Shown in pieces: positions 1 through 33,990 of a DNA stretch of 33,990 bases. The number at the start of each line of letters is the position of its first letter. Position 1 is the first letter of the stretch. Source of the DNA: a virus; the IMG/VR virus record IMGVR_UViG_3300021420_000093, positions 1-33,990 of that record, one strand, 5' to 3'. Position numbers and translations under genes: made by a program. A model generated the notes under the pieces. That model was not told the origin of the DNA. It worked only from the letters and a program-made list of their open reading frames with translations, and did not search any database.

Positions 1-107
1 CCCAGCGCACGGGCTGCTGCGCTCTGGCTTCCGTTCCACCTGACCAGAGCGGCGCGGAACATGAGCGCCTCGTAGCGTCGACGCTTTTCCCCCCACTTCG
101 CGAGCAT
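1..107 (-). CDS. Partial HTH protein (Fis-type helix-turn-helix), cut by window edge
   Basis: An ATG at 107 follows a G-rich SD (six G at 112-117) and opens a frame that runs off the window edge after 35 codons. The visible residues are basic at first (MLAKWGEKRRRYEAL) and then read ALVRWNGSQSAAARALG, which matches the first two helices of Fis/NtrC C-terminal type HTH domains. It begins 18 bases after the head-tail adaptor stop, so it belongs to the same late operon. It could be a small regulator or a DNA-binding packaging protein. The C-terminus is not visible, so function is inferred only from the HTH. Confidence 0.55.
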   Translation of the reverse strand, partial: MLAKWGEKRRRYEALMFRAALVRWNGSQSAAARAL

Positions 108-125
108 TGTTCCCCCCTGAGATCA

Positions 126-869
126 TCAAAACTCCGTCCATCCGAACCCCGAGCCGTACTCGTGGCGCACGTCGATCATCACGGTATCCCAGAGCTGTTC
201 CGGCCATTGCTCCATGCCCGCGACGGCGCGCGCTTCGTCGAACATCTCCTTGGCTTCCTGCCTAAGTTCAGTTCGCAGATCGCGAAGCGCCGTCGTTCCG
301 AAGGCCATCCCATAGGCGACTCGCAGCGCCAGCGCCGTTGCGAACATCGGATCGAACTTCGTAGCGTCGGTGACTTTGTAGATGTACTCGATGCCGTTCG
401 GGGTCTGACTCCCGATGGTGTTGCTGGAGGTTGGCACGTTATCCGCGCCGTCCGCGTTCGGCGGCTGGAGTCCGACCAGCACGCCCGACGTCGCGGGGCT
501 CGGTGCATCGGTGAAGAGCGCCCGCCCAACGATTCGCCAATGCGATTTGTACGGTGAAACCGAGGACAGCCGGAGATAATCGCTCGGGAGCTGGTACGCG
601 CCGGTGTAGATGATCTGGCCCGAGTAATCCGGGTCCGGGAGGAGCGCGAGGCCGGGCGGGGTCGCCGCCAACGCCGCGAGGCTCACGAACTTTCGTGCGA
701 AGTTCCAGCGCGCGGATCGCAGCATCGCATCGCGCGCTTCGTAGTAGAGGGTGGCAGCAGCCGCGGTTTTCGGGTCCGACAGATTGTTGATGTCCTGAAT
801 CCGCGAGGAACCGATTCGCACGAGCGCGCGGTTGACGATCTCGGTAGCGCTGATCGAAGGCTCTCCCAT
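126..869 (-). CDS. Head-tail adaptor (T7 gp11 / P22 gp4-like tail tubular A)
   Basis: This 247-residue protein has the N-terminal pattern of the podovirus tail-tubular-A/gp4 adaptor family: residues 8-20 read as ATEIVNRALVRIG, followed by a YYEARDAMLRSARWNFA stretch near 42-58. In these phages the protein forms a dodecameric ring below the portal and receives the tail nozzle. The C-terminal part, with LALRVAYGMAFG and an acidic-basic helix near 183-215, is typical of the family's helical bundle. The ATG overlaps the stop of the upstream membrane protein gene (TGATG), so translation is coupled. Length is a little above T7 gp11 (about 196 residues) because of an inserted loop. Family assignment rests on pattern recognition, not a search. 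Confidence 0.82.
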   Translation of the reverse strand: MGEPSISATEIVNRALVRIGSSRIQDINNLSDPKTAAAATLYYEARDAMLRSARWNFARKFVSLAALAATPPGLALLPDPDYSGQIIYTGAYQLPSDYLRLSSVSPYKSHWRIVGRALFTDAPSPATSGVLVGLQPPNADGADNVPTSSNTIGSQTPNGIEYIYKVTDATKFDPMFATALALRVAYGMAFGTTALRDLRTELRQEAKEMFDEARAVAGMEQWPEQLWDTVMIDVRHEYGSGFGWTEF

Positions 870-1972
870 CAGATTACCCCGCGCATTTGCAGCGTGCCGA
901 CGGTGGTTACGGCGATGCTCGCGACGATCAGAATCTTCGCCATCTGATCAACCGGGCATTCGCTCATGAGCAGGATCAGGAACGGCATGACTTGAATCCA
1001 GTAGCGGCACCCGAACTGCTCGAAACCATTGGCCCACACGAACATCGCCCCGCCCATCCCGAGAAGCACCGCCAGCCACAGCAGCAATGCTTCCCCAGTG
1101 AAGAGGGACGGACGGAGCGCGAGAACCAAGGCTGGCGAGGTCAGGATCAGAGCTTGCCCCGCAAAGCTGGGACGCGCGATCCAGCGCGGATCGAATTGCG
1201 GCGCCATGAACAGTGTCGTGTAGAGATTGTACGCTGCGTAGTGAATCGAGAACGGACCATGATCTCCGACGTGGAAGCGAAATGGATCGCGCGCGTACCA
1301 GGTCGCAATGGAGTGATCGAAGATGGTCCCGAAGCGAAACAGGTTGAGCAGAAGGTACGCGATTAAGGCGCATTCCATCCCCGCCACGAGGTTGATCCGG
1401 CGGCGCTTCGCGAGCATCCAGTGAATCGGCCAGACCAGCGCCAGATCGTACCGACAAAGCGCTGCTGCCCCAGCCGCCAATCCTTGAAGAATCCCTCCTC
1501 GTTTACGCAGCAACAGCGCCGTGACGGTGAAGAGGCAGGATAGCGTCAGGCACATCCCCCAGCTTCGACCTCCGCTGACTTCGTATCCGAAGGGAGTTCC
1601 GAATGCGAAGAAAGCGGCGATCCAGAGACTATTTGTGAGCAGGTAGGCCAGAGCGACCGTGACCGCTCCAAACAGAATCGAGATCGTAGTTTGATTCGTG
1701 ATTCCGAGCAGAACGAACGGCACCGACAGGATTCCCGGCAATGGAGGATGAAGTGAGAAGCCATTGACGACCTCCTCGACCGCGACCGAATAATGCACTC
1801 CATTCACCACTGTCGCGCTGCGAATCCCGTCGATCTTGAAACTGTGGTCATGTACTAGCGCGTAGGCGACGCGGACGTGAGCGCAGAAGAAATTCCCCGG
1901 CTCGCGGAGCAATTGATAGAGGACGAGGCTGACGGCGAATACGGCGAGCGCGGTGAGCGGTTGTGACTTCAT
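869..1972 (-). CDS. Polytopic GT-C-like glycosyltransferase / membrane protein in the late operon
   Basis: This 367-residue protein has roughly nine hydrophobic segments and positively charged inner loops (KRRRI near 189). The first extracytoplasmic loop carries the pattern LVHDHSFKIDG (39-49), VVNGVHYS (55-62) and HPPLPGILSVPF (75-86). That arrangement is common in uncharacterised GT-C-fold mannosyl- or arabinosyl-transferase-like proteins of bacteria, where loop-1 acidic residues (here D48, E66, E67) bind the lipid-linked sugar. It sits between a tiny ORF and the head-tail adaptor and overlaps the adaptor by one base. No clear SD precedes the ATG, and a strong hairpin lies just upstream. 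A membrane enzyme here is unusual for a phage; likely roles are host-envelope or virion glycosylation, but the acceptor is unknown. Activity is inferred; the membrane topology is directly visible. Confidence 0.6.
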   Translation of the reverse strand: MKSQPLTALAVFAVSLVLYQLLREPGNFFCAHVRVAYALVHDHSFKIDGIRSATVVNGVHYSVAVEEVVNGFSLHPPLPGILSVPFVLLGITNQTTISILFGAVTVALAYLLTNSLWIAAFFAFGTPFGYEVSGGRSWGMCLTLSCLFTVTALLLRKRGGILQGLAAGAAALCRYDLALVWPIHWMLAKRRRINLVAGMECALIAYLLLNLFRFGTIFDHSIATWYARDPFRFHVGDHGPFSIHYAAYNLYTTLFMAPQFDPRWIARPSFAGQALILTSPALVLALRPSLFTGEALLLWLAVLLGMGGAMFVWANGFEQFGCRYWIQVMPFLILLMSECPVDQMAKILIVASIAVTTVGTLQMRGVI

Positions 1973-1987
1973 GGTTTGAACGGGGAC

Positions 1988-2019
1988 CGGCGCCGAGTGA
2001 GGAGAGTCACCCGACGCCG
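1988..2019 (-). other. 13-bp hairpin between the tiny Lys-rich ORF and the GT-C-like gene
   Basis: The arms GGCGCCGAGTGA (1989-2000) and TCACCCGACGCC (2007-2018) pair over 12 positions with two G-U wobbles, and 1988:2019 adds one more pair around a 6-base loop. No T-tract follows on either strand, so it is not a classical terminator. It lies 15 bases before the ATG of the membrane protein and may limit its translation or mark an RNA processing site. Confidence 0.5.
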
Positions 2020-2033
2020 ATCCGGAAAAAGCC

Positions 2034-2084
2034 TTAGTACTTCTCGTGCTCTTTCTTTTCCTTCTTCTTGCCTTCCTTACGCAT
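2034..2084 (-). CDS. Tiny 16-residue Lys/Glu-rich ORF
   Basis: An ATG at 2084 preceded by a near-perfect SD (AGGAGGTC at 2092-2099, 7-base spacer) opens a 16-codon frame ending in TAA: MRKEGKKKEKKEHEKY. The ribosome site is among the strongest in the window, which argues for translation even though the product is tiny and highly charged. It could be a real micropeptide or a translational leader for the GT-C-like gene downstream. It could also be the remnant of a longer gene. No family is recognised. Confidence 0.4.
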   Translation of the reverse strand: MRKEGKKKEKKEHEKY

Positions 2085-2118
2085 TTCGAAAGACCTCCTG
2101 ATTTAGACTGTTAGTTGT

Positions 2119-2601
2119 TTACTCCGGTCCTGCCTGCCAATAGACCGAAGGCGTCGCATTGGCGGTCGAGGCGTTGAGGATAACCGCAGAGAGCGTTGCG
2201 GTTGCCGATGCGACGATGGTGGTCGTCGAAGTCGGCGCGCAAGCGATCACTACCGCGCCGGGGGTTCCGGGGCCCGCGGCGAACGCCATGCAGGCCTTAT
2301 AGAGCGACGTGACGCCGATGCACGGCGCTACCTGAAGCAGCGTGCCCGACGCCAGCGTTCCGGTCCCGTTGCAGGCGTCACCCAGGCCATGCGGAGCGCC
2401 GACGTTTCCGCCGGTCGGCCCGTTGTAGGCATACGCCTCGCCCGCATCCAGGTGCTCAAAGCTCGGCACCAAGATCACGTCCTTGGCAAGACCGCTCATC
2501 TTCGACCAGCGCTCGAGCATCCGTTCCGGCGGATGGAGTACGAACAGGACCGCCGCGAGAGCGAGGCAACCGACCATTATTCGTGAAATTGCTCTTTTCA
2601 T
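2119..2601 (-). CDS. Probable secreted or membrane-anchored phage protein
   Basis: This 160-residue protein starts MKRAISRIMVGCLALAAVLFVLHPP, a short basic segment followed by a hydrophobic stretch, so it is likely exported or anchored by one N-terminal helix. The rest is Gly/Ala/Thr/Ser-rich with three cysteines that could form disulphides, and ends in a beta-rich tail (TTTIVASATATLSAVILNAS). Its start lies two bases after the stop of the preceding virion protein. An export signal is unexpected for a head gene; together with the signal-bearing proteins at 29815-33031 it suggests a distinctive surface biology. It might decorate the virion or modify the host envelope. No homologous family recognised. 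Confidence 0.6.
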   Translation of the reverse strand: MKRAISRIMVGCLALAAVLFVLHPPERMLERWSKMSGLAKDVILVPSFEHLDAGEAYAYNGPTGGNVGAPHGLGDACNGTGTLASGTLLQVAPCIGVTSLYKACMAFAAGPGTPGAVVIACAPTSTTTIVASATATLSAVILNASTANATPSVYWQAGPE

Positions 2602-2603
2602 GG

Positions 2604-3158
2604 TTACGGTTCGTCTCCTGCGTAGATGTAGTACCCGATGATCTGCGCCGCCGCGGTAGGCGTGCCGCCGCCGATCGTGAGCACCGGGGTGATACCGCCT
2701 GAACCGAATCCGCCGCCAGGGACCGATCCTGAGATCGAGTCTCCGGTATCAGTCACCGCGCCGGTCGCATCGACTCCGGCCTGTTCGGTCATGTTGAGGT
2801 TGGCGTCGATGATCTGCGGGTTGGTCACCGCAGTCGGCAGGAAATAATGATTGTTGTCATTATTCGCCGAGTTGTTCGAATCGATCTTCCCCATCGCCAG
2901 CGTCACGCTGGCGCCGAGCGCCGGAGCGTACACGCGCGCGGCGTAGATTCGATCCGTGGTTTTCATTCCCGGCAGCTTGATCTGATCGCCATTGGCCGAT
3001 CCTGCCCCTGACGCGGGAATGGTGAAGGTGAAGCGCCGAATCCGAAGAGCGCCTTTCTCTTCGGGAGAGCGCACCAGCGAGCTCGCACCACCGAGGCCGG
3101 CCGAAGCCGTACCGCCGAGAGCGAGGCCCGCAATCTGGTCGCAATTTGCAATAGCCAA
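2604..3158 (-). CDS. Putative minor head or decoration protein
   Basis: This 184-residue Gly/Ala/Ser/Asn-rich protein has no signal peptide and lies 15 bases downstream of the major capsid gene. In many podoviruses that slot holds a capsid decoration, stabilising or head-closure protein. Residues about 42-75 alternate polar and hydrophobic residues (RRFTFTIPASG, DQIKLPGM), consistent with a beta-sandwich. The C-terminus ends YYIYAGDEP after a Gly-rich linker. No catalytic motif is visible. The role is inferred from position and composition only. Confidence 0.6.
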   Translation of the reverse strand: MAIANCDQIAGLALGGTASAGLGGASSLVRSPEEKGALRIRRFTFTIPASGAGSANGDQIKLPGMKTTDRIYAARVYAPALGASVTLAMGKIDSNNSANNDNNHYFLPTAVTNPQIIDANLNMTEQAGVDATGAVTDTGDSISGSVPGGGFGSGGITPVLTIGGGTPTAAAQIIGYYIYAGDEP

Positions 3159-3173
3159 GTTCCTGACCTCCTC

Positions 3174-4136
3174 TTAGGCGGTTTCCATGACAGCCGCGAT
3201 GACCACGCGGGCTTCTTCGATTCGGGTTGCGCCGGCCGAGATCTCCATATACGGACGCAGCGAGTAGGACAGTCCGGGATCTTCGGCGACCTTCGCGATC
3301 ACGTCGTAATTCATCGCGAAGCCGAGTCCCGCTCGGGCAAATGCGATGTCGTACCGATCGCCGGTGGTCGCACCCGAGATGACGCTGACCGCGTTCCCGT
3401 ACACGTCGGTTCCACCCGCCAGGAGCAGAAGGTTGCTCATGATGATCTTGAAACCGGCGTAGGAATCGATCGCTCCCGCGGCGAGCGCCTTCAGGGTGTT
3501 GTAGTCGGCGCTCCCAACCGTCACGTACCTGAGCAGATCGTCCCAGATCTGCCGCGCGGCGACCGCGAGAAAGCGTTCCTCGTCAGGGTCAACATCGTTG
3601 ATCGCGAACAACCGGCCGATCTTGAGCAACCGTTGCGGACTCATGTGGCCCGAGTCGGTAGTGCCCGATTCGATGGTGTTCGTGTTATTCAGCGACGTGT
3701 CGGCGATGAGCTGACCGGACGGGAAAGACACCGAGGTCTGACCGTCCTGCCCCGAGTAGGAGCTTCCCGAGGCGGCCGAGATGATGAGCTGATCCTTGAA
3801 GCGGTTGAAGGCTGCACGCGCGGCCTTCATGTAATTGCTTTCGAGATCGACGAGGGTTTTCTTTTTGTCGTCGTTATCGATCGCATCCGCCCACTGCGCC
3901 GTGCTCATCGTGACCCGGCGCCGCGACTGCGGAGTTGAGATGAGCGGGGTCGGGGAATGACGGCTGGACTTGAACTGAATAGCCGTCGCACCGAACCGCT
4001 CGAAATAATAGTTGGCGCCAACGATGTCGGGATCGCGCCTTACGCATCCTTCGAGACGCGATTTGACCTGTTGGGCCAGGTGAACGGCGTTGTCCCGATA
4101 CTGCTGGACGAACGCTTGGTCAACCTGAAAAGACAT
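3174..4136 (-). CDS. Major capsid protein
   Basis: This 320-residue protein begins MSFQVDQAFVQQYRDNAVHLAQQ and has the HSPTPLISTPQSRRRVTMS segment at about 60-78, followed by QWADAID. Both are recognisable features of a major capsid family found in many podoviruses and siphoviruses (HK97-fold; consensus around H..TPL..TPHSRRRV...EWAD.ID). It forms the icosahedral shell. The preceding gene set (portal, Bbp19-like, scaffold, four small genes) fits a head-assembly order. The SD is GGAGG at 4144-4148, with a hairpin directly upstream that may stabilise the message of this highly expressed gene. No N-terminal delta domain is apparent, consistent with a separate scaffold gene. Confidence 0.88.
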   Translation of the reverse strand: MSFQVDQAFVQQYRDNAVHLAQQVKSRLEGCVRRDPDIVGANYYFERFGATAIQFKSSRHSPTPLISTPQSRRRVTMSTAQWADAIDNDDKKKTLVDLESNYMKAARAAFNRFKDQLIISAASGSSYSGQDGQTSVSFPSGQLIADTSLNNTNTIESGTTDSGHMSPQRLLKIGRLFAINDVDPDEERFLAVAARQIWDDLLRYVTVGSADYNTLKALAAGAIDSYAGFKIIMSNLLLLAGGTDVYGNAVSVISGATTGDRYDIAFARAGLGFAMNYDVIAKVAEDPGLSYSLRPYMEISAGATRIEEARVVIAAVMETA

Positions 4137-4153
4137 TTACGGGCCTCCTGCGT

Positions 4154-4173
4154 TGAATGTTTCGGAACACTCA
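4154..4173 (-). other. 8-bp hairpin just upstream of the capsid SD, in a 170-base gap
   Basis: Arms TGAATGTT (4154-4161) and AACACTCA (4166-4173) pair with one wobble around a TCGG loop. The hairpin ends six bases from the capsid SD. The remaining gap to 4306 holds no gene I can support and no convincing promoter. A 5' stem here could stabilise a processed capsid message. Confidence 0.4.
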
Positions 4174-4306
4174 GCAGGGCTGCCCGTCAGACGGACCCTA
4201 CCTATCGGATTAACGCACCGACAGGCGGGAAGAACTTCGGTAAGAGATCCCCTCCTAGACTCCCTCTACCGCTCGATGGTTCGCGCATCGAGAACGCAAT
4301 GAATCC

Positions 4307-4606
4307 TTATTGCTCGCCAGCTAGCCTGACCTGATAGAGGTCGATGGTGACTCTGCCGACCAACGCGCCGGGTGGTAGCGCTTCTCCGGCCGGGTTGACG
4401 TGGCCCTCGATCTTACCGGCGATCTTCGGGCCCGGGATCCAGGCACTCATCATCTTGGCGCACGCCTTCATCGACTCGAATTGCTGCCTCTGATCCGGCC
4501 AGGTTGATTCCGGCTGCTCGCGGAGCTGCTTTTCGATGTCCTGATCTTCCATCCAGAGGCGGAATTGCTTCTTCTCGATCGGATCGATGCGAAGTACCCA
4601 GCTCAT
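4307..4606 (-). CDS. Small hypothetical phage protein
   Basis: This 99-residue protein begins MSWVLRIDPIEKKQFRLWMEDQD. The N-terminal half is amphipathic and charged, and the C-terminal half (GKIEGHVNPAGE, LVGRVTIDLYQVRLAGEQ) looks beta-rich. Its ATG overlaps the stop of the upstream gene by four bases, so it is translationally coupled in the scaffold-capsid operon. It could be a small assembly factor or head-completion protein. No family recognised. Confidence 0.6.
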   Translation of the reverse strand: MSWVLRIDPIEKKQFRLWMEDQDIEKQLREQPESTWPDQRQQFESMKACAKMMSAWIPGPKIAGKIEGHVNPAGEALPPGALVGRVTIDLYQVRLAGEQ

Positions 4607-5091
4607 AGCTTGATCGACGGTCCCCTTACCGCACGATAGTCACTATTTGCCATCACTGATGCAAGCAACACGTCAAGCTCGTCTTTACGCTCGATGCAGT
4701 ATTCGATCAAGACAGCTTCATTTTCTTCCGAGAATTCGGCATCAAATCCGGCGTGTTTCATGGCCGAGATTAAGCGCTGACGCATCCCGCGTTCGAGGCC
4801 GTGGACCTTCGCGATCGTGGGTTTTAGCTTGTCGGGAGAGTCGGAATACTGCTCCGGGGTTTCGTCCCTGCCCTGCATCAGCTCCTCGCCATCGACCACG
4901 GTTTTGCGGCACCGCGGATGAAGGAAGGCGTATTTAGTGGCGACGCGGCGAACGACGTCGATCTGCCCGCTCATCACGAACAGCTTGTGCTCGAACATCC
5001 AGCAGGAGAAGAGCGCGCGGCGCAGTTCGGTCCTGACCCGGACCAGCTCGGGATCGGTCAGGCCGTCAATGGTAATGCAGGGAACTCTCAC
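4603..5091 (-). CDS. Hypothetical phage protein
   Basis: This 162-residue protein has a helical N-terminus (DPELVRVRTELRRALFSCWMFEHKLF) and a highly charged C-terminal half with alternating acidic and basic residues. Four cysteines are scattered without a clear metal site. It overlaps the genes on both sides by four bases in ATGA style, marking a tightly packed, co-translated block between the scaffold and capsid. I recognise no family; a structural or assembly accessory role is the most likely reading from position. Confidence 0.6.
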   Translation of the reverse strand: MRVPCITIDGLTDPELVRVRTELRRALFSCWMFEHKLFVMSGQIDVVRRVATKYAFLHPRCRKTVVDGEELMQGRDETPEQYSDSPDKLKPTIAKVHGLERGMRQRLISAMKHAGFDAEFSEENEAVLIEYCIERKDELDVLLASVMANSDYRAVRGPSIKL

Positions 5092-5492
5092 ACTTCGCTG
5101 GTGCTTTTCTCGGCGGTCAGCTTGTCGCCGAGAGCGCGCGCGTCGTAGCGTTCGGCCAGCTCGCGGCGCAGCTCGCCCGGCTCCTTGGCGCCCATAACCT
5201 CATCCTCCGTCGGCTTCTCGCAATCCGCCGGTGGAGACGCCATATCGAAGAGGTCGAGCAAAGCATGGAACCAGACACCGTGGCCCTGCGGCACGGCGTT
5301 GCGCCGCAGCGTCGCTTTCGCGAGCATCGCGGCGATTTCCTCGGTGCGCTTGTTCAGCTTCGGTCCGACGTGCTCCAGCATCGAGGCGATCGCCTTGTGC
5401 CAGTCCTCGGCGGTATTGCCTTCGGAGTTTTCGAGCAAGCGGGCCTTGTTTTTGTTCCACTGCTCGGCGCTGAGGGGCTTACTTTTTGCCAT
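5088..5492 (-). CDS. Hypothetical phage protein, helical
   Basis: This 134-residue, mostly helical, Lys/Glu-rich protein begins MAKSKPLSAEQWNKNKARLLENSEG. Residues about 28-60 (DWHKAIASMLEHVGPKLNKRTEEIAAMLAKA) form a probable long amphipathic helix. It overlaps the downstream gene by four bases and the upstream gene by 14 bases. It lies in the scaffold-to-capsid block and has no recognised family or motif; a capsid assembly accessory is plausible. Confidence 0.6.
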   Translation of the reverse strand: MAKSKPLSAEQWNKNKARLLENSEGNTAEDWHKAIASMLEHVGPKLNKRTEEIAAMLAKATLRRNAVPQGHGVWFHALLDLFDMASPPADCEKPTEDEVMGAKEPGELRRELAERYDARALGDKLTAEKSTSEV

Positions 5493-5679
5493 GATGAAAT
5501 CCTTTGGCTGCCTTCGCTAGGCCAGCCATCTGTCGCATGTGCGGATTGCTGGAGTTGCGCGCCTGCGCCATCTTACCCGCCGGAATCTTCTCGCCTTCGG
5601 GAACGTGCAGGGCGCGATGGAGGCCTCCGGGATTGTGCTTCAGCGCCGCCTTTAGTTTGCCGTAGGCTTGCTCGTTCAT
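5479..5679 (-). CDS. Small basic phage protein (66 residues)
   Basis: The product starts MNEQAYGKLKAALKHNPGG and is rich in Lys, His, Gly and Ala, with a basic tail AKGFHHGKK. The ATG overlaps the stop of the scaffold gene by four bases, so it is probably translated by coupling. The His/Lys-rich composition suits binding to nucleic acid or to an acidic scaffold, but this is a guess from composition. No family recognised. Confidence 0.55.
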   Translation of the reverse strand: MNEQAYGKLKAALKHNPGGLHRALHVPEGEKIPAGKMAQARNSSNPHMRQMAGLAKAAKGFHHGKK

Positions 5680-6545
5680 GCCGCTGCTCCGTTCTGATTG
5701 CTCGGATAAAGCTGCTGATACAGCGCGCGGCGCTTCTCGTTCGCGGCCTTGTGGCCGGGGTGATTCTCGTCGTGGATGGCCTTGTAATCCGGGTTCTCAG
5801 GATTGGTCATCATGTTGTCGAGTTGGGTCTTGATGTCCTTCTGCGCCTGCTCCGGTAGGGTCTGCGCTCCGGTCACTGCGGTATCCTCACCCATCGCTTT
5901 GCCCAGGAAAGCGAAGAGTTTGAGCATGGTGGGGTTCGATCCGTTTTTAGGATCCTCGAAGAACTTGCCGAGCTCCGGGATATCCTCGGCCAGCACTCCA
6001 ACGGCCCGAGTTGCAAGCGCCACATTAGAGTCATAGGCGTGCCCCCACTCCGATTTCAGTTTCCCAACTTCCTGCTCCATCTCCGCATTCATCGCGTCGA
6101 TCGCCTGCTTCTGGGCGCCGACGTACATCGAGACGAGCTCCTTGGCCTGCGCGTCGGTAACACCGTGCGCGTGGAAGGCAGCGCGCGCGGATTTCAGGAA
6201 CTCTTCATTGACCGGGAAGTCCTTACCGAGGGCGGCTTCGGTGATTTCCTTCGCGTTGAAGGTGTACTTGTCGGGGGATTCCGGGCGTCCGAGCTTGGTG
6301 TAGAACTTACCGCGGTCCTCGTCGCTGGCCTCGGGGCCCGGGATCAGGACTGAGCTGCCGAGGCGCTTTTCGAGCGCGACGTGCGAACTCAGGAGGCCGT
6401 TGATGTCCTTATAGGAAGTGAGCGAGGGAAGGGTTTTGTATTCGTCACGAACTCCCTGAACGCTTGCTATCCAAGGTGCCTGTGCTTGTTGCCCACTCTG
6501 GGGGTTCGGGTTCTGACTCCCCGGTGATGGCTGCGGTTCCGGCAT
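5676..6545 (-). CDS. Capsid scaffold / assembly protein
   Basis: This 289-residue protein has a Pro/Gln-rich start, then a segment KLGRPESPDKYTF (about 84-96) and a helical region (NEEFLKSARAAFHAHGVTDAQAKEL). These are recurrent in scaffold-like proteins encoded between portal and capsid genes in phages. The middle is predicted coiled-coil (helix near 140-175), and the tail is basic (EKRRALYQQLYPS), where many scaffolds bind the capsid. A strong SD (GGAGGGGA) precedes the ATG. The first 101 bases overlap the end of the Bbp19-like gene in another frame. Scaffolds leave the head before DNA packaging. Confidence 0.75.
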   Translation of the reverse strand: MPEPQPSPGSQNPNPQSGQQAQAPWIASVQGVRDEYKTLPSLTSYKDINGLLSSHVALEKRLGSSVLIPGPEASDEDRGKFYTKLGRPESPDKYTFNAKEITEAALGKDFPVNEEFLKSARAAFHAHGVTDAQAKELVSMYVGAQKQAIDAMNAEMEQEVGKLKSEWGHAYDSNVALATRAVGVLAEDIPELGKFFEDPKNGSNPTMLKLFAFLGKAMGEDTAVTGAQTLPEQAQKDIKTQLDNMMTNPENPDYKAIHDENHPGHKAANEKRRALYQQLYPSNQNGAAA

Positions 6546-6759
6546 TGGCTCTCCCCTCCACTAAGTCTTCGATATAGAGATACACCGCCCGTTGAGCTGC
6601 GCAAGCAAGCGCGAAATTAGGATCGAGACTCGCGCTGAGTCCGCTGCGCTTAAAGAAGGTAATTTCGATATCGCGGAGCACCTCGCCGCCTTCCGGCGAG
6701 CCGAATACTCGCTGATAGAGACGACGTTTCTCCTCATCGGTGTACTCACGTCGCGGCAC
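6445..6759 (-). CDS. Bbp19-like phage protein
   Basis: This 104-residue protein has the compact pattern YQRVFGSPEGGEVLRDI, then DPNFALACAAQRAVYLYIEDL (about 14-67), which resembles the Bbp19 family from Bordetella phage BPP-1 and relatives, always found beside the portal gene. Its exact role is not established but it is part of the head module. It begins with GTG directly after the portal stop (TAAGTG). The C-terminal 33 residues (TGESEPEPPEWATSTG and onward) are encoded in the overlap with the scaffold gene and look disordered. Confidence 0.7.
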   Translation of the reverse strand: MPRREYTDEEKRRLYQRVFGSPEGGEVLRDIEITFFKRSGLSASLDPNFALACAAQRAVYLYIEDLVEGRANAGTAAITGESEPEPPEWATSTGTLDSKRSGSS

Positions 6760-8487
6760 TTACGCGGCCTGCTGATTACCCGGCTGCTGCTGTTGCTGGT
6801 TCATCTGGTCGAGCGGGCTGCCCGGTTCCGGAGCCTTCCCTGCCGCCTTCAACGCCGGTGCGGCCTGACCCGCCATCTGCGCCTGTTGAGCCGCGGCTTG
6901 TTGCTGCTGCTGCGCGGCCGCCTGCTGCGCCTTGACCTGGCGGACCTTGTCGGTCTGGTCCTTGTCGCGGACGATCTGCGGTGGCGCGCCCAGTTTGCGG
7001 AATACTTGCCGCACCGTCTCGTCGGTATCGATGACTGTCATGGCCTCCGGGTCGCCCTGAAAAATGGGAGCGCAGACGTTGAAGCCGCGCGTGATCGAGT
7101 CCACGTCGCTCGCACGCTGCGCTCTCGCGATCGCCCCATCGTATCGCACTCGCAACTCGACTTTTCCCTGCTGAACGGCATTAAGCAGTTTGGGTGGAAG
7201 CGGCGGGAGTGCATTCGCGCGGCGGCGAATATTGAAGGCTCTGCTGATGAGAGGATGGAGATCCTCTTTTTCCAATCGACCGAGAGTGGGCCCGAGGAGT
7301 TGCTGCATCATCTCGCGACGTGCAGCGGCCTCGGTCGCGGTCATTTGCGGCTGATCCTGCGGGTACTGGAGTTCCGATTCGTGGTAGATCGCGCGGATTT
7401 TGGACTCTAGCTGCTCGGCGGACATCCCGGCTTGGCGGAGGTCGATACCGCTCATGAGAGGACCAATACTGTCGCGAGAGCCTCGCACGTTGGTAACTCC
7501 CCCGGGGGTGAGACGGGCCGGTCCGATGACATCACCATTAACGGCGACAAGGGGCGGGTCGATAATTTTAGGTAGAGCTCGCAATTCCATTTCTCGCAGC
7601 TTGTTAAGTGATCGTATGTCAGGGAGGGCATCATGAGTGGGGCCGCGTCCGTACGTTTCACCTGACGCCTTCGACCACCTCGGGCAGAGGAATGGGAACT
7701 CATCGAATTTGCCCTCCGATAGTTGATATTTCCCGTTGAACAGAATGTAGAAGCTGCGATTCGATCCCTCATGCTCCTTGTCGGGTATCACTCCATGAAT
7801 CACCGACATCTGTTCGTCTTCGCTGCCCTTGGAAACGTTGAGCTTCTCTTCCGGCGTGTCTTTCCACTTCTCAAGGATCGCGGCCTTCGACATGAAGATT
7901 TCGCGGAAATTGACGTTGACCATTCCGTCTGCGCCTTCGCTCCACGCGAACTGTCCCGGCTGCTCGGTCCTGAATCTGAAGCCTTCGAAGATGCCCCGCT
8001 TCTTTTGCGGGATCTCTTCCATGAAGGTGCAGGCGGAGGCGAAGGTGGTGAGGTCGATATAGGCTTCGTTCTGCTCCTGACTGAAGTTGCTGCGATTAAA
8101 ATCGCCGAGCAGAAGATTACCCACATTGTCCAGCCAGATGGCGGTTTGCTGGTCCTGATCCAACTCAGGGTCATCAGTCCCAAGAAAAAACCAACGAACG
8201 TAATCAGACGTGAGGCCAGAGTGGATCGCAGAGGCGAATTTATTTCGCGCGTCAATTGCGGTGGAGTCATAGAGCATGTTGGTGCGTTTGGTTCCCGGAT
8301 AGCGACGCACCAGGATCGAATTCTTCCGAGGTAGGGTGTAGTTCGCGATTTCCTGCCACTCGACCGCCCAGAGACGCTGAGTGATCAGGAGATATTGAAA
8401 GCGGGCAAGTTGCTCGGTTACATCCCGCTGAACTGACGGATCGTCATTCGCCTTGTTACCGCGCGGGAATTTTAAGACTACCGCCAA
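6760..8487 (-). CDS. Portal (head-to-tail connecting) protein
   Basis: This 575-residue protein has the hallmark of the podovirus head-to-tail connecting family: ARFQYLLITQRLWAVEWQEIANYTLPRKNSI at about 28-58, then YDSTAIDARNKFASAIHSGLTS. Twelve copies form the portal vertex through which DNA is packaged. The body includes the KASGETYGRGPTHDALPDIRSLN segment, and a Gln/Ala-rich disordered tail (QQQQQAAAQQ) follows position 515. Start is a TTG with AAGGA directly before it and GGAG 9 bases upstream. Length is typical (about 550-750 residues). It sits five small genes downstream of TerL. Confidence 0.9.
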   Translation of the reverse strand: MAVVLKFPRGNKANDDPSVQRDVTEQLARFQYLLITQRLWAVEWQEIANYTLPRKNSILVRRYPGTKRTNMLYDSTAIDARNKFASAIHSGLTSDYVRWFFLGTDDPELDQDQQTAIWLDNVGNLLLGDFNRSNFSQEQNEAYIDLTTFASACTFMEEIPQKKRGIFEGFRFRTEQPGQFAWSEGADGMVNVNFREIFMSKAAILEKWKDTPEEKLNVSKGSEDEQMSVIHGVIPDKEHEGSNRSFYILFNGKYQLSEGKFDEFPFLCPRWSKASGETYGRGPTHDALPDIRSLNKLREMELRALPKIIDPPLVAVNGDVIGPARLTPGGVTNVRGSRDSIGPLMSGIDLRQAGMSAEQLESKIRAIYHESELQYPQDQPQMTATEAAARREMMQQLLGPTLGRLEKEDLHPLISRAFNIRRRANALPPLPPKLLNAVQQGKVELRVRYDGAIARAQRASDVDSITRGFNVCAPIFQGDPEAMTVIDTDETVRQVFRKLGAPPQIVRDKDQTDKVRQVKAQQAAAQQQQQAAAQQAQMAGQAAPALKAAGKAPEPGSPLDQMNQQQQQPGNQQAA

Positions 8488-8493
8488 TCCTTC

Positions 8494-8748
8494 TCACTCC
8501 AATGTTGCGGTGGAAGCGGCGAGCGGCGCTTCCTTCGGCAGATCAGCGGCACTCTCCTCGCAGGCGAAAGTGATCTGAACGCCCGGCTTCGGCGGAAGCT
8601 TCATCAGATTGTTCTCCTTCTCTGAGACCGCGCGAAGGCAAGTGTCGAGGTCTTTATATGGTCCGTGCTCGGTCGAATCGTGGGCGACCACCCCATTGAG
8701 GCGGATCACGAACCAGAACGCCAGCAGCGCGGGAAGCCAACGTCTCAT
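8494..8748 (-). CDS. Small exported protein (84 residues)
   Basis: The N-terminus MRRWLPALLAFWFVIRLNGVVAHD is a clear signal-like segment: two arginines, a hydrophobic core and a possible cleavage after VVA. The mature part holds two cysteines (in DTCLRAV and TFACEES) that could form a disulphide, and a YKDLDTCLRAV pattern reminiscent of small periplasmic proteins. The ATG overlaps the stop of the preceding gene (ATGA). An exported protein between TerL and portal is unexpected and may act on the host periplasm, for example in lysis or superinfection control; function unknown. Confidence 0.6.
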   Translation of the reverse strand: MRRWLPALLAFWFVIRLNGVVAHDSTEHGPYKDLDTCLRAVSEKENNLMKLPPKPGVQITFACEESAADLPKEAPLAASTATLE

Positions 8749-8990
8749 CGTTTGAGATGCCCGTCCTTCACGCGATCGACGATCTCGTCTTCCATTGGCT
8801 GATGATGGCCGGGAACGTGCGGCGCCAACTCGCCACCGCGCTCCTGCCCAACCCGGTACTCGTCGGGAGTCGAGCGGATGCCGCGCGAATCGCCGCCAGC
8901 GGCCGAACCGTCTTCGCGATGCTGCCCATCCGAGGAGTTGTACTGAGAACCGTCGTTCATCATTCGGGTTCGGATGCCGCGATCTTCCAT
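8745..8990 (-). CDS. Small acidic/polar phage protein
   Basis: The chosen ATG at 8990 lies one base after the stop of the upstream gene and follows GGGGA (spacer about 10), giving an 81-residue product beginning MEDRGIRTRMMNDG. An upstream in-frame ATG at 9044 would add 18 residues but would bury the neighbour's C-terminus. The protein is polar, rich in Gly, Asp, Arg and His, and probably disordered, ending VDRVKDGHLKR. No family recognised. It is part of the run of small coupled genes between TerL and portal. Confidence 0.5.
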   Translation of the reverse strand: MEDRGIRTRMMNDGSQYNSSDGQHREDGSAAGGDSRGIRSTPDEYRVGQERGGELAPHVPGHHQPMEDEIVDRVKDGHLKR

Positions 8991-8991
8991 G

Positions 8992-9156
8992 TTACTTTTT
9001 CCCCGCTCGTTTCCTGACGGACATTTCGCCCATCGCCTTTGCAAATTTGTTGGAGCCTGAGTTTACACGGCCGTAAAAGACTCGCTGGCCTTTCTTGGCG
9101 CCGTACTCGTGCATGAACTTCTTGAGTACTTCGGCGCCGGCTTGGGTCTGCGGCAT
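8992..9156 (-). CDS. Small basic phage protein (54 residues)
   Basis: The start at 9156 (MPQTQAGAEVLKKF) is chosen because it overlaps the upstream stop as ATGA and follows GGGAG. The product is basic, with segments KGQRVFYGRVNSGSNKFAKAM and a tail VRKRAGKK. A RVFYAR.N-like segment followed by a Lys/Arg tail is common in very small phage head-region proteins, but no function is known to me. It may bind DNA. Confidence 0.5.
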   Translation of the reverse strand: MPQTQAGAEVLKKFMHEYGAKKGQRVFYGRVNSGSNKFAKAMGEMSVRKRAGKK

Positions 9157-9368
9157 CAGGAGTTCTCCCACCAAAAGAACGAGCCCAGAGTCGCCATCTG
9201 ATTGCAGAATTCTTTCTCCGAATACATCGGGATGATTCCGACCGGAAGACTCTGCATCGATTTGGGCAAGAGTATGACGTGATCGGGATTCTTGACTGGG
9301 ACTATATCGCCAGGCTTGAGGTCCACGATCCGTGGCGGATTCTCGCCGTCCGCGATTATCGCTTTCAT
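9156..9368 (-). CDS. Small hypothetical phage protein (70 residues)
   Basis: The protein starts MKAIIADGENPPRIVDLKPGDIVPVKNPDHVILLPKS, a pattern that looks like a small all-beta barrel, and ends with an aromatic stretch GSFFWWENS. It overlaps both neighbours by four bases or fewer, so it is co-translated with them. No recognised family and no catalytic residues stand out. Confidence 0.5.
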   Translation of the reverse strand: MKAIIADGENPPRIVDLKPGDIVPVKNPDHVILLPKSMQSLPVGIIPMYSEKEFCNQMATLGSFFWWENS

Positions 9369-9559
9369 TGCCCGGTCAATTTGTTTCCGCTGGTCGGTGG
9401 AGTTCCCGCGCGCTTGCCGCCGGGTCCGGTGAGGACCGCGGCCGCTGCCCCCTGGCGCCGCTGAAGCGCCTGCATCTCGGCATCGAGCGCGGTGTTTTTC
9501 GGCGGAGTCATCGCCGGTGTCTTTGGCAGCTTCGGCGGACTTGCGAATAACGCTGACAT
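9365..9559 (-). CDS. Small phage protein of the TerL-portal interval (64 residues)
   Basis: The Met-Ser start, Pro/Lys-rich beginning (PPKLPKTPAMTPPKN), central RRQGAAAAVLTGPGG and Thr/Gly tail resemble short proteins often encoded next to TerL or portal in podoviruses, whose consensus includes a Lys-Pro-rich start and a (S/T)xLTG motif. Their role is not known. The ATG lies nine bases after the TerL stop and the end overlaps the next gene by four bases. Confidence 0.55.
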   Translation of the reverse strand: MSALFASPPKLPKTPAMTPPKNTALDAEMQALQRRQGAAAAVLTGPGGKRAGTPPTSGNKLTGQ

Positions 9560-9568
9560 CTTACCCCC

Positions 9569-11014
9569 TCAACTGTTAATCGGGTCGAAATCCGTCACAC
9601 TGACCACCGGGCCTCGTTGCGCGATATCATTTTCCAAATCCGCCACAATCGCAAGATAGCGAAACGCGTCCGCACCGTGCGACCACCGATTGTGCACCGG
9701 ATTGGTCTTGTGCACCTCGAGCTTGTCCGAGTACTCCGATCGGTAGTTCTCAAGCGCCTGCAAGCCGCCGTCGCAGTTCTCCACGTCGAATTCGCACCGC
9801 GGTAGAATCGCCCGAGCGGCGTTGATTCCGTCCTGGAAGCCCATCTGCGGAACGATGCGGAAGAAGATGCCCATCCCGCGCGCGATCTCCAGCCGGGTCT
9901 TTCCCGAGCTCAACTCTCGGGCCTGGATGTCGTGCGGGGCCCAATGCCCGGAGTAGACGTAGGGTTTGGATTTGAGAATCCCAATGTAATGTTCCAGCCC
10001 CCGCCCCGAGTTCTCGTAATAGTCAACGCAGCGGATGGAGTTACCCACGTTCTGGAAGAACCAGATGGCAGTGAGGTCCGCAACTCCGAGATCCCACACA
10101 GTCTGGACCAGGAATCGAGGGTCGTATCTAAAAACTCCAATGCGGCCCTCTCGTCTGGCATCTGCGATCTGTCTTCCATAGTAAGCCCCTGCTTTCGCTC
10201 CTACGAATGAACAGAACAACTCCTGCTGAATCCACTCCTCTTCAACTCCGCGCCGGCGCATCGCATCAATCTCTTCCGGCTGGTAGAGTTGCGCGCCGTT
10301 CTCCGGGTACGGATCATATTTCCCGGTCAGGGTGTTGTAACCGAACAGAATCCCGTCCCTCCGCACCGTGTCATTGGTCTGGATCGAGTGAAACCAGCTC
10401 GGGTCATCCTTGGTCGACTCCCACAACCTGGTGAACCAGTCCAAGCCCTGCGGTGTCGTGTTGAAAGTCGCCCACCCGTCATTCGCCACCAGAATGGGTT
10501 CCACGATCCGCCACGGCCTAACCGTCATCAGTGCGCACTCACTGAAGTTGATCCCCACCGGATTCATTCCTCTAAGACGATCCGGCATGTCCGCCCCGGC
10601 GATCCTATATAGGCTCGTGTTCTGCAACTGGACCGTCATCTCAGCCTCGTTCATCGCCCCCTTCCGGTTGTGGCTGAATAAGATGTCCCTCGGGAAATGC
10701 TCCAGATACGCAAACCCCTGAACGAAATTCCCTTCCGGCGTCTTACCCCCCGAGGTCTTCTCATCCCAGATGATCCGGCGCCCCATCGCTAACTCCGGAA
10801 ACAAATGCACGTACGTTCCCACCCTCTCGAACATCCGGGGTATCGTGAAATTCAGGGCACAACTGTCCTTCCCCCCGCGCCGCGGCCAGACGCACATAAA
10901 CCTCCGGATCCCCAACTCCCACGCCTCAAACATCTTCCGCTGGTAACTCCGCGGCCACCAAATGTGCGGTAACTTGCTCCGATTCCGGAACTCGCTGCTC
11001 TCGACCGGATTCAA
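9569..11014 (-). CDS. terL: Terminase large subunit
   Basis: This 481-residue protein is the packaging motor ATPase plus nuclease. Walker A is PRRGGKD (44-50), Walker B is VGINFSE (153-159) with the catalytic Glu, and motif III is near NTTPQG (185-190). The C-terminal RNase H-like nuclease shows WDLGVAD (307-313, first catalytic Asp) and a late SHGADAFRYL segment with another Asp. Length is normal. The start is TTG at 11014, overlapping the stop of a 32-codon ORF (TTGA); the next in-frame Met is residue 28, which would cut close to Walker A. It cleaves and translocates concatemeric DNA through the portal. Confidence 0.92.
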   Translation of the reverse strand: MNPVESSEFRNRSKLPHIWWPRSYQRKMFEAWELGIRRFMCVWPRRGGKDSCALNFTIPRMFERVGTYVHLFPELAMGRRIIWDEKTSGGKTPEGNFVQGFAYLEHFPRDILFSHNRKGAMNEAEMTVQLQNTSLYRIAGADMPDRLRGMNPVGINFSECALMTVRPWRIVEPILVANDGWATFNTTPQGLDWFTRLWESTKDDPSWFHSIQTNDTVRRDGILFGYNTLTGKYDPYPENGAQLYQPEEIDAMRRRGVEEEWIQQELFCSFVGAKAGAYYGRQIADARREGRIGVFRYDPRFLVQTVWDLGVADLTAIWFFQNVGNSIRCVDYYENSGRGLEHYIGILKSKPYVYSGHWAPHDIQARELSSGKTRLEIARGMGIFFRIVPQMGFQDGINAARAILPRCEFDVENCDGGLQALENYRSEYSDKLEVHKTNPVHNRWSHGADAFRYLAIVADLENDIAQRGPVVSVTDFDPINS

Positions 11015-11109
11015 TTCCCGCTCACCTTCAAATAGTTGAACACATACGCGCAGTTACACACATCTGGTCGATGCAGAATCTTCGCTATCACATTCGCCCA
11101 ACTCTTCAT
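11011..11109 (-). CDS. Tiny 32-residue ORF coupled to TerL
   Basis: An ATG at 11109 three bases after the preceding stop opens a 32-codon frame reading MKSWANVIAKILHRPDVCNC then a short hydrophobic/basic tail. It ends TGA overlapping the TTG of terL, so it could act as the coupling cistron that delivers ribosomes to a weak TTG start. It includes a Cys-Asn-Cys motif like the Cys motifs of the two ORFs upstream. Too short for family assignment. Confidence 0.4.
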   Translation of the reverse strand: MKSWANVIAKILHRPDVCNCAYVFNYLKVSGN

Positions 11110-11112
11110 GGG

Positions 11113-11307
11113 TCACCCAACTTTGGATTTTGTGGAGGTGGAGGCGGGGGCCGCGCGACCATCCCGGCCGCCGTGCTTTTTGGGGGTGGGGGTCGCTCGT
11201 GGGGCTAAAAGCATGCTTCGCAGAATCTGCCCGGCAATGCGTTTGCGCTGGTTCTCACAGTCCAAGCAATCGCAGTCCAACACGATCGATAAGCCACTAG
11301 TTGTCAT
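11113..11307 (-). CDS. Small Cys-motif protein upstream of TerL
   Basis: This 64-residue product begins MTTSGLSIVLDCDCLDCENQRKRIAGQILRS, a cluster of four cysteines within eight residues followed by a basic helix, then a Pro/Gly/Lys-rich tail. The DCEN-plus-basic stretch resembles the N-terminus of the DnaA-domain protein at 14669-15145 (CDCENCARERR). It may bind zinc or nucleic acid. It starts eight bases after the stop of the upstream small gene. The slot beside TerL often holds the small terminase subunit, but nothing here shows a known small-terminase fold. Confidence 0.45.
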   Translation of the reverse strand: MTTSGLSIVLDCDCLDCENQRKRIAGQILRSMLLAPRATPTPKKHGGRDGRAAPASTSTKSKVG

Positions 11308-11315
11308 AATGCATC

Positions 11316-11591
11316 TTATGCGATCGCGTTTTGCGATGCGGTCTCATTATGCGAAGCCTCAACACCACCAGCGCCGAAACGCGTCACGAGCTCTGGGCGT
11401 GGCTTGACGGTTTGAGCTTCGGCAACGATAGCCTCGCATTTAGCCATATGAGCATCGCGCTCTTTTTTGTTCCTTTTACGGACGCAATTGACACATTCGA
11501 TATCGACGCGGCCATACCAGCGCATGACAGCGGATACGACTTCAGAGCGGTCGCAACCTGGGCAATGGAGCTCTACGTGGTAACGAGTCAT
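11316..11591 (-). CDS. Small zinc-ribbon-like protein, first gene of the late block
   Basis: This 91-residue protein has paired CPGC (11-14) and CVNC (33-36) motifs spaced as in a zinc ribbon, followed by a basic segment RKRNKKERDAH and a helical tail. It is the first gene of the minus-strand block facing the divergent ArdC operon, so it is probably transcribed first. The SD is weak. Zinc binding is inferred from the two Cys pairs; a DNA-binding or packaging regulator role is possible but unproven. Confidence 0.5.
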   Translation of the reverse strand: MTRYHVELHCPGCDRSEVVSAVMRWYGRVDIECVNCVRKRNKKERDAHMAKCEAIVAEAQTVKPRPELVTRFGAGGVEASHNETASQNAIA

Positions 11592-11781
11592 GGGCCATCT
11601 AATTGGCGAGGATGCAACAAAAGTAGCGCCGATGCAACTGATGATTATGTTGTGCTGTAGCGGGGTTGAGACAGCATTGATGGATTTGTTGAGGTTTTAG
11701 GTTGGTATGAGGAATGCAGTGATGGACTGACATCGCGGGCAATGGAGCTCGCCAATAGCAGACTGAAATGGAGTGAAGCCC
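11592..11781. promoter_or_regulatory. Divergent intergenic region, late block versus ArdC operon
   Basis: These 190 bases separate two divergent genes and must hold at least one promoter. On the minus strand a CATAAT (complement of 11644-11649) is the best -10 candidate, without a clear -35. On the plus strand no convincing -35/-10 pair was found. The ArdC gene's SD GGAG is at 11770-11773. A 14-base GGGCAATGGAGCTC at 11739-11752 repeats a copy at 11560-11573 inside the zinc-ribbon gene. Confidence 0.35.
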
Positions 11782-12666
11782 ATGAATGTCGCGGAAATAG
11801 TAACCAAGCAAATATTGGAGAAAATGGAGCAAGGCACGATACCTTGGCATCGGCCCTGGTCGGTACAGGGCGGACCGCGGAATCTGGTCTCGGGGAAATC
11901 GTACCAAGGCGTCAATACCTTGATGCTCGCGACGGCCGGATACGAATCGCCATATTGGCTGACTTTCAAGCAAGCGCTGAATAAGGGCGGGAACGTGCGC
12001 AAGGGTGAGCACGGATCGATCGTGGTCTATTGTGCACCGGGCTTTCGCAAGGATGCGGACGGTGAGAACGAAGAGCACGCTTACCTGATTCTGAAATACT
12101 ATCGCGTGTTCAATCTGAGTCAGTGTGAGGGTATCGTGGCGCCGGCGGATCAGGATGCGCGAGTAATCGAGCCGATCGAGGCCGGCGAGAAAATCATCGC
12201 TGGATACTGTCAGACGAGCAAAGGGCCGAAACTCGAGTTTGGAACGGATAAGGCTTTCTATCGGCCGTCAACGGATTCGATTCATCTTCCGACGCGCGAT
12301 TCATTCGACAACGCCGAATATTTCTATTCGACTGCGTTTCACGAAATGGGTCATTCGACCGGGCACGCATCGAGACTCGCGCGCGATGGAATGGGCGAGC
12401 ATCGATTCGGATCCCCGAACTATTCGAAAGAAGAGCTGATCGCCGAGCTCACCGCGGCGTTCCTTTGTGGCGAGACGGGCATTGCGAACGCCGCAACGCT
12501 GAATCAATCGACTGCGTACCTGCAATCATGGATCAAGGTGCTGCAGAACGATTCGCGTTTCATCATCACCGCGAGCTCGCAAGCGCAGAAAGCCACGAAT
12601 CTGATTCTTGGTAGGAACGCCAAAACGAGCGAGTCTGACAGCGAAACGCAAGCGCTTGCGGCATAA
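11782..12666 (+). CDS. ardC: ArdC-type antirestriction protein (ssDNA-binding + zincin metallopeptidase)
   Basis: This 294-residue protein has an N-terminal ArdC ssDNA-binding domain (DUF1738; NVAEIVTKQILEKMEQGTIPWHRPW at 2-26, then GVNTLMLA and the KGEHGSIVVY strand) and a C-terminal zincin domain with HEMGHSTGH (187-195, HExxHxxxH zinc site) and a downstream EELIAE. ArdC proteins from plasmids and phages protect incoming DNA from restriction. The ATG at 11782 is preferred over GTG at 11773 because it follows GGAGTGAAGCCC, nearly the same leader as the gene at 12910. It heads a short plus-strand operon of Cys-rich genes and is likely expressed early after injection. Confidence 0.85.
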   Translation: MNVAEIVTKQILEKMEQGTIPWHRPWSVQGGPRNLVSGKSYQGVNTLMLATAGYESPYWLTFKQALNKGGNVRKGEHGSIVVYCAPGFRKDADGENEEHAYLILKYYRVFNLSQCEGIVAPADQDARVIEPIEAGEKIIAGYCQTSKGPKLEFGTDKAFYRPSTDSIHLPTRDSFDNAEYFYSTAFHEMGHSTGHASRLARDGMGEHRFGSPNYSKEELIAELTAAFLCGETGIANAATLNQSTAYLQSWIKVLQNDSRFIITASSQAQKATNLILGRNAKTSESDSETQALAA

Positions 12667-12680
12667 CGGGAGAGACGACC

Positions 12681-12824
12681 ATGACGAATCTAATACATGG
12701 CATTCAATTGCAAATGGCCTATAGCTGGTATCTCGCTAACTGTCAGTTCCTGAGTCGTGCACGCTGGTTCTGGGCAATGAAGCGAGCACACTGCCTGATC
12801 TGTAAGGGACCGATCGGCGAATAG
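12681..12824 (+). CDS. Small 47-residue protein with CLIC motif
   Basis: An ATG at 12681 after GGGAGAGACGACC opens a 47-codon frame starting MTNLIHGIQLQ and ending CLICKGPIGE. The middle is aromatic and basic (SRARWFWAMKR), and the C-terminal C-x2-C resembles half a zinc knuckle. It follows the ardC stop by 14 bases, so it is likely in the same operon. No family recognised. Confidence 0.5.
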   Translation: MTNLIHGIQLQMAYSWYLANCQFLSRARWFWAMKRAHCLICKGPIGE

Positions 12825-12877
12825 CCTGACTGACGAGCGCTCAATGCGCGAAACGTGGCTTCGGCCACGTCTCAGGC
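12824..12877 (+). other. Structured intergenic RNA with a UUCG tetraloop hairpin
   Basis: A perfect 7-bp stem ACGTGGC / GCCACGT (12853-12859, 12864-12870) closes a TTCG tetraloop, one of the most stable RNA hairpins. An outer pair GCCTGA (12824-12829) and TCAGGC (12872-12877) encloses it. No T-tract follows, so it is not a simple terminator. The GCCTGA/TCAGGC pairing recurs in the next intergenic gap. Confidence 0.5.
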
Positions 12878-12909
12878 AATCCAGCCTAAAACCATGGGAG
12901 TGAAGCACC

Positions 12910-13356
12910 ATGAACTGCCCGAAATGCGGATATCATTCAGTTACCAAACTGAGACAAGCGAGTCTCAAAACTCACAAGTACGCGCAATGCTTCAAGAATC
13001 ACGATGAGCATTGCTATTGCGTCGATTGCGCGCCGGCTCGGTTGAACGGAGCGATATCGCAAATGAAATCGATCGCGCGTGATCACGATCCAAGCATCAA
13101 AGCGCTCGCCAAGTTCGATCACGCGAACGATCTGGTCTACAAAGACGGCGCATGGAAATCACCGGGCTTCGATCGCGCCGAAGAACGCGCGCGTCTGATC
13201 GCCAAGCTCGAGCATTGCGCGTGCGGGCATCTCGCATCTAACCACGTCGCGGATGAGCTCGAAAACCTGCTCGGATGTAAGTACGAAAGCGAGGGCGGGA
13301 CGCCATGCGGATGCGACCATTTCCACTATGAGATTAGCGAAGAAATTGCGGCATAG
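12910..13356 (+). CDS. Cys/His-rich zinc-ribbon phage protein
   Basis: This 148-residue protein begins MNCPKCGYHSVTKL, a C-x2-C zinc-ribbon start, with further cysteines in HCYCVDCAPARL near 34-45. A second Cys/His cluster lies in the C-terminal part: HCACGHLASNHV (about 104-115) and CGCDHFHYE near the end. The latter resembles a CxCxH...H zinc site seen in other phage proteins. It follows a strong leader GGGAGTGAAGCACC shared with ardC. It is probably a nucleic-acid- or protein-binding early protein; exact role unknown. Confidence 0.6.
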   Translation: MNCPKCGYHSVTKLRQASLKTHKYAQCFKNHDEHCYCVDCAPARLNGAISQMKSIARDHDPSIKALAKFDHANDLVYKDGAWKSPGFDRAEERARLIAKLEHCACGHLASNHVADELENLLGCKYESEGGTPCGCDHFHYEISEEIAA

Positions 13357-13425
13357 TGCCGCGCTTCAAACCTGATCGTGCAGGACTGCGGCACTGCCTG
13401 AGAGCACGGAAAACTTCTCTCAGGC
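13356..13425 (+). other. Tandem hairpins in the intergenic region
   Basis: First element: GTGCCGC (13356-13362) pairs with GCGGCAC (13388-13394), enclosing an inner CCTG/CAGG stem (13371-13374, 13381-13384). Second element: GCCTGAGAG (13396-13404) pairs perfectly with CTCTCAGGC (13417-13425) over nine bases. No T-tract follows. The following gene starts at 13462 after its own SD, so this is untranslated structured RNA. It shares the GCCTGA/TCAGGC pairing with 12824-12877. Confidence 0.5.
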
Positions 13426-13461
13426 GCACCAAAACGAGCGAGTATCGAAGGAGAGATCATC

Positions 13462-13656
13462 ATGTATCGATTCGACTATCCGACCATCATCGACCATCCC
13501 AACGTGCGCGAGAGCGCGAGCTGTCCGACCTGCAACCGACCGAAGGATCAAGGTTTGCTAGTGTGCTGGGATTGCTATCGCAAGCTGGACATCCGCAACG
13601 GTCTCACACCGGCGATCGCGCTGATCATCGAGAATGCCGAAGAGGAGCTAGTCTAA
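13462..13656 (+). CDS. Small zinc-ribbon-like protein (64 residues)
   Basis: The product has CPTCNRPKDQGLLVCWDC at about 21-38: two C-x2-C pairs spaced 10 residues apart, as in a zinc ribbon or knuckle. The C-terminus is an acidic helix (IALIIENAEEELV). SD AAGGAGAGATCATC precedes the ATG. The stop overlaps the next start (TAATG), so the two are co-translated. Similar short two-knuckle proteins occur in many phages with no assigned role. Confidence 0.6.
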   Translation: MYRFDYPTIIDHPNVRESASCPTCNRPKDQGLLVCWDCYRKLDIRNGLTPAIALIIENAEEELV

Positions 13657-13946
13657 TGCTGTACGTCGCGATCAAAGACGGCCAGGTAATCGGGAAGAGC
13701 AACGAATTCAGCTACCACGATGCGCTCGAATGGGCGCGGCCGGTCGCTGGTTACGGTGTCGAGGTCAGACCCGCGGGCTTGATGGAGCTGTGCGCCAGTA
13801 CGAGATGCGCCAACTGCGGTCATTCAGCCTCAGTCCATGCGGACACTACCGGGAAATTCTGTTTAGCTTGCAACGATCGCTGCGAATTCGAGCGAGTATC
13901 GACCATCGCTCCGAAAACTCTTTCTTCCAGAATCCACGGTGCTTAG
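13656..13946 (+). CDS. Small protein with C-terminal zinc-binding motif
   Basis: The ATG at 13656 shares a base with the preceding stop, giving a 96-residue protein. The first half (MLYVAIKDGQVIGKSNEFSYHDALEWA) is a small alpha-beta unit, and the second half has C-x4-C-x2-C-G-H, H, C-x2-C (CASTRC, ANCGH, FCLAC) consistent with a zinc site. A longer reading frame exists upstream but would run through the tandem hairpins and lacks an SD. It closes the plus-strand ArdC operon. Confidence 0.6.
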   Translation: MLYVAIKDGQVIGKSNEFSYHDALEWARPVAGYGVEVRPAGLMELCASTRCANCGHSASVHADTTGKFCLACNDRCEFERVSTIAPKTLSSRIHGA

Positions 13947-14030
13947 GATCGCACCGTGAAACTTAAAGTAATACTTGTATTATCCTCGATCTTAGGATTC
14001 GGGAGGGTGCGGTTACTATGCCGCATCCTC
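13935..14030. terminator. Convergent transcription-end region with two hairpins and a palindrome
   Basis: CACGGTGC / GCACCGTG (13935-13942, 13951-13958) forms a perfect 8-bp hairpin overlapping the stop of the plus gene. GAGGGTGCGG / CCGCATCCTC (14003-14012, 14021-14030) forms a 10-bp stem with one wobble followed on the plus strand by TCTGCTTTCT, a weak T-rich tail, and overlaps the stop of the minus methyltransferase gene. Between them lies the palindrome TAATAC-TT-GTATTA (13969-13982). The stems most likely end the two converging transcripts. Confidence 0.5.
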
Positions 14031-14672
14031 TCTGCTTTCTACCGCCCGACAGATCGCCTCGCCTATCTCGTAGGGGATTTTTGCCGCGTCCGCGTTCCTC
14101 GCGCTATATCTGAGCGGGCCATGAGCAACGAATGGCTTCATCACGTGCTCTTTCCCGTTGGCGTCTCTGTAGGTTTTGCGGGTGACATGGCCTATTGAGC
14201 TCCATCGTTTGCCCGTGCTCGCAGGCTGAGAAAAGCTGCCTTTGTGCGGCTCAAGATTCGGCAGCAGCACCATCTGATTCGACCAAAGAGCATGGCCCGG
14301 TACGTTGGCCCGAAGGGGACCGAACATCTTTGTGAGCCACGGACGCGACGCGCGGACGTTCTCTATCCACCAGAAGCGCGGATTTAGCGCCGCTATAAAT
14401 TCCTTCACGGCAACAGAAATCGAGAGGTCGGGATCCGGTGGATTCGGGAAAAAGCATCTCATCTGAAACTTACTAAATTCGGTACACGGTGGACTCGCCC
14501 ACAACACATCGACGTGAAACGGCTTCAGCGGCAACGCCCGCACATCCGCCACGATGTCCGGCTTGAAGCGCGGATCGATGTCCACGCGGATTACCTTCCA
14601 TCCGCGGTCTAGCGCTGGCCGCGAAGCGCCGCCGAGACCGGAACACAGATCGAGCCAGACCAGTTGCCTCAT
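14016..14672 (-). CDS. DNA (cytosine-5) methyltransferase-like protein
   Basis: This 218-residue protein has motif I DLCSGLGG (8-15) for SAM binding, an acidic residue after strand 2 (VDID at 30-33), the catalytic PPC of motif IV (61-63, in ASPPCTEFS), and motif VI ENV (104-106, in WWIENV). These are the core of C5-cytosine methyltransferases. It is much shorter than complete enzymes and shows no clear target-recognition domain, as in several orphan phage methyltransferases. The start at 14672 overlaps the upstream DnaA-like gene as ATGA. Likely roles are protecting phage DNA from restriction or marking origin DNA. Confidence 0.78.
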   Translation of the reverse strand: MRQLVWLDLCSGLGGASRPALDRGWKVIRVDIDPRFKPDIVADVRALPLKPFHVDVLWASPPCTEFSKFQMRCFFPNPPDPDLSISVAVKEFIAALNPRFWWIENVRASRPWLTKMFGPLRANVPGHALWSNQMVLLPNLEPHKGSFSQPASTGKRWSSIGHVTRKTYRDANGKEHVMKPFVAHGPLRYSARNADAAKIPYEIGEAICRAVESREDAA

Positions 14673-15145
14673 GCCGCATCCTCGCGCTTTTCTACCGCTC
14701 GCCATTCATGATCCCCATAATGCCCGTGCTTCAATACACAATGCTGAGTCGGATAGGCGCTGAAAGGCGGCGCCTCGTTGACGATCGGGCACTTGGCGTC
14801 TTCGATCTGCGCTGCCCAACCGTCGATCAGCTTCTTGAACGCGGGATACTCCATGCGACGTTCGATCACCTGTACCGCATGGATCACCGTCGAATGGTCG
14901 CGGTTGAAGATAGCGCCGATGCGCACGTACCCGAGATTGGTCAGCCTGCGGACCAGGTACATCGCCGTTTGCCGTGCGATGGTGGCGCGCCCGGTGCGGG
15001 TGAAATTTAAGACCTCGGCTCGCGGGATCGCACCGGACCCGGCGGCTAGGCGAAAGATTTCCCTGATTCTGCGCGCCTGTTCGTCAGGTTCATCGACGCG
15101 ACGCTCGCGCGCGCAATTCTCACAATCGCAATATTTGCATCCCAT
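14669..15145 (-). CDS. Orphan DnaA domain IV protein with Cys-cluster and CHH motif
   Basis: This 158-residue protein carries a DnaA C-terminal DNA-binding domain: RRIREIFRLAAG (25-36), ARQTAMYLVRRLTNLGYVRIGAIFN and the signature RDHSTVIHAVQ (82-92). No AAA+ domain is present. The N-terminus has MGCKYCDCENC, a Cys cluster. The C-terminus has CVLKHGHYGDHEW (136-148), a C-x5-H-x3-H unit also found at 20970-22271. The ATG at 15145 is used because the upstream gene stops five bases before it and GGAGTGGTGA precedes it. DnaA domain IV reads DnaA boxes, so it may direct replication initiation with the RepA-like ATPase or block host DnaA. Confidence 0.82.
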   Translation of the reverse strand: MGCKYCDCENCARERRVDEPDEQARRIREIFRLAAGSGAIPRAEVLNFTRTGRATIARQTAMYLVRRLTNLGYVRIGAIFNRDHSTVIHAVQVIERRMEYPAFKKLIDGWAAQIEDAKCPIVNEAPPFSAYPTQHCVLKHGHYGDHEWRAVEKREDAA

Positions 15146-15150
15146 AGCGC

Positions 15151-15621
15151 TCACCACTCCTGATCTTGGCGCCGAACTCCGCCCAACCGTTCGCGGTGTC
15201 CGAGTCCGATCCGTTGAAACTTTCGCCGCGGTGATCCGATCGTTATCGGGGATCGCCGTCCTAAGACCTGATTGCTCGTGCTCTTGCGTAGCAGGGCAGG
15301 CTTTCCCGACTCAGGTGGGCGAATGGACAGGATCTTCTCGCGCAGTGCCTCAGCGTCGATTTCCAGCGCCTCGCAGACCCAATCGAACGACATCAGCCAG
15401 GTTCCGCGAGCCGCAATCCAGTCGCAGGCATCGTCCATCGTGCGCTGGCGGCTTAGGTTGCCGGAGAATTTCTCCCTGACCACGATGCGGAGTGCGTCCT
15501 CGAGGACGGCCAGGATGAGGCGCTTTTCCGGCGGGAACTCGCGGCCGGGGTAGAACTGCGACGGCATGATCGCATCCGAGGCCAGCATCGCGTCGAAATA
15601 GTCGACCAATTCAACGCTCAT
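15151..15621 (-). CDS. Phage replication-region protein of unknown function
   Basis: The start at 15621 (MSVELVDYFDAM) overlaps the upstream stop as ATGA; longer frames run through other genes. The 156-residue product contains LILAVLEDALRIVV, then RTMDDACDWIAARGTWLMSFDWVCEALEIDAEALREKI (about 60-98). This pattern recurs in small phage and bacterial proteins often encoded near replication genes. The C-terminus is basic. Function is not known to me; a DNA-binding helical domain is plausible. Confidence 0.65.
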   Translation of the reverse strand: MSVELVDYFDAMLASDAIMPSQFYPGREFPPEKRLILAVLEDALRIVVREKFSGNLSRQRTMDDACDWIAARGTWLMSFDWVCEALEIDAEALREKILSIRPPESGKPALLRKSTSNQVLGRRSPITIGSPRRKFQRIGLGHRERLGGVRRQDQEW

Positions 15622-15830
15622 AAAATTCGCCCGTCGCTTCCAGAGCGTCGCTTCCAGAGCGCCGCTTCCGCTGCTTCGAGCAAGTCGAGGGAAAATCCCA
15701 AAGCACCAGCCACGGGTTCCTTTTCCCATCCGCCGCCCTCGACGCCGTTCCAAGTGGCGCCGTTCCAGGCGATCGCCATTAAGGTCGCCAATCTGTACGC
15801 TTCGTCCGAGAATACCGGCGGTCTGTCCAT
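15618..15830 (-). CDS. Small helical protein, paralogue A
   Basis: This 70-residue protein (MDRPPVFSDEAYRLATLMAIAWNG) shares its DEAY(R/K)LA..(M/A)A core and a C-terminal LxxLLEAAEAALWK-like helix with the next gene upstream, so the two are paralogues. The segments upstream of their starts also match (CCTCCGATG...TAGCGT on the plus strand). Overlaps the following gene by four bases. Function unknown. Confidence 0.55.
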   Translation of the reverse strand: MDRPPVFSDEAYRLATLMAIAWNGATWNGVEGGGWEKEPVAGALGFSLDLLEAAEAALWKRRSGSDGRIL

Positions 15831-15884
15831 TACGGTTGCTTATCCTCCGATGGGTAGCGTTGCCCAAAAGTGAAAAGGTGACAT

Positions 15885-16067
15885 CTATAGCTCGTTTTTT
15901 CCCGCTGCTTCTTCCTCTTTCGCGAGCGATTCGTCCGCAAGAGAAACTAATTCGTGGGCCCAATCGATCATCTCCTCGTTGGTCAGCTCCTTGCTGTCCT
16001 TGGTTCCGATCAGAGTCATCGCCGCGATGCCCGCAAGTTTGTAAGCCTCGTCTCTGTAAACAGCCAT
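15885..16067 (-). CDS. Small helical protein, paralogue B
   Basis: This 60-residue protein starts MAVYRDEAYKLAGIAAMTLIG and ends with an acidic helix (ADESLAKEEEAAGKNEL). The DEAYKLA core aligns with the neighbouring 15618-15830 product, suggesting a tandem duplication. SD GGAGG lies close upstream of the ATG. It probably belongs to the helicase operon. No family recognised. Confidence 0.55.
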   Translation of the reverse strand: MAVYRDEAYKLAGIAAMTLIGTKDSKELTNEEMIDWAHELVSLADESLAKEEEAAGKNEL

Positions 16068-16088
16068 TTTGCCTCCGATGCGTTAGCG

Positions 16089-16319
16089 TCATAAAGCATC
16101 TGTTGTTGTAGACCTAGTACTAGTGGAATACACATCGAGTATCTGTTCGAGCACGGCGCTAATCCCTTCAGCGTCAAGCTGACGTATCGCTCGCCAATCG
16201 TGCCGTGTAGATGTCCGCTCATATAACGCGAACCGACGCAACTTGCCGTATTTGTTAGGCTTTTCCTCACCCAGATCGACGATCTGGAGGCGTTCAGTCT
16301 GGAGAATTACGACGCTCAT
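16089..16319 (-). CDS. Small hypothetical protein after the helicase
   Basis: This 76-residue protein (MSVVILQTERLQIVDLGEEKPNKYGKLRRFALYERTS) looks beta-rich at the N-terminus and helical at the C-terminus. Its ATG lies inside the end of the RepA-like gene (26-base overlap). No motif recognised. The overlap supports co-expression with the helicase. Confidence 0.5.
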   Translation of the reverse strand: MSVVILQTERLQIVDLGEEKPNKYGKLRRFALYERTSTRHDWRAIRQLDAEGISAVLEQILDVYSTSTRSTTTDAL

Positions 16320-17865
16320 TCGGTTGATCCTGGGTTGCGCTAAAAAGTCCGGCGTTTTTCAGCCTGTACTTGAAAGAACGACCAATCTTTCGACGTTCCA
16401 AACGGCCGTCATCGGTGGTTAGGTGGTATAAGCAGTTCTGAACTTCGGGCCTAGGCAGATCGAGGTCTTTCGATATCTGAACGACGCTCAATTCGGTATC
16501 AGATTCTTGGCCCTCGAAAAGCGCCATCACCCGGCCCGCGTACATTTTCCATTTCATCCAGTTTTTGAATGGACCCTTCGAAACCGCCCAACCCTGTTCG
16601 TTCAGCTCGATGCAGGTCTGAGGCAGCGCAAGCCCGCGCGGATCGCGCGTCTGCGTGCTCTCGATCGTGAAGAGATCGTCGCCAAATTTGCGCGTCAGAA
16701 CGATTGGGGAGAATCGCGCTGAGATTCCTTGCGATCCGAGTGCCGCCGTGGCCGCAGTTGCAACGTCGGTCATGTACTTCGGAGAATGATGCGTCGAATG
16801 GACGTGCGCGCGGGTCAGGTCCGCGAGCGTCTGGATTTTGCCGATCGCCTCGCGCGTACCCGCGTAGCTCATCTCGTCGCGGATTCGGGCGAAGTCGAAA
16901 AGCATGTCGAGAATGATGAGAATCGTTCCGTACTTTTGAGCCCCTACAGCGAGCTCGGAGAGCACGCGATCCGGATCCGCCGCCGCGTCCGGACGGATTC
17001 TGACCAGCGCGAGAGGATCGCTGCCTTCACGCCATCCCATCGCGAGGAGCTGCATGCGTGTCGTCGCTACTTCGTCATCTGAGGCAGCGTAAATGACGTG
17101 GCCCTGAGCGGTTTTCCGGCCCCAAATTTCAACGCCGCGCATCACTGACATCGCGAGAGTGCGCGAGTTCGTGGTCTTGCCCTGATGTTTTCCGCCAACG
17201 CCGAGCGATATCGACTGCGTGTAAAATAGGCGCTCGACGATCTCCGAGCGCTGAAGATATTCGGCGTTGGCGACCACTGCGGCGGCGTGATCTTCCCAGA
17301 TGATCACAGACCGATCGTCAGTTGCCGGCTGAAGCTCTCCGCTTGGAAAGTAAGGCGTCAAGGCGCCGCGCGCGATGGTTTGCAGTTCTTCGTCGAGTTC
17401 GGTGCCGTTCAGCACCGGCGGTCGATTGTGCGGCTTCAGAATCTTCGCGCGCAGCGCCTCGACCGCGCTCTCGATCGCAGCATCGAGCGACATCCCGCGC
17501 ACAAATTCTGGTGTCTCTTTCAGCGCGAGCTCGTAATCGTCGCGCACCTGATGGCTCATCCGGTACTTCCAAAGCGTCGGATCCACCGCCGGAAGATGGA
17601 TTTTCCCGTTTCCGTTGCCGTTCGCGTGGCCGTTGGAGTGATATCCGTTAGTTTCGGCCTTGGGCTTCTCGATCGCGGCCTGGATCGCCTCGGTAGCGCA
17701 TCCCGCGCTGCAATGCAGGCTCGGACCATCCTTGCCGAAATCCTTGACGGTCAGGGTGCCCCCGCATCCGGCCGGACAGTCGACGGCGAACTTTTTGCGC
17801 TTACCGCTGGTGTCGAGGACGGCGGAGAGAGAACGCGCGAGGTCAGCGAATTCCATCAGCCGCAC
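16294..17865 (-). CDS. RepA-like replicative ATPase/helicase with N-terminal zinc finger and C-terminal winged helix
   Basis: This 523-residue protein has three parts. Residues 30-56 carry a C-x3-C ... C-x3-C zinc finger (DCPAGCGG, HCSAGC) like primase-type DNA-reading fingers. A Gly/Asn-rich linker follows. Residues about 200-400 form a RecA-like ATPase of the AAA_25/RepA group: Walker A GGKHQGKT (224-231), Walker B LIILD (316-320) and a HSTHHSPK sensor-like motif (357-364). The C-terminal 100 residues (LSVVQISKDLDLPRPEVQNCLYHLTTDDGRLERRK) look like a winged helix. Such proteins load or act as the phage replicative helicase. It neighbours the DnaA-domain gene, strengthening a replication role. 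Confidence 0.78.
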   Translation of the reverse strand: MRLMEFADLARSLSAVLDTSGKRKKFAVDCPAGCGGTLTVKDFGKDGPSLHCSAGCATEAIQAAIEKPKAETNGYHSNGHANGNGNGKIHLPAVDPTLWKYRMSHQVRDDYELALKETPEFVRGMSLDAAIESAVEALRAKILKPHNRPPVLNGTELDEELQTIARGALTPYFPSGELQPATDDRSVIIWEDHAAAVVANAEYLQRSEIVERLFYTQSISLGVGGKHQGKTTNSRTLAMSVMRGVEIWGRKTAQGHVIYAASDDEVATTRMQLLAMGWREGSDPLALVRIRPDAAADPDRVLSELAVGAQKYGTILIILDMLFDFARIRDEMSYAGTREAIGKIQTLADLTRAHVHSTHHSPKYMTDVATAATAALGSQGISARFSPIVLTRKFGDDLFTIESTQTRDPRGLALPQTCIELNEQGWAVSKGPFKNWMKWKMYAGRVMALFEGQESDTELSVVQISKDLDLPRPEVQNCLYHLTTDDGRLERRKIGRSFKYRLKNAGLFSATQDQPNERRNSPD

Positions 17866-18500
17866 CCTTTTCCGATCCTCGATTTATCGTTCGGTAGGGT
17901 AAAATCCTGCCAGCGAATCCATCCGTTCGGGCAGTGAAATCCCCATTCGCGCAGGCGCGGACCAGTCAGGAAAAGTGTAACCGTGGGAGGCGCGCCCGAG
18001 ATGACCTCCAGTCGATGAGCCTGTTTCGCCCTTCGCCAGACGATCGCACCACGGCCGCACCAGCGTCGCGAGTGAACGCCGCCCGCTAGGATTCGATGTT
18101 CGAAATATCCGCCGGATAAAACAATCGAAAGGTTCGTCCAAGGGTGATCATGAAGCGCTCTGTCGTCATCGGAACGATGCACACGATGGACTTTCACGCC
18201 TGCGAGCTTGGATTCAACGACGCGCCAACGCTCAAGATAGAGCGAATGGAGCGAATGGCCATCAGGCTGAATGACATAATCCGGCGGCCTTGAATCAATT
18301 ACCTTCCAAGCCCACCGAAGCAGTCGCGGCACCAGACAAGAAAAAGCCGCCGGAAAGGGGGGCGATCCGGCGGCCACGCGGTCCAATACTGAAGCATCCC
18401 GCGACGGGCTTAATATAGCAGTTGATAGCGTTTGTTCATCGGCATGATGCGGTGAATCGGTTCCCTGTGGAACCGTCCCTTGTAGCGGGTCGGATGCCAT
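17856..18500 (-). CDS. Cupin-like phage protein (start uncertain)
   Basis: The conserved core lies in the last 158 residues: RLLRWAWKVIDSRPPDYVI, then VHRSDDDRALHDHPWTNLSIVLSGGYFEHR and TLFLTGPRLREWGFHCPNGW. The HDHPW with later His residues suits a metal-binding cupin. The family is widespread in phages and its function is unknown. The longest frame starts with ATG at 18500 after a GAGGGGGA SD, but a strong intrinsic terminator (18341-18374) lies inside it. A GTG at 18332 begins just after that terminator and matches the usual family N-terminus. So residues 1-56 may be a translated leader. It overlaps the helicase start by 10 bases. Confidence 0.62.
   Translation of the reverse strand: MASDPLQGTVPQGTDSPHHADEQTLSTAILSPSRDASVLDRVAAGSPPFPAAFSCLVPRLLRWAWKVIDSRPPDYVIQPDGHSLHSLYLERWRVVESKLAGVKVHRVHRSDDDRALHDHPWTNLSIVLSGGYFEHRILAGGVHSRRWCGRGAIVWRRAKQAHRLEVISGAPPTVTLFLTGPRLREWGFHCPNGWIRWQDFTLPNDKSRIGKGCG
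18341..18374 (-). terminator. Intrinsic terminator or attenuator inside the first minus-strand ORF
   Basis: On the minus strand a perfect 8-bp GC stem (GCCGCCGG / CCGGCGGC; plus coordinates 18367-18374 and 18346-18353) is followed immediately by TTTTT (18345-18341). This is the best rho-independent terminator in the window. It lies about 160 bases downstream of the predicted promoter and before the conserved part of the cupin gene, so it is placed as a leader attenuator. Confidence 0.7.
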
Positions 18501-18511
18501 AGCTTCCCCCT

Positions 18512-18556
18512 CGATCGGATGTTCAGCGGAGTATGTTGCTATCCCCGATCGGATGT
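18512..18556 (-). promoter_or_regulatory. Paired 11-bp operator-like direct repeats
   Basis: CGATCGGATGT occurs at 18512-18522 and 18546-18556, 34 bases apart start to start (about three helical turns). One copy lies in the spacer of the promoter above and the other just downstream of its expected start. A repressor bound to both could silence the promoter. A GCGGGTCGGA pair at 18485-18494 and 18643-18652 flanks the region. Confidence 0.45.
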
Positions 18557-18564
18557 CCTGTCAA
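18536..18564 (-). promoter_or_regulatory. Sigma-70-type promoter for the minus-strand replication operon
   Basis: TTGACA (complement of 18559-18564) is a perfect -35. After a 17-base spacer comes TAGCAA (complement of 18536-18541) as a weaker -10. Transcription would start near 18530 and read toward the cupin and helicase genes. Confidence 0.55.
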
Positions 18565-18673
18565 AACGAATCGCCCTTGCATCGCGTAAGTCATTGATTC
18601 GTAACGGTTTTTGAAACGCTGACATTTTGTGTATTGACTCGCGCGGGTCGGAGATGGTACCACTCTTGTCCTC

Positions 18674-18826
18674 ATGGGAAAGCAATGGACGATGAAGTTG
18701 CGCGTCAGCACGAAAGAGAAGAAGGCTATCGAGGAAGCGGCCAGACAGGCCGAACGCTCGGTTGCCTCTTGGCTGAGAGTTCTCGCGCTGAATGCCACGA
18801 ACGGGAAGGTGAAAGTCCATGCGTAA
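18674..18826 (+). CDS. Ribbon-helix-helix-like regulator (50 residues)
   Basis: The frame from ATG 18674 reads MGKQWTMKLRVSTKEKKAIEEAARQA then SVASWLRVLALNA. This matches the short beta-strand plus two helices of Arc/MobC-type ribbon-helix-helix DNA-binding proteins. It is the first gene of the large plus-strand operon and divergent from the replication operon, so it is a good candidate for the repressor of the repeats at 18512-18556. There is no clear SD and the start lies close to a weak TTGACT (18634-18639) promoter candidate, so the transcript might be nearly leaderless. Confidence 0.6.
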   Translation: MGKQWTMKLRVSTKEKKAIEEAARQAERSVASWLRVLALNATNGKVKVHA

Positions 18827-18893
18827 GCTACAAGCTACGGCGTACACGGTGGCGCTGATGGCGCTGCTCTGTTTCAAGGGACGAGGCTTCTAG
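18819..18893 (+). CDS. Tiny hydrophobic ORF (24 residues)
   Basis: An ATG at 18819, overlapping the end of the regulator gene and preceded by GGAAGGTG, opens a frame MRKLQATAYTVALMALLCFK ending at TAG 18893. The hydrophobic centre could be a small membrane peptide. The SD and overlap support translation, but length prevents firm assignment. Confidence 0.35.
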   Translation: MRKLQATAYTVALMALLCFKGRGF

Positions 18894-18895
18894 CT

Positions 18896-19180
18896 GTGGC
18901 GTGCGAGGACAAGACCATTCGTTGCCCTGACTGCGGCGAGGATATTCCCGCTCGCGTCCAATGGTCGCAGCGTCCGCGTCCGTATTTGGCGACCGCGGTT
19001 CGCGATTTGATTCTCGTCGCGCACTGGAAGCTTCACTGCCCGTCACCGAAGAACAAGGAGAAGCGCGATCCGTTCGCGCATTGGGACGGTAAGACGCAAT
19101 GTCCGTACTGTCCGCAACGCTTCAACTCGCTGGCGGAGCTCGACCATCACGCCGCAACTCACGAAACAGGGAGATTCTAA
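18896..19180 (+). CDS. Zinc-finger protein with classical C2H2 finger
   Basis: This 94-residue protein starts at GTG 18896 with GAGG upstream. It has CPDCGED (10-16), a half ribbon near the N-terminus, and a C-terminal C-x2-C-x3-F-x5-L-x2-H-x4-H finger starting CPYCPQRF (about 69-76) and ending HHAATH. Spacing and the Phe/Leu core match eukaryote-type C2H2 fingers, known in a few bacterial regulators (Ros/MucR) and phage proteins. It directly precedes recT. It probably binds nucleic acid; the partner is unknown. Confidence 0.6.
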   Translation: MACEDKTIRCPDCGEDIPARVQWSQRPRPYLATAVRDLILVAHWKLHCPSPKNKEKRDPFAHWDGKTQCPYCPQRFNSLAELDHHAATHETGRF

Positions 19181-19183
19181 ATC

Positions 19184-20158
19184 ATGACGGATAATTTTCC
19201 CGCGCTGCTCGACAAGCGCAGGCCCGATATCCAGAAGATGCTGGCCGAATGGATCACGCCGGAACGGTTCTTCGCAATGGCGGCGCTGGTCCGGCGTATT
19301 CCACTTCTAGCTACTTGCTCGGATGAATCTCTCGTCGAATGTGTGGTGGCAGCGGCGCAGCTCGGCTTGGAAGTCGGAGGAACACGCGGGCATTTCTACT
19401 GCGTGCCCTACGGCAAGGAAGCGCAGGGACAGCCGGGTTGGCGCGGACTTGCATTTCTGCGGTTGAAGGCCGGGTCGATCATGCAGCTCGATACCGATGT
19501 GGTTTTCAAGGGCGATATCTTTCGCATCTCGCGCACCAGCAAGGGCGATGAATTCGTTCACGAACTGAACTTCGGGAACGAGCGCAAGGAGAAAGATGCG
19601 GTCGCCGCCTATGCGCGGGTCATCCTTCCGACCGGCGAAACACAATTCGAGGTGTGCTCCCGAGATCGCGTGCTGCGTCACCGAGGTCATTCCAAACAGC
19701 CTGACGGGATGTTGTGGAATCCACAGAAGTTTTGGGAAGAGGGCTGGCGCAAGACTCCCTATCGCATCCTCGATAAGCGGCTGCCGGAAGGGCAAAACGC
19801 CGAGGCGATGGAGCGTTACATGCGCGCTGCTGACCTCGATGCGGCGCACTTTACCCCCGGAGCCGATGAGGATTTCGAACGGATGCGACGCGCGGAAAAG
19901 GCCAACGAGGAGGTCGGTACTCCGCCTTCATCGCGCAAGGTCGAACCCGAGGTGGAGCATCCCGCGATGTCCAATCTCGAGGAAACCATCAGCGCCGACG
20001 AGGAGCGCGCGTTGACCGAGGCTGCGTCGAAGAAGGGGTTGCGGCATTCCGCGCTGCTCAAGCTCATCAACCAGAAGTGCGGGATTCAGATCGACGAATT
20101 GGACGAGATCAAGAAAGGGCAAACCTCGAAGATCATGGATGCGATAGCGGAGGCATGA
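19184..20158 (+). CDS. recT: RecT-family ssDNA-annealing recombinase
   Basis: This 324-residue protein matches RecT. The N-terminal half has a helical segment MLAEWITPERFFAMAALVRRIP and the diagnostic AAQLGLEVGGTRGHFYCVPYG (about 62-82). Then come PGWRGLAFLRLKAG, KDAVAAYARVILPTG and WRKTPYRILDKRLPE. RecT proteins coat and anneal complementary single strands made by a partner exonuclease. The last 100 residues are acidic and variable, ending in a small helical domain. SD GGGAG precedes the ATG. The exonuclease-like gene lies at 20385-20963, with RusA and HNH following. Confidence 0.88.
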   Translation: MTDNFPALLDKRRPDIQKMLAEWITPERFFAMAALVRRIPLLATCSDESLVECVVAAAQLGLEVGGTRGHFYCVPYGKEAQGQPGWRGLAFLRLKAGSIMQLDTDVVFKGDIFRISRTSKGDEFVHELNFGNERKEKDAVAAYARVILPTGETQFEVCSRDRVLRHRGHSKQPDGMLWNPQKFWEEGWRKTPYRILDKRLPEGQNAEAMERYMRAADLDAAHFTPGADEDFERMRRAEKANEEVGTPPSSRKVEPEVEHPAMSNLEETISADEERALTEAASKKGLRHSALLKLINQKCGIQIDELDEIKKGQTSKIMDAIAEA

Positions 20159-20394
20159 TTCTCCTCATCGAACATAAGCCCGATTCGGTTGGTCCACCGC
20201 AGGCGGTCGCTCCATGCAAGCGATGTGGTCGACTGAATCGAATTGCGCTGCGCATTTGGGCATTCGACCTATCGAGAGACGCCTACGCATTCCCCGCTAA
20301 TCCTGACGATCCGATGCGTTGTTACCATTGCAGGGAAATATTCTCTCCCGATTGGGCTTACGAGTTCTATGCGGAGATTTACTCATGGCGATAG
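20155..20394 (+). CDS. Small two-knuckle zinc-ribbon protein
   Basis: The ATG at 20155 overlaps the recT stop (ATGA) after GGAGG, giving 79 residues. CKRCGR near 22-27 and CYHCREIFS near 56-64 form a likely zinc ribbon separated by about 32 residues. It overlaps the next gene by 10 bases. It probably works with the recombination proteins, possibly in DNA binding. No named family. Confidence 0.6.
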   Translation: MILLIEHKPDSVGPPQAVAPCKRCGRLNRIALRIWAFDLSRDAYAFPANPDDPMRCYHCREIFSPDWAYEFYAEIYSWR

Positions 20395-20963
20395 AGGTTC
20401 CAGTTTCATTAGCCTTCTGGCCCTCGACGACGCGGATCCTCGCCGACTTTGGTTTCTACGACCATCTGGAAGCGGCCGGACCTGCTAACCGAGAGGTAGG
20501 ATTGAAACGCGGGTCAGCGGTAGACCGTGCAGTGACTTATCTCGCGATGGGTCGGGAGCCGGAATGGACCGAGCAAGCGCGGGACTTTCTGGAACCGTAC
20601 ACCGATGGTTTTCGTAAGTTTCTACGGGGACATTCGTGGCGTCACGATAGCCATCAAAATGAATTCGTCTGTCGGGCCGAGCGATTCATAAGCCACCCCG
20701 ATCTACTTGGGACGCTAGATGACCATAACCCCCAACTAGCCGTGCTCGAAGTCAAGACTGGCGCATTCCCGCAATTCGTCCGGTTGCAAACCGCCGGTCA
20801 AATCATCGCGGAAGGGAATCGCTCTCGCCGTCGCTACTGCATCAATCTGCCCGGTGATGGGAGTTACAAGCTGACGCATCTGACCGATCCGAGCGACTTT
20901 TCAGCCTTTACGATTCTGGTAAGAGCGTGGTGGGTGAAGGCTCAATATCAAGGGGTGAAATGA
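20385..20963 (+). CDS. PD-(D/E)XK exonuclease (RecT partner)
   Basis: The ATG at 20385 after GGAG gives 192 residues; an upstream in-frame Met would overlap the zinc-ribbon gene heavily. The nuclease core is GTLD (109-112), VLEVKTG (120-126) and QTAGQ (135-139): the D ... ExK ... Q arrangement of RecB/Cas4-like PD-(D/E)XK nucleases. An upstream GLKRGSAVDRAVTYL helix is typical of the fold's entry. Next to RecT it most likely supplies the 5'-3' resection that creates single strands for annealing. Confidence 0.75.
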   Translation: MAIEVPVSLAFWPSTTRILADFGFYDHLEAAGPANREVGLKRGSAVDRAVTYLAMGREPEWTEQARDFLEPYTDGFRKFLRGHSWRHDSHQNEFVCRAERFISHPDLLGTLDDHNPQLAVLEVKTGAFPQFVRLQTAGQIIAEGNRSRRRYCINLPGDGSYKLTHLTDPSDFSAFTILVRAWWVKAQYQGVK

Positions 20964-20969
20964 TTTCTC

Positions 20970-22271
20970 GTGAAGGATCGTTTCTTCAATCAGCATCGCC
21001 CTTCGATCACATGGCAGGACATGTTCCCGAGGCCGAAGCCGCTGATCGACGACGCACCGAGCGCCGAGAATCTCGCGCGATTGGAACGCTGCGAAATTAA
21101 CAACGAGGCGCCCCCACTTAGCCCATACCGAGATCAACAATGCGTTCTTAAGCGTGGCCATCGAGGCGATCACGAATGGAAAGATATGTGCTCCGATCCG
21201 GCCTGTAAGAATCTGGCCACGATCGGTGATACCTGTGGGCTGCATCCTAAGAGCGGGGCACTACCGCCTAGCTTTTACACAAAGGAGAGGCCGAAAGTGA
21301 AACAAGAATCTTTGACATTGCCGGATCCGCCCATCAAAGGCGATCCCGATAAAGTCTCCTCCGCTGGCGGCGCACCCCCGCTAGAGCCCGTGGTCCAGCC
21401 CCCCCCTTCTGGTCGCGACGGGCTTCCTCAATCCTATCCTCACGAACCTACCGCGCGGGGCATCAAAGCCGATCTGGAGGTCGAAGCAATGGAAGCGCTA
21501 CCGCAACCGCTCACCGACGCGCGCGAGAAAGCGCTGTCACAACCGTTCATGCATCGTGCGGCCGAGATTCAGGACAGCCTCAAAACTCTCGCCGACAAGC
21601 TCGAAGCCGCCAAGGTCAAGCACGACATCCGACCCGGCCTCGTCTCGCAGTTCCAGGAACTCAAGGAAACCGCGGATGTGCTGCTTTCCGACCTCGACAA
21701 GTCGGAGGCTCGCGCCGATGCGGATACCTTCCATCGCTGGCACAAGCGCATGACGACGCTCCTCGCGAACGCTTCCGCTGCCCCCAATGCCGCGCGCAAG
21801 GCATTCTCCGACGTGGCCTTCATGTTCCAGCGCCAGGAGCAGAAGAAGATCGACGATGAGCGGCGCCGTATCGAGGATGAGCAGCGTCGCAAGCAGGAAG
21901 AGGATCGCAAAAAGGACGTGGAGGCCCTGAAGGCCGACGGGCGGGTTGAGGAGGCAGCGACCGTGGAGGCCGCGCCGCTCCCGCCAGTTATTGCGCCGGC
22001 GCCGAAGGAAACCGCGAAGATACCGGGGGTCTCAAGCATCTCGGCCAGCGCGACGTTGAAGCGGATTGTTGACGCTGAGGCTCTGACCGGATGGCTGGCG
22101 AAGAATCCGACCCTGCTGCTGCACCTCTTCGACATCAAGCCCGGCGCTTGGAAGAAGATGCTTACGGACCATCTCGATCGCCGCACGTCTGAAATGTCGA
22201 TTGTAATTCCAGGTATCGAAATCGAGATCGTGGGGACAGTCCGTGGCGCAAAAACCAATACAGACATCTAG
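20970..22271 (+). CDS. Recombination-module coiled-coil protein with N-terminal Cys-His-His motif
   Basis: This 433-residue protein has three parts. Residues 41-70 carry CEINNEAPPLSPYRDQQCVL and then GHRGDHEW, with C58, H64 and H68; the unit is shared with the DnaA-domain protein. Two more cysteines follow (CSDPAC). A Pro-rich linker covers about 110-165. Residues 180-330 form a long helical coiled coil rich in Lys/Glu, and the C-terminal 90 residues include IPGVSSISASATLKRIVDAEALTGWL and IVIPGIEIEI, a module seen in phage proteins encoded next to RecT. Start is GTG at 20970 with AGGGG about 15 bases upstream. Role: probable accessory of recombination. Confidence 0.65.
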   Translation: MKDRFFNQHRPSITWQDMFPRPKPLIDDAPSAENLARLERCEINNEAPPLSPYRDQQCVLKRGHRGDHEWKDMCSDPACKNLATIGDTCGLHPKSGALPPSFYTKERPKVKQESLTLPDPPIKGDPDKVSSAGGAPPLEPVVQPPPSGRDGLPQSYPHEPTARGIKADLEVEAMEALPQPLTDAREKALSQPFMHRAAEIQDSLKTLADKLEAAKVKHDIRPGLVSQFQELKETADVLLSDLDKSEARADADTFHRWHKRMTTLLANASAAPNAARKAFSDVAFMFQRQEQKKIDDERRRIEDEQRRKQEEDRKKDVEALKADGRVEEAATVEAAPLPPVIAPAPKETAKIPGVSSISASATLKRIVDAEALTGWLAKNPTLLLHLFDIKPGAWKKMLTDHLDRRTSEMSIVIPGIEIEIVGTVRGAKTNTDI

Positions 22272-22737
22272 TCTAATCGAGTTGTACCAGCAGGGGGCAA
22301 CTTCCCGCGAAGTTGCCGAAAGATTCGGACTCAGCTGCAACGCGGTCTGTGCTCGATTGAGAAAGGCCGGTGTGCCAATCCGACCCAGAGGCGAGAGCCT
22401 CAGCTTAGCGATCGCGCGTGGTCGCCGCCGGACCTTTGACGGTCGTGACAATCCGAAGTATCGCGCCCGCGAAATCACAGGGGTCGTACGTACCGATGGC
22501 TATCGCGGGCTGATTATTCCCGGGCATCCGATGGCCGATGCGAACGGCATGGTGCTTGAGCACCGCAAAATTGTCGCCGATTGGTTGGGTCGACCGCTGT
22601 TGAGCGAAGAGGTGGTACACCACCGCAATCACGACAGGACCGACAACTCTTTGGTGAACTTACAGGTTATGAGCCAGTCCGAACATGCAAGAGCGCATGG
22701 GTTCGGAGCCGTGCGCGGGAAGAAAGCCGATGCGTGA
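22243..22737 (+). CDS. HNH endonuclease with N-terminal helix-turn-helix
   Basis: This 164-residue protein starts at GTG 22243 after GGGGA, overlapping the previous gene's end. Residues 10-45 (LIELYQQGATSREVAERFGLSCNAVCARLRKAG) form an HTH. Residues 125-140 (VHHRNHDRTDNSLVNL) plus SEHARAH are an HNH_3-type zinc/His-metal nuclease core of homing-like endonucleases. The SD and overlap suit either a resident gene or a selfish nuclease inserted in the recombination cassette. It may act as a homing endonuclease; the target is not visible. Confidence 0.8.
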   Translation: MAQKPIQTSSLIELYQQGATSREVAERFGLSCNAVCARLRKAGVPIRPRGESLSLAIARGRRRTFDGRDNPKYRAREITGVVRTDGYRGLIIPGHPMADANGMVLEHRKIVADWLGRPLLSEEVVHHRNHDRTDNSLVNLQVMSQSEHARAHGFGAVRGKKADA

Positions 22738-23269
22738 AGCGAAGTGGATGGGGAGTGACATCATCCACATCGAGATCGGCGGTGAGGCGCGTCCTTTCCG
22801 CAAAAAGACGATGAGCTGGCAGTCCAAGGATGGTCGCTCCGGTACGCACGCCTATGACGAAAGCTCCTATGCGGGATGGAAGGATCACGCGCGTCTCGCA
22901 GCTTCCAAGGCGATGACGGATACCAAAACCGGCGAAGTCCGACCACCGATCGCAGAACAGATGAAGATAACGATTCAGGCCTTCTTCCCGATTCCCCTTT
23001 CAGCATCGAAGCGCGCGAGGGAAAAGATGCTCGCGGGCTATCTGCGACCATGTAAGACACCGGATTGGGACAATGTGGCGAAGGCTTGCGGCGATGCGAT
23101 GATCGGGATCGCGATCCGTGACGACAAGTTTATCGTCGAAGGGACCGTTCGGAAGTGGTACTCGGATCGGCCGCGCGTGACGATCGACATCGAAGTCATA
23201 CCGGACATCGCGCCGCCGGTAATCAAGCAGGTAACAGATCAACCGCAACTATTTGGAGGTCGCGATTGA
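22730..23269 (+). CDS. rusA: RusA-like Holliday-junction resolvase
   Basis: The ATG at 22730 after GGGAAG overlaps the HNH stop, giving 179 residues. The catalytic region is TPDWDNVAKACGDAMIG (110-126) with D112, D114 and D122, followed by IRDDKFIVEGTVRKWYSDRPRVTIDI; this is the RusA signature of acidic residues plus the late Asp pair. The family resolves four-way junctions from recombination and replication forks. It completes a RecT-exonuclease-RusA pathway. Confidence 0.85.
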   Translation: MREAKWMGSDIIHIEIGGEARPFRKKTMSWQSKDGRSGTHAYDESSYAGWKDHARLAASKAMTDTKTGEVRPPIAEQMKITIQAFFPIPLSASKRAREKMLAGYLRPCKTPDWDNVAKACGDAMIGIAIRDDKFIVEGTVRKWYSDRPRVTIDIEVIPDIAPPVIKQVTDQPQLFGGRD

Positions 23270-23511
23270 AAACAAGCTTGTCGTACAGAATCACGGATGA
23301 CGGTGAAAACCGTTTCTCCAAGGCAGTCACCGAGGCCAAGAAGTGGATCGGTGAGAACATCAACGGCCCGCTGCGGCTGAAGTTCATCATCCAGTTGAAG
23401 GCGATTCCGCCTGATGATGAGGATGCCGCCGCGATCAACGCAACCGAACCGATCGGATTTCCCAAGAAGCGCGGGAAGAAATCCGAGGAAGCGGAGGATT
23501 TGACCGAATGA
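23266..23511 (+). CDS. Small hypothetical protein, TTG start
   Basis: The TTG at 23266 overlaps the rusA stop as TTGA and follows a strong GGAGGT. The 81-residue product has a helix (RFSKAVTEAKKWIG), LRLKFIIQLKAIPPDDEDAA and an acidic/basic end (KKRGKKSEEAEDLTE). No family recognised. It is the link gene between rusA and the small regulator gene. Confidence 0.55.
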   Translation: MKTSLSYRITDDGENRFSKAVTEAKKWIGENINGPLRLKFIIQLKAIPPDDEDAAAINATEPIGFPKKRGKKSEEAEDLTE

Positions 23512-23678
23512 CGCCTCGTCAAGCGCTATACCGCGCATGGCGGGATCACTGCGAGAAATGTGAGCAGTGCAGCGGTCGCCCGACGTTTGAATCTCCGCGA
23601 TGCCAAGAGGGTGAGCCGATCTTCCAAGCGTGGTGGAGCGCATGCCGCGAAGACTTTCCCCAAAGGAGATTGATATGA
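23508..23678 (+). CDS. Small Cys-rich protein (56 residues)
   Basis: The ATG at 23508 overlaps the previous stop. The frame reads MTPRQALYRAWRDHCEKCEQ, then CSGRP, with further cysteines in SPRCQEG and SACRED. The HCEKCEQC cluster plus the later cysteines suggest a small zinc-binding protein. It ends by overlapping the XRE gene start (ATGA). It is short but tightly packed between two real genes. Confidence 0.5.
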   Translation: MTPRQALYRAWRDHCEKCEQCSGRPTFESPRCQEGEPIFQAWWSACREDFPQRRLI

Positions 23679-23929
23679 CCGCCAAGAAAACCACCGTCAA
23701 GCTCTGTCCTCATTGTCACAAACCCTTGTCGCTGAAGCCGCGCGAGTACCTGATGATCAGGGAAGCGCTCGGCCTGACGCAGCGGGAGATCGCCGCCAAG
23801 CTCGGAGTGAAGGCGAGTCATGTCGCGTATCTGGAGAACGGCCACCGCCGTCCGAGCCCGCAACTGCTCGCCAAGATACTGAAGCTCCAGGAGCAGGCCG
23901 CTCGCAAGGTGCTGAAGGAAGCTGCATGA
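23675..23929 (+). CDS. XRE/Cro-type HTH regulator with N-terminal CPHC motif
   Basis: This 84-residue protein starts at 23675 after AAAGGAGATTGAT. Residues 11-15 are CPHCH, a half zinc ribbon. Residues 26-66 (YLMIREALGLTQREIAAKLGVKASHVAYLENGHRRPS) are a textbook Cro/CI HTH. An antitoxin-like zinc-knuckle-HTH layout (as in MqsA) is another reading. It probably controls the middle of the early operon. No partner toxin is recognised next to it. Confidence 0.75.
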   Translation: MTAKKTTVKLCPHCHKPLSLKPREYLMIREALGLTQREIAAKLGVKASHVAYLENGHRRPSPQLLAKILKLQEQAARKVLKEAA

Positions 23930-24558
23930 AGCCCGAGGATGTCCAGATCGATGATCGGAATCCCATAGAATGGCCCAAAGAGCGGCCGCGCACGCTGATC
24001 GATAAGCGTCGTGAGATGCGTCAGTGGAAAAAGCCGCTCGCCTACTACCGCGACAAATTGTGTGAACAGCTTCGCAAGGCTGGCGCCAAGAAGATAGTTA
24101 TCACCTACAACACCGGCGATGCTGCGCGGCGCGATCCGAGTGTGGCCGTCTACCTGACGAAAGAGAATCGCGATCAGGATTACTCGTGGCAGACCGCGCT
24201 CGGGATCGATTCGCCGGTCCCTACGATCAAGGAAATCGACGACGCCTACCGCGACAAGGCGCGCAAGGTTCACCCCGAAGGTCCGACGCCTGACATCGAC
24301 GCATTCGTGCGCCTCGGACAGCACCGCACTAACGCGAAGCGCTGGATCATGAACACGATGGATCAGCTCCCCGAGCTGGCATTGCCGTGCGACACTTTCA
24401 CGGAAGTCCGATGGAACCTAGCCGCGCTCGCATTTGGGATTGCTGCTCTGCGCAGGCTCGAAGAATACGGCTTGCCAAATCTGATGGAACGAGCTTTCGA
24501 GGCTTTCCGCACGCAGATCGAGGACAAGAGCAATGACGGCAAAACCATTAGCGCTTGA
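23926..24558 (+). CDS. J-domain-like protein with HPE in place of HPD
   Basis: This 210-residue protein overlaps the XRE stop (ATGA). Residues about 91-130 read ALGIDSPVPTIKEIDDAYRDKARKVHPEGP, the helix-loop-helix of a J domain, with HPE (116-118) where canonical J proteins have HPD. Flanking basic segments (KRREMRQWKKPLAYYR) and a C-terminal helical region (LAFGIAALRRLEEYGL) complete it. Because HPD is needed to stimulate Hsp70, the variant may be a decoy or inhibitor of DnaK, or a structural helical hairpin. Overlaps the next gene by 26 bases. Confidence 0.6.
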   Translation: MKPEDVQIDDRNPIEWPKERPRTLIDKRREMRQWKKPLAYYRDKLCEQLRKAGAKKIVITYNTGDAARRDPSVAVYLTKENRDQDYSWQTALGIDSPVPTIKEIDDAYRDKARKVHPEGPTPDIDAFVRLGQHRTNAKRWIMNTMDQLPELALPCDTFTEVRWNLAALAFGIAALRRLEEYGLPNLMERAFEAFRTQIEDKSNDGKTISA

Positions 24559-25042
24559 GGGATTCATCGAAGAGCCTCGACCGGATGATGGGCTATCCGG
24601 CGAATGGCGGCGCGAGCGCCAGCGTCTCGAAGATGAGGCGCGTTCACTCCGGCGTGAGGTCGAGGATCTGACCGCAGATAAGCAGCGCCTCGGTCGGAGC
24701 GTGGAAAATCTCCGACGCATCCTCGGCCCCATACATAATGGATTGCGCGCTCTCTTCGGGGAGATCGAACTTGCTATCGGTGAGGAAATGCCACCATTCG
24801 CCAATCCGTCGTCTACGCCATCGTCCGACCAGTTCGATCCACGATGGGAAAGCTACAAGAAGCGCTTTACCGGCGTTCCATCGAAAATCATCGATGCGTT
24901 GCTGATTCACGGCGAGATGCAGATTACTCCGCTGGCGAAGCTCATCGGGCGGCATCCGGAAACCACCAGGGTCGCGGCGAGCAAATTGAAGGCAGCAGGC
25001 GCACTTCAAAATAGTGCCGGAATGTGGAGCCTGAAGCGCTGA
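24533..25042 (+). CDS. Coiled-coil plus winged-helix phage protein
   Basis: This 169-residue protein has a long helical coiled coil at about 25-70 (RQRLEDEARSLRREVEDLTADKQRLGRSV) and a C-terminal winged-helix-like segment (PSKIIDALLIHGEMQITPLAKLIGRHPETTRVAASKLKAAGAL), as in DNA-binding or MarR-like domains. It starts inside the J-like gene. It probably binds DNA as a dimer through its coiled coil. No named family. Confidence 0.55.
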   Translation: MTAKPLALEGFIEEPRPDDGLSGEWRRERQRLEDEARSLRREVEDLTADKQRLGRSVENLRRILGPIHNGLRALFGEIELAIGEEMPPFANPSSTPSSDQFDPRWESYKKRFTGVPSKIIDALLIHGEMQITPLAKLIGRHPETTRVAASKLKAAGALQNSAGMWSLKR

Positions 25043-25089
25043 TTTGCTCTATCCTGCGCTTTCCTGATAGCTACGACAGCGGAGGGGCG

Positions 25090-25275
25090 ATGGAAACAGA
25101 AGATAGGGTAATGACCGTGAAGGAACTGTCGGTATATCTCAATGTGCATCCCTCGACGATTTATCGAATGCTAAAGCACAACGAGATTCCGGGGTTCAGA
25201 GTCGGATCGGATCACAGGTTCCGCACTTCCACCATCGATAAATGGATGACCGAGCGGGAACACGCGACGAAGTAG
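25090..25275 (+). CDS. Excisionase/HTH_17-type DNA-binding protein
   Basis: The ATG at 25090 directly after GGAGGGGCG gives a 61-residue protein METEDRVMTVKELSVYLNVH, then STIYRMLKHNEIPGFRVGSDHRFR and IDKWMTE. This is a compact MerR-like/excisionase winged helix. No integrase is seen in the window, so it may be a recombination-directionality factor for a gene elsewhere or a simple transcription factor. The gap before it (25043-25089) has only weak promoter-like bases. Confidence 0.75.
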   Translation: METEDRVMTVKELSVYLNVHPSTIYRMLKHNEIPGFRVGSDHRFRTSTIDKWMTEREHATK

Positions 25276-25307
25276 AATTCCGCAACAATTTCAAGGGAGG
25301 GACGCAA

Positions 25308-26177
25308 TTGGATGCGCTGGGGTATGTGGAAGAGGCGCGCGCGGCGTATGGGAAAACTTCAATCCAGAGAAAACTTTACATCGAGGCAGTAACAGTCTGC
25401 GTCGATTACTCCGACTTTCTGGCTCATTCGATTCTCTTCAACAAGCAGGCTTTCGACAGGTGGGTGATCGTCACCGCACCGCATGACGAAGCGACGCGGC
25501 GATTGTGCGAGTATCACGATCTGGAGTTCGTTGTCACTCACGAATTCCATATCAACGGTGGAACTCCTCTCAGCGCGTTATCAGGGAAAGGAAAGATTTA
25601 CGTTCCCCCCTTTTCTAAAGGCCGCGGGATCAATCAGGGGTTGAAGCAGCTCAATAAAACCGGGTGGGTTGTTCATCTCGACGCCGATACGGTTCTTCCT
25701 CCGCGGGCGCGCGACATGTTCGAGATCGCGCAGCTCGACCCGACTTTTCTCTACGGCGTTGATCGATTGATGTGCAAGAGCTTCGAAGACTGGTATCGAC
25801 ATCTCGTCTTCCCCGAACTCCAGCACGAGCCGAATTTCTGGATCAGGGGTAACAGCTTTCCGCTCAACGTGAGAATTGGTCCCCACCGGGATAATGGATG
25901 GTTACCGCCAGGGTTTTTTCAGATGTGGAATCCGCTGGGCTCGAACAAATCCGAGTACCCGAACGACCATTCCACGAACGCCGGTCGCAGTGACGTTAAC
26001 TTCGCGTTTTCTTTCCCGCGCGAGAAGCGCGCCTTGATACCGGAAATCTTCGCTATCCATCTCGAAAGCGAAGAGGTTCACATGGGAGCGAATTGGACGG
26101 GTCGCAGGACTCGCTTTTTCGGGCCGCAAGGAATGGAGCGTCATATCGTTCAACATCCGCGAAAGGAATGGCTTTAA
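25308..26177 (+). CDS. Phage GT-A-like glycosyltransferase
   Basis: The start is TTG 25308 after GGGAGGG; an upstream ATG overlaps the excisionase gene. The 289-residue product has an N-terminal GT-A-like pattern: VTVCVDYSDFLAHS (28-41), FDRWVIVTAPHDEATRRLCEYHDLEFVVT (49-77), KGRGINQGLKQL, then WVVHLDADTVLPP with the DAD metal/nucleotide-sugar motif (125-127). Later residues include HRDNGWLPPGFFQMW and DVNFAFSF. Such enzymes are common in phages and may modify DNA, virion or host surface. It is not in a sugar-biosynthesis cluster. Confidence 0.72.
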   Translation: MDALGYVEEARAAYGKTSIQRKLYIEAVTVCVDYSDFLAHSILFNKQAFDRWVIVTAPHDEATRRLCEYHDLEFVVTHEFHINGGTPLSALSGKGKIYVPPFSKGRGINQGLKQLNKTGWVVHLDADTVLPPRARDMFEIAQLDPTFLYGVDRLMCKSFEDWYRHLVFPELQHEPNFWIRGNSFPLNVRIGPHRDNGWLPPGFFQMWNPLGSNKSEYPNDHSTNAGRSDVNFAFSFPREKRALIPEIFAIHLESEEVHMGANWTGRRTRFFGPQGMERHIVQHPRKEWL

Positions 26178-26188
26178 GGAGGCCGCTT

Positions 26189-26932
26189 ATGTCGATCAAC
26201 GTTCAGTATCAAAATGTTTCTACCGTGCTGACTGACGCTCAGGTCGCGGCGATCATGGCGGCCGTGATGCATCAGGTGGCCGAGGACGTAGCACCCTATT
26301 GGGGCTGCCAACGCCTCGAAATGATTTTCGTTCCCAAAGCGCAGGCGATGGAACCGAAGTTTTTCCAATTTCTCGTCGCCGACGATTCCAATCAGGCGGA
26401 CGCGCTCGGCTACCATCAAACTACGCCAGCAGGTTGGCCGATTGGGTTCGCCTTCGCTAAGACCACGATTGAGGCCAAAGACAACCCCTCGGTCACCATA
26501 TCGCATGAGCTTCTGGAGATGGTGGGCGATCCGCTGATTGATCAAGCCTGTCAGTGGGCGGACAACCCAAACGCGCTATTTCTCTCGCAGGAGCTTTGCG
26601 ATCCGGTCGAGGATGATTCGATCGCCTATCTGAAAGACGGGATTATGGTCTCGGACTTCGTGACACCAGCCTACTTCGTTCCTGGCGAGGCCGGACCCTA
26701 CGACTTCAGAAGCGTTCTCACGGCGCCGAACACATTGGCGGTTGGCGGCTATCAGCTTCAGTGGACACCGGCCGGTGGCTGGACTCAGACCTTTGCGGAC
26801 GATAAGGCCCGGCGCCGCCCGTCTTCCGTTGGACATTCCCGCAGACAGCGAAGAATCATGGGCCGGCGCAATTGGCTGAAAAGCTCTCCGACTCTCGAAA
26901 CAGATCGGCATTCGCTCAAGGGGGTTCGCTAA
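26189..26932 (+). CDS. Zincin-like phage protein with HELLE motif
   Basis: This 247-residue protein starts after AAGGAGGCC. The segment SVTISHELLEMVGDP (101-115) resembles the HExxE/H zinc helix of a phage protein family with SHE(L/V)LEM..DP followed by ELCDPVEDD (near 136). In this family the Glu and Asp may act as the third ligands. C-terminal residues 200-247 are highly basic (KARRRPSS, RRQRRIMGRRNW), so a nucleic-acid or envelope contact is possible. Whether it is an active peptidase is unknown. Confidence 0.55.
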   Translation: MSINVQYQNVSTVLTDAQVAAIMAAVMHQVAEDVAPYWGCQRLEMIFVPKAQAMEPKFFQFLVADDSNQADALGYHQTTPAGWPIGFAFAKTTIEAKDNPSVTISHELLEMVGDPLIDQACQWADNPNALFLSQELCDPVEDDSIAYLKDGIMVSDFVTPAYFVPGEAGPYDFRSVLTAPNTLAVGGYQLQWTPAGGWTQTFADDKARRRPSSVGHSRRQRRIMGRRNWLKSSPTLETDRHSLKGVR

Positions 26933-26935
26933 ACA

Positions 26936-27232
26936 ATGAAACTTCTATCGATTCTCGCGCTGGCGCTCGCGCTCTCCGGCTGCTCTACCATCAAGCTCAA
27001 CTGTCCGTCGGATCATGTCGTTACCGCGAATCTGAATGGACCGAACATCGCCACGGTGGCAGCTCAACTGGCCGCTATCATCGGACCTTTAACCGCAACT
27101 TCGCTGGCGATGAAGAACGGGGCAGTGCTGACACCTACGACCACAACGAATGACGGCACCTTGGCTGTCAACACGCTGGATATCGTGGGCACTCAGTCCT
27201 ATAGCTGCGGGAACGCTGCGGCGACCAAGTAG
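26936..27232 (+). CDS. Phage-encoded lipoprotein
   Basis: This 98-residue protein begins MKLLSILALALALSGCSTIK, a clear lipoprotein signal with lipobox LSGC (cysteine 16). The mature protein is Thr/Ala-rich and compact with two further cysteines. Phage lipoproteins commonly mediate superinfection exclusion or are Rz1-like spanins. This one is not Pro-rich as Rz1 usually is, so exclusion or envelope binding is as likely. GGGGG lies about 15 bases upstream. Confidence 0.68.
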   Translation: MKLLSILALALALSGCSTIKLNCPSDHVVTANLNGPNIATVAAQLAAIIGPLTATSLAMKNGAVLTPTTTTNDGTLAVNTLDIVGTQSYSCGNAAATK

Positions 27233-27262
27233 CCGCGCTGCCGAAGCGTCAAGGGAGATGAT

Positions 27263-27448
27263 GTGAAGATAGAACTTCATAGAATCAGGACGAAGCACTC
27301 CAAGTGTCAACTTCCCGATAGCGCGGTGATAGTGCGCTGCGGCGTGTTGGTCAATTCTAAGACCGGGCAAGAATTCGATCCGCCCGAATATGAAATCACC
27401 TATTACCTGACCGCCGCCGCAGCCCCGCCCAAGGGCCGGAGGGAGTGA
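27263..27448 (+). CDS. Small hypothetical protein (61 residues)
   Basis: Starts at GTG 27263 after GGGAGATGAT. The product (MKIELHRIRTKHSKCQLPDSAVIVRCGVLV) has two cysteines, YEITYYL and an Ala/Pro/Lys-rich tail. No family recognised; possibly a small beta protein. Located in a string of short accessory genes at the end of the early operon. Confidence 0.5.
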   Translation: MKIELHRIRTKHSKCQLPDSAVIVRCGVLVNSKTGQEFDPPEYEITYYLTAAAAPPKGRRE

Positions 27449-27452
27449 GACG

Positions 27453-27764
27453 ATGAAGTATCAACAAATAGTCGCGGGCGTGTTCGTTGATGAAATTGAT
27501 TGCGTCTATCGGTGCCATCCGAGCGACGAGCCATACAACGAGAAGCGAAAGGCTAAGGCGCGAGCAGAACTGGCAGCTCGATTAAGAACAAGCTACCGAT
27601 TGAAGTTTTGGTGGTGGCGATTCCGGCTAGACTGTTGGGGCATCCGGTATGGTTGTCGATACCGCTACACGAAGAGTACGGGTCTCTGTGATTCGTGGTT
27701 TACTTACTTCGAGGATGGATATAGTCCGCGCTCGGCCCTACAGGAAGATTGGAGCTACGCATGA
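27453..27764 (+). CDS. Small basic aromatic protein (103 residues)
   Basis: The product has a Lys/Arg-rich helix (NEKRKAKARAELAARLRTSYRLKF) and a Trp/Tyr/Cys-rich second half (FWWWRFRLDCWGIRYGCRYRYTK). No family recognised. It ends by overlapping the next start (ATGA). The aromatic-basic composition suggests membrane-surface or nucleic-acid contact but this is speculative. Confidence 0.5.
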   Translation: MKYQQIVAGVFVDEIDCVYRCHPSDEPYNEKRKAKARAELAARLRTSYRLKFWWWRFRLDCWGIRYGCRYRYTKSTGLCDSWFTYFEDGYSPRSALQEDWSYA

Positions 27765-28495
27765 CCACCGAAAGACCCCCTATCGAGGCGCTGGAAGCGA
27801 CGCTGGCGAAGGCTCCTAAAGAACCGTGGAGAAGCTATACGACATCGGGGAGCGAGTTCTTTATCCATACTGATGTTGGCCCGAAACTGCGCTTTGATAT
27901 GAGCTTTGAGACGACTCCGACTATCACCGATGTAGTAGATTTCGATACGGCCGAAGCCATCGTCGCCTTGCGCAACGCCGCACCGAACCTGTTCGCGTGG
28001 ATTAGAGAGTTAGAGACCAGGGAAGCCGAGGCGATTTTAGCCATCATTGCACTAACGACCGCTTATGCTGCTCTCGAAGCGCGCCTCGCCCTGCCGGTGC
28101 CGCAAGAGGTCGAGAAGCTGGTCGCGGAGTTGCGGGATAGCGCGAGGCTAATTGAACTGAATCTAGGAATTAGCGCTCAAGTTACTATAGACACTGATGC
28201 CGCCGACACTCTCACCGCCCAGGCTCGGCGCATCGGCGAGTTGGAGTCGCTCCAAGCAGAGATAGCAGCAGAAGTGGAGCGCGGTAAGCAGCTATCCGCA
28301 ATCGTAGACAAGCTGCGGGTTGTGCAAGAAGCGCGCATCGGCGAGTTGGAGGCTGCAATAGACAAGTGGCGCGCATTGGCCGAGGCCGCCGCCATTCATC
28401 TTGATTGTGCCTGCTTCCATCGTCCAGGCGGATTCGGCGGTCATGCGGAGGGATGCATTCGTGGCGAGATTCAGGTCGCCGCAGGGGGCAAGTAG
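27761..28495 (+). CDS. Ea22-like coiled-coil early protein
   Basis: This 244-residue protein has an N-terminal Ead/Ea22-like layout: ERPPIEALEATLAKAP, FVIH-like strands, then TAEAIVALRNAAPNLFAWIRELE (about 67-89), which many accessory phage proteins share. Residues 100-215 form a coiled coil, and the C-terminus has a Cys/His cluster CACFHRPGGFGGHAEGC. These early proteins are variable and non-essential in known phages. It ends GGK-TAG immediately followed by the next ATG. Confidence 0.55.
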   Translation: MTTERPPIEALEATLAKAPKEPWRSYTTSGSEFFIHTDVGPKLRFDMSFETTPTITDVVDFDTAEAIVALRNAAPNLFAWIRELETREAEAILAIIALTTAYAALEARLALPVPQEVEKLVAELRDSARLIELNLGISAQVTIDTDAADTLTAQARRIGELESLQAEIAAEVERGKQLSAIVDKLRVVQEARIGELEAAIDKWRALAEAAAIHLDCACFHRPGGFGGHAEGCIRGEIQVAAGGK

Positions 28496-28633
28496 ATGCC
28501 CGACCTATACGACGCCCTCCTCCAATACTCGGCGGAACTCTCCAACGACCGCCGAGACGACATCCCCATCGATGAAGTAGTGCGGCGACTGAATAAGATT
28601 CTGGCGGACCACCCGAAGCAAGGAGACAAGTAG
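28496..28633 (+). CDS. Small acidic/basic protein (45 residues)
   Basis: The ATG at 28496 follows the previous TAG directly, with GGGGG in the upstream gene's last codons serving as SD. The product starts MPDLYDALLQYSAELSNDRR and ends HPKQGDK. It is short and helical. It shares its terminal junction sequence with its neighbours. No family recognised. Confidence 0.5.
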   Translation: MPDLYDALLQYSAELSNDRRDDIPIDEVVRRLNKILADHPKQGDK

Positions 28634-28636
28634 ATC

Positions 28637-28732
28637 GTGGACTGGCAAACATACCTACTCTGGGGAGTATTAGGCGCATTCACTATGTGTTGCGTCGCGA
28701 TGATTTGGGCGCTACTCAAGGGAGGCAAGTAG
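28637..28732 (+). CDS. Single-span membrane peptide (31 residues)
   Basis: GTG at 28637 opens a frame of MDWQTYLLWGVLGAFTMCCV then AMIWALLKGGK: one hydrophobic helix with a basic end. AAGGAGACAAG upstream gives a plausible SD. Single-span mini-proteins of this kind can be holin-, antiholin- or exclusion-like. Placed in a packed three-gene run. Confidence 0.45.
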   Translation: MDWQTYLLWGVLGAFTMCCVAMIWALLKGGK

Positions 28733-29266
28733 ATGGCTGGTTTACGGGATGCGCAATTTCTAAAATGGGTCGCTGACAGATTCGTCAACGTCTACAACGA
28801 AAGCCCCAACGTGGACTTTGTACTCAGGCTACACGAACTCGCCGCCCACCCCGACGACGAGAGCGAGCGGCTGCGAGAGGCGGATTGGCTAGTTAGGGAT
28901 CTCTATAAGTACGTAGTACATGGCCTTCGCTGCATTTGTGAAACGTGCGAAAGATACAACGCCTATGCGGCTCGTTACCCGCAACCCACCACCGAACGCG
29001 ATACCCCGAAGGCGGCGCGGTGCGGCGCGATGACATCCTCGGGTGAGCCATGCACCCTCCCTACTGATCATTCTTTACATGGTCACTTTGCTTCCGACCC
29101 ATCCAGCGAGGTCCGCGATGCCAAGCTACGTGGTCTCTTCCTTGATGAAATAAAACGCGGACACGAGAACGACTACCATATACCGGCACAGTGGCTACTT
29201 ATCTTCGACCGCTTCGAGGATTACCTAGTAGCCAAGCTCCGCACCGACCCAAAAGCGCGGGAATGA
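28733..29266 (+). CDS. Hypothetical early protein with CHH motif
   Basis: This 177-residue protein starts right after the previous TAG. It has a helical N-terminus (FLKWVADRFVNVYNE), a C-x-C-x2-C cluster (CICETC at about 64-69) and a second Cys/His group GEPCTLPTDHSLHGHF (about 104-119), spaced like other C-x5-H-x3-H units here. It ends tail to tail with the minus-strand operon, two bases apart. Function unknown. Confidence 0.55.
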   Translation: MAGLRDAQFLKWVADRFVNVYNESPNVDFVLRLHELAAHPDDESERLREADWLVRDLYKYVVHGLRCICETCERYNAYAARYPQPTTERDTPKAARCGAMTSSGEPCTLPTDHSLHGHFASDPSSEVRDAKLRGLFLDEIKRGHENDYHIPAQWLLIFDRFEDYLVAKLRTDPKARE

Positions 29267-29268
29267 TG

Positions 29269-29439
29269 CTAGGGACCGGGATTGCGGTTATTTACCGCGC
29301 TGATCCCGTTCCCCACCGCGACGGTTCCCGAGATAAGCATCGCAGCCTCGGTCGCGGTTATCCGGCCGAGGCACAGCGCGGTAAAGACACCGATCGCGGC
29401 AATGCAGGGAATCAGCTTGAGCGGATCTCCGAAAGTCAT
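29269..29439 (-). CDS. Small membrane protein, holin-like (56 residues)
   Basis: The ATG at 29439 overlaps the upstream stop as ATGA, with GAGGAAG as SD. The frame reads MTFGDPLKLIPCIAAIGVFT, then ALCLGRITATEAAMLISGTV and a short polar tail: two likely membrane segments joined by a short basic turn. Size and topology fit a small class II holin, but no holin family is recognised. It ends the late operon two bases from the convergent early operon. Confidence 0.5.
   Translation of the reverse strand: MTFGDPLKLIPCIAAIGVFTALCLGRITATEAAMLISGTVAVGNGISAVNNRNPGP
29278..29308. other. Inverted repeat at the convergent gene ends
   Basis: GGGAT ... ATCCC encloses a GCGGT-TATTT-ACCGC hairpin, giving nested arms near 29278-29308. 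It lies at the 3' end of the small membrane protein gene where the two operons converge. No clear T-tract follows on either strand, so terminator function is weak. Confidence 0.35.
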
Positions 29440-29786
29440 TTGCTTCCTCTAACCGGCAGTCTATCCAAGATAGCGTCTAGTCTGTTCACGTTCGCAACGT
29501 GCCGGTTTTCCTGAAGTTGCGTCATTGTCTCCAAGCGACCGTCGATACGTTCCGCAAGATTGCGCATATCCTCGCGGGTGCGCCCTTCGATGCCTGAGAC
29601 CTGAGTTGACATTTGCTCGAACTGTTGAGCGTCGGATTCGGTATGGGTACGCAACTCCGCGCCGCTCGCCTTATCCCAGATCAGCTTAACGAGGATGGCC
29701 CATGCCCCGGCGAATACTCCCATAAACAAGCCCATGACCTTCCAGAAGGAATCCCAGGTAACTACGTCTTGGCTGTTGACTACCAC
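29436..29786 (-). CDS. Membrane-anchored coiled-coil protein (116 residues)
   Basis: The N-terminus has a hydrophobic helix (FWKVMGLFMGVFAGAWAILVKLIWD, about 14-38) followed by a long coiled coil with heptads (EQMSTQVSGIEGRTREDMRNLAERIDGRLETM). This layout is like XhlA/haemolysin-type or spanin-like lysis accessories, or small tail-associated membrane proteins. It overlaps the holin-like gene. A lysis role is inferred from topology and position only. Confidence 0.55.
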   Translation of the reverse strand: MVVNSQDVVTWDSFWKVMGLFMGVFAGAWAILVKLIWDKASGAELRTHTESDAQQFEQMSTQVSGIEGRTREDMRNLAERIDGRLETMTQLQENRHVANVNRLDAILDRLPVRGSK

Positions 29787-29814
29787 TCACTCCACTCCCC
29801 CGTTTGCATTCCGG

Positions 29815-31464
29815 TTAAAACGCTCCGGTATGGAACGCTATCGACCACGGCACCGGCGCCGAAAGCCCGGTGTTGTTCTGGACCTTAATCGAATTACCTG
29901 ATGCCCAATAGACGTTGATGTCGCTGGCCGTGTTCACGGTATCCGAGCAGGTGTACGAGTTGCCGGCGAAATTATAGGGCGTGTATGTCGTGCCCGACGT
30001 TCCGTTGAATGCTGCGCTGAAGGGAACCCGGCAAAGCGTGCTGCCCCCGACCTCGACATCGACATACCCGGCGTAGTTATAAGAGCCGGTGGTCAGCGGA
30101 AAGATGGTCGTCGAGCTCGGTGCGATATTCCCATACCCGGCATAGATGGCGTCAGGGACATCGGGGATCGCGAAGGGGATCGTTCCGGTGTTGACGCTCA
30201 AACCGCTCACGGTTGCGGGGCCAACACCGATGGTTCCACTCTGCGAGATGCAGAGGTTCGAACCTGTGCCATTGTTGAACACCCAGGCGCCGGCGCCACC
30301 ACCGATGCAGGAACCCGCACTGACCTGACAATCGTTGCACCAGGCCATCGTGGGCGGCTTCTGCATCATGCACTCGGGCGGAGTAGGCGGCTGATTGCCG
30401 ACTCCGCACGCGGTTCCGAGGTACGCGAAGAAAGTCCCGGTCGAGGAATAGCTGAAGGCGTTTTCCTTGAGCTGGGAGCCGCTGCCGGGGATCGGAGTCG
30501 GGACGATCGAGCCTACCGGCGTCGGAGTTGCGGTCTGCGTCACGGTCGCCGTAGCGGTCGCGGTTGCGGTTGCCGTCGGGGTAGCGGTAGCCGGGACTGC
30601 GGTTGGTGTCGCGGTTGCGGTAGGAGTCGCCGTAGCGGTTGCAGTCGCCGTGGCGGTCGGCGTTGCGGTAGCAGTGGCCGTGGGAGTAGGAGTCGCGGCC
30701 GACACGTCGATGATGGATTCCTGCGCGTTCCAGCAATCGTTGGAGGTCGCGGTCCAACCTACGGCCGTCGCGTTCGCTGCGTTCTGATCAAGGTACGCTG
30801 TGAAGAGACTCGGGCCGGTCGCATAGTTGCCGAGAGTGGTAAAGCTATTCGTCGGTCCTGATACGCGCGCATTTCCGGTCCAAAGTCCCGCGTTGCCGAG
30901 CAACCAGTTATTCGCCTGGCTCGGAGTCGCGGAGTTGCTCAAGGGGCTCGCCGAGTTGGTCCCTTCTGCGTTTGCGGGTTGCGTGACGTCGACCACGGCG
31001 TTTCCTACCCCGGTGAACTCATCCGCGCGTGCGTAGAAATTGCAGGTTCCCGCAACTCCGGTGGACATGTGCAGCGTGATGACAGTCGCTCCGAGAGGAT
31101 GGTTGAGCGAGGTCCATTGCGCACTGGTGAGGTAGGCCGTACCGGGACAGCCGGAGTTGCAAACGTTGCCGGGAGGGTCGTTCCAGGTCGCGGAGCCCTG
31201 ATTGTTGTCGGTAACGGCCGCGATGTTTGCGCAGTTGAGTCCTTCCTGACCCGATAGGTTGACTGTGATCTGCCCTGTGTTCGCCGCGCCGGTACCCTGC
31301 ACGGTGAGCGACGGGAGCACCACGTTGATGTTGCATACCGCGGTAGCAGTCGCGACCGAGTTACCGGCGGTCTGGGAGTCGGTGCGCGGGCTAGTGAGGA
31401 CGATGACGAACGCCGCGAGGAGGAAGATCGCGATCACCAATCGGAGATGCTTATGTAGCTTCAA
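29815..31464 (-). CDS. Secreted Thr/Pro-rich, mucin-like phage protein
   Basis: This 549-residue protein starts at TTG 31464 (TTGA overlap, GGAGG upstream) with [23 protein letters not shown], a signal or anchor. Residues 30-250 form a Gly/Asn/Thr-rich beta region with a cysteine pair near 101-105. Residues about 253-325 are almost pure Thr/Pro/Ala ([11 protein letters not shown] repeats). A second beta domain with many cysteines (CMMQKPPTMAWCNDC, SCIGGG) closes it. The Thr-rich linker resembles a heavily O-glycosylated stalk. It lies downstream of the tail-fibre adaptor, so it may be an extended tail or surface filament, yet it carries an export signal. Function not established. Confidence 0.62.
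   Translation of the reverse strand: MKLHKHLRLVIAIFLLAAFVIVLTSPRTDSQTAGNSVATATAVCNINVVLPSLTVQGTGAANTGQITVNLSGQEGLNCANIAAVTDNNQGSATWNDPPGNVCNSGCPGTAYLTSAQWTSLNHPLGATVITLHMSTGVAGTCNFYARADEFTGVGNAVVDVTQPANAEGTNSASPLSNSATPSQANNWLLGNAGLWTGNARVSGPTNSFTTLGNYATGPSLFTAYLDQNAANATAVGWTATSNDCWNAQESIIDVSAATPTPTATATATPTATATATATATPTATATPTAVPATATPTATATATATATVTQTATPTPVGSIVPTPIPGSGSQLKENAFSYSSTGTFFAYLGTACGVGNQPPTPPECMMQKPPTMAWCNDCQVSAGSCIGGGAGAWVFNNGTGSNLCISQSGTIGVGPATVSGLSVNTGTIPFAIPDVPDAIYAGYGNIAPSSTTIFPLTTGSYNYAGYVDVEVGGSTLCRVPFSAAFNGTSGTTYTPYNFAGNSYTCSDTVNTASDINVYWASGNSIKVQNNTGLSAPVPWSIAFHTGAF
30515..30700 (-). repeat. Thr/Pro/Ala-coding low-complexity tract 1
   Basis: Degenerate tandem repeats encode TPTATATA-type units in the 549-residue secreted protein. 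The plus strand is a GTnGCnGT-like ladder, which also creates a spurious Val/Ala open frame on that strand. Confidence 0.7.
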
Positions 31465-32324
31465 TTTCCGAGTCCTCCACCTTGGGTGAGGTTGCTGCGC
31501 AGTCCGGGAGATTTGTTGCCACCGAGCGCGGCGCTCCCGCCGATTATTGGATTAGGCGTCGGGGTTGCTGTCGGCGTCGGTGTGGCCGTGGGTGTTGGAG
31601 TTGGGGTAGCGGTAGCCGTTGGCGTTGGAGTAGCCGTCGCTGTGGGAGTTGGTGTCGCTGTGGCCGTCGCAGCACCGTTAATCGCGAGATTTTCGTTACA
31701 GTAATTATTCTGCGCGGCCTGACCGAATGAAGGTGTAGAGCCAGCGGCCGGGGCTATATCCCATGCTTGCAGCGGGAAATTACCGCTGTTGGTTAAATTG
31801 GCCCGCTCATTCCACGTGCCCGATGCGCTGAAACTATTAAACCCGCCGCCTCCATTCCCGCATTCATCTACCTGAAGATCGTTGCTCCCGCTGACGGTTA
31901 TCGCTCCGGCCTGACAGGGTGTCGCGTTATTCTGCGCATTAAGATTGTGCGCTTCGATCGGCGACGATTGATTGTCGCCGGTGTAATCGAGCATCACTTG
32001 TCCCTCGGTGTTCGGAGAGCCGCCGAGGGTATAGCTGGCGCCCTCGCTGGCGGCGACTTTGTAATATGTCGCGCAAGTCGAGGTTCCGCTGTTCGGTGAG
32101 CCACGATCGAGCTTGGTCCAGCCGGTCGCCGGTGGATCATTGACGCTGCCATTCGTATAGAAATACCAAAGCAGCACGTCGCCGTTGGCCGTGCCGGTCG
32201 GCTTGTTGATACTCGAGGTGTTCGAAGTGGTCGAAGCAACAAACGTCTGCGGCATAGCTTGCGACCACAGCATCGCGATCAGCGCAATCGCAGCGACGGC
32301 GCTGGTGAATGACCGGCGTTTCAT
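31461..32324 (-). CDS. Secreted protein with Thr/Pro repeat near the C-terminus
   Basis: This 287-residue protein starts [26 protein letters not shown], a signal peptide with a probable cut after Ala. The body (about 30-215) is a beta-rich domain with Ser/Thr/Asn and three or more cysteines ([36 protein letters not shown]). Residues about 218-262 are [10 protein letters not shown] repeats, then [13 protein letters not shown] and a short Gly tail. The [25 protein letters not shown]... layout resembles bacterial secreted adhesion-like domains. The ATG overlaps the previous stop (ATGA) after GGAGGGGGG. Confidence 0.62.
31545..31675 (-). repeat. Thr/Pro/Ala-coding low-complexity tract 2
   Basis: Imperfect repeats encode [14 protein letters not shown] units near the C-terminus of the 287-residue secreted protein. 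Repeat units match those of tract 1 in style but not exactly, suggesting shared selection or recombination between them. Confidence 0.65.
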
Positions 32325-32626
32325 CTAAGCCCCCCTCCGTTCCCCATCGGTTCCGAACCCCCGACCCGCTTCATGATGTAGACGTAGATCGGCGTCATGG
32401 TGGCCGTTGGCGTGGGCTGCGGTGTCCGCGTCGCAGTTGGAGTCGGAGTCGCCGTTCTCGTAGGAGTGGCGGTTCTTGTCGAGGTCGGGGTTGGCGTTGG
32501 AGTTCTCGTCATTGTGGGGGTCGCCGTCATTGTGGGGGTCGCCGTCATTGTGGGCGTCCGCGTCGGCGTCGGCGACTTCGGCGCCGCAACCGAGAGTTGC
32601 GCGAGCAGTATGAGTCCCGCGAGCAT
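32321..32626 (-). CDS. Short Thr/Pro/Arg repeat protein
   Basis: The 101-residue product opens with a hydrophobic stretch ([17 protein letters not shown]), then about 63 residues of [18 protein letters not shown] repeats, and ends [23 protein letters not shown]. It has a signal-like start and looks like a stalk piece rather than an enzyme. ATG directly follows the previous stop after GGAGATG. The underlying DNA contains exact 18-base tandem repeats (32508-32561), so copy number may vary. Confidence 0.5.
32395..32578 (-). repeat. Thr/Pro/Arg-coding tract with 18-bp exact repeats
   Basis: Includes two exact 18-base units GTCATTGTGGGGGTCGCC (32508-32525, 32526-32543) and a third slightly changed copy (32544-32561). 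Each unit encodes one TPTMTA-type hexapeptide on the minus strand, so unit gain or loss keeps the frame. Confidence 0.7.
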
Positions 32627-33031
32627 TCATCTCCAGGTCGAATACGCATTGCAGGCCGTCGATCCGGTCGAGAGCACGCATCCCCACGCCAGATTGAGCG
32701 TTGAAGGTGACGACGGATTCCCATCAACGCCGGTGTCCGGTTTGCATTGCCCGGCCGGGATCTCCTCCCAATTCGCGGGTGCCGTGCTGGGGATCGTCCC
32801 AGAGTAATCACCGCAGACCAGCGGATTCGCGCAAGTTGATTGAGCACAGACCCGATAAGTCCCTCGCACCGCAGTCGGCATCACCGATACCGGGGTCGAG
32901 GAGCTGGTCACCGAAGTTACCAGCCGTCCGTAGCTGGTGCCCTGCACATAGGGCGTGGCGGCCGCCATCGCGATCGCGCGCAGCGCCACGACCACCGCGA
33001 CGACTACAAAGAGTGTTGAGAATTTGCGCAT
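32627..33031 (-). CDS. Secreted Cys-rich protein
   Basis: This 134-residue protein begins MRKFSTLFVVVAVVVALRAIAMAAATPYV, a clear signal peptide. The mature part has five cysteines (VCAQSTCANPLVCG, QCKPDTG, WGCVLSTGSTAC) that could form disulphides in a small beta domain. The SD is a weak AGGAG-like run near 33035. It lies between the tail-fibre adaptor and the Thr/Pro proteins, so the four proteins likely form one functional set. No known family. Confidence 0.58.
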   Translation of the reverse strand: MRKFSTLFVVVAVVVALRAIAMAAATPYVQGTSYGRLVTSVTSSSTPVSVMPTAVRGTYRVCAQSTCANPLVCGDYSGTIPSTAPANWEEIPAGQCKPDTGVDGNPSSPSTLNLAWGCVLSTGSTACNAYSTWR

Positions 33032-33040
33032 CTTACGCTC

Positions 33041-33607
33041 CTAGAAAGAAATGTCGGCGATGATGTTCCATATCGCTGGAGTACTTCCCACTGCCGCAGT
33101 TGTGCAAACGTAGCCCCACGGTCCACCGGGAACCGGCGGGCAGACCGTGAACCAGTCGCATACGTTCCCGGTCGCCGGCGGGCCGGGAAGCTCCCCGAGA
33201 TAGTTCCCTTGATTTTGACTGAGCTCCTGAACGATGCAGGTCAGACGATCAAGTCCGTGCTCGAGCGAGGTTGCCGGAAACGGATCGTCATCGATATAGC
33301 TTTGCGGCTGAATGCGCGGGGTGAAGCGTCCGATCAGGATCGCCGCACCAATCGCCGGCGACGCTGGATTGCCGTTCTGATCCACGATGATGAGCGTCCC
33401 GCCGGTCGGGTAGGCGCCCCATTCGTCTTGTATCCCGGTCCAGGTGTAGCCGGGCTGCGCGTTGAGCTGGAAGATGGTCGAGATCCCGCTGACGGTGACA
33501 AAGACCTGCAGATCGGCCGCATCGAGCAGGTAATTCGGATAGACGAAAGCTGGGGTGTGCCCGTCGCCGACGTAGTTGATGATGACGCCTGTGGTTTCGA
33601 CGCTCAT
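33041..33607 (-). CDS. Tail-fibre N-terminal adaptor protein (T7 gp17-type)
   Basis: This 188-residue protein has the T7-fibre adaptor pattern: VIINYVGDGHTPAFVYPNYLLDAADLQVFVTV (7-38), GYTWTG, GGTLIIVDQNG, IGRFTPRIQPQSYIDDDPFPATSLEHGLDRLTCIVQELSQN (about 93-133). In relatives this domain anchors a fibre or spike to the tail. Here it ends after about 55 more residues (WNIIADISF) with no receptor-binding or trimer domain, so the receptor part must be on another protein. The ATG overlaps the upstream stop. Confidence 0.8.
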   Translation of the reverse strand: MSVETTGVIINYVGDGHTPAFVYPNYLLDAADLQVFVTVSGISTIFQLNAQPGYTWTGIQDEWGAYPTGGTLIIVDQNGNPASPAIGAAILIGRFTPRIQPQSYIDDDPFPATSLEHGLDRLTCIVQELSQNQGNYLGELPGPPATGNVCDWFTVCPPVPGGPWGYVCTTAAVGSTPAIWNIIADISF

Positions 33608-33990
33608 GGACCCTCCATGCCCGAGGAGTCGAACGCGGGTCCGGGCGTCGCCCGCATCATTCGCTGCATGATCTTCCGGTTCTTCACGTCGCCGACGATC
33701 TCTGGATGCTCCGCGAGGAGTTGCTTGCGCGCGCTGTTCTGATACGCGGTAAACAATCGGTTGAGTACCTTTGCGCGTTCCGGGTCGGAAGCCTCATTCC
33801 ACTTCGGATCGTTCATCGCGGTCTTGACCGCATCCTTGAGGTTCATGTCATTGGCTGGATTCTTCACGGTTCCGCGAAGCTCGGCCCATCGATCCTGGAG
33901 CTGAGGAGACAGGTTCACACCGTCCTTGTAATTCGGGACCGCGATCGGGTTCTCGGGGTCAGCCGGTCCGCCCATCGCTTGAGGGACTTT
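33604..33990 (-). CDS. Partial CDS: C-terminal end of a larger virion protein
   Basis: The frame is open to the window edge: the codons before the first Met (33975) read KVPQA without a stop. The visible 128 residues are charged and helical (DRWAELRGTVKNP, EASDPERAKVLNRLFTAYQNSARKQLLAEHPE) and end RMMRATPGPAFDSSGMEGP. In podoviruses the gene before the fibre is usually the last large internal/ejection virion protein, so this is likely its C-terminus. The start and most of the gene are outside the window. Confidence 0.55.
   Translation of the reverse strand, partial: KVPQAMGGPADPENPIAVPNYKDGVNLSPQLQDRWAELRGTVKNPANDMNLKDAVKTAMNDPKWNEASDPERAKVLNRLFTAYQNSARKQLLAEHPEIVGDVKNRKIMQRMMRATPGPAFDSSGMEGP

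Follow-up and report, generated by a model that had tools for sequence, protein, structure and literature searches.

Tail fibers of the well-studied dsDNA phages are regarded as being made and mounted in the cytoplasm, and export signals are not expected on them. The locus analyzed here raises the question of why a phage would encode, directly behind its tail adaptor, a cassette of consecutive proteins that begin like exported ones. It lies in a fragment from an uncultured podovirus, IMG/VR record IMGVR_UViG_3300021420_000093, whose 33,990 bases were analyzed as a whole and are called the window below. We consider it reasonably probable that the cassette encodes host-recognition proteins (fiber, adhesin or depolymerase subunits) exported by the Sec pathway. 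This reading draws on the gene layout, the translational coupling, the signal-like N-termini, the tracts, their conservation and the tail-fiber homology of similar phage proteins.

The genes placed by PHROG matches (Table 1) and the truncation of an internal virion protein gene by the right end of the contig suggest that this podovirus-like genome is incomplete and that the missing stretch probably holds the other genes for tail and internal virion proteins. At the position of the truncated gene, the relatives encode proteins of 1367 and 1692 aa that are 45% mutually identical over the compared part. On the minus strand, this gene is followed by the adaptor, by the cassette ORFs 32627, 32321, 31461 and 29815 (named after their first coordinate), and by the holin/spanin-like gene 29436 and gene 29269. 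The initial annotation had placed four ORFs next to the tail adaptor. All four were confirmed there on the minus strand, directly behind the adaptor, and nothing else separates it from the presumed lysis genes. Stop and start codons overlap as ATGA between the internal virion protein and the adaptor and between 32321 and 31461, and as TTGA between 31461 and 29815, while 32321 opens in-frame straight behind the TGA of 32627 (TGA then ATG). Each cassette ORF has a Shine-Dalgarno-like GGAG/GGAGG or a stop/start overlap, and the start of 29815 is a TTG with a GGAGG about 9 nt upstream. Judged from the sequence, the adaptor, the cassette and the lysis-like genes look like one late operon, with the cassette directly behind the adaptor, the place of fiber or receptor-binding genes.

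Table 1. Coordinates of the features of the window discussed in the text.
Feature	Coordinates	Strand	Basis
Tail protein	126-869	minus	PHROG match
Major head protein	3174-4136	minus	PHROG match
Head-tail adaptor/portal	6760-8487	minus	PHROG match
Terminase	9569-11014	minus	PHROG match
Small hydrophobic holin-like protein	29269-29439	minus	position and sequence only
Membrane-anchored coiled-coil-like protein, holin/spanin-like; first presumed lysis gene	29436-29786	minus	position and sequence only
Putative exported protein 4 (29815), 549 aa: signal or signal anchor, N-domain, Thr/Ala/Pro tract, Cys4 module, C-terminal domain	29815-31464	minus	
Cys4 'C(S/N)DC' module of 29815, residues 328-406	30247-30483	minus	BLASTP E 5e-8, 43% to G001; alignment
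Thr/Ala/Pro tract of 29815, residues 258-316	30517-30693	minus	
Putative exported protein 3 (31461), 287 aa: Sec signal, N-terminal globular domain, Thr/Pro/Ala tract, Gly-rich tail	31461-32324	minus	
Thr/Pro/Ala tract of 31461	31554-31670	minus	
Protein 2 (32321), 101 aa, mostly Thr/Pro tract, weak signal-like start	32321-32626	minus	ORF list, scorer
Thr/Pro tract of 32321, residues 18-79	32390-32575	minus	
Putative exported protein 1 (32627), 134 aa, strong Sec signal, six Cys	32627-33031	minus	ORF list, rule-based scorer
Short tail adaptor, 188 aa, T7/epsilon15-type docking N-domain without attached fiber	33041-33607	minus	PHROG tail, E 3e-12
Large internal virion protein, C-terminal end, cut by contig end	33604-33990	minus	position, not alignment

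The adaptor has the same N-terminal domain as the T7 gp17 and epsilon15 tailspike fibers and the same place behind the internal virion protein. However, in the T7/epsilon15 type the docking domain is fused to the fiber, whereas the window encodes this domain alone, accompanied by separate outer proteins that bear signals. Its ORF stops about 60 residues past the docking domain, with no fused shaft or tip. The adaptor is 40-41% identical to the short adaptors of two relatives, G001 and L082, and gives tblastn matches to putative tail fibers of Pelagibacter phages; its homologue in G001 matches the N-terminus of the epsilon15 tailspike. G001 (43.8 kb, near-complete; 52% in the head protein) is the nearest of 58 loci retrieved by a search with the head protein, and L082 was found through the G001 adaptor.

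Signals were predicted with a home-made, rule-based Sec scorer (not SignalP) that looks for a positive n-region, an uncharged hydrophobic core and small residues at -3/-1. Its threshold of 5.5 was set on inspection of examples, and ORFs in the loci were called mechanically, with internal starts allowed and background ORFs included. Export signals had been initially proposed for all four cassette proteins; this stands firmly for three of them, 29815, 31461 and 32627, which combine a charged n-region, a hydrophobic core and an AXA-like end. The N-terminus of 32627, for example, is MRKFSTLFVVVAVVVALRAIAMAAA followed by TP. By contrast, 32321 fails for want of a charged n-region, and its start is weakly signal-like. 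The hydrophobic stretch of 29815 is long and may be a signal anchor.

The same layout recurs in the two relatives. In G001, four proteins follow the short adaptor, and the scorer accepts each of them as exported: the first has a pectin-lyase-like part (PHROG E 2e-14), the second is large with a signal start inside the listed ORF, the third contains a collagen-like tract with matches to PHROG tail fibers, and the fourth is short. This cassette ends with two signal-less proteins (L074:4570-5103 and 3728-4567), which could be the real virion fibers and thus count against the reading favored here. In L082, the short adaptor is followed by three proteins with a signal and Thr-rich stalks, and then by holin-like and lysozyme-like genes. 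All seven proteins behind the adaptor in these relatives (four and three) score as exported. With the window included, 10 of 11 cassette ORFs score, compared to 4 of 80 other ORFs (Fisher p = 2e-9, the threshold having been set post hoc), in loci that were reached via the head protein and the adaptor and not via signals. The recurrence of signals and stalks beside the short adaptor runs counter to the lack of conservation that the initial annotation had named as grounds for abandoning its proposal. Export signals beside a tail adaptor are indeed unusual, as it had supposed: in the 13 loci where the docking domain is fused to a long fiber, export signals are predicted for just 3 of the 127 ORFs, and none of the fused T7/epsilon15-type fibers checked has an export signal.

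The exact layout of the window was found in G001 and L082 only. Scans of IMG/VR gave no matches when 29815 and the adaptor of the window were the queries; with the G001 adaptor, the adaptor alignment and the internal virion protein of the relatives, they retrieved these two relatives and nothing else. The four cassette proteins had no informative family match, hitting only function-less PHROG families, mainly over their tracts. Against cultured phages, tblastn gave no matches for 29815 and two L082 cassette proteins, and one weak match for 31461, to a protein of Maribacter phage Panino (29%, E 8e-3). A Thr-tract match to another locus, G012, was rejected as low complexity. In MW202898, a 305-aa adaptor is followed by one signal-bearing, fiber-like protein of 917 aa, annotated 'caprin-2 domain'.

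Instead of Sec signals, the hydrophobic N-termini could be a packing or docking element of fibers assembled in the cytoplasm, as those of well-studied phages are, and the long hydrophobic stretch of 29815 would suit such a role. However, the signal-like N-termini have no common sequence and share only charge, hydrophobicity and AXA-like ends. Most of the cassette proteins are also Cys-rich (14 Cys in 29815, four in 31461, six in 32627 and none in 32321), and some bacterial proteins that share the Cys4 module of 29815 start with signals too. We regard a non-Sec role as very improbable.

The Thr/Pro tracts initially noticed in three cassette proteins are real. The maximum of T+P per 40 aa reaches 26 in 29815, 31 in 31461 and 29 in 32321, compared to at most 13 in the other ORFs of the window. 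Shuffled sequences reach 21, 20 and 29, respectively, shuffling being no test for 32321, which is Thr/Pro-rich along its whole length. All four codons each of Thr, Pro and Ala are in use, and tandem DNA copies are mostly 66-85% alike, with the exception of an 18-base array in 32321 (97%). Plain DNA microsatellites were rejected on both grounds; the mixed synonymous codons and the diverged copies speak for selection at the protein level and against slippage of DNA alone. The tract of 31461 weakly matches parts of solved AaBgIC and scaffoldin entries.

From these tracts and two genes recognized by eye, a GT-C-like candidate (869-1972, about five predicted membrane spans) and a GT-A-like candidate (25242-26177), the initial annotation had proposed a phage-encoded system that builds O-glycosylated stalks. 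Comparison with the relatives argues against it. Neither candidate was confirmed as a glycosyltransferase by Pfam, PHROGs or PDB sequence searches, and a comparison with 17 related records, G001 included, detected no counterpart of either, an empty result that alone proves little. Moreover, G001 has no ORF of at least 90 aa with at least two predicted membrane spans. It keeps the exported cassette without the GT-like genes and has, in place of a Thr tract, a collagen-like one, for which no Thr is required. No dedicated glycosyltransferase was found to be conserved with the acceptor proteins; the tracts could nevertheless be glycosylated by host enzymes. AlphaFold modeling of 869-1972 and 29815 from single sequences gave structures (mean pLDDT of 41 and 38) that were too poor for searching. 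Glycosylated or not, the cassette proteins might form stalks on the surface of the infected cell that alter its envelope or exclude other phages, as their signals, their mucin-like tracts and the two GT-like proteins of the window would allow. This is improbable in our view, given not only the content of the relatives but also the position in the late operon and C-termini without visible anchor.

The Cys4 module of 29815 resembles the start of the first cassette protein of G001, the pectin-lyase-like one, and the end of the first cassette protein of L082. A clearer version forms the C-terminus of a signal-bearing 1253-aa protein of MW202444, and a search with it led to 19 viral loci. Among phage proteins with this module, 12 of the 14 evaluable ones score as exported, compared to 10 of 98 other ORFs (p = 1e-8). 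Of the two that do not, the L100 protein offers a plausible alternative start, an internal ATG that opens a signal-like segment, and a single protein of L099 unites a signal, a Thr-rich stretch and the module. In bacteria, the module is rare (five records among about 85,000 species scanned; 14 positive genomes in a sample of 297 from the phylum to which the Acidiferrum record belongs). Its bacterial carriers (Acidobacteriota, Nitrospira moscoviensis and Myxococcales) are beta-helix-like where recognizable, and the copies of N. moscoviensis and Myxococcales adjoin genes resembling exopolysaccharide synthesis, as far as neighbors named by eye can tell. Therefore, the module appears to be part of extracellular proteins that face polysaccharides, in bacteria as well as in phages. 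It is C-terminal in most proteins, but lies mid-protein in 29815 and immediately after the signal in the G001 protein, which led us to reject a C-terminal sorting tag; a role in adhesion or folding is a guess.

These bacterial proteins are also an argument for the main alternative, namely that the cassette encodes free depolymerases or adhesins, exported or released at lysis, that cleave exopolysaccharide or bind to it without ever becoming part of the virion. A GH42-like neighbor in G001 fits with it, as does WceF of Pantoea stewartii, a Tat-exported enzyme with a tailspike fold that is tied to exopolysaccharide (PMC7949094). WceF is comparable to the cassette proteins by its features, but it is bacterial and Tat-exported, unlike the Sec-type phage cassette. 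However, free factors would leave the adaptor without a partner in the window, the cassette sits directly behind this virion component with coupled translation, and ordinary phage fibers have ends homologous to the tip of a similar phage protein, gp19 of BcepC6B. Such free factors are possible, but clearly less probable than the broader reading of Sec-exported host-recognition proteins.

Two cultured phages encode proteins that support this broader reading. In the Burkholderia phage BcepC6B, gp19 has a signal start and a PHROG tail-fiber match (E 2e-14); in the Xanthomonas phage PBR31, orf35 has a signal-like start (score of 5.48 for a threshold of 5.5) and a PHROG tail-fiber match (E 1e-15). 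Both resemble the cassette in their start and in their position between a tail protein and a holin. They differ from it in being located behind a full-length fiber or spike and in having neither a Thr/Pro stalk nor a Cys4 module; they are annotated as tail fiber or putative structural protein. Since gp19 adjoins the fused fiber gp18, a split adaptor is not required for a signal-bearing fiber. The two proteins are identical at 11 of residues 1-20 and at 25 of residues 21-50, as expected for a maintained signal of which only the hydrophobic character is kept. The last 140 residues of gp19 are 38-43% identical to the fiber ends of KpV74 and Peat1, which have a normal N-terminus without signal, and BcepMigl gp27, which matches the pectin-lyase-like region of G001, has no signal either; fiber and pectin-lyase modules thus occur with and without export signals. 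In the searched passages of the PBR31 description, a signal peptide is named only on gp40, which is likened to tail-associated hydrolases (PMC10975493). We found no description of signal-bearing tail fibers in the openly readable literature, an absence that is weak evidence, and the sources consulted yielded no proteomic data on any of these phages.

If the cassette indeed encodes Sec-exported host-recognition proteins, the usual fused fiber would have been split in this lineage, the short adaptor holding the virion-docking domain and the outer parts being separate proteins. The latter would pass through the Sec pathway and fold outside the cytoplasm, where their cysteines could form disulfides, and the Thr/Pro or collagen-like tracts would be extended spacers between globular domains. 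Contact with the next host's surface might then be made in one of two ways: the proteins dock on the adaptor at lysis, or they act as released factors. The more specific version, in which exported and oxidized fibers are assembled in the periplasm or medium and complete the virion by docking at lysis on a pre-installed adaptor, is put forward only tentatively and appears rather unlikely; we found no precedent explaining how a Sec-exported protein reaches a tail assembled in the cytoplasm. If true, the recognition apparatus could be shared among particles after release. The MAT fibers of Bdellovibrio (PMC10769870) are likewise mosaic proteins resembling phage fibers, with a signal peptide and an adhesive tip, but they are bacterial and displayed on the surface of the predator, and the likeness is one of features.

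Part of the host-recognition apparatus of some phages may therefore be built outside the cytoplasm. Fiber-like proteins with maintained signals, including those of two cultured phages, would imply either mounting after export or a wide use of fiber modules as secreted factors. Both possibilities alter the search for receptor-binding proteins in metagenomic phages, where signal-bearing proteins are likely set aside as host-like genes, and both can be tested with BcepC6B or PBR31. A signal and a PHROG tail-fiber match (E 2e-12) are also combined in a 1068-aa protein encoded by an 85-kb contig (L091).

At the junction between 32627 and 32321, the first two genes of the cassette, which lie in the same frame, a single TGA is immediately followed by an ATG (window 32626-32629, minus strand). 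These could be two coupled genes or a single gene split by a stop. In the 85-kb phage contig L091, a tail-fibre-like protein lies within a run of signal-bearing ORFs (3184-10730), and a 160-aa Cys-containing protein encoded in the head-gene region of the window (2119-2601, minus strand) has another signal-like N-terminus. In Nitrospira moscoviensis (L109) and a Myxococcales MAG (L110), the proteins carrying the Cys4 module adjoin apparent exopolysaccharide genes; that of L110 is pectate-lyase-like.

The GT-C-like candidate is encoded between head genes and a tail tubular-like gene. It matched no family in Pfam, PHROG and PDB sequence searches, and no counterpart was found in 17 related records. 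The GT-A-like candidate had no match in Pfam or PHROG and a PDB match at chance level only.

Candidate glycosyltransferase-like proteins of the window
Candidate	Position	Strand	Feature
GT-C-like multi-membrane-span protein	869-1972	-	about five predicted spans
GT-A-like protein	25242-26177	+	'LDADT' motif

Elsewhere in the window, the product of 17856-18500 (minus strand), which adjoins replication-type genes, matches the PHROG 'cysteine dioxygenase' family (E 2e-45). In the related phage L082, a protein of papain-like look is encoded past the lysis genes (12960-13784), without a match in a Pfam search. Small lipoprotein-like proteins of L082 (14162-14494) and of the window (26936-27232, plus strand) resemble each other by eye.
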